The notes beneath the pieces were generated by a model. That model saw only the letters and a list, made by a program, of their open reading frames with translations, did not search any database and was not told the DNA's origin. Both the position numbers and the translations under genes were made by a program. Positions 1 to 46,753 of a stretch of DNA of 46,753 nucleotides are shown here, in pieces; positions within the stretch are counted from its first letter, which is position 1; each line of letters starts with the position of its first letter. Source of the DNA: Clostridia bacterium (lineage in GTDB: Bacteria > Bacillota > Clostridia > Oscillospirales > CAG-272); NCBI GenBank assembly GCA_017501245.1, contig JAFVXI010000009.1, forward strand, positions 1-46,753. The letters run 5' to 3'.

Positions 1-188
1 GTCGCTTCGCTCCTTACGGTCAGGCCAAAAACGAGGAACTTGTTTCCTCGTTTTTTTACTTTAATTAACTTTAATTAACAATAACCTACCCTTCATATAC
101 ATCTCCCCGCACACTTCGCAAGTCCCCCGAATCCTTGGACGCTCGCAGGCTCGCTATTCCGTCGCTTCGCTCCTTACGGGTAGGCCAA
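1..188. repeat. Direct repeat pair (28 bp at 1-28 and 161-188)
   Basis: The sequence beginning GTCGCTTCGCTCCTTACGG and ending AGGCCAA occurs twice with only two differences, 160 bp apart. Both copies are followed within a few bases by a terminator-like hairpin with a T-run, but the hairpins differ in sequence. The unit may be part of an interspersed intergenic element that carries a terminator. Confidence 0.6.
30..57 (+). terminator. Rho-independent terminator
   Basis: A 9-bp stem AACGAGGAA / TTCCTCGTT (30-38 and 44-52) with a 5-nt loop runs into a T-tract. It would end a transcript coming from left of the window. Confidence 0.7.
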
Positions 189-189
189 T

Positions 190-230
190 AATCGACAAGT
201 TTCGAAAGAAGCTTGTCGATTTTATTTTTT
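190..230 (+). terminator. Rho-independent terminator
   Basis: A 10-bp perfect stem AATCGACAAG / CTTGTCGATT (190-199 and 212-221) is followed by a T-rich run TTTATTTTTT. Confidence 0.65.
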
Positions 231-417
231 CACTCTTACCTCTTCACTTTTCACTCTTCTCTTACGAAACTTGTCGATTAGGTAATAGGTAAAAGTGAAT
301 AGTAAAAAGGTGCTGATGTAGCTTTTCGCCCGATGATCGAAAAGTATTTATTGTATGTGAAGGTTCAAATCCATCGACTAAAAAGGTAAAATATCTTTTT
401 TATCGCCCCTTCGCAAA

Positions 418-447
418 AACGAGGAACTTATTTCCTCGTTTTTCCTT
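418..447 (+). terminator. Rho-independent terminator just upstream of the pheA promoter
   Basis: The stem AACGAGGAA / TTCCTCGTT (418-426 and 432-440) plus T-run is nearly identical to the hairpin at 30-52. It lies about 20 bp before the -35 box of the aromatic operon and should insulate it from upstream transcription. Confidence 0.65.
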
Positions 448-461
448 TTTCACGAAAACAC

Positions 462-490
462 TTGACAAGGGGGGGCTGCTTGAGTATAAT
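462..490 (+). promoter_or_regulatory. Consensus sigma-A promoter of the aromatic operon
   Basis: TTGACA (462-467) and TATAAT (485-490) are separated by exactly 17 bp, a perfect match to the housekeeping promoter. A start near 497 would give a 5' leader of about 268 nt before pheA. Confidence 0.9.
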
Positions 491-515
491 AACTGTATAA
501 TTATTTTTTATGCGT

Positions 516-737
516 GTTAACAGTGTTAACAGATAAAGCTGAGCTAAACTCCGCTCCTAGGTGGAGATGAGAGCGATACGGGCGGGCGCTTGTGCGCCAT
601 AGTATGCACGTTAATTATCTTAGCTCGAGCTTGTGCTAAGCGTCGACGCATTCGATACATTAGCAAGTTAACAGCGTTAACAGAACCTAAGTCCGTCAAG
701 CGCATAGCGAAAATTCAGCGAGGTTAACACCGTTAAC
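516..737 (+). promoter_or_regulatory. Three GTTAAC-N3-GTTAAC dyads in the pheA leader
   Basis: Copies lie at 516-530, 667-681 and 723-737. The first sits within a 17-bp dyad, TGTTAACA-G-TGTTAACA; each TGTTAACA half is itself a palindrome. The first lies about 20 bp after the predicted start site and the last ends 27 bp before the pheA ATG. I did not see the paired motif elsewhere in the window; lone GTTAAC hexamers inside genes occur. The arrangement suggests a repressor bound at three operators, possibly with looping. The regulator is unknown; a YerC/TrpR-like gene at 10436 is a candidate only by family analogy. Confidence 0.65.
540..660 (+). promoter_or_regulatory. Hairpin-rich untranslated leader of the aromatic operon
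   Basis: Between the first and second dyads there are consecutive self-complementary stretches: CTCCGC / GTGGAG, GGCGC-TTGT-GCGCC, CTTAGC...GCTAAG and the palindrome GCGTCGACGC. No T-box signature, no aromatic-rich leader peptide and no clear terminator/antiterminator switch was found. It may be an uncharacterised cis-acting RNA or simply structured spacer. Confidence 0.35.
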
Positions 738-764
738 ATCTACGCTCCCGGGAGGATAAGGATC

Positions 765-1850
765 ATGGACAACAGACTTAAAGAGGCAAGAGAGGTCATC
801 GACAGGGTCGACCGAGAGATGGCTAAGCTCTTCGTAGAGAGGATGGGCGCAGCCAAGCTCGTTGCCGAATATAAGATGGATCACGGAGTTGAGATCCTTG
901 ACCACGTAAGAGAGGCGCAGGTCATCGAGAGGGGCTCCGCGAGAGTCGCAGACCCTGCGATAAGAGAATATTACGTCAACTTCCTCAAGGACGTTATGGC
1001 GACCTCACGCAGCTATCAGTCGAGGCTTGTGGAGGGGATGAGGGTCGCATACTGCGGCACAGAGGGCGCCTTCGCCCACATAGCGACGACTAAGCTCTTC
1101 CCCACTGCGAGAAAGGTTGCCTTCAGCACCTTTGACGAGGCCTATGCCTCGGTTGAGGACGGCAGATGCGAGGTTGCGGTGCTGCCGGTCGAAAACAGCT
1201 ACAACGGCGAGGTCGGACAGGTCACCGACCTTATGTTCCAAGGCTCTTTATATCTTGTGGGAATGACCGAGCTTGCCGTCACACAGGACCTCTTAGCTCC
1301 AAAGGGCGCAAGGCTCTCGGAGATCAAGGAGGTCATAAGCCACACGCAGGCGCTTGGACAGTGTGCAGAATACATAAAGGAGCACGGCTTCATTGCGAGC
1401 GAGTATTCCAACACGGCGCTCGCCGCAAAGTACGTTGCCGAGCGTGGCGACCCGACGGTTGCCGCTATTGCATCTGCCGAGGCGGCTGAGATCTTCGGCC
1501 TTGAGGTTATAGAAAAAAACATCAACTCCGCAAGAAACAACACGACGAGATTTGCCGTTTTTGCGAGAGCTCCGAGAGACGGTCTGCCTAAGCACGGCGT
1601 GCATTCGGTCATCCTCTTTACGGTTAGAAACGAAGCGGGGGCGCTCGCTAAGGCGATAGACGTCATCGGTAAGCACGGCTTCAACATGCAGTCTCTGCGC
1701 TCACGCCCGATGAAGGAGCTTTTGTTTGAATACTACTTCTACGTAGAGGCAGAGGGCGACGTCGAAGGCGAGGAAGGAAGGAAAATGATGGAGGAGCTGT
1801 CGGAGTATTGCGACAGGCTGCGTGCGGTCGGCTCCTTCGTTAAGAAATGA
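765..1850 (+). CDS. pheA: Bifunctional chorismate mutase / prephenate dehydratase (P-protein)
   Basis: Converts chorismate to prephenate and then to phenylpyruvate, the committed route to phenylalanine, in the cytoplasm. The 361 residues show an N-terminal helical chorismate mutase domain (about 1-90), a prephenate dehydratase domain (about 92-270) with GTEGAF (98-103), PVENS (141-145), SHTQALGQC (192-200) and the catalytic TRF triplet (261-263), and a C-terminal ACT domain (about 279-361) with the GALAKAI and SRP elements typical of phenylalanine feedback control. The length is normal for a fused P-protein. A GGAGG lies 9 bp before the ATG. As first gene of the operon it lies directly behind the triple-dyad leader; its stop is one base from the aroB ATG. 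Confidence 0.95.
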   Translation: MDNRLKEAREVIDRVDREMAKLFVERMGAAKLVAEYKMDHGVEILDHVREAQVIERGSARVADPAIREYYVNFLKDVMATSRSYQSRLVEGMRVAYCGTEGAFAHIATTKLFPTARKVAFSTFDEAYASVEDGRCEVAVLPVENSYNGEVGQVTDLMFQGSLYLVGMTELAVTQDLLAPKGARLSEIKEVISHTQALGQCAEYIKEHGFIASEYSNTALAAKYVAERGDPTVAAIASAEAAEIFGLEVIEKNINSARNNTTRFAVFARAPRDGLPKHGVHSVILFTVRNEAGALAKAIDVIGKHGFNMQSLRSRPMKELLFEYYFYVEAEGDVEGEEGRKMMEELSEYCDRLRAVGSFVKK

Positions 1851-1851
1851 T

Positions 1852-2865
1852 ATGAAGACGATAAGAATGAATCTCCCAGGCAGGGAGTACGACATAACCG
1901 TCGGCAGAGGGCTGAGGCAGAAGGCAGGCGAGATCTTCAGGCTTGATCGCAAGGTGATGATCCTGACCGACGACGGCGTGCCCGCCGAGTATGCCGAGGC
2001 GGTTTTAAAATGCTCTAAGGAGGCTAAGATCCTCACCCTCCCTATGGGCGAGGACACGAAGAGCTTCGCCTCGCTTGAGCTGATCCTCACCGAGATGCTC
2101 TCGATGAATATGACGAGGCAGGACTGCCTTGTGGCGGTTGGCGGCGGCGTTATCGGAGATCTAGGCGGCTTTGCCGCAGCCTGCTATATGAGGGGTATAG
2201 ATTTTTACAATATGCCGACCACCCTGCTCTCTATGGTGGACTCCTCCATAGGAGGAAAGACGGCGATAAACCTCGGCGGCGCAAAGAACACCGTCGGCGC
2301 CTTCCATCAGCCAAAGGCCGTTCTGATAGATGCGGACTGCCTTGCCACGCTTGACGACAGACAAAAGAGGTGCGGCATCGCCGAGATCATCAAAATGGCG
2401 GCGACCTCCAACGAAAAGCTCTTCGAGAAGCTGGAAAAGTCTACTTTTATTGACATTTTAGCCGATATCGAGGATATTATCCTCTCCGCACTTGAGATAA
2501 AGCGTGCGGTGGTCGAAGAGGATGAGCATGAGGGCGGCCTTAGACGCATACTCAACTTCGGACATACGATCGGCCACTGCATAGAGGCAAGCTCATCCTT
2601 CTACCACGGTGAGAGCGTTGCGCTCGGTATGCTGCCTATGTGCAGAGACTCGGTAAAGGAGAGGCTGCTCGGTATATACGAAAGGATCGGACTCCCGACG
2701 GAGTACGATGCGGATATCGACGAGGCTATGAAGCTCGTTTCCCACGATAAAAAGAGCGTCGAGGGCGGCGTATGGGCAGTTTTATGCCCCGAGGTCGGCA
2801 GTTTCGAGATAAAAAAGATGAAGGTCCCGGAGCTTTGCCTCTTGGCTAAGCGCACCTTCGCATAG
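1852..2865 (+). CDS. aroB: 3-dehydroquinate synthase
   Basis: Second shikimate step, converting DAHP to 3-dehydroquinate with NAD+ and a divalent metal. The 337-residue protein has the nucleotide-binding segment GGGVIGDLGGF (about 97-107) and metal ligands Glu178 (AEIIK), His238 (NFGHTIGH) and His252 (HGES). The open frame extends upstream to a GTG at 1822 inside pheA, but the ATG at 1852, one base after the pheA stop, gives the family N-terminus (MKTIRMN...). There is no strong ribosome-binding site, so translation is probably coupled to pheA. Confidence 0.95.
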   Translation: MKTIRMNLPGREYDITVGRGLRQKAGEIFRLDRKVMILTDDGVPAEYAEAVLKCSKEAKILTLPMGEDTKSFASLELILTEMLSMNMTRQDCLVAVGGGVIGDLGGFAAACYMRGIDFYNMPTTLLSMVDSSIGGKTAINLGGAKNTVGAFHQPKAVLIDADCLATLDDRQKRCGIAEIIKMAATSNEKLFEKLEKSTFIDILADIEDIILSALEIKRAVVEEDEHEGGLRRILNFGHTIGHCIEASSSFYHGESVALGMLPMCRDSVKERLLGIYERIGLPTEYDADIDEAMKLVSHDKKSVEGGVWAVLCPEVGSFEIKKMKVPELCLLAKRTFA

Positions 2866-2881
2866 ATACACGGAGGAAGGC

Positions 2882-3976
2882 ATGAAAAACAGCTTTGGAA
2901 ATTCCATTTCGGTGACGCTCTTCGGCGAGAGTCACGGCGAGGCGATTGGTGCCGTCATCGACGGTATTGCGCCGGGTATTGAAATCGATCACGAATACAT
3001 AAGGGCGAGGCTCATCGAGCGAGCGCCCGTCGGCAGGATCTCCACGGGCAGATGCGAGGCAGATGACTACGAGATCCTGAGCGGCGTTTTTATGGGCTTC
3101 ACGACCGGAACGCCCATCGCCATCGTAATAAGAAACACGAACACCAAGAGCCGCGACTACGAGGCTCTGCGCAACACTCCCCGCCCCTCTCACGCCGACC
3201 TCACAGCTGAGGAAAAGTATCACGGATATCAGGACTACCGAGGCGGCGGCCACTTTTCGGGCAGGATAACCGCAGCGCTCGTTGCGGCGGGCTCGATCAT
3301 CAGACTGGCGCTCCTCAAAAAGGGCATCGCCATCGGAACGCATATCAGCTCCCTGCACGGGGTGTCCGACAGAGCGTTTTGTAAGCTTGACGATGACGTC
3401 AAGGCGCTCTCCGCTCTTCCCTTCCCCGTTCTCGACGGCGAGCGTGCCGAGGAGATGAGGGCTGAGATCCTCAAGGCGAGAGAGATGGGCGACAGCGTAG
3501 GCGGAGTCCTTGAAACCGCAGTCATCGGTATGCCCGCCGGAGTCGGAGAGCCTTGGTTTGACACGCTTGAGGGTGTGATATCGCACGCCGTATTCTCGGT
3601 GCCGGGAGTCAAGGGCGTTGAGTTTGGCGCAGGCTTCGGAATTACCGAGCTTTACGGCAGTGAGGCAAACGACCCCTTCGTCACCGACGGCAAAACGGTC
3701 AAAACGTCTACGAACAACAGCGGCGGAATTCAGGGCGGAATTTCAAACGGAATGCCCATCATCCTCCGCACGGCGATAAAGCCCACCCCCTCCATCTTCA
3801 AGCCGCAGGGCAGCGTAAGTCTTAAGGATATGGAAAACCTGACACTTAATATAGAGGGCAGGCACGACCCCGCCATCATCCACAGGGCGAGAGCGGTCAT
3901 CGACGCCGTCGTGGCAATTGCGGTAGCGGATATGCTCGCTATGCGCTTCGGCACCGACTGGCTGGCGGAAAAATAA
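2882..3976 (+). CDS. aroC: Chorismate synthase
   Basis: Last common step: removes phosphate from EPSP to give chorismate, using reduced FMN as cofactor. The 364 residues show the family landmarks SFGNSISVTLFGESHG (4-19), RGGGHFSGR, NNSGGIQGGISNG and GRHDPAIIHRA. Length and motif order are standard. A GGAGGAAGG lies directly before the ATG, 16 bp after aroB. Nothing unusual is seen. Confidence 0.96.
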   Translation: MKNSFGNSISVTLFGESHGEAIGAVIDGIAPGIEIDHEYIRARLIERAPVGRISTGRCEADDYEILSGVFMGFTTGTPIAIVIRNTNTKSRDYEALRNTPRPSHADLTAEEKYHGYQDYRGGGHFSGRITAALVAAGSIIRLALLKKGIAIGTHISSLHGVSDRAFCKLDDDVKALSALPFPVLDGERAEEMRAEILKAREMGDSVGGVLETAVIGMPAGVGEPWFDTLEGVISHAVFSVPGVKGVEFGAGFGITELYGSEANDPFVTDGKTVKTSTNNSGGIQGGISNGMPIILRTAIKPTPSIFKPQGSVSLKDMENLTLNIEGRHDPAIIHRARAVIDAVVAIAVADMLAMRFGTDWLAEK

Positions 3977-4046
3977 AAGCGGCGGATGCCGCATAAGAAA
4001 TGGCGGCGCTGATATAAAGCGCTGAAACGAAGGCTGGTAAAAGGAA

Positions 4047-5285
4047 ATGAAATACGGTCTTATTGGCGGGAGGCTGGGACACAGCTTCTCGAAGATCATA
4101 CACGAGAGGCTCGAGCCCGACGAATACGTCTTGAAGGAGCTAACTCCCGAGGAGGTCGCAGGCTTCATCAGGGAGAGAGGCTTTGAGGCAATAAACGTGA
4201 CTATCCCGTATAAGGAAACGGTAATGCCCCACCTCGACGAGATAGACGGGGCGGCGATGGCGATCGGCTCGGTAAACACCGTCGTTAACCGTGGAGGAAG
4301 GCTCTCGGGATATAACACCGATCTCTTCGGCTTCACCGCTCTGCTTGGCAAGCTGGGGATCGACGTAAATGGCAAAAAGGCGGTAATACTCGGCACGGGT
4401 GGCACCTCGAAGACGGCTTACGCCGCACTGAGGCAGCTTGGCGCAAGCGAGATACACAAGGTCTCGCGCACCCCCGGCGAGGGCGTCATCGACTACGCCG
4501 AGCTATACGAAAGGCACCTTGACGCACAGATCATAATCAACACGACACCCGTAGGAATGTATCCCGACTGCGACGGTATGCCGATATCGCTCGAGGGCTT
4601 TAAGAGCCTATCGGGAGTCGTTGACGTTATCTACAATCCCCTCCGGACAAGGCTCGTTCTCGAGGCGATGGAAAGAGGGATCCCCGCAGGCGGTGGGCTA
4701 TATATGCTCGTTGCACAGGCGGTGAGAGCCTCCGAGATATTCAGAGATAAGGTCTACCCCGAGGGGGTGACCGACGAAATATACGATGCACTCGTCAGGG
4801 ATAAGGAAAGCATCGTTCTTATAGGTATGCCCTCGTCGGGCAAAAGCACGGTTGGCGCAAGGCTTGCAGAGCTGCTCGGAAGAGAAATACTCGACACGGA
4901 TAGCGTCGTCGTAGAGGACGAGGGCTGCACCATCCCCGAGATCTTCAAGGAGAAGGGCGAGGGCTACTTCCGTGATGCGGAGACGCTGGCGGTCAAAAAA
5001 TGCGCAGCACGAGGCGGCGTAATAGTTGCTACGGGCGGAGGCGCCGTCCTCAGACGCGAAAACCTCACAGCCCTCAGGCAAAACGGAAGGCTATACTACC
5101 TTGACAGACCCCTCGAGCTGCTTATACCGACCTCCGATAGGCCCCTCTCGAGCGACAGCTCCGCACTAAGGAAGAGATACACGGAAAGATATCCCGTCTA
5201 CACGGCGGCCGCCGACGTAAGAGTTGACGGCTCGGGCAGCGTAGAGGAGGTCGCAAACAGTATTTTAGGAGATTTTTGCAAATGA
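4047..5285 (+). CDS. aroE-aroK: Fused shikimate dehydrogenase - shikimate kinase
   Basis: Catalyses two consecutive steps: NADPH reduction of 3-dehydroshikimate, then ATP phosphorylation of shikimate. Residues 1 to about 250 are AroE, with GHSFSK (11-16), NVTIPYKE (50-57, catalytic Lys56), NTD (Asp92), the dinucleotide loop GTGGTSKTA and NTTPVGM. Residues about 255-412 are AroK, with P-loop GMPSSGKST (260-268), DTD, a GYFRDAE segment, GGGAV and DRPL. The frame is continuous and each half is close to normal single-domain length, so this is a real fusion and not a frameshift artefact. The TGA overlaps the aroQ ATG. Both activities look intact. Confidence 0.94.
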   Translation: MKYGLIGGRLGHSFSKIIHERLEPDEYVLKELTPEEVAGFIRERGFEAINVTIPYKETVMPHLDEIDGAAMAIGSVNTVVNRGGRLSGYNTDLFGFTALLGKLGIDVNGKKAVILGTGGTSKTAYAALRQLGASEIHKVSRTPGEGVIDYAELYERHLDAQIIINTTPVGMYPDCDGMPISLEGFKSLSGVVDVIYNPLRTRLVLEAMERGIPAGGGLYMLVAQAVRASEIFRDKVYPEGVTDEIYDALVRDKESIVLIGMPSSGKSTVGARLAELLGREILDTDSVVVEDEGCTIPEIFKEKGEGYFRDAETLAVKKCAARGGVIVATGGGAVLRRENLTALRQNGRLYYLDRPLELLIPTSDRPLSSDSSALRKRYTERYPVYTAAADVRVDGSGSVEEVANSILGDFCK

Positions 5286-5716
5286 AGCTTTACATTTTGA
5301 ACGGTCCTAACCTCAATATGCTCGGTATAAGAGAGCCCGACCACTACGGAACGACGACCTATGAGGATCTATGCGAGATGATCCGAGAGCATTGTGAGGA
5401 CCTCGTGGTCGAGTGCGTGCTGAGGCAGACGAACCACGAGGGCGAGCTTGTCGATTATATACAAGAGGCATACTTCGAGGATGCCGACGGCATAGTTATC
5501 AACCCCGGCGCATATACGCACACGTCGATAGCCATTCTCGACGCCGCAAAGGCAACGAGGCTGCCGCTCGTCGAGGTCCACATCTCGAAGGTTGAGGAGC
5601 GCGAGGCTTACAGGCAGGTCAGCTATATAAGAGAGGCAGCCATAGCCACGATAACCGGCAAGGGCACGGCGGGCTACCTTGAGGCGATAGACCTCCTATG
5701 CGTCAAAAAGCGATAA
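5282..5716 (+). CDS. aroQ: Type II 3-dehydroquinate dehydratase
   Basis: Third shikimate step, dehydrating 3-dehydroquinate to 3-dehydroshikimate. The 144 residues fit the small dodecameric type II enzymes: NGPNLNMLG near the N-terminus, a Tyr in DHYG, QTNHEGELVD, NPGAYTHTS and EVHISKVEERE. The ATG at 5282 overlaps the aroEK stop (ATGA) and has TTAGGAG about 10 bp upstream. A TTG two codons earlier is also in frame but less likely. Confidence 0.95.
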   Translation: MKLYILNGPNLNMLGIREPDHYGTTTYEDLCEMIREHCEDLVVECVLRQTNHEGELVDYIQEAYFEDADGIVINPGAYTHTSIAILDAAKATRLPLVEVHISKVEEREAYRQVSYIREAAIATITGKGTAGYLEAIDLLCVKKR

Positions 5717-5767
5717 ATCACGGCACCCGTGTCAAATAAAGCGATTATAACCATTAAGGAAGAAGCT

Positions 5768-6982
5768 ATGAGAGTTAAGATAATTCCGGGGGTTGCGTCG
5801 GGCGAGGTTACAGCGCCTCCATCAAAGTCTATGGCGCATCGCCTGCTCATCTCTGCCGCTATGGCAGAGGGGGTCAGCATAGTTGACGGCGTTTCCGACT
5901 GCGAGGACGTCAGAGCCACGCTCGGCTGCCTCCGCTCGCTCGGCATAGAGTGCAAGCAGGAGGGCGACAGAGTTACCGTTTTCGGCAAGGATCCTACGCT
6001 GACGACGGCGACGGCACCGCTCTATGCAAACGAATCGGGCAGCACGCTGAGATTTATGCTGCCTATTGCGCTGCTCAGCGGAGCGACCACGATGTTCGGC
6101 GGCACGGAAAAGCTGATGTCAAGGCCGATGAGCGTTTACGAGGATATCTGCAAGGAGCGCGGGCTCGTTTATATTCAGGATGGAAGGACGATAACCGTAA
6201 AGGGTCCGCTCAAGGGCGGCGTCTTTAACGTCGTCGGCAATATCAGCAGCCAGTTTATCTCGGGTCTGTTATTTGCCCTGCCCGTCCTGCCCGATGACTC
6301 GAGGATAAAAATTGCTCCGCCCATCGAGAGCCGCTCGTATATTGATCTGACCGTTTCCGCTCTTATGAGATTTGGCGTCAGGGCGATATGGGAGGACGAA
6401 TACACGCTCTATATCAAGGGCGGGCAGAAATATCAGCCCACGGACACAACCGTTGAGGGCGACTACTCCGGTGCGGCGTTTATCGATGCGCTAAGCGTAC
6501 TCGGCTCGTCCGTCAAGGTCCTGGGGCTCGACCCCGATAGCCTTCAGGGCGACAGAGTATACAAGAAGTACTTCGAGCAGCTGAAGCGGGGCACGCCCAC
6601 GATACATATCGGCGACTGCCCCGACCTCGGACCGATACTCTTTGCGGTTGCGGCGGCTAAGTGCGGAGGCATTTTCTCGGGCACGAAGCGCCTGAGGATA
6701 AAGGAATCCGACAGGGCGGCGGCTATGGCTGAGGAGCTATCGAAGTTCGGAACAAAAATAAACGTCTACGAGGATAAGGTCATCGTCTATCCCGCAGACT
6801 TCCATAAGCCGACGGAGCCCATCAATGGACACAACGACCACAGGATAGTTATGGCGACGGCGATACTTCTTACGCTCGTCGGCGGCGAGATCGATGGAGC
6901 CGAGGCTGTGAAAAAGAGCTATCCCGAATTCTTCGGACATTTAAGAAAGCTTGGCATCGAGGTGATCGAATATGATGATTGA
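5768..6982 (+). CDS. aroA: 3-phosphoshikimate 1-carboxyvinyltransferase (EPSP synthase)
   Basis: Adds the enolpyruvyl group of PEP to shikimate-3-phosphate. The 404-residue protein has the substrate-binding PSKSMAHR near residues 18-25, NESGSTLRFM (the LGNAGT-type loop in a divergent form), RIKESDRA and the C-terminal NDHRIVMA. The open frame reaches back to a GTG at 5729, but the ATG at 5768 has a good AAGGAAGAAG before it and gives the usual N-terminus. The Gly-Asn-Ala-Gly-Thr loop that shapes glyphosate binding is altered to NESGST. Sensitivity cannot be judged from this alone. Confidence 0.94.
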   Translation: MRVKIIPGVASGEVTAPPSKSMAHRLLISAAMAEGVSIVDGVSDCEDVRATLGCLRSLGIECKQEGDRVTVFGKDPTLTTATAPLYANESGSTLRFMLPIALLSGATTMFGGTEKLMSRPMSVYEDICKERGLVYIQDGRTITVKGPLKGGVFNVVGNISSQFISGLLFALPVLPDDSRIKIAPPIESRSYIDLTVSALMRFGVRAIWEDEYTLYIKGGQKYQPTDTTVEGDYSGAAFIDALSVLGSSVKVLGLDPDSLQGDRVYKKYFEQLKRGTPTIHIGDCPDLGPILFAVAAAKCGGIFSGTKRLRIKESDRAAAMAEELSKFGTKINVYEDKVIVYPADFHKPTEPINGHNDHRIVMATAILLTLVGGEIDGAEAVKKSYPEFFGHLRKLGIEVIEYDD

Positions 6983-7838
6983 TAAGGACACGAGAATACT
7001 GATCGTGGGTCTCGGCGTTATCGGCGGAAGCTACGCCATCGCACTCTCAAGGGAGGGCTACCACGTCAGCTGTATAACAAAGGAGCCCGAGGACGTCCGC
7101 TACGCCCTCGCAAGAGGGATGATCGAGGAGGGCTCAACGGACCCCGACCCCACTCTGATAGCAAATGCCGATATTATAGTTTTTGCGCTCTACCCCGCCA
7201 CCTTTGTGGAGTGGGTCAGAGAAAACGGGCATCTGATCAAGGAAACCACGCTCGTTACCGACGTTTCGGGCGTTAAGTCGGGCGTCGTTTACACCGTTCA
7301 GGAGCTGCTCGGCGACAGAGTTGAGTTCATATCGGCGCACCCGATGGCAGGTCGTGAGCGCAGCGGCGTTGAATTTGCCGACCCCGAGGTGTTCAGAGGG
7401 GCAAACTACATCGTAACGCCCACGGAAAGAAACACCCCCGAAGCGATACAGACCTGCAAGGAGCTCGGCCGCATCCTCGGCTTTGCAAAGATCAGCGAGC
7501 TGAGCGTCGAGGAGCATGACAGAATGATAGGCTTCCTCTCTCAGCTGACGCACGTTATAGCCGTTACGCTCATGACGTCAAACGACACCCCCGGCCTTGA
7601 AAAATACACCGGAGACTCCTTCAGAGATCTGACAAGGATAGCAAAGATCAACGATGCGATGTGGTCGGAGCTGTTTATCTCAAACAAGGCGGCACTCCTT
7701 GCCGAGATGGATCGCTTTATCGGGGAGTTTTCAGCCTTCAGAGATATGCTTCGGGCATCCGACAGAGAAGGCATGCGAGAGAAGATGAGAGAATCCACAG
7801 CGAGAAGAACTCTCTTCGATAAGCCGAAGATCGGCTGA
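6972..7838 (+). CDS. tyrA: Prephenate dehydrogenase
   Basis: Oxidatively decarboxylates prephenate to 4-hydroxyphenylpyruvate with NAD(P)+, committing carbon to tyrosine. The 288 residues contain the N-terminal Rossmann loop GLGVIGGS, the motif AHPMAGRERSG with its substrate-binding His, and QLTHVIA carrying a second conserved His. No C-terminal ACT domain follows, unlike the longer Bacillus-type TyrA, so tyrosine control would have to act elsewhere. It overlaps the end of aroA by 11 bp; two adjacent ATG codons (6972, 6975) could both serve as start. Confidence 0.93.
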   Translation: MMIDKDTRILIVGLGVIGGSYAIALSREGYHVSCITKEPEDVRYALARGMIEEGSTDPDPTLIANADIIVFALYPATFVEWVRENGHLIKETTLVTDVSGVKSGVVYTVQELLGDRVEFISAHPMAGRERSGVEFADPEVFRGANYIVTPTERNTPEAIQTCKELGRILGFAKISELSVEEHDRMIGFLSQLTHVIAVTLMTSNDTPGLEKYTGDSFRDLTRIAKINDAMWSELFISNKAALLAEMDRFIGEFSAFRDMLRASDREGMREKMRESTARRTLFDKPKIG

Positions 7839-7892
7839 AAAAGCAGATCAGACACCAAATAAGCAAACAATAATTTACACAAGGATAAGCAA

Positions 7893-8930
7893 ATGAACAA
7901 GAATTTAACCTTCTTCAGAAAACTACCCATCCCTATGGAGATCAAGGAGCAGTACCCCGTTCCTGCCGAGTGCGCTAAGGCGCGCGAGGAGCAGCTCGCA
8001 GAGATGGAGAAAATATTTACAGGAAAGTCGGACAGATTTCTTATCGTCATCGGCCCCTGCTCTGCCGACAGCGAGGCACCCGTGCTTGACTATATCTCGA
8101 GGCTGCGCCGCCTTCAGGAAAGGGTGGCAGACAAGATCATGCTCGTGCCGAGAGTATATACGGGAAAGCCAAGGACGACGGGCGAGGGCTATAAGGGAAT
8201 GCTGCACCAGCCGGTTTCATATGAAAAAGCGGATCTGCTTAAGGGCCTTTTATCCGTCAGAAGTCTCTTTATCAAGACTATGACCGAGACGGGCTTTGCC
8301 CCCGCTGACGAGATGCTCTACCCCGAAAACTACCGCTACCTCTCCGACTGCCTCGGCTACGTTTCGGTCGGAGCGAGATCCACAGAGGATCAGCACCACA
8401 GGCTGACCGCCAGCGGCATCGACTGCCCCGTAGGAATGAAAAACCCGACGAGCGGCGACATCTCGGTCATGATGAACTCCATCAAGGCGGCGCAAAGCTC
8501 GCATATGTTCCTCTACCGAGGCTGGGAGGTACAGAGCCACGGCAACCCCCTCGCCCACGCCATCCTCAGAGGCTACGTCGATAAGCAGGGCAAGTCGCAC
8601 CCCAACTACCACTACGAGGATCTCTACTCGCTCTATGAAACCTATGCGGCATCTGGGCTGAAAAACCCCGCCGTCATCATCGACACAAACCACGCAAACT
8701 CGGCAAAGAAGCCCCTCGAGCAGCCGAGGATCGCAAAGGAGATCCTTTACTCCACACGCTACTCCCCGGATATCCGCTCCATCGTTAAGGGCCTTATGAT
8801 CGAGAGCTACATCGAGGATGGCTCCCAGGCAATCTCCGAATGCGAGACCTACGGAAAGTCGATAACCGACCCCTGCCTCGGCTGGGAAAAGACCGAAAGG
8901 CTCGTCCTCGACCTTGCGGATAAGCTTTGA
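7893..8930 (+). CDS. aroF: Class I 3-deoxy-7-phosphoheptulonate synthase (DAHP synthase)
   Basis: First shikimate step: condenses PEP and erythrose-4-phosphate. The 345-residue protein is of the AroF/G/H type (class I alpha), with GPCSAD carrying the metal ligand Cys56, PRVYTGKPRTTGEGYKG, GARSTEDQHHR and a C-terminal DTNHANS. Enzymes of this type are normally feedback-inhibited by an aromatic amino acid; which one cannot be read from the sequence, so the symbol marks the type, not the effector. It lies 54 bp after tyrA with AAGGA before the ATG and is the last gene before the terminator, although it acts first in the pathway. Confidence 0.92.
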   Translation: MNKNLTFFRKLPIPMEIKEQYPVPAECAKAREEQLAEMEKIFTGKSDRFLIVIGPCSADSEAPVLDYISRLRRLQERVADKIMLVPRVYTGKPRTTGEGYKGMLHQPVSYEKADLLKGLLSVRSLFIKTMTETGFAPADEMLYPENYRYLSDCLGYVSVGARSTEDQHHRLTASGIDCPVGMKNPTSGDISVMMNSIKAAQSSHMFLYRGWEVQSHGNPLAHAILRGYVDKQGKSHPNYHYEDLYSLYETYAASGLKNPAVIIDTNHANSAKKPLEQPRIAKEILYSTRYSPDIRSIVKGLMIESYIEDGSQAISECETYGKSITDPCLGWEKTERLVLDLADKL

Positions 8931-8976
8931 TATCAGCTCCTGCGGATAACTGCGACGTGTTTATTCCTATAATAGC

Positions 8977-9011
8977 AAAAGGCGAAGAACATCTGTGTTC
9001 TCCGCCTTTTT
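8977..9011 (+). terminator. Terminator of the aromatic operon
   Basis: A stem of 13 positions with one mismatch (AAAGGCGAAGAAC / GTTCTCCGCCTTT) is followed by T's on the plus strand. It lies between convergent genes and may also stop the minus-strand transcript from 9036. Confidence 0.85.
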
Positions 9012-9035
9012 GTGTGCGTTTTGTAAACTATTGTT

Positions 9036-10226
9036 TTAATTTTCCTTCTTTTTAACGAAGAAGGTGATCTCCTTTGACTCTACCCACTCGGGTGTGATAT
9101 GCACGTCGACCTTAAGGGTATGCTGTCCGTCGGAGAGCGTGCTTACGGGCAGAGAGCCCTGTGCGCCGCCGAAGTAGGTGACACCCCTCTGACAGTTTGA
9201 TAGCTCGGATATCGGAACCCACTCGTCAGAGCTGTATGCGAGGCTGCCATCGATATAGAACTCCATTATCCTCGGCTGAGCCATAACGCCGTTCACACGG
9301 ACGGCAAAGAGGATATCCTCGCTGACGGTCATCCCGTCGTTAAGGGTAAATCTGATGACGGGCTTTCCCCTGCCGCCTCCGACGCCCATAACCTTTTTTC
9401 TGATCTCGGCGTAGGCGTGGACCTGCTCGTTCATACCGAGGCGAACGCAGTCCTCAGCAGTGCACCAGGAATAATCGTATCTGTCGCTGTCGGCGAGCGA
9501 ATAGTACTTATAGGTATTTACCTCGACTGCCGACACGTAGCGTTTTTTAAGCGCCTCGATCCTGCCCTCGTAGGGGAACCTCGGGCTGACGTCCGCCTTT
9601 ACCTCCTCGGGCTGTCTATCCATTATGGAGTGATCGCGGCATAGCTCGATCAGCGAGGCGAGCCTTCCGTCCTCAAGGAGGAAATACATTCCGCAGCGGG
9701 GGTCAACGTAGCCCCACTTGCCGTCAGCGTAGACCTCCGTCGTTACGTGGCCTCCGATGGTGTGAGTTATGATCCTGGCGGGGATGCCGAGCACCTCGAG
9801 CAGCGCCACCTCAAGGCGTGCAACGCACTCGCAAAGCTGCTCTCCCTTTTCAAGCAGGACCTCCTCCGTGCCGCCCCAGAAGAGCTGCATTCCCTTGCGG
9901 GGATTGTAGTGGTCACGCATGTAGCGCATTATCATTATCGCACAGTCCTGCTCGTTTCTTGCGCCCTCGGTTATCTCCTTCGCCTTTGCCTCGAGGATGG
10001 GCCTCGAGCCCTTGACGTATCTGACGGGGTCGGGCTTTTCATAAAGAACAGCCTCGGTCGCATCGCAGAGCAGGATCTGCTCGGAGAGGAGCTGTGCGTC
10101 AACGCCACTGCCATAGTTTGCAGCCATATGCCGCCAGTTTATTATAAAGCCGAGGCGCCTGTCCTCGTCCTCAATACGGTCGGGAATGTCAGCGCCTATA
10201 TAGCCGTTAAGTCTGCTTTTATCCAT
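9036..10226 (-). CDS. Transglutaminase-like cysteine protein, cytoplasmic
   Basis: A 396-residue member of the transglutaminase-like superfamily. The core (about 110-180) carries the likely catalytic triad: Cys134 (or Cys132) in LCECVARLE, His160 in GGHVTTEVY and Asp175 in YVDPRCG. The C-terminal third (about 270-396) looks like an all-beta accessory domain. No signal peptide or membrane helix is seen, so it should act in the cytoplasm. The start at 10226 has AAGGAG upstream; an earlier in-frame ATG at 10280 lacks one. Bacterial members are often peptidases or amidases. Its substrate is unknown, and it stands alone between the aro operon and yerC. Confidence 0.75.
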   Translation of the reverse strand: MDKSRLNGYIGADIPDRIEDEDRRLGFIINWRHMAANYGSGVDAQLLSEQILLCDATEAVLYEKPDPVRYVKGSRPILEAKAKEITEGARNEQDCAIMIMRYMRDHYNPRKGMQLFWGGTEEVLLEKGEQLCECVARLEVALLEVLGIPARIITHTIGGHVTTEVYADGKWGYVDPRCGMYFLLEDGRLASLIELCRDHSIMDRQPEEVKADVSPRFPYEGRIEALKKRYVSAVEVNTYKYYSLADSDRYDYSWCTAEDCVRLGMNEQVHAYAEIRKKVMGVGGGRGKPVIRFTLNDGMTVSEDILFAVRVNGVMAQPRIMEFYIDGSLAYSSDEWVPISELSNCQRGVTYFGGAQGSLPVSTLSDGQHTLKVDVHITPEWVESKEITFFVKKKEN

Positions 10227-10270
10227 ATTATTTTCTCCTTCGCGGGGTAGTTTTCGATTAATACAGCAAA

Positions 10271-10299
10271 ATGATATCACACCCCGAAACCAAAGTCAA
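10271..10299 (-). promoter_or_regulatory. Promoter of the transglutaminase-like gene
   Basis: On the minus strand TTGACT (10294-10299) and TATCAT (10271-10276) are 17 bp apart, about 45 bp upstream of the start codon. It is divergent from the yerC promoter. Confidence 0.65.
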
Positions 10300-10353
10300 C
10301 AAGCAAAATAAACAAGATATATCGCACATATGCAAATTTTTCTCAAAAATCTG

Positions 10354-10382
10354 TTGACTTTTACGCTTTAGCGTGCTACAAT
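10354..10382 (+). promoter_or_regulatory. yerC promoter with a dyad in its spacer
   Basis: TTGACT (10354-10359) and TACAAT (10377-10382) are 17 bp apart. The spacer contains ACGCT-TT-AGCGT, a perfect 5-bp inverted repeat between the two boxes, which could be an operator, for instance for autoregulation by the product. The role is inferred; the dyad itself is plain. Confidence 0.7.
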
Positions 10383-10435
10383 GGTAGAGTAATAGAGTGC
10401 AGCTGAGCGCTCAAATATGAAAGAAGGAGGCAATT

Positions 10436-10720
10436 ATGGAGAGATTCAGCATAGAAAACTACGACAATATATTCGAGGCGGTGCTGAAGCTTGAGAGCAT
10501 CGAGGACGCCCGAGACTTTTTCGAGGACGTCTGCACGATCAAGGAGCTTGAGGCGATTTCGCAGAGGCTCGATGTTGCCTCTATGCTCGGCGAGGGCAAA
10601 AATTATCAGGAGATATCGAGAGAGACGGGCGCAAGCACGGCGACCATCAGCAGAGTTAACAAGTGCCTGACCTACGGCAAGGGCGGCTACGCCAAGGTGC
10701 TTGACACCATCAAGGAGTGA
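10436..10720 (+). CDS. yerC: YerC/YecD family TrpR-like DNA-binding protein
   Basis: A 94-residue all-helical protein of the TrpR-related YerC/YecD family. After an N-terminal helical part it has the helix-turn-helix region YQEISRETGASTATISRVNK (about 62-81), followed by the LTYGKGGY segment characteristic of this family. TrpR itself is a tryptophan-dependent repressor; Firmicute YerC members have no firmly established ligand. It heads a tight operon with a PHP phosphatase and RidA. A strong AAGGAGG precedes the ATG. Proximity to the aromatic operon makes it a candidate regulator of that operon, but there is no direct evidence. Confidence 0.85.
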   Translation: MERFSIENYDNIFEAVLKLESIEDARDFFEDVCTIKELEAISQRLDVASMLGEGKNYQEISRETGASTATISRVNKCLTYGKGGYAKVLDTIKE

Positions 10721-10723
10721 GCG

Positions 10724-11476
10724 ATGGGATACACCGACCTGCACACTCACACCACCTTTTGCGACGGGCGGGCGACGCCCGAGGAGATGGTTCTCTCTGC
10801 GATCGACAAGGGGATAACGACGCTCGGGCTGTTAGCTCATTCCTACGTGGATTTTGACGTAAGATATGCGATAGACCCCACCCGTGTTGAGGAATTCCGC
10901 TCCGAGGTCAAAAGACTTAAGGAAAAGTATAAGGATAAGATCGAGATCCTCCTCGGCATAGAGGCAGACGCCTATGCGACCGAGATCTACGGCGGCTGTG
11001 ACTATATTATCGGCTCGGTCCACTACTTCAAGACCCCGGACGGCTACCGCAACGTGGATATGTCAAGGGAGGTGCTTGAGAAGGTAATAGACGAGGTGTT
11101 TGGCGGTGACCCATACCTTATGGCGGAGGAATACTACCGCACGGTAGAGAGGGTGGGCGAGCTATGCGGCGCCAATATCGTCGGTCACTTTGACCTCGTT
11201 ATGAAATTCAACGAGGACGGCACGCTGTTTGATAAAGCTAACGAAAGATACAGAGCGGCGTGGCAGAGGGCGGCAGACCGCCTCCTTGGCGAGGGGCTGA
11301 TCTTCGAGATAAACACCGGAGCGATAGCAAGAGGCAGGCGCACTGAGCCCTACCCCGACAGGGAGATCCTCGACTACATTAAGGCGAGGGGTGCGAGGCT
11401 GATACTCTCAAGCGACGCACACTTCAAGGAGAAGCTGGCTTACGACTTCGATAAATACGAATATCTGCTTAACTAA
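10724..11476 (+). CDS. PHP-domain phosphatase, histidinol-phosphatase-like
   Basis: A 250-residue PHP-superfamily metal-dependent hydrolase. Metal ligands are visible in the typical order: DLHTHTTFCDGR at the N-terminus, a Glu in GIEADAY, GSVHYF, GHFDLVMKF and a C-terminal SSDAHF. The size and pattern match HisK-type histidinol-phosphate phosphatases, which release histidinol late in histidine synthesis. No other his gene is nearby, so a different phosphoester is possible. The start lies three bases after the yerC stop with a GGAG inside the yerC 3' end, implying coupled translation. Confidence 0.8.
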   Translation: MGYTDLHTHTTFCDGRATPEEMVLSAIDKGITTLGLLAHSYVDFDVRYAIDPTRVEEFRSEVKRLKEKYKDKIEILLGIEADAYATEIYGGCDYIIGSVHYFKTPDGYRNVDMSREVLEKVIDEVFGGDPYLMAEEYYRTVERVGELCGANIVGHFDLVMKFNEDGTLFDKANERYRAAWQRAADRLLGEGLIFEINTGAIARGRRTEPYPDREILDYIKARGARLILSSDAHFKEKLAYDFDKYEYLLN

Positions 11477-11494
11477 AACCGAAAGGATATAAAT

Positions 11495-11866
11495 ATGGAA
11501 AAGATCTATACCGACAAGGCGCCTGCCGCAATAGGCCCCTACTCCCAGGCGATAAAAGCAGGAAACCTCCTCTTCACCTCGGGTCAGATCCCGATCGACC
11601 CAAAAACCGGCGAGGTCAGCGGAGAGGATATCACGGCTCAGACCGAGCAGGTGATGAAGAACCTCGGAGCCGTTCTCGCCGAGGCGGGAGCATCCTTTAC
11701 GAAGGTCGTTAAGACCACCTGCTTCCTCTCGGATATGGCGAGCTTTGCCGCCTTTAACGAGGTATATGCAAAATACTTCACCGAGAAGCCTGCGAGAAGC
11801 TGCGTAGCCGTCAAGGCTCTGCCCAAGGGCGTGCTCGTCGAGGTCGAGGCGATAGCCGAGCTGTAA
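11495..11866 (+). CDS. ridA: RidA family enamine/imine deaminase
   Basis: A 123-residue member of the RidA/YjgF/UK114 family, which hydrolyses reactive 2-aminoacrylate and related imines made by PLP enzymes. Family landmarks are present: [19 protein letters not shown], the segment around [10 protein letters not shown], a Cys in TTCFL, and [14 protein letters not shown] containing the conserved Arg. Length is standard. It lies 18 bp after the PHP gene, has AAAGGA before its ATG, and is followed by a strong terminator. Confidence 0.93.
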
Positions 11867-11901
11867 TAGGCAAGATCCCCTGAAAAACAAAATAAAAAAG
11901 C

Positions 11902-11945
11902 AAAAAGCATCGGCGCCAAAAACAGCGGCAGCCGATGCTTTTTTT
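11902..11945 (+). terminator. Terminator after ridA
   Basis: A 13-bp stem AAAAAGCATCGGC / GCCGATGCTTTTT (11902-11914 and 11931-11943) runs into seven T's. Confidence 0.9.
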
Positions 11946-12058
11946 GATAAAAATGACAACTATAATTGTCAAAACAAGTCATCCCGAGGAGATCCCTCTG
12001 CCGTTTACGCTCGCAAATGGCAGGGCATCTCAAAGGGATAAACGGTCTCGGAGGGGGA

Positions 12059-12967
12059 TCAGAGATTGTTCTTTAAGAAATTAACGACATTTAAGCCTGC
12101 GAGCTTTTCTACGACGGAGGAGGAATAATGCTTTGATAACAGCTCGATCACGCTGTCGTGGATGCTGCATTCCTCGCCGAGACCCTTAGGATACTTGCCG
12201 TCGGTGCCATCGATGTCGAAGCCGAAGCCGAGCGAATCCTCGCCGTAGTTTTCAAGAGCGAAGTCAACGTGGCGTAAAAGGTCGGTCATATCGGGCTTAC
12301 AGTCGTCGGTTACGAAATCCGGGCAGAGGTTAAGGCCGATGACGCCGCCTCTGGCGACTATCTTCGAGGCGAGGGACCTCGGCAGATTTCTCGGATGGGA
12401 GCAGATCTCCCTGAAGTTTGAGTGAGTTGCTATAACGGGATAGGGCGTGATGTCGAGCAGCTCGGCAGTGCTTCTATCCGAAAGATGAGAGACGTCCAGT
12501 ATGATGCCCATCTCGCTCGCCCTGGTGACAAGCTCTCTGCCTGCGGGGCTTAGCCCGTTGTCGACCGTGTCGAAGGATGAGGAGGCAAGCTCGTTCGTGT
12601 CCCAGGCGATGCCAAGCACACGGAGGCCGGCTCTGTAAAGGTTTATAAGCTCCTCGGAGTCGGCAAACAGACCGCCGCCGCCCTCGATGGCGAAGATGGA
12701 TGCATCCTTTTCGCACTCTATCGCAAAATTGAGGTCCACGGCACTCTCAACGGCGACTAGCCCGAGGCGTGAGCGCTCGGCAAGATAGACGTCGAGCAGG
12801 CGCATCAAGCGCTTTCTGCGTGCGGGGGCTGACTCGCCCTTGCAGGCTACCCAGGAGGCGAAGAACTGAAGATGGGGATGCTCGCCCGACATATTGTATT
12901 TTGATCTGAGTCCACGCTGCGAGTTTACCTCAAGGATGCTGTCGCAGTGCATATCCGCAATAAACAT
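12059..12967 (-). CDS. Membrane dipeptidase-like zinc peptidase (M19)
   Basis: A 302-residue renal-dipeptidase-type (M19) metallopeptidase, expected to split dipeptides, sometimes those with a D-residue. The binuclear zinc ligands can be followed: His7 and Asp9 in ADMHCD, the bridging Glu in IEGGGG, His in DVSHLSD, His in ATHSNFR, and Asp in GFDIDG. It is shorter than the mammalian enzyme and has no signal peptide, so it is probably cytoplasmic. AAGGAG precedes the ATG, and it is a single-gene unit with its own promoter. Confidence 0.88.
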   Translation of the reverse strand: MFIADMHCDSILEVNSQRGLRSKYNMSGEHPHLQFFASWVACKGESAPARRKRLMRLLDVYLAERSRLGLVAVESAVDLNFAIECEKDASIFAIEGGGGLFADSEELINLYRAGLRVLGIAWDTNELASSSFDTVDNGLSPAGRELVTRASEMGIILDVSHLSDRSTAELLDITPYPVIATHSNFREICSHPRNLPRSLASKIVARGGVIGLNLCPDFVTDDCKPDMTDLLRHVDFALENYGEDSLGFGFDIDGTDGKYPKGLGEECSIHDSVIELLSKHYSSSVVEKLAGLNVVNFLKNNL

Positions 12968-12995
12968 AGGAGCTCCTTAGCATTTATTTACTATA

Positions 12996-13024
12996 ATTAT
13001 ATTATATTGTTTCGTATTTGTCAA
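12996..13024 (-). promoter_or_regulatory. Promoter of the dipeptidase gene
   Basis: On the minus strand TTGACA (13019-13024) and TATAAT (12996-13001) are 17 bp apart, a full consensus match. Confidence 0.8.
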
Positions 13025-13070
13025 TCCGTCGGGCAGGGGTGTTTTTTTATGAAAGATAATAACCCCTCGC

Positions 13071-13099
13071 TTGACAAGACATACTAAATGTAGTATAAT
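13071..13099 (+). promoter_or_regulatory. Aminotransferase promoter with embedded dyad
   Basis: TTGACA (13071-13076) and TATAAT (13094-13099) with a 17-bp spacer. The 16-bp inverted repeat ATACTA-AATG-TAGTAT (13081-13096) fills the spacer and enters the -10 box, a good position for a repressor site. The binder is unknown. Confidence 0.85.
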
Positions 13100-13128
13100 A
13101 GTCGCAAAATCAATAAAAGGAAATACTG

Positions 13129-14319
13129 ATGATAGATTATTCCAAGGTAGTCTCGGGGGTCGCAAAGGAGATCAAGCCCTCGGGCATACGCAAGTTTTTT
13201 GATCTGACCAGCACTATGAAGGACGTCATCTCGCTCGGAATCGGCGAGCCCGACTTCCCTACGCCCGACTTCATACGTGAGGAGGGCATACGCTCCATCG
13301 AGGCGGGCAGAACCAAATATACGATGAATATCGGTATGATCGAGCTGCGCGAGGAGATCGCAAGGTACGTCAAGCGCAAGTATAACGCAAGCTACGACGC
13401 CGAGAAGAATATCCTCGTTACCGTCGGAGGCAGCGAGGCTGTTGATATGTCCTTAAGGGCTATACTCTCCCCCGGCGACGAGGTTATTATCCCGACCCCC
13501 GGCTACGTCTGCTACGAGCCTCTGACGAGGATGGCGGGCGGAACGCCCGTCTTTATCGAGACGAAGGCGGAGGAGGGCTTCAAGCTCAAGCCCGAGGCGC
13601 TTAAAGCGGCAATCACCGAGAGGACGAAGGCTGTGCTTTTTGCATACCCGACGAACCCGACGGGAGCTATAATGGAGCGCGAGGACTACGAGGCTCTCGT
13701 GCCCGTCTTAAAGGACACGAATATCATCCTCATCTCGGACGAGATCTATGCAGAGCTGACCTTCTCGGGCAGGCGCCACGTTTCGCCCGCAGACGTCGAT
13801 GGGCTCTACGAGAGGACGATACTGATAAACGGATTTTCAAAGGCGTTTTCGATGACGGGCTGGCGCCTTGGCTACGCCTGCGCACCCGAGCCTATCATGG
13901 CGCTGATGAAAAAGATACATCAGTTTGCCGTTATGAGTGCCTCCACCACCTCGCAGATAGCGGGCATCGCAGCCCTCCGAGACGGTGACGAGGAGACCGA
14001 GCGCATGCGCCTCGAATACGACAAGCGCAGACGCTTACTCCTCGAGGGCTTCAAGAGGCTAGGGCTTGAATGCGCTGAGCCGCTCGGAGCATTTTATTCC
14101 TTCCCCTCGATCAAGTCTACGGGGCTATCCTCGGATGAGTTCTGTGAGAGGCTTCTGCGCTCGAAGAGAGTCGCCGTTATCCCCGGCAACGCATTTGGTG
14201 CGGCGGGCGAGGGCTTCGTGCGAGTTTCTTACTGCTATTCCGTCGAGCATATCGAGGAGGCGCTGAGACGAATCGGCGAATTTATCGAGGAGATAAAGGC
14301 TGAAAAGCAGGCTAAATAA
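13129..14319 (+). CDS. Class I/II pyridoxal-phosphate aminotransferase
   Basis: A 396-residue fold-type I aminotransferase of the AspC/PatA group. It has GIGEPDFPTP near the N-terminus, VTVGGSEAVD for cofactor phosphate binding, AYPTNPTGA, SDEIYAEL with the PLP-contacting Asp and Tyr, NGFSKAFSMTGWRLGY with the Schiff-base Lys, and a C-terminal VRVSY with the carboxylate-binding Arg. Substrate preference cannot be fixed. An aromatic aminotransferase would complete the Phe and Tyr branches, which end at keto acids in the operon at 765-8930, but aspartate or alanine are equally possible. It is monocistronic, with a terminator on the 3' side. Confidence 0.88.
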   Translation: MIDYSKVVSGVAKEIKPSGIRKFFDLTSTMKDVISLGIGEPDFPTPDFIREEGIRSIEAGRTKYTMNIGMIELREEIARYVKRKYNASYDAEKNILVTVGGSEAVDMSLRAILSPGDEVIIPTPGYVCYEPLTRMAGGTPVFIETKAEEGFKLKPEALKAAITERTKAVLFAYPTNPTGAIMEREDYEALVPVLKDTNIILISDEIYAELTFSGRRHVSPADVDGLYERTILINGFSKAFSMTGWRLGYACAPEPIMALMKKIHQFAVMSASTTSQIAGIAALRDGDEETERMRLEYDKRRRLLLEGFKRLGLECAEPLGAFYSFPSIKSTGLSSDEFCERLLRSKRVAVIPGNAFGAAGEGFVRVSYCYSVEHIEEALRRIGEFIEEIKAEKQAK

Positions 14320-14363
14320 TACGATTTTTGCTAATATTTGTTAGCATATCTCGGCATAAATAC

Positions 14364-14396
14364 AGAAAAAGCGACCGAAAAGGTCGCTTTTTCTTA
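14364..14396 (+). terminator. Terminator after the aminotransferase
   Basis: A 13-bp perfect stem AGAAAAAGCGACC / GGTCGCTTTTTCT (14364-14376 and 14382-14394) with A/T-rich flanks on both sides; it can work in either direction. A smaller hairpin GCTAA / TTAGC precedes it at 14330-14345. Confidence 0.85.
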
Positions 14397-14410
14397 TTCT
14401 TTTTTTGCGG

Positions 14411-14725
14411 GTTTCGTCTTTCTCCCGTCCGGGGCGTAGGTGGCTACGTCGGGCTTTTTTAGAAAGTGCGGGGATAGACGGAAAGCGCATTAATCTCGAT
14501 TAATAGGGATTTTTCAGGCTGGTTTCGTCTTTCTCACGACCGAAGGCGTAGGTGGCTACGTCGAGCTTTTTTAGAAAGTGCGGGAATAGACGAAAAGCAC
14601 ATTAATCTCGATTAATAGGGATTTTTCAGGCTAGTTTCGTGTTCTTCCGACCGAAGGCGTAGATGGCTACGTCGAGCTTGTCGGAAAACGCGGGGATAGA
14701 CGAAAAGCGCATTAATCGATAGAGA
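14411..14725. repeat. Three tandem ~111-bp structured repeats
   Basis: Units start at 14411, 14522 and 14634 (periods 111 and 112). Each begins GTTTCGT and contains the hairpin CGTAG-N4-CTACG and a shared GATAGACG/GAATAGACG...CATTAATC block. The outer arms differ but stay complementary: CTTTCT / AGAAAG in units 1 and 2, TTCCGAC / GTCGGAA in unit 3. Unit 3 runs into the last codons and stop of the acyl-CoA synthetase gene, so the array probably arose by duplicating the region 3' of that gene. This accounts for most of the gene-free interval 14320-14711. Confidence 0.85.
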
Positions 14726-16409
14726 CATCCAATTTGAAGCGCATAATCTTGCGCAGAGTATTCTTGGGGAAGTCCTCGGTTCTGACCTTGAGGACGCCTA
14801 TTTTCTTATAGGGGACGCAGGTTGAGTTATGCTCGTCTACGAACTTCTGGAAGTAGGACTGTGCGTCGGTTATGCCGTTCTTTTCAAGGTAGTCGTAGTC
14901 GGGGTAGATCTCGGCGACGATGGCGTCATAGTCGGAGCCGCGCTTGGACTTTCCTTCATATACGATGATGTCGAGCAGGCCGGGGATAGCCACGAACTCA
15001 GACTCGATCTCCTCGGGATAAACGTTTTTGCCGTTGGAGAGGATGATGAGGTTCTTCTTTCTGCCGGTGATGTAGAGGGCGCCGTTTTTGCCGATTTTGC
15101 CGTAGTCGCCGGTGCGGAAGTAGCCGTCCTCGGTCATAGCCTCGGCGGTCGCCTCCTCGTCCTTATAGTAGCCGAGCATAACGTTTACGCCCTTTACGAG
15201 GATCTCGCCCTCGCCGTTTTCGTTAGGCTCGTTGATCTTGACGTCGTTGATGCTGAGAGGGAAGCCGACCGAGCCTTTGACGGTGCGCTTAGAATGGTTG
15301 ACCGTAACGATGGGCGCACACTCGGTGATGCCATAGCCGTTGAGAACTCTGACACCGATAGCCTCGAAGAAATCGAGCATTGTGGTGTTGATGGGGGCGC
15401 CGCCGCAAATAATGAGCTTGAGATCGCCGCCGAACGCCTCGAGGATCTGACCGAAGAACTTGCGGCGAAGGTCAATGCCGATCTTGCGTAAAGCGTTCGA
15501 GACCTTGATCATAGTGTTAACGAGCTTGGTCTTGCCCTGCTTTTTGATGTTGTCCTGGATGCGGCGATAGAAGGTTTCAAGATAGAGGGGAACAAGGATA
15601 AGGTGGCCGGGCTTTTCAGCCTTCAGCTCGTTTAAAATGTACCTGATGCCCGAGGAGATATAGATCTCGATGCCGAGCGAGGCATGGCCGAGGAGGGTTA
15701 CGGACGAGCCGTAGGTGTGATGAGGGGGGAGGACGTTAACCGTCTTGTTGCCGAAGTCGATGAAGGGTATAATGTCGGAGAGGTCCTTGAGGATCGCCGT
15801 CTGGGTGAGCATAACGCCCTTGCCCTTGCCGGTGGTGCCGGAGGTGAATACAAGGAGTGAGAGCTTGTCGGGGTCTACCTCAACCTCGTGGAAGGAATCG
15901 TCGCCGGAGGCGATAAGACCCTCGCCAACGGCGATAAGGCCCTTCATAGTGCCGTCTGCCTCGCCGTCAACGTCGAGGACGAAGGGAGCGGGAGCGCCGC
16001 AAGCCTCGCAGATGAGGTCTGCCTTAGAGAGGATGTCCTTGTCGATAAGCACGAAGGCTATCTCAGCCTTTGCCGCAGTGGTGGCGAGATCCTCTGCCGC
16101 CCAATCCCTGTCAAGAGGGACGAGGACGGAGCCGATAGAAAGGATAGCGAAGTAGGACACTACCCAAGGGTAGGAGTGCTTGCCGATAACGGCGATATGC
16201 TTGCCGCCGAGGCCACGTGCGAGAAGCTCGGTGCCGAGAGCACGGATGTCGCTCCTGAGCTTCGTGTAGCTGACCTTCTTAGGCTCGGGGTCTCTCGGGT
16301 TTACTCTATAACAGAAGGAGGGCTTGTCGGTATATTTGTCGCCGATGGTCTCGACGAGGTCTCTCATAGTTTTATATTCGACCTTCTCGTGTATCTGATC
16401 TCTTAACAT
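14712..16409 (-). CDS. AMP-forming acyl-CoA synthetase, long-chain type
   Basis: A 565-residue ANL-superfamily adenylate-forming enzyme that probably activates a fatty acid to its CoA or another thioester. The core motifs are intact: LVFTSGTTGKGKGVMLT (ATP phosphate loop), NGYGITECAP, YFRTGDYGKIG with the ribose-binding Asp, GRKKNLIILSNGKNVYPEEIE at the hinge, and a C-terminal PKNTLRKIMR with the catalytic Lys. No transmembrane segment is evident. It sits 83 bp downstream of a MarR-type gene and is probably transcribed with it. Its exact acyl substrate is open. The last codons overlap the third unit of a tandem repeat. Confidence 0.85.
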   Translation of the reverse strand: MLRDQIHEKVEYKTMRDLVETIGDKYTDKPSFCYRVNPRDPEPKKVSYTKLRSDIRALGTELLARGLGGKHIAVIGKHSYPWVVSYFAILSIGSVLVPLDRDWAAEDLATTAAKAEIAFVLIDKDILSKADLICEACGAPAPFVLDVDGEADGTMKGLIAVGEGLIASGDDSFHEVEVDPDKLSLLVFTSGTTGKGKGVMLTQTAILKDLSDIIPFIDFGNKTVNVLPPHHTYGSSVTLLGHASLGIEIYISSGIRYILNELKAEKPGHLILVPLYLETFYRRIQDNIKKQGKTKLVNTMIKVSNALRKIGIDLRRKFFGQILEAFGGDLKLIICGGAPINTTMLDFFEAIGVRVLNGYGITECAPIVTVNHSKRTVKGSVGFPLSINDVKINEPNENGEGEILVKGVNVMLGYYKDEEATAEAMTEDGYFRTGDYGKIGKNGALYITGRKKNLIILSNGKNVYPEEIESEFVAIPGLLDIIVYEGKSKRGSDYDAIVAEIYPDYDYLEKNGITDAQSYFQKFVDEHNSTCVPYKKIGVLKVRTEDFPKNTLRKIMRFKLDVSID

Positions 16410-16492
16410 ATATTTATTTCTCCATTTTCTGCACCGTGACGGTGCGAATTCTTTGTTTTGTTATATTTTTCGATATTTACCGATGGTATTTA

Positions 16493-16975
16493 TCAGTCCG
16501 CTCCCTCGCACACTTCCCTTTGCGTGCGCCTCGGGGCTCTTTTTCTCTTCTTTTCGCTGATCGTCTTGAAGTTGTCGTGTAGGCGCTCAAGCGTCTGATA
16601 AAAGGAGATAAGCTCCTCCTCGGGTATGCCTGCTCCGACCTTCTTTTGCACGTCGACGATCATCGCATCTATCTCCCCGGCGAGTGCTCTGCCCTCTTCT
16701 GTGAGGACGAGGTGCCGCTCATCCTTGCCCGAGGTGATATATCCGCCGCACAGCAGAGGCTCTATCTCTCTTGAAACGAGCGAGCGATCTATTTTGCTCG
16801 CCTCAGCAAGCCCTGCCGCCGAGATGCCCTCGGGATGCTCGGCAAGATGCCTGAGCCAGAATATATGAACGCTTTTAATGCCAAGACTCGGCGCGCGATC
16901 GAGCTTCATCCTTCTGATGCTCTTCTCTATACCCTCGATGAGCAGTATAAATTTCTCGTATCTGGGTCTTTGCAA
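16493..16975 (-). CDS. MarR family transcriptional regulator
   Basis: A 160-residue winged-helix protein of the MarR family. The DNA-binding part covers about residues 45-105: the helix-turn-helix ISAAGLAEASKIDRSLVSRE is followed by a wing ending GKDERHLVLTEEGRAL, matching the DxRxxxLxLTxxG signature. Helices at both ends should make the dimer. The predicted start is TTG at 16975 with AAAGGAGGAAGG upstream; the next ATG would remove the first helix. Two matching palindromes around its promoter point to autoregulation and to control of the downstream acyl-CoA synthetase. MarR ligands are often fatty or aromatic acids; here the ligand is unknown. The basic C-terminal tail (KKRKRAPRR) is unusual. 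Confidence 0.88.
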   Translation of the reverse strand: MQRPRYEKFILLIEGIEKSIRRMKLDRAPSLGIKSVHIFWLRHLAEHPEGISAAGLAEASKIDRSLVSREIEPLLCGGYITSGKDERHLVLTEEGRALAGEIDAMIVDVQKKVGAGIPEEELISFYQTLERLHDNFKTISEKKRKRAPRRTQREVCEGAD

Positions 16976-17008
16976 TTTATTAAGCCTTCCTCCTTTCGGT
17001 TAGTCGGT

Positions 17009-17094
17009 TGTTGACTTGTCAACACCAAATCTCATTATAGCACATATTATCTCTTCTGTCAACCGCTTTGATTATTTTTGTTGACCTGTCAACA
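17009..17094 (-). promoter_or_regulatory. marR promoter flanked by two TGTTGAC-N2-GTCAACA operators
   Basis: The minus-strand promoter is TTGACA (17057-17062), 17 bp, TATAAT (17034-17039). Near-identical 16-bp palindromes lie just downstream of the -10 (17009-17024, centre TT) and upstream of the -35 (17079-17094, centre CT). The -35 itself is part of a half-site. The spacing of 70 bp is close to seven helical turns, so two dimers would face the same side of the DNA. This is a typical MarR autoregulatory layout. Confidence 0.8.
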
Positions 17095-17107
17095 TTATGC
17101 GCAAAAA

Positions 17108-17140
17108 AGAATACGGAGCAACGCTCTGCTCCGTATTCTT
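17108..17140 (-). terminator. Terminator of the fucose-isomerase-like gene
   Basis: An inverted repeat AGAATACGGAGCA / TGCTCCGTATTCT, followed on the minus strand by seven T's. It lies between the gene ending at 17178 and the marR promoter region. Confidence 0.8.
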
Positions 17141-17177
17141 AAAGCTGATTTTACATCCGTTTTATTGAGCCGCCCTA

Positions 17178-18527
17178 TCAGATGACCTCGATGCCGAGGA
17201 TCTGGCAAAGATCCTTGATTTGGGCGCTGTTATCTCCGTAGGAGATGATATAGTGCTGGCACATAACGTTCTGACAGAACTTCTCGGTGTCGGGAAGAAG
17301 GATCTCGAGGCCGGGGAGCTGGGGTGCGGGCTGAGTCCAGCCTGCCTCCTCCCACTTGCGGGGAGAGATGCCCTCGCCGACGACGAGATGCATATAGTAT
17401 TTGCCATCCTTATAGAAGAGACGGCTCATAGTGAGCTTGCCGGGCTTGACCTTGGACACGTTGAGCAGACCCTCGTTAAGCTCGCCGAAGGCAGCGGGCA
17501 TAATGGTAGTGGGTCCGTCGGTGATCTCAGCGGGGACGTAGTCGGGCACGCCTGCGAGAACTCTGTCCTCAAAGAACTCGTAGAACTCAAGATAAGCGCC
17601 GCACTGGCCCGTGAGCTTTTTGATCATTATCTGTGTGACGTTGCCGAGAGCGTCGTTCTCGGGTATTGTGGAAACGCCCTCAAGATCGCCGAGCAGCATA
17701 AAGATGGGAGCGGGGGGGAAGCCGAGAAGCTTCTTCATTCCGTCAACGTCCTTTAAGCTGATGGCATCGTAGCCGCGCTCGTCGATGAGCTGCTTGACCG
17801 CAAGATAGTAGCCCGCAGCCATACGCTGGCTATCGGGATTAGGCGCCTTGAGATAGGTCCACTTCGACATAACGCCGTTTACGACCTCGTCGATAGCCGC
17901 AGGATCGAGGGCATCGTATCTCTGCTTCATCTCGAGCATCTCAAAGGTCTCGATCTCGGTGCCGACAACTCTCTTGAGCGAGGAGCCGTCGTAGAGCGTG
18001 CCGTAGAGGTTCATATCTCTGTAGCCCGCCATACCGACCTTAGCCGAGCGGAGCGCACGTGCAGCCGAAGCGGCGTTGCAGAACCTGGCAACCACGTCGC
18101 TCTTGGACTTGATGCCGATGATATCGTAAACGTACTTGAAGTTATAGCCGAGGTCGGCAAAGGTGTTTCTGAGGGCGGAGGTGCCTGCCTGATCGGCGGT
18201 TGTGACGAGCCTGCCGTCATCCTCTATCCAGCCGCAAAGGCCCCAGAGGACCATCGGCAGATGCCTGTACTGCTCGGTAACCTTAACGACTGCGTGGGTG
18301 GGGATCCAGCCTGCGATGCAGACGACCATAGCGTCAAGCTCCTCGCCCCTCAGCGCATCGAGAGCCTTTGCAATTCCCTTCTCCTCATAGTCGTCGGTTA
18401 CGGGATAAACGCTGACCAGCTCGAGCCCCTCGGAGAGCAGAGCCGCCTCAGCAGCCTTACATTTTCTGACAATAATATCGATAGGTGTGTTGACCTCGCC
18501 GAAGCCGACGAATGCTATCTTTCCCAT
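17178..18527 (-). CDS. L-fucose/L-arabinose isomerase superfamily protein
   Basis: A 449-residue protein resembling the FucI/AraA superfamily, whose members interconvert aldoses and ketoses with a divalent metal. Visible hints are an N-terminal alpha/beta domain (FVGFGEVNTPIDII), a central AGWIPTHAVV and WGLCGW region, MKQRYDALD, a metal-site-like LGDLEGVST segment and a C-terminal MHLVVGEG. It is shorter than E. coli FucI, as are many uncharacterised Firmicute members. The start is taken as the second ATG (18527) because GGAGG overlaps the first (18539). It is divergent from a ceramidase-like gene. The actual sugar is not known. Confidence 0.7.
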   Translation of the reverse strand: MGKIAFVGFGEVNTPIDIIVRKCKAAEAALLSEGLELVSVYPVTDDYEEKGIAKALDALRGEELDAMVVCIAGWIPTHAVVKVTEQYRHLPMVLWGLCGWIEDDGRLVTTADQAGTSALRNTFADLGYNFKYVYDIIGIKSKSDVVARFCNAASAARALRSAKVGMAGYRDMNLYGTLYDGSSLKRVVGTEIETFEMLEMKQRYDALDPAAIDEVVNGVMSKWTYLKAPNPDSQRMAAGYYLAVKQLIDERGYDAISLKDVDGMKKLLGFPPAPIFMLLGDLEGVSTIPENDALGNVTQIMIKKLTGQCGAYLEFYEFFEDRVLAGVPDYVPAEITDGPTTIMPAAFGELNEGLLNVSKVKPGKLTMSRLFYKDGKYYMHLVVGEGISPRKWEEAGWTQPAPQLPGLEILLPDTEKFCQNVMCQHYIISYGDNSAQIKDLCQILGIEVI

Positions 18528-18581
18528 ACTTTCCTCCATTAATTAGATCTTGCGGTTTGGTTTTCATTTTCTTTCGGTTAA

Positions 18582-18610
18582 ATTATAGCTTATTTTCGCT
18601 TGATTGTCAA
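18582..18610 (-). promoter_or_regulatory. Promoter of the fucose-isomerase-like gene
   Basis: Minus-strand TTGACA (18605-18610) and TATAAT (18582-18587) with a 17-bp spacer. Its -35 lies about 40 bp from the -35 of the divergent promoter. Confidence 0.8.
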
Positions 18611-18649
18611 TACGGCTTTTTTTCATATTTAAAATTTATATGATTGTGC

Positions 18650-18678
18650 TTGACAGCGTGGGTGAATGATGCTATAAT
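18650..18678 (+). promoter_or_regulatory. Promoter of the ceramidase-like gene
   Basis: TTGACA (18650-18655) and TATAAT (18673-18678) with a 17-bp spacer, 39 bp before the start codon. Confidence 0.85.
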
Positions 18679-18717
18679 GGGGGCGAAAAATTCAGGGCGC
18701 AAGCCTAAGGAGGAGCT

Positions 18718-20202
18718 ATGTCAAAATTAATTATCGGCTGGGCGGAGAGGAGCATCACGCCCGAGGACAAAAGGGTCAGCCTTGTCGGCCAGTTCTACGA
18801 GAGGATCTCCGAATACGTCGAGGAGCCCCTTACCGTCACCGCACTTGCGATCGAGACCGAGGATGACCACGCCGTTATCGTTTCCGGTGACCTGACGACC
18901 GCAAGCCGCAACCTTCTGGACGAGGTCAGGGAGGGGCTTGGTGATATCCCCGGGCTTGACCCGATGAAGATCACCCTCGGTGCGACGCACACTCACACGT
19001 CCATCAACTATAAGGGTAGAACCGACAAGGCAAGCTTGGATATTTTCAGAGCATATCTCCCTGAGGGAGTTGAATATAAGCAGGTTGTCAACACCACCGC
19101 AGAGGGCGTTCAGACCCCTGAAGAGGGACGTGCGATGCTCGTCGAGCGCGTGCGTGAGGTCGTCCGTATGGCGTGGGCTGACAGAAAGCCCGGCTATATC
19201 GCAAACGGCTTTGGCAGAGCGGCAGTCGGTATGAACCGCCGCGTTTGCTACGACGACGGCTCGGCAAAGATGTGGGGCGACACGAACAACGCCTGCTTTA
19301 CCACCCTCGAGGCGGGAAACGACAGCGGCATCGAGATCCTCTTCACCTACGGTGAGGACAAGAAGCTGCGCGGAGCTATGATAAACGTATCCTGCCCCAG
19401 CCAGGTGCTTGAGCATAGGAGCTTTATCTCCTCCGACTATTGGGGCAAGGTAAAGAGATACTTAAGAGAGGCTGTCGGCGAGGAGCTTTACGTGCTTGGT
19501 ATGTGCGGCGCTGCGGGCGACATCTGCCCCCGTGACCTCATCCGCTGGGTAGAGCCCCACACACCCATCCTCGACCCTAACATCGAGAGACTCAATGTCC
19601 TGCCGAGAAAGGCAGACCCCTCCATGTTCGAGATCGACGGAGCGAAGAAGATAGGCAGAAGGATCGCAAGAGAGGTGCTTGACGCTCTCGAGGACGTGAC
19701 CGAGCTTACCGAGGATGCTCCTCTCGTGCATAAGAGCTTTACTATGGAGCTTCCCTTCCGCCGCGTTACCATGGGTGAATACAACGAGGCTAAGGAGAGC
19801 TTTGCACGCTATATCGAGGGCAAGACCGAGGTCAACTACGCCGACAAGGCAAACACCCTCTTCCAGTGCGGCATCATTGAGCGCTATCACCAGCAGCAGA
19901 CCAAGGATCTCATTGACGTCGAGGTCCACGTAATAAGGCTTGGCAATATAGCGATCGCAACCAACCCCTTCGAGCTTTTCGTTGACTTCGGAAGTCAGAT
20001 CAGAGCACGCTCTAAGGCTCATCAGACCTTCCTCTCCCAGCTCACCTGCGGCACCTATGGCTATCTGCCCACAAAGCACGCAGAGGACGGCGGACACTAC
20101 TCCGCCTTCGTAGGCAGCGGAACGGTCGGCCACGCGGGCGGCGAAATGTACGTCAGAAAGGTGCTGACCGTCATCGACGAGCTGTTTGGCGACGAGGCTT
20201 GA
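18718..20202 (+). CDS. Neutral/alkaline ceramidase N-terminal-domain-like hydrolase
   Basis: A 494-residue protein resembling the N-terminal domain of neutral ceramidases, zinc amidases that split N-acyl sphingosine. Supporting features are GWAERSITPED at the N-terminus, a zinc-binding-type ATHTHTS segment (near residue 85), MINVSCPSQVLEHRS and MCGAAGDICPRD. Secreted ceramidases carry a signal peptide and a C-terminal beta domain; both are missing, so this protein is probably cytoplasmic and unlikely to act on membrane ceramide. Such stand-alone homologues are widespread in environmental and gut bacteria with no settled function. It is divergent from an isomerase-like gene, which hints at sugar-linked metabolism. 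AAGGAGG precedes the ATG. Confidence 0.65.
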   Translation: MSKLIIGWAERSITPEDKRVSLVGQFYERISEYVEEPLTVTALAIETEDDHAVIVSGDLTTASRNLLDEVREGLGDIPGLDPMKITLGATHTHTSINYKGRTDKASLDIFRAYLPEGVEYKQVVNTTAEGVQTPEEGRAMLVERVREVVRMAWADRKPGYIANGFGRAAVGMNRRVCYDDGSAKMWGDTNNACFTTLEAGNDSGIEILFTYGEDKKLRGAMINVSCPSQVLEHRSFISSDYWGKVKRYLREAVGEELYVLGMCGAAGDICPRDLIRWVEPHTPILDPNIERLNVLPRKADPSMFEIDGAKKIGRRIAREVLDALEDVTELTEDAPLVHKSFTMELPFRRVTMGEYNEAKESFARYIEGKTEVNYADKANTLFQCGIIERYHQQQTKDLIDVEVHVIRLGNIAIATNPFELFVDFGSQIRARSKAHQTFLSQLTCGTYGYLPTKHAEDGGHYSAFVGSGTVGHAGGEMYVRKVLTVIDELFGDEA

Positions 20203-20240
20203 TTGACTTTTATATAATATAAATGTAAATAAAAGAATAC

Positions 20241-20288
20241 AAAAAAGAACGGATGCGGGCTTTTGTGCCTGCGTCCGTTCTTTTTTAT
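20241..20288 (+). terminator. Terminator after the ceramidase-like gene
   Basis: A 16-bp stem with one T-G pair (20241-20256 and 20271-20286), starting AAAAAAGAACGGATGC and ending in a T-run. Confidence 0.9.
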
Positions 20289-20388
20289 TTCGGTATAGTG
20301 AAGGTTAGAAATCGCCTAGAGATGCCGATGGCGGTAGAGTCAATGCCCTGATGAGCCACCGGTCATAATAGCGCCTCCACGACACGTC

Positions 20389-21786
20389 TTACCAATACAT
20401 CTCCCACTCGGGGTCGAGCATTCTGTGCAGAGCCTCAATGTAGAAATAGTCGCTGAAGGGGGTCATTTCCTCGACGCCCTTTTCGGTCTTTCTGTTCTGG
20501 GTCGCACCGGTGAGAAGCCCGTTAGCATCGGGAGAGACGCTGGTGGTTGCATAGTTGTCGATAAGCGAGTTCATCATCCTGTGTGCAAAGTTCAAAAACT
20601 TAGCCTTGTCGGGATCGCTGTCCTCAAGATACTTACAGCCCTCGAGGATGGCGCAAACTGCGATAGCACCCGCAGAGCTGTCCCTCGGCTCGCCCGAGGA
20701 TGCGCCGTAGATAAGATCCCAATAAGGAACCATATCTGCGGGGAGCTTTGAGATGAAGTAGTTAGTCGCCTTCTTGAAATACTCAAGAGCTACCTCGCTG
20801 CCCGTGTAGGCGTAGGCAAAGACGGGGCCGTACATAGCCCAGGACTGACCCCTCGCCCAGGAGGAGTCGTCGGATGCGCCCTGCTTGGTTGCGCCGTGTG
20901 AGGGCTCTTTAGTTTCAGGATCGAAGAAATAGGTGTGGAAGGTCGAGCCGTTTTCACGGTAGCAGGTCTTAAGAGTTGATTCAAAATGAGTAGTGGCTAC
21001 GTTGGCGTATTTGGCATCGCCGGTCACCTCGCTTGCCCAATAAAGCAAAGAAAGGTTTACAAGACAGTCGATTATAAGCCTGTATTCCGCCTCGTCACCG
21101 AAGGTGCCCCACGCCTGGATGAAGCCTGCATCCTCGTGATATCTGGTGAGGAGCTGGTCCGCCGCCATGATTGCCGCCTCCTTTGCTCTCTCGTCGCCCG
21201 TAAGCTCGTAGGCGGAGACGCAGGAGGGGACGAAGAGGAAGCCCATATCGTGGTTATCAACTCCGAGCTTCTCGTCTATCCTCGTATAGAAGGAGTCAAC
21301 GTAGCCCGATGCCGCATCGAGATACTTAACGTCGCCGGAGAGCTCGTAAGCATGCCAGAGAACACCCGGCCAGAAGCCCTGGACCCAGCCCGACTGGTTC
21401 TTCTTGGATATACTGTAAACGTCGTTTGAGCTGTAAGCGCCGGGGAAGCCGCCGTCGTAATTCTCTATACAAAAATCGACCTTTGCGAGTGTCAGAGCGA
21501 GGGTCGCCTCAAGCTTCTCGCGGGATATGCGATAGGCGCCGGTGGTAACTCCGTCAAACCAATCCTTGCCCGGTTCCTTGTCATCCTCGGGATCCTTTCC
21601 GGGATCTTCGGTAGGATCATCGGTTGGATCGTCCGTAGGATCGCCCGTTCCGGGGTCATCGGTTATGGGTTCGTCGGTGGGTTCGTCGGGTGTGTCGGGG
21701 AACAAAACGCTGCAGCCCGTAAAGAGCAGGCAGTTAAATAAAAGAACGAGTGTGAGAAAAAGCGCTAAAAGCCTTGTCTTTTTCAT
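20389..21786 (-). CDS. GH88-like unsaturated glucuronyl hydrolase, lipoprotein
   Basis: A 465-residue lipoprotein. The signal peptide ends in the lipobox LFTGC (Cys25 to be lipidated), followed by an acidic Pro/Asp/Thr-rich linker (about 30-72) and an (alpha/alpha)6-barrel catalytic domain. The domain resembles GH88 enzymes, which remove unsaturated uronic acid from lyase-made oligosaccharides by hydrating the double bond: WVQGFWPGVLWHAYEL, VDNHDMGF (candidate catalytic Asp), LIIDCLVNL (second Asp) and DDSSWARGQSWAMYG. It should act on the outer face of the membrane. The start is one base after the CapA stop, with GGGAGG inside the CapA gene, so the two are coupled. Confidence 0.82.
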   Translation of the reverse strand: MKKTRLLALFLTLVLLFNCLLFTGCSVLFPDTPDEPTDEPITDDPGTGDPTDDPTDDPTEDPGKDPEDDKEPGKDWFDGVTTGAYRISREKLEATLALTLAKVDFCIENYDGGFPGAYSSNDVYSISKKNQSGWVQGFWPGVLWHAYELSGDVKYLDAASGYVDSFYTRIDEKLGVDNHDMGFLFVPSCVSAYELTGDERAKEAAIMAADQLLTRYHEDAGFIQAWGTFGDEAEYRLIIDCLVNLSLLYWASEVTGDAKYANVATTHFESTLKTCYRENGSTFHTYFFDPETKEPSHGATKQGASDDSSWARGQSWAMYGPVFAYAYTGSEVALEYFKKATNYFISKLPADMVPYWDLIYGASSGEPRDSSAGAIAVCAILEGCKYLEDSDPDKAKFLNFAHRMMNSLIDNYATTSVSPDANGLLTGATQNRKTEKGVEEMTPFSDYFYIEALHRMLDPEWEMYW

Positions 21787-21787
21787 A

Positions 21788-23083
21788 TTAATCCTCCCAA
21801 TGTACGTCTATTAATCCGTCGGGTGCTGCTGTGAGAGTTATGCCGTAGGGGCGTGACATTTCGCCAAGATAATCGACCACCTGCCCGGGGTCGCAGATGC
21901 GGGGCAGGCCTATGTCGGACTTTTTGCCGTCCATAGCGCCCATAAGAGGTAAGAGCCTGAGGCTCTTAAGCTTCGTGCCCTCGGTCTCCCAAAGGGGAAC
22001 GACGTTTAAGAACATTCTCGGGTCGGTCATAAGACCTCTCGTGAAGTCTGCACTTCTGGTCTTAAGCAGCTCGTGGACGGTTGCGCCGCCGTCAACTCCC
22101 ACCTTATCGTAGAACTCCTTGGGCGCAAGCTCGATGTTGTAGAGTTCGAGAATAAAGTCGCCGAGCGAATAGAAGATGGGGCAATCCTTATACACCTCGA
22201 TGGGGCGGAGGAGGTGGGGACCGTGGCCGACGATGGCGTGGGCGCCAGCATCGATGCACTCGTGAGCAAAGTCAACGAGGAACTTCGAGGGGTTTTCCTT
22301 CCTGTCGCCCGAGAGCTGATGAGAGTGGATAGAAACGATTATGTAGTCCGCCTGAAGCTCCGCCTCGTATATTGCCCTCTTGACACGCTCGACGTCCTCA
22401 CGCACGAGCTCCATAACGTACTCGCACTTATCTCCCTCGACGAAGCGAAGCTCGCCGAGCGCCGCCTCGCCCTCCTTGATGCCTGCGTTGTAGCCCTCCT
22501 TGGCGGTGATGAGCTGCGAGACGTTTATACCCGTTTTGTCAGCGAGCTCCCTGACGAGCTTGAGCTCCTCGGGGGTCACTCTGACGTATTTCTTGACACG
22601 GAGTCCGTTTATTCCGGGTCTGCCCGGCACACGCGCATTCTGCTCGCCCGCTATCATATCGGGGGAGAAGGTGGTGTTTACCGCAATGAGCGCCACTCTG
22701 CCCGAAGAGGTGTCAAGATAGGCGGGGGCTGCCGCATCTCCAAGATTTCTGCCCACTCCTGCGTGGACGAAATCCGTCTCCTCAAGCGCCTCGAGGGTCG
22801 AGAGCAGACCTCCGTAGGAGAAATCGAGCGCATGGTTGTTATTAAAGCTCGTCATATTGAAGCCGAAACGGCGAAGCCCGGGGAGAACGCGCTTGCTCGT
22901 TCTGATATACGTACCGCCCGAGAGTGCGCCGGCACAGCATTCGCCCGGCTCGTTGAGCGTTGTTTCAAGATTAAAGAAGGAGGCGTCCGCCGCCATAATA
23001 TGAGGGCAGATCTCCTCATAGCCCGCAAAGTCGGGCTGGATCACTCTGCCGATTATCGCATCTCCTGCTGCTGCAAATTTCAT
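21788..23083 (-). CDS. CapA/PgsA-like metallophosphoesterase-fold protein
   Basis: A 431-residue CapA-family protein (related to the poly-gamma-glutamate capsule protein PgsA, calcineurin-like fold). Family features are GDAIIGR at the N-terminus, FFNLETTLNE, FNNNHALDFSYGGL, IIVSIHSHQ, IVGHGPHLLRPIEVY and IFYSLGDFI. Unlike PgsA it has no membrane anchor or signal peptide. It stands between an M20 peptidase and a GH88-like lipoprotein, without pgsB or pgsC, so capsule synthesis is unlikely. A phosphoesterase or peptide-related role is possible but not shown. Confidence 0.82.
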   Translation of the reverse strand: MKFAAAGDAIIGRVIQPDFAGYEEICPHIMAADASFFNLETTLNEPGECCAGALSGGTYIRTSKRVLPGLRRFGFNMTSFNNNHALDFSYGGLLSTLEALEETDFVHAGVGRNLGDAAAPAYLDTSSGRVALIAVNTTFSPDMIAGEQNARVPGRPGINGLRVKKYVRVTPEELKLVRELADKTGINVSQLITAKEGYNAGIKEGEAALGELRFVEGDKCEYVMELVREDVERVKRAIYEAELQADYIIVSIHSHQLSGDRKENPSKFLVDFAHECIDAGAHAIVGHGPHLLRPIEVYKDCPIFYSLGDFILELYNIELAPKEFYDKVGVDGGATVHELLKTRSADFTRGLMTDPRMFLNVVPLWETEGTKLKSLRLLPLMGAMDGKKSDIGLPRICDPGQVVDYLGEMSRPYGITLTAAPDGLIDVHWED

Positions 23084-23157
23084 CGTAATTCTCCTATACC
23101 TGCCGGTTTGTCAACATTTGTTTATAAATTGCGGCGCCTTAGCCTCTTGTGAGGGCG

Positions 23158-24306
23158 TCAGACGAGCTCTGCGAGGTTCAGCGCCGTTCTGAGTCCTATC
23201 TTAAGCCCGGGCTCCATAGACGCCTTGTCCACCCATTCCTCTCTCGTGTGGGTGCCTCCGCCCGTATACACTCCGGCGGACACGGCGGGGATGCCGAGCG
23301 AATGAGGGATGTTGCAGTCGGTGGAGCCGGAATGAGGCTTGCCGACGATGCCGAGGAACTCCGAAAGAGCGTCGTTATGCACCGCCTCAAGCCGTGCAAG
23401 AGCCTCGGGGTCAACGTCGCCCATGCAGGGCCTGTCGCCGACCTTGGTGACCTTGAGGGTGACGCCGTCGACCTTGCTTGCCGCATCGAACAGCTCGTTG
23501 AAGCGAGCCTCCATAAAGGCGAGAAGCTCACGGTCATCAGAGCGGTATTCGCAAAGCATCGAGGCGCTTTGCGCTATGGTGTTGACCGAGGTGCCGCCCT
23601 CGATGGTGCCGACGTTGTAGGTGACCTTTGCGCCCTCCTTTTCGGGAAGGACGGTGTCGTATATTGCCGCTGCTATTCTCGAAAGCTCGGCTATCGCATT
23701 TCTGTTGCCGAAGGCGCCCCAGGAATGACCGCCGACGGTGGAAAGCTCGACGAGATACCTGTGCGAGCCTACCGACTTGTTGGTGTAGCCGCCTATCTTT
23801 GCGTCAAATGAGATGAGGCGACCTATCCTGCCCGAGTAGTCCGAAAAGATCCTGCGGATGCCCTTGAGATTTCCAAGCCCCTCCTCGCAGGAGTTTGCAA
23901 CGAAGAGGATGCCTGCGGGCGCCTCGACCTTATGCTCCTTGAAGAACCTTGCACACAGCATCAGCTGTGCAAGGCTTGCCGTGTCGTCGCCAACGCCGGG
24001 GCACATAAGACGCTCGCCGTCGTCGATGAAGGGCATCGGCTCAAGATCGGGAAAGACCGTGTCGGTGTGTGCGCAAAGGACCGAGAGCGAAGCCTTGCCC
24101 TCTGCCATATAGGGGTAAACGACGTTGAGTGCCTCGTCGATATATGCGCCCTCGCCTAAGTTCTTATCAAACCACGCCTTGCAGAATTCCGCACGCTTGT
24201 CCTCCTTATGAGAGGGTGCGGGGATGACGCAAAGCTCCTTATGTAAGCTGAGAAGCTCCTCGAGATGCTCGGCTGCCCAAGCCTCGATATATTCCTTCGT
24301 AAACAC
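23158..24306 (-). CDS. M20 family metallopeptidase
   Basis: A 382-residue zinc amidohydrolase/peptidase of the M20 family (PepT, ArgE and DapE relatives). Metal ligands and catalytic residues are visible: AHTDTVFP (His and the Asp two residues on), CPGVGDDTAS (bridging Asp), NSCEEGLGN (catalytic Glu and metal Glu), a Asp-containing FDAKIGG, and HTREEWVD near the C-terminus. A dimerisation lid domain lies around residues 185-300. The substrate is probably a small peptide or N-acyl amino acid. First gene of an operon with CapA-like and GH88-like genes. Confidence 0.87.
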   Translation of the reverse strand: MFTKEYIEAWAAEHLEELLSLHKELCVIPAPSHKEDKRAEFCKAWFDKNLGEGAYIDEALNVVYPYMAEGKASLSVLCAHTDTVFPDLEPMPFIDDGERLMCPGVGDDTASLAQLMLCARFFKEHKVEAPAGILFVANSCEEGLGNLKGIRRIFSDYSGRIGRLISFDAKIGGYTNKSVGSHRYLVELSTVGGHSWGAFGNRNAIAELSRIAAAIYDTVLPEKEGAKVTYNVGTIEGGTSVNTIAQSASMLCEYRSDDRELLAFMEARFNELFDAASKVDGVTLKVTKVGDRPCMGDVDPEALARLEAVHNDALSEFLGIVGKPHSGSTDCNIPHSLGIPAVSAGVYTGGGTHTREEWVDKASMEPGLKIGLRTALNLAELV

Positions 24307-24347
24307 GGTCTGCCTCCTGTGCGTAAAGTTTTTTATTATATATTTCT

Positions 24348-24377
24348 ATTATACTATTCTGCTCCTGCGTTTGTCAA
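24348..24377 (-). promoter_or_regulatory. Promoter of the M20-capA-GH88 operon
   Basis: Minus-strand TTGACA (24372-24377) and TATAAT (24348-24353) with an 18-bp spacer, about 40 bp before the M20 start. Confidence 0.75.
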
Positions 24378-24475
24378 GCACGGATAAATAAAAGGGAGTG
24401 CGTCAAGGCGACAGAAAGGCATACCCATCGGGATATCTGGATCAAGCATAGTGTCGAGCCGAGCGCAGATTAAAG

Positions 24476-24565
24476 CCAAGCCTTAGCAGGTGCAGAGCAA
24501 AGCCCGGCGCATTAAGAAAACCAAGCCTTAGCAGGCGCAGAGCAAAGCCCGGCGCATTAAGAAAG
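24476..24565. repeat. Two tandem 45-bp repeats
   Basis: Units at 24476-24520 and 24521-24565 differ at very few positions. The period is a multiple of three, so a short minus-strand reading frame shows a repeated 15-residue peptide, but no start signal supports a gene. With the promoter at 24348 and terminator at 24580 this accounts for the gene-free interval 24307-24657. Confidence 0.8.
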
Positions 24566-24579
24566 CAAAGAAGCAAAAG

Positions 24580-24614
24580 GCAGCCGAGAGGGGATGATCC
24601 CCGCTCGGCTGCTC
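24580..24614 (-). terminator. Terminator of the four-lipoprotein operon
   Basis: An inverted repeat GCAGCCGAG...CTCGGCTGC with an inner GGGG / CCCC stem, followed on the minus strand by TTTTGCTTCTTTG. It lies about 45 bp after the last lipoprotein stop. Confidence 0.7.
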
Positions 24615-24657
24615 TGCCCGAATGCCCGAAGGCATATTCCGGCATTACGCCCTGTCC

Positions 24658-26559
24658 TCAGGCTGCCGTCTTAGAGATGTAAAGATTGCCCTCATCGTCA
24701 GTAAGGATGACGGATCTGTCGTCGTTAACGTTGCTGTATATCAAATTCATATCATCGACGAAATAATCGATCTCGAGGACCTTTTCGATCTCCTGATTGT
24801 ATACGGTGTAGGTGTAGGTGGTCACGGGAGTGCCTTCGACAAGAGTGGTGCTTGAAGTCTCTACCACGAACAAGACACCTGAGTGCATGATCGGCCTCTG
24901 GACCAGGATCGGATCCGGGAGCTCGGGCGTGTCGATGCCGTCCGAGGAGGGTACGTTGGTGTAGTCCATGACGGGAACGAGCTCGTTGCCGGGCTTGCAG
25001 TAATATTGGCCTTCATCATCCGCGACGAGGAGCGCACCGTCAAGCATACCGGCATATGAATAGGGATGCTCGGGATCGGCGTTAAGATCGAACAGCTTGT
25101 CAAGCTTCATATCGTAATATTTGTCCTCGACCACGATGACGCCGTTTGATAGGATGGCTTTTTCGGGAAGGGTTGCGAGCCTGTTGCCCTCAGCATCAAA
25201 GAGAGCCGTGACAAGCGAGCCGTCGCCGTAAACTATGTCGCCCATAAATACGCCGTCAGCCACGAGAATGACCGACTCAACGAGCTCGGGCAGCACAGCG
25301 TCTATCTCTGCGATAATGCCGAGCGAGGAGTCGCAAGCGAGGTCTACTTTCTTGCCGAGGTTCTTGTTCTCGATGATGCTTACGTTCAGGATATTCTTTA
25401 CGCTATCGACGAAGCCGTAGTCATCGACGTATACGTCCGAGTAGTTTACGTAATAGCCAAACTCTATCTCGGTCTCGGTCTTGGCGATGGGGTCGATGAG
25501 CGTGTATACGAGATCGTACTTGGTGCCGTCGGTGTAATCGTAGTTCTTTGCGGAATCGGGAAGGATCACCACCCTCTGGATGAGGATATTGCCGTCAGCG
25601 AGATAGAAGTAGGATGCGCCGTCAGGCAGCTCGTAGGAATATACGCACTCGATCCACTTCGAGAGATCGTAAACGAGGAGCTTGCCACCCGAGTAAAGGT
25701 AGCCGTGAGTGTCGGTTACGTAATCGAAATCGGGGCGGAATACGAAGGAGTCCATGTCTTCCTTATGGATTATCTTATCCTCATCAAAGCTGATAGCGTA
25801 CATATTTCCGCTGATCTCGTAATATTCGATGCCGTTGCGATCACCGTACCAACTGAAGCTCAGATCGGAGTCAACTCCCGTCTCCTCACTCGAGATGATC
25901 AGATCGCCGTTAAAGAAGCGATAGGTGTCTATCTCCTTTTGTGACCAATAGCCGTTTTCGTCCTTTGTCCATCTATACTCTCGCATGTTTAAGAATTCGC
26001 CCATGGATTCGGTGCAGGACACGTCGTCGACGTGGCCATCCCAGAGCTCCTGTATCGTGTATTCTCTGCCGGCGAGGCTAAAGCAGGTCTCGCCCCCGAG
26101 CACGTCGTAGATGCACCAATGATCGATATACTTGTCGTCATCGAGGTAGCCCGTAGGATAGCTCGTGTCGGTCCAGTTCTCGAGGGTGGTTTCGGTTCCT
26201 GCGGTCTGCTCGGTGTAGCCATAGAAGATATATCTGTCATTGTCAAACCTGTTGATAACGTCACCCAAGGTGAAGTCCTCGATCAGGGTGAAGTCACCGA
26301 CCTTGGGATTTTCTTCATAGTCGGTCTTATATAAGTCGCCGAGCTTCTTGTCGGTGGGGATGGGGGTGACGACCATCTCGACAGCCGCCTCATCGGTGGG
26401 AACCCTTTCGACAACGGTATAGACGGGAATTCCGCAGTTGTCACACGCCCGGTTTTTATCCTCGTCGGCGTGAGCCTCGCAGGCGGGGGTGCCGCAGGAG
26501 GCGAGAAGGGAGATAACCGAGGCTATGCATATTAAAAGGCAAATGATCTTGCTTTTCAT
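24658..26559 (-). CDS. Unidentified lipoprotein A (633 aa), fourth of four paralogues
   Basis: I do not recognise a named family. The signal peptide ends in LLASC (lipobox), followed by a short Cys/His segment HADEDKNRACDNCG, similar to an HxDxNxDxxCDxCG motif common in surface proteins of gut Firmicutes. The remainder is acidic, Tyr-rich and predicted all-beta, with repeated short strands that suggest a propeller. It shares with its three upstream neighbours the segment DGNILIQRVV followed by a YDYTDGTKYDLVY stretch, and a late EDKYYDMKLDKLFDL. The start at 26559 has AAAAGGAGAG upstream; the previous gene's end overlaps that site. Last gene of the operon. Confidence 0.75.
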   Translation of the reverse strand: MKSKIICLLICIASVISLLASCGTPACEAHADEDKNRACDNCGIPVYTVVERVPTDEAAVEMVVTPIPTDKKLGDLYKTDYEENPKVGDFTLIEDFTLGDVINRFDNDRYIFYGYTEQTAGTETTLENWTDTSYPTGYLDDDKYIDHWCIYDVLGGETCFSLAGREYTIQELWDGHVDDVSCTESMGEFLNMREYRWTKDENGYWSQKEIDTYRFFNGDLIISSEETGVDSDLSFSWYGDRNGIEYYEISGNMYAISFDEDKIIHKEDMDSFVFRPDFDYVTDTHGYLYSGGKLLVYDLSKWIECVYSYELPDGASYFYLADGNILIQRVVILPDSAKNYDYTDGTKYDLVYTLIDPIAKTETEIEFGYYVNYSDVYVDDYGFVDSVKNILNVSIIENKNLGKKVDLACDSSLGIIAEIDAVLPELVESVILVADGVFMGDIVYGDGSLVTALFDAEGNRLATLPEKAILSNGVIVVEDKYYDMKLDKLFDLNADPEHPYSYAGMLDGALLVADDEGQYYCKPGNELVPVMDYTNVPSSDGIDTPELPDPILVQRPIMHSGVLFVVETSSTTLVEGTPVTTYTYTVYNQEIEKVLEIDYFVDDMNLIYSNVNDDRSVILTDDEGNLYISKTAA

Positions 26560-26576
26560 TATTTCTCTCCTTTTCA

Positions 26577-28745
26577 TCATTTAATAACGAGGATCTTGAA
26601 TTCCTCGAACGTGTCCTCAAGTCCCGAGCCCTCGGGGTTGGTTCCGTTTACGGTGTATGAGACCGTCTTTACTAAGAGCGTTACGTCTCCTGTGTAGATA
26701 GGATAGAAGCTCGTCTCACGCTCGTAGCTGACGTTGATGCCGAGCGCCTCGCTGGGCACGCCGACCTGCTCGACGCTCTCTTGAACGAGGATCTCGCCCT
26801 CGATGTTTCTGAGCGCTACGTAGCCGTCACTGTCCTCGGTGAGGATGAGCGAATCGCTGAAGAATATCGCTCTGTCGGCAACGTCGGTTTCGGTGAGCTC
26901 GTTACGGTAGGTGGGAACGTCGTTTTCGTAGTCGTAGCCGTCCTCGATGCGGGTTACGCCGAGCTTGACGATGGTAAACCTATCGGGAACAATACTCTCG
27001 TCAGCAACAGCCGAATACTCGTAGAAATAAAGCTCTCCGTTAATGAGGCGGAAGTCCATGCGCCTCGTCGTGTCGTTCTCGTTTTTGGTGTAGTCCTTGA
27101 GGAGCTTGAAGCTCTCGTCGTAGATCTTGCAGGCGGTGCGGGATGCATTCCACCATACGTAGCCGCCCGAGAAGCTCTCGATATTTACGAGGCTCGTGAG
27201 CGAAGGAAGAAGCGATGCCTTGCCCGTTTCGGTGTTTACGGAATAGTAGACGAGCTTGGTGCCGACCGCCCTTGCGGTTACCACCATTGCGGTTTCGCTG
27301 ATGAAGGCGGGATAGGTGAACTGATCCGCAAGAATAGTGGGCAGCTCTCCGACTATCTCGAGGCTCTCGTTAAGGACCGCATAGACAGTCTTGGGATCGA
27401 GCCTGCCGCCCTCGTGCTTCTGGATCTCGGCGAGCATAAAGCCGTCCTTGACCCTGACGCTCGAGAGAAGTGCGGAGGCGGGGTTTGTGGGGTCGGTCGC
27501 CTCAAGAGTCGTGAGGTTAATGAAGCTCTTGATAGACTTCGTGGTGTTGTTAAGGAGCTTAGACGCACGGAAGGCCAGGTCAAGCTCGGTGACGCTGCCG
27601 TCCTTTGCGCTGATGCGCTTGTGAATCAGGTTGAGCTTTTCCTCACCCGAGAGAACGTCGTAGCTCTCGGCATCGGCGTTAAGACGCTCGATCTCACAGA
27701 CGTAGATATCTCCGTTTGCGAGAACTGCGTAGCCCGAGATTCCGTAGCACTCGGAGGAGTAATGCGCCGTGACCTCCCCGCCCTCGCCTATGATCAGAAT
27801 ATCAATGCCGGGCACGAGGTAGAAGTAGAGGTCGCCGACGGGCATATACTGCGGAGCAGCCTCCGTGATAACGTACTCGTAGTCGCCCGCCTCGAAGTAG
27901 GCGTAGCCGGTGCCGTCAACGTTTATGCTCTCCTCGTCGTAAACGGGGATCTGGTAGTCCATCAGATAACCAAACTCACGGATAACTCTTCCCTCTCCGT
28001 CAAGAAGGAGGGTCTTGTTTTTCTCCTTTGAGTCAAGGAGAAATCTGCCTGCCGCAAGAGCCGAACCGTTGCCCACCTCGCGTAGTTCGGGGTAATCCTT
28101 GAGATCCTCAAGGACCGGGCTGCCGTGGATACTTAAGTAGGTGTAGCTTTCGACCAGGTCGTAGCTGTCCATAGCCCACGCATCGAGCGGAGTGTCGGGG
28201 TCGGTCGCTTCCTTAAGCCTGAAGGTCTCGGTTTTGATCTCGATGAGCGGGTAATCAGGCACGAGGCTGAGATCCGAATAGCTCTTTCCGTCGAGGGTTA
28301 TGCTCTCGTCCACACGGCTGACCCCCTCTTCAACGAAGAACGCAGGATAGAAGGATTCGATGCTTCTTAAAAGCTCGCCGGTTTCAATATCATAGAATTT
28401 GTAGGTTTCAACGTCGCTGATATGGACACTTACGTCCTCCTCATCGGGGTTTGCCGCAGGCACGGTCTTAAAGATCTCCTCATCGTCAAAGGTGACCACA
28501 AGGAAGGGGCTGGCGGGCTCCGCATTCTCATATTCAAATGCGAGCTCTGCCTTAGGAGCTGCCTCGGGTGCGTCGTAGGATACGTACTCTACCCACTTAT
28601 CTATCTTGCTTTTATGGTTGTTTTCGGTGTACATGGCGCCGGGGGTGTAATTCGAGCGCGACGAATCTCCGTCACCGCAGGATGCGAGGAGGAGCGATCC
28701 GACGAGCAGAAGCGCCACTAACGCAATAATTCTGTTTTTACTCAT
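26577..28745 (-). CDS. Unidentified lipoprotein B (722 aa), third of four paralogues
   Basis: No named family recognised. The N-terminus is a lipoprotein signal ending LLLASC. The mature protein is acidic and strand-rich, with a YDIETGELLRS segment that lines up with YNLEEDEVIRT in C and YDVYDENRVVF in D, and the variant ANGDIYVCEI of the shared DGNILIQ motif. It is the longest and most divergent of the four. Its ATG overlaps the previous gene's stop by 8 bp, with GGAGGAGAA inside that gene, so translation is coupled. Expected to be anchored on the outer side of the membrane. Confidence 0.75.
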   Translation of the reverse strand: MSKNRIIALVALLLVGSLLLASCGDGDSSRSNYTPGAMYTENNHKSKIDKWVEYVSYDAPEAAPKAELAFEYENAEPASPFLVVTFDDEEIFKTVPAANPDEEDVSVHISDVETYKFYDIETGELLRSIESFYPAFFVEEGVSRVDESITLDGKSYSDLSLVPDYPLIEIKTETFRLKEATDPDTPLDAWAMDSYDLVESYTYLSIHGSPVLEDLKDYPELREVGNGSALAAGRFLLDSKEKNKTLLLDGEGRVIREFGYLMDYQIPVYDEESINVDGTGYAYFEAGDYEYVITEAAPQYMPVGDLYFYLVPGIDILIIGEGGEVTAHYSSECYGISGYAVLANGDIYVCEIERLNADAESYDVLSGEEKLNLIHKRISAKDGSVTELDLAFRASKLLNNTTKSIKSFINLTTLEATDPTNPASALLSSVRVKDGFMLAEIQKHEGGRLDPKTVYAVLNESLEIVGELPTILADQFTYPAFISETAMVVTARAVGTKLVYYSVNTETGKASLLPSLTSLVNIESFSGGYVWWNASRTACKIYDESFKLLKDYTKNENDTTRRMDFRLINGELYFYEYSAVADESIVPDRFTIVKLGVTRIEDGYDYENDVPTYRNELTETDVADRAIFFSDSLILTEDSDGYVALRNIEGEILVQESVEQVGVPSEALGINVSYERETSFYPIYTGDVTLLVKTVSYTVNGTNPEGSGLEDTFEEFKILVIK

Positions 28746-30597
28746 AGTATTCTCCTCCCTCCGTAGTTACGGCTGAAATGAGGTATGACACACGCTCTCC
28801 GTCGATATCCGCAGTGATATATATGCGACCGTCAAATACGTCGTAGGATACGTAGCTTGTATCAACGAGGGTAAGCACGTCGTCGCCTGCGCCGTTAAAC
28901 ACGGTGACGACCGACCTGCCCGACTGCTCCGACTCAAGGATGAAGAAGTCGTCTAGAGTTGCAGCCCCGTAGAAACCGTAATAGGGTCCGAACATGAGCG
29001 TGTGATCACTGTAGACCTCGTATTCGCCACTCTCGGCGTTATAGACGATGATGCATTCGTGAAGGATGGGGGTGTCGGTCTCGTAATCGGTTTCGATATA
29101 TGTCGCCGAATAGATCACGCAGTTTCCTGCCGTTGCTCGGATTCCGATCGAATCTGCCTCGTAGCCGCTCGTCCAGTCAAGCACTCCGTCACGCACCTCG
29201 TTCATTTTATGGTCGTAGACCTTGTCGCCTGCGACGATGTAGTCGGCGAGAACGTAGCCTTCGTCGGGAACGTAGGCGATGACCTCACCTCCCTCGCTCA
29301 TTATCGCAGAGTAGGCGGAGCTTTTGTTTTCGATGGAAACGAGGAGGGTGCCGTCCGAGAGTATGGACAGAATGTCGTAATCCTCGTGTCCGAGCGAATA
29401 CTTGAAGGTGTAGTTGACGTTTCCGCAGTTGTCAAAGAAGATGACGTATCTCTCCTCCGTGTCGATGTTGGTCGCAGAGGCGACGTTGCGGACGTTCTCT
29501 TCAACGAATTCGGCTCCCTTGCCGCCGAGCTTCTCTGCATCGTAGATAAACTTATCGACCAGATAATTGAAGCTCTCAAGCTTGGTGAGCTTAGCCGTTT
29601 CAACGTCGAGGATGAAGCTGTCAAATCTTGCGCTGCTGCCGTCCTCGGCGGCAAGGTCGTAGTCGATGCCGTCGGTCAGAGTCATCTGCTGGATGAGGAT
29701 GTCGCCGCTGTCAAGCACGTGGGTGTAGGTGGCGGTCGCCTGCTCGCCGAGGGGATAGTCGAGGACGAGCCTTCCTTCCTTGTCAAACACCTTGATGATC
29801 AGGCGGGTCCTCGCCTGGCTTGCGTCGACGACTCCGTAGGGGACCGCCAGCATATAGTCGTAATACTCGTTTGAGTAGTCGAAGATGGGAGCCTCGGGCT
29901 CGACGTCGCCGTTGTAGCTGTCGACGAGAATGCCATCCTCGTCTATGATTGCGACGGTCCTGCCGAAGGAAACGATCGTATTATCGCCCGACGTATCTAT
30001 GTATTCACCGCTGTCGACGATGCCGGAGGAGGCGATAAGAGTTCCTGCCAGATCATAAAAATCATACTTGAACCTGGTGATATAGCTGTAAGGAAGCTCC
30101 TCTTCCTCAACGATCTCCTCGTCGATGGGCTCTGCCTCGCACCAGCTGACGGTGAAGTAAAGGACGTCGTACACCTGATCGATGGAAACGTCTAGGATCT
30201 CCCTCTCGGGCAGAACGTCGTGGCCGAAGTCGTTTTGCCAGTAGTATTCATCGGGGTAGCTGTTCGTTACAGTCCTGATCACCTCGTCCTCCTCCAGATT
30301 GTAGAGGGTGTAGGTGTGGGTGAGATTGTTGAGCTTGTCAATGCTCTCCTTATAGAAGATAGCAAACTCCTCGAGCCTGTCGATCTCTTCGCCGTATTCC
30401 GCCGTGAGATCCTTAACGGTGCCGACAAGCGCCGCCTCGGGCTTCTTGAAGTTTAGGAAATTAGTTACGGTAGCCTCTGCGTTGACGGGCTCGCTCCTTT
30501 TGGGGTCGGGGCCCTTTGCCGCAGGCTGGCAGGCGCCGAGCGAAAGCACGGCAATAAGAAGGAGCGAGATGATGCTGATGATTATTCTGTTTTTCAT
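28738..30597 (-). CDS. Unidentified lipoprotein C (619 aa), second of four paralogues
   Basis: No named family recognised. The signal peptide ends in LSLGAC. The mature part has a helical acidic start (DLTAEYGEEIDRLEEF) and then Tyr-rich beta structure, including SGDILIQQMTL, a match to the motif shared by all four paralogues, and AGDKVYDHKMNEV, which matches the late EDKYYDMKL element of A. The chosen start (30597) has AAAGGAGG upstream; an ATG 14 codons earlier inside the previous gene is less likely. It lies 13 bp after lipoprotein D and overlaps lipoprotein B. Confidence 0.75.
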   Translation of the reverse strand: MKNRIIISIISLLLIAVLSLGACQPAAKGPDPKRSEPVNAEATVTNFLNFKKPEAALVGTVKDLTAEYGEEIDRLEEFAIFYKESIDKLNNLTHTYTLYNLEEDEVIRTVTNSYPDEYYWQNDFGHDVLPEREILDVSIDQVYDVLYFTVSWCEAEPIDEEIVEEEELPYSYITRFKYDFYDLAGTLIASSGIVDSGEYIDTSGDNTIVSFGRTVAIIDEDGILVDSYNGDVEPEAPIFDYSNEYYDYMLAVPYGVVDASQARTRLIIKVFDKEGRLVLDYPLGEQATATYTHVLDSGDILIQQMTLTDGIDYDLAAEDGSSARFDSFILDVETAKLTKLESFNYLVDKFIYDAEKLGGKGAEFVEENVRNVASATNIDTEERYVIFFDNCGNVNYTFKYSLGHEDYDILSILSDGTLLVSIENKSSAYSAIMSEGGEVIAYVPDEGYVLADYIVAGDKVYDHKMNEVRDGVLDWTSGYEADSIGIRATAGNCVIYSATYIETDYETDTPILHECIIVYNAESGEYEVYSDHTLMFGPYYGFYGAATLDDFFILESEQSGRSVVTVFNGAGDDVLTLVDTSYVSYDVFDGRIYITADIDGERVSYLISAVTTEGGEYYE

Positions 30598-30610
30598 ATC
30601 CGTTCCTCCT

Positions 30611-32368
30611 TTAGTCAATATAAAAATCGAAGGGGCCATTGATGGTGAATACCTTCATTTTTCCGTCGACCTCTGCGCTTACTATCAGTGCGCCGTCGAT
30701 GGAGATGAGTTCGCCGTCAGCCGCATTATCCCTCACGCGGAGGATGAGCTCGCCCTCGGCGTTAAAGAAGGACGTGACCTCGGTGTCATAGTTGACGTAG
30801 ACGCGCACTCCGTCCTCGGATAAGATCATGCTCATACCCTCCTTGCCGTCGTCGATGAGCTCGAGCTTTCCGCTCTTCTTATCAAGCTTGTAGATCTCGT
30901 GTACGGGCATATCGCCTAGCATAGCAAGAGGATTTTCCTTCGCGAGGTAGATATCGTTGCCAATCGCTACGGCCTGAGCCATTCCACTCTGATACTCCTC
31001 GCTCTCAAGGTCGATGACCAGCTTGTTATCCTTCTTGGTATATACTCCCGTATGGGTGACGTAGTGGGTGTCGGTCTCGCCCTCGAAGTTGGTGGGATAG
31101 ACGAAGGTTATCTCGCCTGCCCAGTTAAAGTGGCATATACGGGAGGAGCCGTCGATAAGTACGTAGCCCTTGTAGCCGTTTTCGTCCGCATCAAAGATGG
31201 AATTGAAGCTCGAGGACTCGATGAGATGCCTGTTAGGAAGGGTGTAGACCCTATCAAGGTCGTTCGAGAGAATGACGTACTCCATCGTTCTGCCAAGTCG
31301 GCCGTCCTCGATGGGGACGAGGAACGCCTGGTTGTCGTATCCCTCGGCAAGCCTGAAGGCGAAATCGCCGTCCTCGTCGTGAGAGTAGCCCGCCTCAAAG
31401 CCTCTGATGAGGTAGTCGAAGTCAAGCTCGTTTACCGTGCCGTCTATGTAGGACATGATCTTGGTTCTCAGATCGAGCTTGTAGATCTCCTCACCCTGCA
31501 CGTACTCGAAGTCATACTCCTCGCCGTCCTCTACGTGGACGCACTCCTGGATGAGGACGTTGCCGTCGTTAAGCACGTGGATGTGAGGCGAGATGATCGA
31601 CTCGGTGCCTGCTGACACGGTGCCCTCGGGGAAGCTGTACTTAGCGGAGGCGATGCCGTGATGATCGTAGACCAGAATGACCTGACTCATAGCCTCGAGA
31701 TCGAACTCCCATGTGTAGAGATAGCCGAAATACTCCGCCTCAAATTCGAAGTAGCTCTCGTAGTTGCCGTCACGGTAGGTCTTTGCAACGTCGAGCGGTA
31801 TCTCTCTTAACACCTTGAGCTCGCCGCTGACCCAGATGAGCCTGCCGTCAGCCTCGATGAGAAACAGGTTTCCGACCTCCTCTACCTCGAGGTCGTCCTC
31901 CTCAAGATAGCTGGCGATGAGCGATGCATGATAGTCGCCGTTTATAAGATAGTAATAGTAGCGAGGCTCGTATTCCGTGATGCCGTACTCATCCTCGCCC
32001 TTGTTGATATACTCGGTGGTCTTTATCATGGGATAGCTCGAGATATCGTATTCTATCTCTCTGTAAGCGTTCTTTGCATTATAGTACTTCGTCTGCTCAA
32101 AGACCACTCGGTTTTCATCGTAAACGTCGTAGATCTTAACGACCGACTCGAGGTCGCCGTCGGATCTGGTCTTTTCGGTTTTCAGAGCTAAAATACCGTA
32201 ATCCCTGTTGACGCCGATGATCTCGCCATCAAGCTCGCTGAAATCCTCAGCGGTTGCCTCGGGCTCGAACACGAAGCATTCAGGAACGCTCTGTCCGGCG
32301 CCGCACGAGCTGATGGCAAGAGCCATAACGAGCACGAGCAGCAGCAAGAAGATTCTCTGTTTTTTCAT
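30611..32368 (-). CDS. Unidentified lipoprotein D (585 aa), first of four paralogues
   Basis: No named family recognised. The signal peptide ends in LAISSC, then an acidic, strand-rich extracellular part with many Asp, Glu and Tyr. It carries the DGNVLIQECV motif followed by DGEEYDFEYVQGEEIY, aligning with the same segment in A and C. The start at 32368 has AAAAGGAG upstream; the open frame extends 21 codons further with no such site. As first gene it lies behind a consensus promoter. The four proteins together could form or decorate one surface assembly, but that is inference from operon structure and relatedness. Confidence 0.75.
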   Translation of the reverse strand: MKKQRIFLLLLVLVMALAISSCGAGQSVPECFVFEPEATAEDFSELDGEIIGVNRDYGILALKTEKTRSDGDLESVVKIYDVYDENRVVFEQTKYYNAKNAYREIEYDISSYPMIKTTEYINKGEDEYGITEYEPRYYYYLINGDYHASLIASYLEEDDLEVEEVGNLFLIEADGRLIWVSGELKVLREIPLDVAKTYRDGNYESYFEFEAEYFGYLYTWEFDLEAMSQVILVYDHHGIASAKYSFPEGTVSAGTESIISPHIHVLNDGNVLIQECVHVEDGEEYDFEYVQGEEIYKLDLRTKIMSYIDGTVNELDFDYLIRGFEAGYSHDEDGDFAFRLAEGYDNQAFLVPIEDGRLGRTMEYVILSNDLDRVYTLPNRHLIESSSFNSIFDADENGYKGYVLIDGSSRICHFNWAGEITFVYPTNFEGETDTHYVTHTGVYTKKDNKLVIDLESEEYQSGMAQAVAIGNDIYLAKENPLAMLGDMPVHEIYKLDKKSGKLELIDDGKEGMSMILSEDGVRVYVNYDTEVTSFFNAEGELILRVRDNAADGELISIDGALIVSAEVDGKMKVFTINGPFDFYID

Positions 32369-32402
32369 GTTGTTCTCCTTTTCAGAATTAGGGGTCAATT
32401 CG

Positions 32403-32431
32403 ATTATAGTATACGTGCGGTTTTCTGTCAA
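32403..32431 (-). promoter_or_regulatory. Promoter of the four-lipoprotein operon
   Basis: Minus-strand TTGACA (32426-32431) and TATAAT (32403-32408) with a 17-bp spacer, 35 bp before the lipoprotein D start. Confidence 0.85.
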
Positions 32432-32550
32432 TAGGTATCTTCCTAGAAATAATATTTTTTCATAATTTGCCGTTTACAGGATATATTGTTTTTTTATGGA
32501 AAATGCTCCTCTTTCGGCATCTCTCTTTGCCGGCGGGGGTAGTGCGGACT

Positions 32551-32740
32551 CTGCCATTTTTTCATATACCGTACGGCGGACGAGTGAGTGCGCAGCTTCT
32601 ACCATGCCTTGTATACCGTAAGGCGGAGAGTGTGAATGAGGTTTCTACCATGCCTTGTGTACCGTAGGGCGGAGTGTGTGAGTGAGCTTTCTACCATGCC
32701 TTGTGTACCGTAAGGCGGAGTGTGTGAGTGAGGTTTCTAC
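32551..32740. repeat. 46-bp tandem repeat array (three full, one degenerate, one partial)
   Basis: Units start at 32597, 32643 and 32689, each beginning TTCTACCATGCCTTGT and containing TACCGTARGGCGGAG and a GTGTGWGTGAG run. A degenerate copy precedes them (32551) and a partial copy follows (32735). There are no spacers. The array fills the gene-free interval between the divergent lipoprotein promoter and the promoter of the CofE-like gene, so it could be a repeated binding site. Confidence 0.85.
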
Positions 32741-32821
32741 CATATTAATAGAAGATAGCGCAAAAACACCGCTGATATGAAAAAAAGTTCACGCCGAGAG
32801 CGTTTTTTTACGAATAAAACC

Positions 32822-32850
32822 TTTACAAACCGACATTATTGTGATATACT
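32822..32850 (+). promoter_or_regulatory. Promoter of the CofE-like gene
   Basis: TTTACA (32822-32827) and TATACT (32845-32850) with a 17-bp spacer, followed by the GGAGG-preceded ATG at 32894. Confidence 0.7.
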
Positions 32851-32893
32851 AAAGTGTAATTTTGTTTTTGGACTGAAAGCGGAGGTAATAGCT

Positions 32894-34087
32894 ATGAGTC
32901 GTATGGTTGGTACGGTTTCACGCGGCGTGCGTGCACCCATTATTCGTCAGGGTGATAACATCGTTGATATAGTTACCGAGTCCGTGCTTGCTGCCGCAGA
33001 GGCAGAGGGCTACGGGATCAGGGACAGAGATATCGTCGCTATGACAGAGGCGATCGTTGCCAGAGCGCAGGGAAACTACGCTTCGGTTGACGATATTGCG
33101 GCGGACGTTTACGACAGATTTGGCGGCGAGACAGTCGGCGTTATCCATCCCATCCTCTCGAGAAATCGCTTTGCCATCTGCTTAAGGGGCATCGCAAAGG
33201 GTGCGAAAAAGATCGTGCTTATGCTCTCCTACCCCTCCGACGAGGTTGGAAACCACCTCATCTCGCTCGACGAGCTTGACGAAAAGGGCATTGACCCCTA
33301 CCGCGACGTGCTTTCGCTCGAGAGATACCGTGAGCTTTTCGGCTATGGCAAGCACCGCTTCACAGGCGTAGATTACGTTGAATATTACGAGAGCCTCATC
33401 CGTGAGGCAGGCGCGGAGGCGGAGATAATCTTTGCTAACGACCCGAGGGCGATCCTCCCCTACACCGCAAGGGTGCTCAACTGCGATATACACACCAGAA
33501 GAAGGACCAAAAGGCTGCTCCTTAAGGCGGGCGCCGAGATAGTCTGCGGACTTGACGAGATCCTCTCCTCTCCTAAGGGCGGCTCGGGCTACAACGAGCA
33601 CTACGGCCTGCTCGGCTCCAACAAGGCGACCGAGGACACCGTTAAGCTCTTCCCCCGTGATTGCCAGCCCGTGGTTGACGCCATCCAGGCTAAGATCAAG
33701 GCGGCAACGGGCAAGACCGTTGAGGTCATGGTCTACGGCGACGGAGCCTTCAAGGACCCCGTAGGAAAGATCTGGGAGCTTGCAGACCCCGTGGTTTCCC
33801 CCGCTTACACCAAGGGTCTTGAGGGAACGCCCAACGAGCTTAAGCTCAAGTACCTTGCGGACAACGAGTTTGCCGAGCTTTCGGGCGAGGAGCTTAAGGA
33901 CGCCATCAAGGCGAAGATCCACGAGAAGGACGGAAGCCTCGTCGGAAACATGGCATCCGAGGGAACGACGCCGAGACAGCTGACCGACCTTATCGGCTCG
34001 CTCTGCGACCTGACCTCCGGCTCGGGCGATAAGGGAACCCCCATCATCCATATCCAGGGCTATTTTGATAACTACACGACCGAGTAA
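32894..34087 (+). CDS. Coenzyme F420-0:L-glutamate ligase-like (CofE family) protein
   Basis: A 397-residue protein similar to the CofE/FbiB-N amide ligases, which add glutamate to a phosphorylated flavin-like acceptor using a nucleoside triphosphate. The pattern is seen in GDNIVDIVTESVLAAAEAEG, DRDIVAMTEAIVARAQGN, HPILSRNRFAICLRGIAKGAKKIVLMLSYPSDEVGN and VYGDGAFKDPVGKIWELADPV, split here with extra length against archaeal CofE (about 250 residues). No other F420 gene is in the window, and most Clostridia lack F420, so the acceptor is probably different; folate has been proposed for some relatives. ATG at 32894 has GCGGAGG upstream; the frame runs 39 codons further back without one. Monocistronic. 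Confidence 0.72.
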   Translation: MSRMVGTVSRGVRAPIIRQGDNIVDIVTESVLAAAEAEGYGIRDRDIVAMTEAIVARAQGNYASVDDIAADVYDRFGGETVGVIHPILSRNRFAICLRGIAKGAKKIVLMLSYPSDEVGNHLISLDELDEKGIDPYRDVLSLERYRELFGYGKHRFTGVDYVEYYESLIREAGAEAEIIFANDPRAILPYTARVLNCDIHTRRRTKRLLLKAGAEIVCGLDEILSSPKGGSGYNEHYGLLGSNKATEDTVKLFPRDCQPVVDAIQAKIKAATGKTVEVMVYGDGAFKDPVGKIWELADPVVSPAYTKGLEGTPNELKLKYLADNEFAELSGEELKDAIKAKIHEKDGSLVGNMASEGTTPRQLTDLIGSLCDLTSGSGDKGTPIIHIQGYFDNYTTE

Positions 34088-34109
34088 TATAGATAGATCG
34101 GCATAAATA

Positions 34110-34147
34110 AAGAGAGCAAACCTGTGCGTTTTGCTCTCTTATTTTTT
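34110..34147 (+). terminator. Terminator after the CofE-like gene
   Basis: An 11-bp stem AAGAGAGCAAA / TTTGCTCTCTT (34110-34120 and 34130-34140) followed by ATTTTTTT. Confidence 0.9.
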
Positions 34148-34347
34148 TGCTGCGAGGGGCGGCGAGGCCGGGTCATCAGCCTAAGATCCGATCTTGCCGC
34201 TTCGATCATTGATGCTGCTTTATAGGTTCTTTAAACTCGATTTTTGTCAATGTATGCGTACTTTTATTTGCATTTATGCGCTTTTTTAGTGGGAAATAGA
34301 GGGAAAAGCATCTCTTCTCTCTCACCGAAGCTCGATCAGCCTCCCCC

Positions 34348-35193
34348 TTATCCCTTAGCGTATTCCTTCGGGGTCTTGCCCGTGTGCGCCTTGAAGGTTT
34401 TGATAAAGTGCGGCACGTCGGTGAAGCCGACGGCAGAGGCAAGCTCCGTTGTCGAAAGCTCGCCGCCCGAGATGAGGTCTATTGCGGCGTTTATGCGATA
34501 TTCGATCAGAAAGGCTCTGACGGTCATGCCCGTGTGCGCCTTGAAGAGCCTGTTCATATACGAGGGATTGAAGTGGAGGGCGGCGGCTATGTCGGTGTTT
34601 TTGATGGGCTTGGTGTAGTTTCGGCCTACGTAGGCTATTATCTCACGGACGCCCGCACGGCTGCCCGGCTCTACGCCCTGCTGATCCTGGCAGCGCCTGG
34701 CTATGGCAATTATCACGGCCTTTAAAAGTGCGCCGAGATATTCTACGGCGTAGGGGCGTCTTAAGGAAAACTCGCTGACGATGCTCATTATCCTGCCCTC
34801 GAGCGACGCCGCATCGTAAAGCACGACGGGCCGGCTGAGCGCCTCCGCATCCGAAAAGCAGATATCGGGCTCGAGCACGTAGCTGACCAGCTCCGCCCTC
34901 TCTACGTGGAAGGATCGGGTTATATTTTCGTGCGCTCTGTGATAGTCAAAGTTGATGGCGAGATAGCGCATATCGCCGACCTGCCATATGTATTCCGTGC
35001 CCGAGCGCAGGAGCACCACCATGCCGGGACGGATAGGATAAGGCACGCCCTCAACGACGATCTGCCCCGTGCCTCCCATGATATAAAAGAGGCGGTGATC
35101 CCTCGTGCGCAGTCTGTACGAAACGTACTTTCCGAGCGACATCCTCGACATTATCGCCTGTCTGACAAAGGGCTTTATATCATCAAGCCTCAT
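34348..35193 (-). CDS. AraC family regulator with N-terminal cupin domain
   Basis: A 281-residue one-component regulator. The N-terminal half (about 1-150) is a sugar-sensing cupin (RLFYIMGGTGQIVVEG, PYPIRPGMVVLL). The C-terminal 100 residues hold two helix-turn-helix motifs: NTDIAAALHFNPSYMNRLFK and TTELASAVGFTDVPHFIKTF, ending in the family's GKTPKEYAK. It is divergent from the oxidoreductase/glycyl radical cluster and is the obvious candidate activator responding to its substrate. The ATG at 35193 is preferred over 35199 because GAGG is 8 bp from it and only 2 bp from the other. Confidence 0.88.
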   Translation of the reverse strand: MRLDDIKPFVRQAIMSRMSLGKYVSYRLRTRDHRLFYIMGGTGQIVVEGVPYPIRPGMVVLLRSGTEYIWQVGDMRYLAINFDYHRAHENITRSFHVERAELVSYVLEPDICFSDAEALSRPVVLYDAASLEGRIMSIVSEFSLRRPYAVEYLGALLKAVIIAIARRCQDQQGVEPGSRAGVREIIAYVGRNYTKPIKNTDIAAALHFNPSYMNRLFKAHTGMTVRAFLIEYRINAAIDLISGGELSTTELASAVGFTDVPHFIKTFKAHTGKTPKEYAKG

Positions 35194-35231
35194 CGACATT
35201 ACCTCACTTTCGCTTTTCTTCCTTTAAATAT

Positions 35232-35260
35232 ATAATACCACAGCGGCGATATGATTTCAA
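35232..35260 (-). promoter_or_regulatory. Promoter of the AraC-type gene
   Basis: Minus-strand TTGAAA (35255-35260) and TATTAT (35232-35237) with a 17-bp spacer. Confidence 0.65.
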
Positions 35261-35302
35261 GCCAAAAGTACAAAAAACACAATTTTCGGTAGTATTTTTC
35301 CA

Positions 35303-35331
35303 TTGTCATGAGCGAGGGCGTCTGCTAGAAT
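35303..35331 (+). promoter_or_regulatory. Promoter of the glycyl radical cluster
   Basis: TTGTCA (35303-35308) and TAGAAT (35326-35331) with a 17-bp spacer. The weaker boxes fit a promoter that needs the divergent AraC-type activator. The 170-bp intergenic region shows no clear long repeat that I could assign to AraC. Confidence 0.65.
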
Positions 35332-35366
35332 AGAGATGAAAAAACAACAAACGGAGGAGTTCACTT

Positions 35367-36572
35367 ATGAACAAAAAACTGACACTTGCGATCATCGGCT
35401 GCGGCAAATTTGCAAAGCACTTTGCCAAGCTCTTTATGGCGCATCCTTACGTTGAGAAGGTTTACGCCTGTGATCTTATCAGAGAAAAGGCTGAGGAATT
35501 CCGCGACAACTACGGCACAGAGATCATCGACACCTACGAGGAGGCTCTCGCATCTCCCGAGATCAACGGCATTCTCAATTTCACCGAGCGTCATATCCAC
35601 GGCGACATCGTTATCAGAGCCCTCAAGGCGGGCAAGCACGTTTATTCCGCTGTTCCCATGGCGTCCAAGGTCGACGAGTGCGGTGAGATCGTCAGGCTCG
35701 TAAAGGAGACCGGCCTCATCTACTTCATGGCTGAAACCTGCTATTACTATCCCTGCGCTATGTACTGCCGCGAGGAATATAAAAAGGGCACCTTCGGCGA
35801 CTTCTGCTACGCAGCGTCGCAGTATTATCACAATATCGACAACATAGGCTACGGCAAGACCGCAGAGCGCGGAATGCCTCCCCTCCTCTACCCCACTCAT
35901 TCGACTGCAATGGTGCTTTCGGCTATGGACACCTACGCCACCGAGGTCTCATGCTTCGGCTATGCTGACAAGAAGGGCGACCCCGCCTTCAAGAAGGACG
36001 GCAACGCCTGGGAGAACGAGTTTGTCAGCCAGTACGTAATGATGAGACTTGCGAACGGCGGCGTCGCAAGAGTTACCGAGGCACGCTCCTTCGGCTGGAA
36101 CAAGCCCTCCTCCTACATCTCGGGCTTCTACGGCACTAAGGCAGGCTATGAGTTCTCGAACGCACAGCACCTCCTCGTAGAGAAGGACTTTACCACCGAG
36201 AAGGAGCACGTTACCGTTCGTGACGTCTCCGACTACGTTAACCCCGAGGATATGGTCGCCGCAAAGGGCGAGCCCGACTTCAAAGAGAACGTTGCTAACG
36301 GAATGTGGCAGTGGTCGAGCCCTGCGGCGATCCAGGCAAACGACGTCGCAAGACTTCCGAAGGAGTTCGACGGCCTCGTTTCGGGTCATATGTACAGCCA
36401 TAAGCTCCTCGTCGACGACTTCTGCCGTGCGGTATACGAGGGCAAGCAGCCCTACCTCAACGCTTGGCGTGCGGCTCGCTACACCGTGCCCGGTCTCGTA
36501 GCGATCGAGTCCTGCAAGATGGGCGGAAAGGTCCTGCCCGTGCCCGATTTCGGCATGCCCGAGGACTGCTGA
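35367..36572 (+). CDS. Gfo/Idh/MocA oxidoreductase 1, lacking the EKP lysine
   Basis: A 401-residue NAD(P)-dependent oxidoreductase of the Gfo/Idh/MocA family: Rossmann loop AIIGCGKFAKHFA (9-21), DLIREKAEEF after the second strand, AGKHVYSAVPMAS (88-100), then a beta-sheet substrate domain. Family members usually have EKP at this place, with the Lys aiding hydride transfer; here the triplet is AVP (95-97). PTHSTAMV later carries a conserved-type His. Either the chemistry differs or the protein binds rather than oxidises. First gene of the cluster; a terminator-like hairpin follows it, so it may be made in excess. Substrate unknown. Confidence 0.85.
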   Translation: MNKKLTLAIIGCGKFAKHFAKLFMAHPYVEKVYACDLIREKAEEFRDNYGTEIIDTYEEALASPEINGILNFTERHIHGDIVIRALKAGKHVYSAVPMASKVDECGEIVRLVKETGLIYFMAETCYYYPCAMYCREEYKKGTFGDFCYAASQYYHNIDNIGYGKTAERGMPPLLYPTHSTAMVLSAMDTYATEVSCFGYADKKGDPAFKKDGNAWENEFVSQYVMMRLANGGVARVTEARSFGWNKPSSYISGFYGTKAGYEFSNAQHLLVEKDFTTEKEHVTVRDVSDYVNPEDMVAAKGEPDFKENVANGMWQWSSPAAIQANDVARLPKEFDGLVSGHMYSHKLLVDDFCRAVYEGKQPYLNAWRAARYTVPGLVAIESCKMGGKVLPVPDFGMPEDC

Positions 36573-36584
36573 TTTCTATAAACG

Positions 36585-36631
36585 AAAAAGACCGCAAGCG
36601 ATTTTTGCCACACGGCACCCTGCGGTCTTTT
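36585..36631 (+). terminator. Intra-cluster terminator or attenuator hairpin
   Basis: Arms AAAAAGACCGCA and TGCGGTCTTTT (36585-36596 and 36621-36631) with a 24-nt loop. Only four T's end it, so read-through to the following genes is likely and no separate promoter was seen. Confidence 0.55.
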
Positions 36632-36635
36632 ACCT

Positions 36636-36684
36636 ACGTGCGTGCGCACGTGAATTATTATGCGTGTGCGAAACCGGCACACGC
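36636..36684 (+). repeat. Two GC-rich hairpins before the second oxidoreductase gene
   Basis: ACGTGCG / CGCACGT (about 36636-36651) and GCGTGTGC / GCACACGC (36662-36669 and 36677-36684) stand back to back, 38 bp before the TTG start. They could stabilise the downstream mRNA after processing or bind a regulator. Confidence 0.5.
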
Positions 36685-36721
36685 CTCGTAAGCAAGAACA
36701 CTTTTTGAGGAGATGAGCATT

Positions 36722-37723
36722 TTGAACGCTTGTATCGTTGGCTACGGAGCGGTCGGCCCCGTTCACGCCGCCGCAGTTGACGCAATAGACGGCGCAAAGG
36801 TCTACGCCGTTTGCGATATTGACCGTGGGCGTGCCGAGCTTTGCAAAGAAAAATACGGCTCTTTCATCTATTCCGACTTCGACGAGATTCTTAAGGACGA
36901 AAATATAGACGTCGTGCATATCTGCACTCCGCACTATCTGCACGGCAGGATGGCAAAGGCCGCCCTCCTTGCGGGAAAGCACGTTGCGCTGGAAAAGCCC
37001 GTGGTGCTGACGATGGCTGAGCTTGAGGAACTTCGTGAGATAGCGAGAAGCTCTGCCGGCAGGCTGGCAATCATGCTGCAAAACCGCCGCAACGCTTCTA
37101 TAACCGAGCTGAAGCGCATCACCGAGAGCGGCGAATACGGCGAGCTGAAGGGCCTTATCGGCGGAGTTTACTGGAAGCGCGACGACGCCTACTACGCTCA
37201 GGGCGAATGGCGAGGCAGGTGGCAGACCGAGGGCGGCGGAGCTATCATCAATCAGTCGATACATATGCTGGATATGATGATCCACCTTTCGGGTAGGATC
37301 CGCAATATGCGCTCTTCTATCAACCGCTGGAAGGTTGAGAGCATTGAGGTCGAGGACACGGCGAGCGCACTCATAGAGTTTGAGAGCGGAGTGACGGGTA
37401 TCTTCAACGCCACTAACTGCTTCTTTACCGACGAGCCGTATATGCTCGAGGCAAGATTTGAAAGGGGCAAATTCAGATACGCTGACGGAAGGCTCTACCG
37501 CATCGACGAATGCGGAGCCGAGGTCATAGCGAAAGACACGGGCGTCATGGTAGGAAAGTCCTATTGGGGCTCCGGCCACTTCTCACTTCTTCACGATTTC
37601 TACTCCTCTATTGGGGGCAAGGATGCTCCCTACACCACCGTCGAGGACGCCTATCTGACGATGAAGGCGGTATTTGATATCTACGGTGAGGCAGGCGTGC
37701 CCTGCCCTAATAATCTTCATTAA
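36722..37723 (+). CDS. Gfo/Idh/MocA oxidoreductase 2
   Basis: A 333-residue NAD(P)-dependent oxidoreductase with the normal family pattern: CIVGYGAVGPVHA near the N-terminus, CDIDRGRAELC, HICTPHYLHG, and KHVALEKPVVL with the EKP lysine present. GGGAIINQSIHMLDMM contributes the usual active-site His and Asp-side residues. Such enzymes oxidise a sugar or cyclitol hydroxyl, often at C3. The TTG at 36722 is chosen because GAGGAG lies 9 bp before it; the in-frame ATG at 36713 directly touches that site. The next gene, the activase, begins 20 bp later. Confidence 0.86.
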   Translation: MNACIVGYGAVGPVHAAAVDAIDGAKVYAVCDIDRGRAELCKEKYGSFIYSDFDEILKDENIDVVHICTPHYLHGRMAKAALLAGKHVALEKPVVLTMAELEELREIARSSAGRLAIMLQNRRNASITELKRITESGEYGELKGLIGGVYWKRDDAYYAQGEWRGRWQTEGGGAIINQSIHMLDMMIHLSGRIRNMRSSINRWKVESIEVEDTASALIEFESGVTGIFNATNCFFTDEPYMLEARFERGKFRYADGRLYRIDECGAEVIAKDTGVMVGKSYWGSGHFSLLHDFYSSIGGKDAPYTTVEDAYLTMKAVFDIYGEAGVPCPNNLH

Positions 37724-37743
37724 TTACGCATGGAGTACATAAA

Positions 37744-38643
37744 ATGACAACTTTAGTTACCGATATACAGCGTTTTTCCCTGAGTGACGGCGACGGCATC
37801 CGCACGACGGTGTTCCTTAAGGGATGCAATATGAGATGCACCTGGTGCCACAACCCCGAGACCATCTCGAGGACGCCCGAGCTGATGTTCTATCGCTCTA
37901 AGTGCATAGGCTGCGGCAAGTGCTTTGAGGTCTGCCCCGTGGGAGCGCACAAGCTCATAGACGGCGAGCACATCATCGACAGAGAGCTTTGCAAGAGGTG
38001 CGGCAAATGCGCCGAGGCATGCTACGCCGAGGCTCTCGCCACCTGCGGCAAGGAGATGAGCGTCGATGAGGTCATGGCCGAGGTCAGACAGGACAAGGCG
38101 TATTACGACAACTCGAACGGCGGCGTTACGATCTCGGGCGGCGAGGTGCTCTGCAACCTTGAGTTTGCCACCGAGCTTGCCCAGAGATGCAAGGCGGAGG
38201 GCATTTCCTGCGCAATAGAAACCAACCTCTCCTTCCCCTTCGAGACGATAGAGCCTCTCATCCGTGAGCTTGACCAGGTTATGTTCGACATCAAGCTCTT
38301 CGACGGCGAGGCACACAAGAAGCACACCGGCATCCCGAACAAGACCCTGCTCGAGAACGCATACAAGCTCGATAAGCTCGGAATTCCCCTGACCGTCAGA
38401 ACTCCCCTAATCCCCGGGGTCACCGACACGGAGGAAAATATTTCTGCTATTGCGGAATACATCAGCGGCATGAAGAACCTCGTGCGCTACGAGCTCTTGA
38501 ATTTCAACCCCCTCGGAGAGAGCAAATATCGCGGGCTCGACAAGGAAAACCTTCACGAGAGCGCAAGGCCGCTCGCTGAGGATAGACTCGCAGGCCTCAA
38601 GGCGTGCGCTGAGGCCAAGGGCATCACGGTGAAGATCGTTTAA
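37744..38643 (+). CDS. Glycyl radical enzyme activating enzyme (radical SAM)
   Basis: A 299-residue radical SAM activase that reductively cleaves S-adenosylmethionine and abstracts a hydrogen from the partner's glycine. Key parts: DGDGIRTTVFLKGC leading into the radical SAM cluster Cys28-x3-Cys32-x2-Cys35, an inserted pair of 4Fe-4S ferredoxin motifs (Cys54/57/60/64 and Cys83/86/89/93), and ISGGEVL for SAM binding. The double ferredoxin insert is typical of activases for glycyl radical dehydratases and lyases and is absent from the pyruvate formate-lyase activase. It lies 14 bp before its evident partner. Acts in the cytoplasm, only without oxygen. Confidence 0.93.
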   Translation: MTTLVTDIQRFSLSDGDGIRTTVFLKGCNMRCTWCHNPETISRTPELMFYRSKCIGCGKCFEVCPVGAHKLIDGEHIIDRELCKRCGKCAEACYAEALATCGKEMSVDEVMAEVRQDKAYYDNSNGGVTISGGEVLCNLEFATELAQRCKAEGISCAIETNLSFPFETIEPLIRELDQVMFDIKLFDGEAHKKHTGIPNKTLLENAYKLDKLGIPLTVRTPLIPGVTDTEENISAIAEYISGMKNLVRYELLNFNPLGESKYRGLDKENLHESARPLAEDRLAGLKACAEAKGITVKIV

Positions 38644-38657
38644 GGAGGAAAAGCACG

Positions 38658-40874
38658 GTGAGTAAGATAAAATTTATAAACGAATTTGACAAGAATAAGA
38701 CCTTTACCTACGACGAGCGTATTGCCCTCCTCAGAAGGAGAAAGGTCGCCCAGACCGAGGAAAAGGCGAGGGCAGGAGGCGCCAACGAGGACGACTACGG
38801 CCTGATCGTTCAGGACGAATTCCACTACAAGCTGAAGCCGAACCACGAAAACGGCTCGATCTACGGCTACTCCGCCTGGCGTGAGAACTACTGCGCCATA
38901 CTGAAGGAGCATCCGCTCTACTGCGATCCGCTCGACGCCTTCGTGGGCAAGGGCTTCCTCTTCCTTGAGAGGCTGAGACCCGCAGACAAGAAATGGAACC
39001 CCGCTTATCCCTTTGACGAATTACAGGCGCTCTTTACTAAATACAACGTTATTTCCGGCATCGACAACTGCCATCACTTCACCCCCGATCTGCAGATCGG
39101 CTTCGACCTCGGATGGGGCGGAATATTAAGGAAGCTCCGTGAGCAAAGAGAGCTCCACGACGAGAGCCACCACGAGTTCTACGACGCTGAGATAGCCGTC
39201 GTTGAGGCGATCATCGCCTTCTTGAAGAGGATCTCGGGTGAGCTTGCCGAGCTTGCCGAGATCGAGGAAAACCCCACCTTGAAGGAAAACCTCAAACAGA
39301 TGGCTAAGGTAAACCTCAGGGTTGCCGACAATCCCCCCGAGACCTTCAGAGAGGCTGTGCAGTGGATGTGCTGGTTCTCGATGCTCTCGAGGACCTACAA
39401 CCGAGGCAGTGCGGGCGGCCAGCTCGACGAGATGCTGAGGCCCTACTACGAAAGAGATATCGAGAGGGGCATCCTGACCGACGACGAGGCGGTGTTCTAT
39501 CTCGCCTGCCTCTTCCTTCAGGACAGCCGCTACTTCCAGCTTGCGGGCCCCGATGAAAACGGCAAGGATATGACCTCCAAGATCTCCTATCTCTGCCTCG
39601 ATGCGGCGGATAAGATCAACATCGCCTGCAACCTCACGATCAGAGTTCACGAGGGGCTTGACGAGGAGTTCTTCAAGAAGTCCGTCGCCTACCTCTTCAA
39701 GAACAAGCAGGGCTGGCCCAGATATTCCTCCGACTCCGCTCTTGCAGAGGGCTTTATGAAGTGCGGCTACTCGCTTGAGCTTGCGAGAAAGAGGGTTGCC
39801 GCAGGCTGCCACTGGATGTGCATCCCGGGTATGGAATACACGATGAACGACACCGTCAAGATCAACCTCGCAAGAGTTTTCGAGGTGGCGTTCTACGAGA
39901 TGATGGAGGACGAGAGCTGCAAGCCCTCTATGGAGGAGCTTTGGGCAAGATACGAGAAGCACCTTAAGATCGCCGTTGACGCAACCGGAAACGGCATTAT
40001 GCATCACCTTAAGTATCAGTCCAAGACGCAGCCCGAGCTCATCCTCAACCTCTTCCAGCACGGGCTGATCGAAAAGGGCGTTAACATCACCGACGGCGGC
40101 GCAAACTACTACAATATGTGCGTTGACGGAAGCGGAATCGCCGTGGTTGCGGACAGCTTTGCGGCGCTGGCACAGCGCATAGAGCGCGAGGGCAAGCTCT
40201 CCTTCGGAGAGATCACCGCTCATATGAAGGAAAACTTCGAGGGCAAGGACGGCGAATATATAAGACAGCTGCTCCAGCACAGCGAGAGATACTGCGGCGG
40301 TGACACGCTCGGCGACCTCTACGCAAAGCGAGTCAGCGACCTCTACACCGCCCTCGTGCGTGACTTGAACGTCCAGCACCCCGGCATAAACTTTATCCCC
40401 GGCTTCTTCTCCTGGTCTAACACCATAGGCCTCGGAGAGACCGTCGGCGCAACGCCGAACGGCAGGCGCTACGGCGAGCCGATCAACCACGGAGCAAACC
40501 CGAACGGCGGATTCAGACGCGACGGCGCCGTGTCCTCTATGTGCAACTCCATCGGCATGATCCAACCCGGCTACGGAAACTGCGCTCCGGTCCAGCTTGA
40601 GTTCGACCCCGGCATCGCAAACGATGAGGAGGGCGTCGAAAAGATGGCGGCGATGATCAAGACCATCATGCAGACGGGAAACACCCTCTTAAACATCAAC
40701 ATCATCGACGCAAACAAGATCCTCGAGGCGCATAAGGACCCCTTCAAGTATCCTGACCTCGTCGTCAGAGTTACCGGCTTTACAGCCTTCTTTGCTATGC
40801 TCTCCCCTGAGTTCAGGCAGCTGGTAGTTGACAGAGTTACCTCGGTCAACGGAAGCAAAATCGAGTGTGAATAA
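38658..40874 (+). CDS. Glycyl radical enzyme of unknown specificity, atypical active site
   Basis: A 738-residue member of the pyruvate formate-lyase-like glycyl radical family. The C-terminal glycyl loop is VRVTGFTAFF with the radical Gly707; the thiyl Cys is Cys384 in AAGCHWMCIPG. Family segments such as GATPNGRRYGEP, and a Pro-rich region before the Cys, are in the normal order. Dehydratases and lyases of this family usually have GCVE, the Glu acting as base; pyruvate formate-lyase has two adjacent cysteines. Here His385, Trp386, and Cys388 stand instead, so neither class fits. It is somewhat shorter than the common 780-850 residues. GTG start with AAGGAGG 9 bp upstream. Substrate unknown; the neighbours suggest a sugar or polyol derivative. 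Confidence 0.9.
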   Translation: MSKIKFINEFDKNKTFTYDERIALLRRRKVAQTEEKARAGGANEDDYGLIVQDEFHYKLKPNHENGSIYGYSAWRENYCAILKEHPLYCDPLDAFVGKGFLFLERLRPADKKWNPAYPFDELQALFTKYNVISGIDNCHHFTPDLQIGFDLGWGGILRKLREQRELHDESHHEFYDAEIAVVEAIIAFLKRISGELAELAEIEENPTLKENLKQMAKVNLRVADNPPETFREAVQWMCWFSMLSRTYNRGSAGGQLDEMLRPYYERDIERGILTDDEAVFYLACLFLQDSRYFQLAGPDENGKDMTSKISYLCLDAADKINIACNLTIRVHEGLDEEFFKKSVAYLFKNKQGWPRYSSDSALAEGFMKCGYSLELARKRVAAGCHWMCIPGMEYTMNDTVKINLARVFEVAFYEMMEDESCKPSMEELWARYEKHLKIAVDATGNGIMHHLKYQSKTQPELILNLFQHGLIEKGVNITDGGANYYNMCVDGSGIAVVADSFAALAQRIEREGKLSFGEITAHMKENFEGKDGEYIRQLLQHSERYCGGDTLGDLYAKRVSDLYTALVRDLNVQHPGINFIPGFFSWSNTIGLGETVGATPNGRRYGEPINHGANPNGGFRRDGAVSSMCNSIGMIQPGYGNCAPVQLEFDPGIANDEEGVEKMAAMIKTIMQTGNTLLNINIIDANKILEAHKDPFKYPDLVVRVTGFTAFFAMLSPEFRQLVVDRVTSVNGSKIECE

Positions 40875-40904
40875 TTAAAAAATGTAAATAAAGGAGTACA
40901 TATC

Positions 40905-41684
40905 ATGTCAGAAGTTAAGATCGAATACGTAGACGTCGCCAAGAGCGGCACATGGTGTGAGGAGCTTTGCCGCGGTGAGATCAACGGCGCAAGACCCGTG
41001 CATCACAAGATCGCAGCAGGCGACAGCGTGCTTTTCGCTAAGGGCGTCGGCTACTATCATATCCTCATCCTCATCGACGGCTCCGCCGTCTACACCACCG
41101 ACGGCAAGGACTACGCCTTCGACGGAAGGACGACCTTCGTTTCTGCCCCCGACAAGGACCTCACCGTTAAGGCGAGCACCGACGTCCGCATCCTTGAGAT
41201 CCAGTGGGACGAGGAGGAGGGCGACGCCGCTGACCTCGTAGAATACAAGACCGTATTCCCCGTTGTCGTTCCCTATCAGGATTCCATTCAGTACATCGAC
41301 CCCAACAAGAGCGAAAAGACCATAAGCAGAATGATGATCCCCCACGAGATCATCCCGAGATTTACCATCGGCTCGGTCGAGTCCTACGGCTACGACCTCG
41401 TCAGACCTCACGCTCATCCTATGCTTGATCAGTTCTTCTACAGCTTCCCCGAGAACGATATGGAGGTCATCATCGACGGCGAGAAGTACAATATGAAGGG
41501 CGACGGCATCATGCACATTCCGCTCGGCTCCAACCACGGCGTTGAGGTTACCGGCGACAGACATATGCACTATATGTGGGTAGACTTTATGCCCGACAAG
41601 GAGGCAGGTCTCAAGAGACTAAACTTCAGCCACCGTCCCACCGGCACCGTGCGTGACTTCGCAAACGAGGATAAGACGAGATGA
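40905..41684 (+). CDS. Bicupin protein
   Basis: A 259-residue protein with two cupin domains, about 35-110 and 160-235. The second has a full metal-site pattern: His169 and His171 in RPHAHP, Gln176 in place of the usual Glu, and His211 in GSNHGVEV. The first lacks the histidines and is probably structural. It shares no obvious signature with a specific enzyme; candidates are a sugar isomerase or epimerase (KduI-like or related). It lies 30 bp after the glycyl radical gene and its stop overlaps the next ATG, so it very likely serves the same pathway. Confidence 0.75.
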   Translation: MSEVKIEYVDVAKSGTWCEELCRGEINGARPVHHKIAAGDSVLFAKGVGYYHILILIDGSAVYTTDGKDYAFDGRTTFVSAPDKDLTVKASTDVRILEIQWDEEEGDAADLVEYKTVFPVVVPYQDSIQYIDPNKSEKTISRMMIPHEIIPRFTIGSVESYGYDLVRPHAHPMLDQFFYSFPENDMEVIIDGEKYNMKGDGIMHIPLGSNHGVEVTGDRHMHYMWVDFMPDKEAGLKRLNFSHRPTGTVRDFANEDKTR

Positions 41685-42721
41685 GCATCTCGCTCAATCA
41701 CCCGATAAAGCTCCGTATGGCGACCGCCTGGAGGACCTACACGGGCGGCAGCAAGATAAGAGAGCTTCACGGCGAGGGTGGCACCGAGGATAACAACTTC
41801 CCCGAGGAGTGGATCATGTCCACCGTCAGAGCCAGAAACAGCGGCAGAGAGGATATCGTCGAGGGCATCAATATGCTCGAGGACGAGGATATCTCTCTCG
41901 CCGAGCTGATAGAGCGAGACCCCGTGTCGGCGCTCGGCAGAGAGCACAGCGAAAAATACGGCACGAGCCTCGGTGTCCTGGTCAAGATCATCGACTCAGC
42001 AGAGAGACTGACCGTCCAGGTGCATCCCACGAGGGAAAAGGCGATGTCGCTCTTTAATTCAAGGTTCGGAAAGACCGAATGCTGGCATATCATCGGCGGC
42101 AGAGAGATCGACGGTGAGGCGCCCTGCATTTACTTTGGCTTTAAGGAGGGCGTCACGAGAGAGAGGTGGAAGGAATGCTTTGATAAGCAGGATATCCCCG
42201 CTATGCTCGACTGCCTGCATAAATTCAACGTTGAGGCGGGCGAGACCTACCTCATCGAGGGGGGCATCCCCCACGCCATCGGCCCCGGCTGCCTCTTGAT
42301 AGAGATCCAGGAGCCGACCGACTACACCATCCGCACCGAGCGCACGACCCCAAAGGGGCTTGCCGTCGCAGACTTTATGTGCCATCAGGGCTTAGGCTTT
42401 GACCGTATGTTCGACTGCTTTGAATATAACGGCTACTCTGCCGAGGTAGTAAAGGAGAGATGGGGCATCAAGCGCCGCGGCGACGTCATCATCGACGGGG
42501 ACAGCACGGATATGTTCGGGCTTTCAATGACCGACGTTGACGGCGAGGTCGAGATCCTAGGCTCGGGCAGATTCAGCGGCGTATATATCCTCGAGGGCGA
42601 GGGCAGGCTCGACGGCAGAGCCGTGTCGCGCGGCGACCAGTTCTTTATCCCTGCCTCCTGCGAGAGCTTCCGCCTTGAAGGAAAAATGAAGCTGATCCGG
42701 TATTCCGGCCCGACGAGGTGA
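41681..42721 (+). CDS. Class I phosphomannose isomerase-like protein
   Basis: A 346-residue cupin-fold protein similar to class I mannose-6-phosphate isomerases, zinc enzymes that interconvert mannose-6-phosphate and fructose-6-phosphate. The zinc ligands are visible: Gln113 and His115 in VQVHPTRE, Glu133 in KTECW, His198 in GGIPHAIG; EIQEPTDYTIR follows, as in the family. The cluster context suggests it may act on a different, perhaps non-phosphorylated, sugar. The ATG overlaps the previous stop (ATGA at 41681-41684). A GC-rich 131-bp gap with a 14-bp palindrome follows. Confidence 0.82.
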   Translation: MSISLNHPIKLRMATAWRTYTGGSKIRELHGEGGTEDNNFPEEWIMSTVRARNSGREDIVEGINMLEDEDISLAELIERDPVSALGREHSEKYGTSLGVLVKIIDSAERLTVQVHPTREKAMSLFNSRFGKTECWHIIGGREIDGEAPCIYFGFKEGVTRERWKECFDKQDIPAMLDCLHKFNVEAGETYLIEGGIPHAIGPGCLLIEIQEPTDYTIRTERTTPKGLAVADFMCHQGLGFDRMFDCFEYNGYSAEVVKERWGIKRRGDVIIDGDSTDMFGLSMTDVDGEVEILGSGRFSGVYILEGEGRLDGRAVSRGDQFFIPASCESFRLEGKMKLIRYSGPTR

Positions 42722-42741
42722 CCACCTCGCTCCTCACCGCA

Positions 42742-42755
42742 CCGTGATATCACGG
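42742..42755. repeat. Perfect 14-bp palindrome between isomerase and TIM-barrel genes
   Basis: CCGTGATATCACGG is fully self-complementary and is the only clear structure in the 131-bp gap. It could be an operator, but no promoter boxes were recognised beside it. Confidence 0.5.
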
Positions 42756-42852
42756 ACGACCTGCCCACGGGCAAACCAGCTCCGCCACCAAGCCACAGAC
42801 GGCGCACACCGATGGAGCATTCCCAAACACAAAAAACAGAACGGAGAACAAA

Positions 42853-43647
42853 ATGAGATACGGTTTTTGCAAGGAATTTTCCACCCCTCTTAAGACCGAG
42901 GTGGACTACGAATTAATAAAGATGATCAAGGAGGCGGGCTTTGACTACGTTGAGATGCGTGCGATGCTCGTTGCGTCGCTCTCCGACGAGGAGTTCGAGA
43001 AGCTTTACTCGACCCTTAAGGAGCTGGAGCTTGACTGCGACTGCTGCTGCGCTCTCTTCCCGAGGACTATCAGGGTCACGGGCTCCGAGATCAACTACGA
43101 CGAGATCGAGGCGTATATCGAAAAGACCTTCTCGAGATGCGCAAGGCTCGGCGCAAGGAAGATCGTTTTCGGCTCCGCACCCGCAAGAGCCCTCGACGAG
43201 AACACCGACGAGGACACCGGCTATAAGCAGATATGCGAGGTCATCACGAGGGTCATCGTCCCTGCCTGCGAGAAGTACGGCATCACGGTGGTTATGGAGC
43301 CTCTTCGTGCCGACGCCTGCAACTTCATCAACACTCTCGCAGACGGCGCAAGAGTCGTAGAGACGGTAGACTCGCCCTCTATCCAGCTGCTCGCCGACAC
43401 CATCCATATGAACTCCAATGGCGACAACACCGACGATATCGTTAAGTATAAGGATATCCTCAAGCATATCCACATCTCCGAGCTTGCGAGAGTATTGCCC
43501 GAGGACGGATACAGCGACTACGTTGCCACCGTGCTTGACAACCTCGCTAAGATCGGCTACGAGGGAACGGTTTCCTTCGAGACCAAGAATGGCGAGGGCC
43601 TCTCGTCTATGAAGAAGGCGCTCGCATTACTTAAGACGAAAATATAA
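42853..43647 (+). CDS. Sugar phosphate isomerase/epimerase-like TIM barrel protein
   Basis: A 264-residue member of the xylose-isomerase-like TIM barrel family (tagatose epimerase, inosose dehydratase and IolE/IolI relatives). Four likely metal ligands occur at the ends of strands in standard order: Glu149 (VMEPLR), Asp182 (LLADTIHM), His207 (KHIHISE) and Glu243 (VSFETK). An unusual DCDCCC run lies at 61-66. Relatives work on keto sugars and keto-inositols, often downstream of Gfo/Idh/MocA dehydrogenases, which fits this cluster. Epimerase, isomerase or dehydratase cannot be decided. Confidence 0.83.
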   Translation: MRYGFCKEFSTPLKTEVDYELIKMIKEAGFDYVEMRAMLVASLSDEEFEKLYSTLKELELDCDCCCALFPRTIRVTGSEINYDEIEAYIEKTFSRCARLGARKIVFGSAPARALDENTDEDTGYKQICEVITRVIVPACEKYGITVVMEPLRADACNFINTLADGARVVETVDSPSIQLLADTIHMNSNGDNTDDIVKYKDILKHIHISELARVLPEDGYSDYVATVLDNLAKIGYEGTVSFETKNGEGLSSMKKALALLKTKI

Positions 43648-43675
43648 TAAAATAAAGAAAAAGGAAGGAATTATC

Positions 43676-44686
43676 ATGTCATTCAAAACCGCCATTATCG
43701 GCTGTGGAAGAACCGCTAACGAGCTTCACGGCCCCGTGCTTGAAAAGCACCCCGAATTTGAGGTTACCGCCATCTGCGACATCAACCCCGAGGCACTTGA
43801 GAAGTATTCTGCTCGCTTCCCCTCCGCTAAGAAGTACGTTGACTATCACACGATGTTAAACTCCGATGAGTTTGATTTTGCCGTCATTCTCACCTACAGC
43901 TACACGCACACCGCTATCGCACTTGACTTCATCCGTGCGGGCAAGAACGTCCTCATCACTAAGCCCTGGGCTATCACCACCGACGAGGCTGACTCCATCA
44001 TCAGCGCATCGAAGGAATACGGCGTGACCGTTATGCCCTTCATCCCCTGCCACGACGGCGCTGACGTCGTTAAGCTCAAGGAGCTTGTCAAGGAGGGTAA
44101 GATCGGTAAGGTGTTCAGAGTTTACCGTGCGCAGATGACCTTCGGCAAGCGCTCTGACTGGCAGACCCTCAAGGCTTATGCAGGCGGATATCTCAACAAC
44201 TGGGGCCCTCACCTCGTTGAGCAGGCTATGTGCTTCGTTGACGAGCCTATCAAGACCGTTTACGCACACAAGAGACAGGTCATCAACCCCGGCGACGCTG
44301 ACGATATGTTCTGCTCCACTCTCACGACCGAGAGCGGCGTCATCGTTCAGGTAGATCACAACATCATCTCCGACTACCTCCCCAACTGGGTAGTTCAGGG
44401 CGATAAGGGAACCATCTACGTCAAGGGCAACGAGATGGAGATCCACGAGATCTCTTACCCCGAGTCGAACGATCCTAACTGCTACAGAAGCGTCACCCAC
44501 ACCGAAAAGACTCACATCACCCTCGAGGGCAAGATCTTCGGCAACCACTACGAGATCTACACCATGATCGCAAACACCCTCAAGGGCAACCCCTACATCG
44601 TTTCTCTCGACTACGCAAGACACCTCACCGAGATCATGCAGTCTATCCATAAGTCTGCTGACGAGGGCGTTCTTGTAAAGCTTTAA
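43676..44686 (+). CDS. Gfo/Idh/MocA oxidoreductase 3
   Basis: A 336-residue NAD(P)-dependent oxidoreductase: AIIGCGRTANELHG at the N-terminus, CDINPEALEKY, and AGKNVLITKPWA (88-99) in which TKP takes the place of EKP, keeping the functional Lys96. GGYLNNWGPHLVEQAM carries the active-site His. Last gene of the cluster, 28 bp after the TIM barrel gene, with AAGGAAGGA before its ATG. It could re-reduce a keto intermediate or oxidise the substrate at a second position. It is clearly distinct from the other two, so the three are not recent duplicates. Confidence 0.87.
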   Translation: MSFKTAIIGCGRTANELHGPVLEKHPEFEVTAICDINPEALEKYSARFPSAKKYVDYHTMLNSDEFDFAVILTYSYTHTAIALDFIRAGKNVLITKPWAITTDEADSIISASKEYGVTVMPFIPCHDGADVVKLKELVKEGKIGKVFRVYRAQMTFGKRSDWQTLKAYAGGYLNNWGPHLVEQAMCFVDEPIKTVYAHKRQVINPGDADDMFCSTLTTESGVIVQVDHNIISDYLPNWVVQGDKGTIYVKGNEMEIHEISYPESNDPNCYRSVTHTEKTHITLEGKIFGNHYEIYTMIANTLKGNPYIVSLDYARHLTEIMQSIHKSADEGVLVKL

Positions 44687-44750
44687 TTACATTTTTGCGT
44701 CTTTGCTTGATCATCTTGCCATCAGACAGGGCTTTTAGCAAACTGAGCTT

Positions 44751-44828
44751 AAAGCGAGACGTATCGCCCCGGCATAGCAAAAGATGCTCAAAGCGAGACG
44801 TATCGTCCCGGCATAGTAAAAGGTCTGC
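44751..44828. repeat. Two tandem 39-bp repeats
   Basis: Units at 44751-44789 and 44790-44828 start AAAGCGAGACGTATCG and contain CCCGGCATAG. They lie after the last gene of the cluster and before its terminator. No gene is supported here. Confidence 0.8.
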
Positions 44829-44886
44829 ACCACAAAGGCTGCCCGTCTTAACGGAGAAATAACCAAAAACCGAATAGGACGAGAAT

Positions 44887-44923
44887 AATCCATCATGGAC
44901 GAGAGTCTGTGATGGATTTTTCT
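44887..44923 (+). terminator. Terminator of the glycyl radical cluster
   Basis: A 9-bp stem AATCCATCA / TGATGGATT (44887-44895 and 44910-44918) followed by TTTCTTT. Confidence 0.75.
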
Positions 44924-45050
44924 TTATGCCTTCGCTCATCAATATTTGCATCGCAGAAGTCAAAGAAAACGCCCCGTGAAAAAAGCCCGGCTTTATTTTC
45001 GGAAAAGTGCCGGACTTCCGCTCTCTTCTGTGGTATGTTGCCCGGCTAAC

Positions 45051-45401
45051 AGGAGGTACAACACATGAAAAGTATGATAGCTTACCTTGCGCGTTCGCTC
45101 TTTTAAGGAGCGAACCGGTGGCTACGCCTTAAGAAATCAATGATTTCTTTGCAAGGACGCTGACAAACACAGGTCGCATAGTGATGCGACAGAAAAGACT
45201 GTGCATTTTCACAAGCCGTTTCGGCTTGTGTTCTGTAGGATACATGGGAACAAAATATAGTTATAGGTTCACAGCCCTCGTTCCGAAATGGAGCGAGGGC
45301 TATCTTTATACAATCTTAATACCGTGCGGTAGAGTGCTAACGTCGTCTTTATCTGTTTTTTGGTAAAATGTATATAGTAGAAACTGTATAAGGAGAGGTA
45401 T
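45051..45401 (+). promoter_or_regulatory. Structured 350-nt leader upstream of trkH
   Basis: Five perfect hairpins follow each other: GTTCGCTC / GAGCGAAC (45093-45115), AAGAAAT / ATTTCTT (45131-45149), GTCGCAT / ATGCGAC (45173-45190), CACAAGCCG-TTT-CGGCTTGTG (45210-45230) and AGCCCTCG / CGAGGGCT (45273-45301). The first overlaps the end of a 13-codon ORF with an ideal ribosome-binding site. That layout suggests translational or transcriptional attenuation of the K+ transporter. It does not match the c-di-AMP (ydaO) riboswitch as I know it. Interval 44924-45050 shows nothing else I could assign. Confidence 0.55.
45065..45106 (+). CDS. 13-codon leader peptide ORF
   Basis: The reading frame MKSMIAYLARSLF has AGGAGG exactly 8 bp before its ATG, a better initiation site than most full genes here. 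Its last codons CGT-TCG-CTC form the left arm of the first leader hairpin, so a ribosome on the ORF would open it. It may be a regulatory uORF or a very small membrane-active peptide. No conservation evidence is available from one sequence. Confidence 0.5.
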   Translation: MKSMIAYLARSLF

Positions 45402-46733
45402 ATGCGACCTTTACATAGATTTAAGCTGTCGTCATTCCAAGTTATTTTACTTGGCTTTGCGGCAGTAATACTGGTCGGAGCGTTTCTGCTTATGCTCCCT
45501 ATATCAAGCAAGGACGGTGTTGTAACACCGTTTTCGGATGCCTTGTTCACATCGACCTCAGCAGTATGCGTAACGGGACTAATCGTGCAGGATACGGCAA
45601 CCTATTGGTCGTACTTTGGGCAAGCGATTATACTTATACTCATTCAGATAGGCGGTTTGGGTGTCGTTACGGTTGCAGCTTCGGTATCTATTCTCGCAGG
45701 CAGAAAGATCGGGCTTGGACAGCGAAGCACGATGCAGGAGGCAATGTCAGCCCCAAGCGTTGGCGGCATCGTCCGTCTGACTTGGTTTATTCTCAAAGGC
45801 GTGCTTATCGTCGAAGCCATTGGAATGCTCGCTATGCTTCCCGTATTCTGTATCGACCACGGAGCAAAAGGCATATGGATGGCGGTATTTCATTCTATAT
45901 CAGCATTCTGTAACGCAGGATTTGACGTGATGGGAGAGGTCAGCGGACAGTATTCGTCGCTTACCGCCTATGCCTCGCATCCCGTAATCAGCATTGTTAT
46001 TATGCTACTCATTATAATAGGCGGTATCGGCTTCTTGACTTGGGAAGATATATACAGACATAAATGGCGTGTCAAAAAATACCGCACGCAAAGCAAGATC
46101 ATTCTTGCAATTACGGGTGCGCTGATATTCATTCCCACGCTGTATTTCTTCTTCTGTGAGTTTGAAGAATATACTATCGGTGAACGAATACTGCTATCTC
46201 TATTTCAAGCAGTAACACCGAGAACGGCAGGCTTCAATACGGCAAATCTTGGACTTATCAGTGAGGTTGGACTCTTGCTTATGATCTTCCTGATGCTTGT
46301 GGGAGGCTCTCCCGGATCAACCGCAGGCGGTATGAAAACCACAACTCTTGCCGTTTTGTTTGCTTCCGCAACATCGGTATTCCGTAAGAAAGAAAACGCG
46401 CAGATGTTTAAGCGCCGAATTGCAGATGATACAGTCAAGCACGCCTCTGCTATCTGCCTTCTGTATATCATGCTGTTTTTGCTCGGCGGTGCAGTCATAA
46501 GCGCGGTAGAGGGATTACCTCTGATGACCTGTCTTTATGAAACGGCATCGGCAATCGGTACGGTCGGTCTTTCACTTGGCATAACCCCGTCGCTCGGTAC
46601 TGTATCACGAATTATTTTAATTGCGCTGATGTTCTTCGGACGTGTCGGAGGACTTACCTTGATTTACGCCACCTTCGGCGGTACAAAGAAAAATATATCG
46701 AAGCTACCGATTGATAAGGTAACGGTAGGATAA
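45402..46733 (+). CDS. trkH: TrkH/KtrB-type potassium transporter subunit
   Basis: A 443-residue polytopic membrane protein that forms the K+ pathway of a Trk/Ktr uptake system. It shows four repeated membrane-pore-membrane units with selectivity loops: TSTSAVCVTGL, SAFCNAGFD, TPRTAGFNT and SAIGTVGLSLG. The length fits KtrB (about 440-450), shorter than E. coli TrkH. Transport needs a cytoplasmic nucleotide-binding partner (TrkA/KtrA), probably the next gene. AGGAGAGG precedes the ATG. Codon use is visibly more AT-rich than in the preceding cluster, which may mean separate ancestry. Confidence 0.92.
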   Translation: MRPLHRFKLSSFQVILLGFAAVILVGAFLLMLPISSKDGVVTPFSDALFTSTSAVCVTGLIVQDTATYWSYFGQAIILILIQIGGLGVVTVAASVSILAGRKIGLGQRSTMQEAMSAPSVGGIVRLTWFILKGVLIVEAIGMLAMLPVFCIDHGAKGIWMAVFHSISAFCNAGFDVMGEVSGQYSSLTAYASHPVISIVIMLLIIIGGIGFLTWEDIYRHKWRVKKYRTQSKIILAITGALIFIPTLYFFFCEFEEYTIGERILLSLFQAVTPRTAGFNTANLGLISEVGLLLMIFLMLVGGSPGSTAGGMKTTTLAVLFASATSVFRKKENAQMFKRRIADDTVKHASAICLLYIMLFLLGGAVISAVEGLPLMTCLYETASAIGTVGLSLGITPSLGTVSRIILIALMFFGRVGGLTLIYATFGGTKKNISKLPIDKVTVG

Positions 46734-46745
46734 GGAGATAATACT

Positions 46746-46753
46746 ATGAAACA
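46746..46753 (+). CDS. Start of next gene, probably trkA/ktrA (cut by window end)
   Basis: An ATG at 46746 follows AAGGAG about 9 bp upstream and 13 bp after the trkH stop. Only two codons and part of a third are inside the window. The identity as the TrkA/KtrA gating subunit is inferred from the usual gene order only. Confidence 0.4.

Follow-up and report, generated by a model that had tools for sequence, protein, structure and literature searches.

A glycyl radical enzyme of an apparently uncharacterised family in a candidate operon for sugar or sugar acid breakdown

Our results point to an oxygen-sensitive route of sugar breakdown, so far undescribed, encoded by a glycyl radical enzyme (GRE) operon of Clostridia bacterium CAG-272, an uncultured clostridium of gut type. 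The operon lies in a stretch of 46,753 nucleotides on contig JAFVXI010000009.1, called the window throughout, and its GRE belongs to a separate, apparently uncharacterised family without the catalytic glutamate on which many of its relatives rely. We tentatively read the operon as catabolic, for a sugar or sugar acid, and built on this GRE. In that reading, which we put slightly below an even chance when taken as a whole, the GRE would use radical chemistry to dehydrate a hexose or a hexose acid, which may be manno-configured, and cupin and phosphomannose-isomerase-like isomerases would stand alongside it.

Table 1. Features of the GRE operon and its flanks in the window
Feature	Position	Strand	Basis
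AraC-family regulator	34348..35199	-	Pfam HTH_18; divergent from operon
Intergenic stretch with promoter-like sites in both directions	35232..35331; sites 35303-35331 (+) and 35260-35232 (-)		Pattern scan, weak evidence
GfoA, Gfo/Idh/MocA oxidoreductase	35367..36572	+	Pfam/NCBIfam; best solved relative DgpA
GfoB, Gfo/Idh/MocA oxidoreductase	36713..37723	+	Pfam/NCBIfam; best solved relative glucuronide-3-dehydrogenase (8tdi)
GRE activase, radical SAM	37744..38643	+	TIGR02494 above cut-off
Glycyl radical enzyme (GRE)	38658..40874	+	PF02901 330 bits, PF01228 53 bits
Bicupin	40905..41684	+	Generic cupin matches only
Type I phosphomannose-isomerase-like (PMI-like) protein	41681..42721	+	Pfam/NCBIfam
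AP_endonuc_2 TIM barrel	42853..43647	+	Pfam/NCBIfam
GfoC, Gfo/Idh/MocA oxidoreductase	43676..44686	+	Pfam/NCBIfam
Terminator-like hairpin, 14 pairs, T-rich tail, 3' of operon	44887..44918	+	Pattern scan

All the genes named in an earlier note on this DNA were recovered as open frames, their families were confirmed by Pfam and NCBIfam, and the AraC-family gene is indeed divergent. From GfoA to GfoC, in gene order, the genes are separated by 140, 20, 14, 30, -4, 131 and 28 bases, and each operon start is preceded by a purine-rich stretch resembling a ribosome site. Note that such promoter-like and terminator-like sites are barely commoner than after shuffling of the sequence (8 versus 6.6, 14 versus 10.7). 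As the earlier note had also claimed, no kinase, aldolase or microcompartment families were found by Pfam and NCBIfam among the genes of 34348-44686.

The GRE has its thiyl cysteine, Cys384, in the motif GCHWMCIPGME and its glycyl radical site, Gly707, in RVTGFTAFF. Cys384 is kept in 94/94 family sequences, and T706 and G707 are invariant in the family alignment, which comprises 77 of the 94. The protein scored below every curated GRE cut-off in NCBIfam, the best result being 273.9 bits against the 678.2 required for PFL2-3; it reached 209 of 1100 bits with the HypD profile and 182 of 1050 bits with that of CutC. As a single sequence, it gave at most 199 bits against the solved GREs, PflD (8yjo) being the best match. 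In a tree of 40 of the 77 aligned family sequences and 18 other GREs, the family was split from the references with a support of 100/100, and the branch was present in 200/200 bootstrap trees. These references (24 of 30 loci yielded a long frame, minus six family members or window repeats) include CutC, HypD and HpsG, as assigned by NCBIfam; PflD, isethionate lyase, the arylacetate decarboxylases and the X-succinate synthases are not among them. The scores and the clade speak for the earlier note's candidate undescribed pathway, and with the evidence at hand the GRE does not fall inside a characterised clade.

Two positions after the thiyl cysteine (Cys+2), a Trp is present in 94/94 family sequences, a motif that was partly selected for because the genome scan, of whose 289 relatives the best 80 were kept, searched with [IYV]A[VA]GC[HN]WM and VTGFTA[YF]F as patterns. 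Eight loci with Ser at Cys+1, which are outside the reach of the first pattern, still have Trp at Cys+2, and so do L018-L030, obtained by whole-protein search. The same position is occupied by Glu in 10 of the 12 references compared, these being 12 of the 18 after exclusion of five further pyruvate formate-lyase-like rows and one HypD-like row. One of the remaining two has Gln, and the other, in a pyruvate formate-lyase-like row, has Ser; enzymes of the pyruvate formate-lyase type lack Glu at Cys+2. The family motif GC[HNS]W aligns with the GCVE of PflD, glycerol dehydratase and HypD.

Since PflD is the best solved match, and since PflD/YbiW enzymes are sugar-phosphate lyases, the GRE could be taken for a diverged member of a characterised family, for example the anhydrohexitol-phosphate lyase PflD/YbiW, in an otherwise ordinary setting. 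We consider this very improbable: the GRE stays under every curated cut-off, its clade is distinct from the 18 references of the tree (which do not include PflD), the Glu is missing, and none of the operon genes was assigned by Pfam to a sugar kinase or phosphotransferase.

The substitution at Cys+2 is accompanied by a set of family invariants that are absent from most references: Arg245, Tyr247, Arg379, Glu393, His435, Glu460, His611, Asp650 and Arg720. Both these residues and the Trp for Glu would be explained if the GRE were not an eliminase at all, and instead cleaved a C-C bond or moved or inverted a centre as a radical isomerase or epimerase. This we hold to be unlikely, because the family retains H140 and D398, which align with a His and an Asp of glycerol dehydratase that we take to be active-site residues, and because a second invariant cysteine, as in pyruvate formate-lyase, is absent from the family alignment. 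The three arginines, Arg245, Arg379 and Arg720, would suit a carboxylate, which speaks against free mannose as the substrate in the radical dehydration that we favour.

The partner proteins belong to recognisable types. The activase reached 337 bits with TIGR02494, whose cut-off is 174, and carries the CxxxCxxC motif plus two further cysteine clusters. GfoA matched only the N-terminal Gfo domain. In the 27 of 47 bicupins that were aligned, H169, H171, Q176, H211 and H222 are invariant, and they are candidates for metal binding in the C-terminal cupin; the bicupin matched only Cupin_2 and AraC_binding in Pfam and nothing in NCBIfam, with no match to the KduI or IolB families. Similarly, Q113, H115, E133 and H198 are invariant in the PMI-like protein (20 of 36 sequences aligned); by their role in type I phosphomannose isomerase these are presumably metal ligands, and H115, E133 and H198 align with the H, E and H of 1qwr. 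This protein is under the manA equivalog cut-off (78.5 of 116.2 bits). The best solved relatives of the TIM barrel are 3-keto-D-glucoside 4-epimerase (6wn6) and the D-tagatose 3-epimerases, and it is under the equivalog cut-offs of D-psicose 3-epimerase and 5-keto-L-gluconate epimerase (79.7 and 76.8 of 300 bits, respectively). A TIM-Gfo fusion of 630 aa, present in 12 loci, was considered as a fused orthologue of the window TIM barrel and GfoC and rejected, its halves being only 16-22% identical to them in two alignments, each with four fusion halves, one covering 9 of the 14 TIM proteins and the other 8 of the 13 GfoC proteins. The fusion is, by these alignments, an analogous pairing rather than an orthologous one.

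Do these partners recur with the GRE? We collected 94 loci, the window and two duplicate pairs included, of which 92 are distinct; neighbours were counted with our own gene caller and with HMMs built from the same loci, many on short contigs, and with that in mind the activase was present within 10 kb in 85 of the 92, some Gfo/Idh/MocA gene in 60, the bicupin in 48, the TIM barrel in 41 and the PMI-like gene in 37. Where at least 5 kb was available on both sides (47 loci), these numbers were 47, 35, 23, 25 and 22, respectively, and for the bicupin-type loci with such flanks the activase was seen in 23/23, the PMI-like gene in 21/23, some Gfo in 21/23 and the TIM barrel in 16/23. The neighbours thus recur with the GRE, as the earlier note's reading requires, and many loci have a cupin protein, either a bicupin or a small cupin. 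Nevertheless, roughly half of the 92 loci or more lack the bicupin or the PMI-like gene, so that the isomerases, too, fall short of being universal.

The earlier note had described a pathway built around three Gfo enzymes, and this was partly right. Taken loosely, Gfo is the commonest partner of the GRE after the activase, accounting for 104 of the 1035 neighbour genes; the entire 1.94 Mb genome of the window's own bacterium has, by comparison, 15 matches, three of them from the operon. As families of the window proteins, however, GfoC was found in 13/94 loci, GfoA in 9/94 (one of which, L024, belongs to another GRE clade, with 64% identity) and GfoB in 3/94, compared with 47/94 for the bicupin, 36/94 for the PMI-like protein and 10/94 for AraC, the window being counted. 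The three Gfo genes of the window therefore do not form a constant set, and when only orthologues are counted no single Gfo accompanies the GRE as steadily as the bicupin and the PMI-like protein do. The scarcity of the GfoA and GfoB families would be expected if the Gfo and TIM genes were an unrelated pathway merely adjoining a core of GRE and isomerases; we find this quite improbable, given that varied Gfo paralogues, up to five in a single locus, accompany the GRE in so many of the distinct loci.

The order of steps proposed in the earlier note, oxidation, then isomerisation, then radical cleavage, was among its unsupported claims, and we keep it here as an alternative that we judge rather unlikely. 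In this alternative the Gfo enzymes first form a 3-keto sugar, and the GRE acts on the keto form. A carbonyl beside the radical centre would make the hydroxyl-deprotonating Glu of other eliminases unnecessary, in keeping with its absence from the whole family; the relatives of the window Gfo and TIM proteins are enzymes of 3-keto sugars, some Gfo is more frequent in the 92 loci than the bicupin or the PMI-like gene, and 2/94 loci have genes of the 3-keto-disaccharide hydrolase family (PF06439), which has no member in the window operon. However, beta-elimination from a keto sugar is established non-radical chemistry and would require no radical enzyme. Moreover, Gfo was absent within 10 kb in 32/94 loci, some of them on short contigs and 10 of them belonging to the 12 small-cupin Bacteroidota loci, an absence that counts against the favoured reading as well, and no single Gfo is as steady a partner as the two isomerase-type orthologues.

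By their record titles, the hosts of the GRE family are Clostridia from ruminant and other guts, Spirochaetes, Kiritimatiellae, Lentisphaeria, Bacteroidota and Planctomycetes. A scan of viral contigs gave no relative of the GRE, and a phage collection gave 21 records of distant GREs, of which none was scored as matching over 80% of the query. In a plasmid collection, 133 records matched; those of Flammeovirga kamogawensis and Persicobacter have about 50% identity and were both used in the analysis, and the remaining matches have 26-28% identity (among the matches listed, 10 of 133). The many GREs of Oligosphaera were also considered as family members, and this idea was rejected. Of 10 stretches read, one is the known member, seven hold GREs that are 24-29% identical and lack the motif, and the other two had nothing that matched at the threshold used.

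As regards the substrate, the window alone gives none, and the sugar or uronate proposed in the earlier note fits, as a theme, the neighbours of the GRE. TRAP-type transporters and UxaC/UxuA are features of some clostridial loci. In L056, L062 and L081, UxaC, UxuA and a mannitol-dehydrogenase-family gene are consecutive and share the strand of the GRE core; in the one member of each that was scanned, UxaC and UxuA were above their cut-offs, and the third gene was under that of fructuronate reductase (119.6 of 603 bits). TRAP solute-binding genes are present in 8 loci, and genes that we read as DctM-like membrane genes in 10. A GH47 alpha-mannosidase gene adjoins the GRE module on the same strand in four Bacteroidota loci, which are related by descent, and the 9.3 Mb Flammeovirga genome has a single GH47, whose coordinates match the one beside the module. 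L151 and L152 have GH130-type genes at a distance of 5-8 kb upstream, and GH92, also an alpha-mannosidase, lies at most three genes away in L077, L097 and L108. GH92 by itself was rejected as proof of a mannose substrate, being abundant, with 6-18 copies, in each of the six Bacteroidota genomes searched. Note that the clues to mannose and those to uronates were found in different clades, and that they do not have to indicate a single substrate.

From these observations the following sequence of steps can be proposed for the favoured dehydration. GfoC and the TIM barrel, with GfoA or GfoB, would act at C3 of the sugar through keto intermediates, and would in this way convert a variety of sugars to a single configuration. 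The resulting hexose or hexose acid would then lose water in a radical reaction of the GRE, other residues replacing the Glu, and the bicupin and PMI-like protein would isomerise the deoxy-keto product towards central metabolism. The most speculative element is a manno-configured substrate, suggested because alpha-mannosidases, GH130-type genes, mannonate dehydratase and the PMI-like protein surround the GRE in different clades. A broader version seems doubtful if all its parts have to hold together: an oxygen-sensitive pathway of several phyla in which a free, unphosphorylated and manno-configured hexose or hexuronate, for which the suppliers would be GH47/GH92 mannosidases in Bacteroidota and TRAP transporters in Clostridia, would be dehydrated by the GRE without the conserved Glu, and its product passed to the metal cupin and the PMI-like isomerase, with the Gfo/TIM modules for 3-keto epimerisation as exchangeable front ends.

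New GRE families have repeatedly exposed unexpected reactions in anaerobes. Examples are given in PMC6386719 and PMC6453916. The present family, whose active site is altered and whose partners recur, would extend the substrates of radical enzymes to a new kind of sugar or sugar acid, and a recurring operon makes the question accessible to ordinary anaerobic biochemistry. Among the papers listed in searches of the open-access literature, no title or abstract opening described this GRE beside Gfo, cupin, PMI or mannosidase genes, which does not prove that such a description is absent.

Finally, the operon can be compared with known systems. PflD/YbiW shares the GRE fold family and a sugar-type context, and is the closest solved sequence match, but has GCVE where the family has GC[HNS]W, and is not in the tree. 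The GRE eliminases (glycerol and propanediol dehydratases, CutC, HypD, isethionate lyase and HpsG) have in common with the window GRE the thiyl Cys, the glycyl radical motif and a dedicated activase, and the family keeps H140 and D398; it differs from them in having Trp instead of Glu and in scoring below all the curated cut-offs. For isethionate lyase, this Glu is described in PMC6453916 as taking the proton from the hydroxyl of the substrate. As occurs in the 3-keto-glycoside routes (DgpA, glucuronide-3-dehydrogenase and 3-keto-glucoside 4-epimerase), a Gfo dehydrogenase and a TIM enzyme, by family and nearest solved relative, are found together in one operon; the window operon differs by its radical enzyme, by its two isomerase-type proteins and by having no 3-keto-disaccharide hydrolase. 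The uronate pathway is represented by UxaC and UxuA in the loci of some relatives, but not in the window operon. The KduI/IolB bicupins, which are isomerases, resemble the window bicupin in architecture alone, with two cupin domains, the second bearing the HxH and His pattern; by this analogy, a bicupin of the KduI/IolB type would suit a deoxy-keto product.

An earlier note had described this operon as a glycyl radical enzyme (GRE) and its activase, together with three Gfo/Idh/MocA oxidoreductases, a two-cupin protein (bicupin), a phosphomannose-isomerase-like (PMI-like) protein and a TIM barrel epimerase (TIM), and this gene set is present in the window as stated. In order, the intergenic gaps are 140, 20, 14, 30, -4, 131 and 28 bases. 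Pattern scanning, which is weak evidence, found a terminator-like hairpin, and promoter-like sites between the divergent AraC and GfoA genes. An Rfam scan of the window gave nothing at or above a gathering score. The source genome (1.94 Mb, 37 contigs, 73% complete) has a single copy of this type of GRE and two remoter GRE matches.

Features of the operon and of the rest of the window
Feature	Position	Strand	Remark
Shikimate/aromatic amino acid genes	765-8930		Run including chorismate mutase/prephenate dehydratase, dehydroquinate synthase, chorismate synthase, fused shikimate dehydrogenase-like and shikimate kinase protein, EPSP synthase, prephenate dehydrogenase, DAHP synthase
Region with L-fucose isomerase C-terminal domain match	17178-23083		Match just under curated cut-off; PGA_cap gene in same region; ~12-18 kb from operon
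GH88-type gene	20389-21786		Weak GH47 match as well
Four large adjoining proteins	24658-32431	-	Three scanned (24661-30597), no Pfam match; at least two begin with lipoprotein-like signals (our reading)
F420-0 gamma-glutamyl ligase-family protein	32777-34087		PF01996, 188 bits; in a clostridium
AraC regulator	34348-35199		Family assignment; divergent from operon
Operon, genes in the order below	35367-44686	+
GfoA	35367-36572	+
GfoB	36713-37723	+
GRE activase		+
GRE	38658-40874	+	Thiyl Cys384, glycyl radical Gly707
Bicupin		+
PMI-like		+
TIM		+
GfoC	43676-44686	+
Terminator-like hairpin	44887-44918		14 pairs

Pfam and NCBIfam place the GRE within its superfamily. It scores far under the cut-off of every curated NCBIfam GRE family that it matches and passes that of no characterised one. 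Among solved sequences there were 36 distinct matches, led by PflD (199 bits). The residue two positions after the thiyl Cys is Trp in 94/94 family sequences (the window and two duplicate pairs counted); note that this motif served in part to find the loci, while eight loci with Ser next to the Cys, and those from a whole-protein search, were not picked by it. The intervening residue is His in 58, Asn in 28 and Ser in 8. In the 12 reference GREs, from which five additional pyruvate formate-lyase-like rows were excluded, the Trp position holds Glu (10), Gln (1) or Ser (1, a pyruvate formate-lyase-like row). His140 and Asp398, invariant across 77 family sequences, fall opposite the glycerol dehydratase active-site residues His164 and Asp447. 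Ten further residues (Arg245, Tyr247, Arg379, Glu393, His435, Glu460, Asp490, His611, Asp650 and Arg720) are invariant in 40 family rows and differ from most of the 12 references.

In a maximum-likelihood tree, these 40 rows split at 100/100 from 18 other GREs, including CutC, HypD and HpsG as identified by NCBIfam; the dividing branch measures 3.1 changes per site and occurs in 200/200 bootstrap trees. Since the tree has long branches, we are unsure of the family's place among the other GREs. Within it, the window clusters with three further loci (L031, L036 and L037). Oligosphaera ethanolica has 12 PFL-like matches in its genome; seven of the ten stretches taken from it carry GREs that, at 24-29% identity to the family and with the GCxW...PGxE motif missing, are by sequence other, diverse GREs.

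The family has a patchy distribution. Genome scanning gave 289 relatives, and the best 80 of these are labelled as Clostridia, Spirochaetes, Kiritimatiellae, Lentisphaeria, Verrucomicrobia, Bacteroidota, Planctomycetes and one Paenibacillus. A match at E < 1e-150 was present in 11/295 genomes of the same order (own genome counted), and in neither of the two other same-genus genomes of that sample. Counting the holder each time, occurrence was 4/393 in the order of a Bacteroides-labelled genome and 2/145 among relatives of a clostridial one.

Genes were then called and clustered at 94 loci, 92 of them distinct. With wider profiles, and within 10 kb of the GRE at the 92 distinct loci, the neighbours were an activase (85), some Gfo (60), the bicupin (48), a TIM barrel (41), the PMI-like protein (37), an FAD oxidoreductase (15) and a small cupin (13). 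Thus, the neighbours do recur in other genomes. Close-relative families, per 94 loci with the window counted, gave bicupin 47, PMI-like 36, TIM 14, GfoC 13, GfoA 9 and GfoB 3. From these counts, the commonest partners are the activase and then some Gfo, and the steadiest single families are the bicupin and the PMI-like protein; the idea of a pathway built around three Gfo enzymes is supported in part, for Gfo as a class, but no single one is fixed. Gfo genes make up 104/1035 neighbours, versus 15 matches in the entire own genome, three of them in the operon; 32/94 loci, some on short contigs, had no Gfo within 10 kb. At the 23 bicupin loci flanked by 5 kb or more on either side, the activase was present in 23, PMI and Gfo in 21 each, and TIM in 16. 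A TIM-Gfo fusion (~630 aa; one member scanned) lies near the GRE at 12 loci; alignment of its halves rejected it as the orthologue of the window TIM and GfoC pair. L076 (10106-13848) has its GRE and one Gfo gene broken across several open frames, through decay or sequencing errors, and other GREs of that genome are also in pieces. In a Verrucomicrobia locus (L093, 12345-14633), a fatty-acid desaturase/Rieske/reductase fusion, an oxygen-using enzyme type, directly follows the oxygen-sensitive GRE.

The best solved relatives are DgpA for GfoA, glucuronide-3-dehydrogenase for GfoB, and 3-keto-D-glucoside 4-epimerase, then D-tagatose 3-epimerases, for TIM. GfoC matched an unnamed oxidoreductase best, and also DgpA and sugar 3-ketoreductases. 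The PMI-like protein falls under the manA cut-off and keeps the metal-site residues of type I phosphomannose isomerases. The bicupin, with its HxH...Q...H pattern confined to the second domain, had no solved relative in a profile search (best E 0.015). Judging from their families, Gfo and TIM would interconvert sugars by way of keto intermediates, the cupin protein and the PMI-like one would be isomerases, and the regulator would be of AraC type. More tentatively, the GRE may dehydrate a hexose or hexose acid, and its product may be what the isomerases, encoded directly downstream, act on. The order put forward in the earlier note, in which a sugar, uronate or cyclitol is oxidised to a keto form and isomerised before radical cleavage or dehydration, places the Gfo step ahead of the GRE; it remains a serious rival, since only the activase is a commoner partner than Gfo genes taken as a class.

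The substrate clues do not all point in one direction. The uronate, TRAP-type, DctM-like and N-acetylneuraminate lyase superfamily genes are clues to acids, and the GH47, GH92, GH130-type and MGH1-like genes are clues to mannosides. At three loci (L056, L062, L081), UxaC, UxuA and a mannitol-dehydrogenase-family gene form an unbroken same-strand series with activase, GRE, bicupin and PMI. GH47 adjoins the GRE module on the same strand in Flammeovirga aprica (L105), F. kamogawensis (L151), Persicobacter (L152) and L117, whose GH47 is 70-75% identical to the other three; the only GH47 match in the 9.3-Mb F. aprica genome agrees in coordinates with the GRE-adjacent gene, and 0/14 control genomes had one. 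Both L151 and L152 also have GH130-type genes, under curated cut-offs, at 5-8 kb upstream. For GH92, the distance to the GRE is two or three genes at L077, L097 (two copies) and L108; it weighs less because it is abundant in those genomes. Further neighbours are an MGH1-like glycosidase two genes ahead of the GRE in Paenibacillus (L080), 3-keto-disaccharide hydrolases three or four genes away (L050, L099), N-acetylneuraminate lyase superfamily aldolases one or two genes past it and under curated cut-offs (L101, L025), and an upstream inositol set in Puteibacter (L084; IolG-type gene over, IolE-type gene under cut-off). A small cupin follows the GRE at 12 Bacteroidota loci of the set. TRAP solute-binding genes occur at 8 loci, and candidate DctM-like membrane genes, by our reading, at 10, all of the bicupin type. 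One theme that they share is that hexoses or hexose acids, perhaps manno-configured, are oxidised and isomerised. In the window itself, the genes of the L-fucose isomerase/GH88 region have a possible link to uronate.

Finally, the fold and radical machinery of this GRE are already known; what the sequences show is the gene content of the operon, the recurrence of the neighbours and the altered active-site motif. Literature searches among open-access papers gave no description of it, and a review counts many abundant gut GREs as of unknown function (PMC11574389). In a nine-relative profile most of the barrel aligns to PflD, glycerol dehydratase and HypD, and GC[HN]WM superposes on their GCVE. 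Isethionate lyase has a conserved glutamate that is reported to deprotonate the substrate hydroxyl (PMC6453916), and a Glu adjoining the Cys is also described in two arylacetate decarboxylases (PMC6181972). The replacement of this Glu by Trp therefore marks a departure from both groups.
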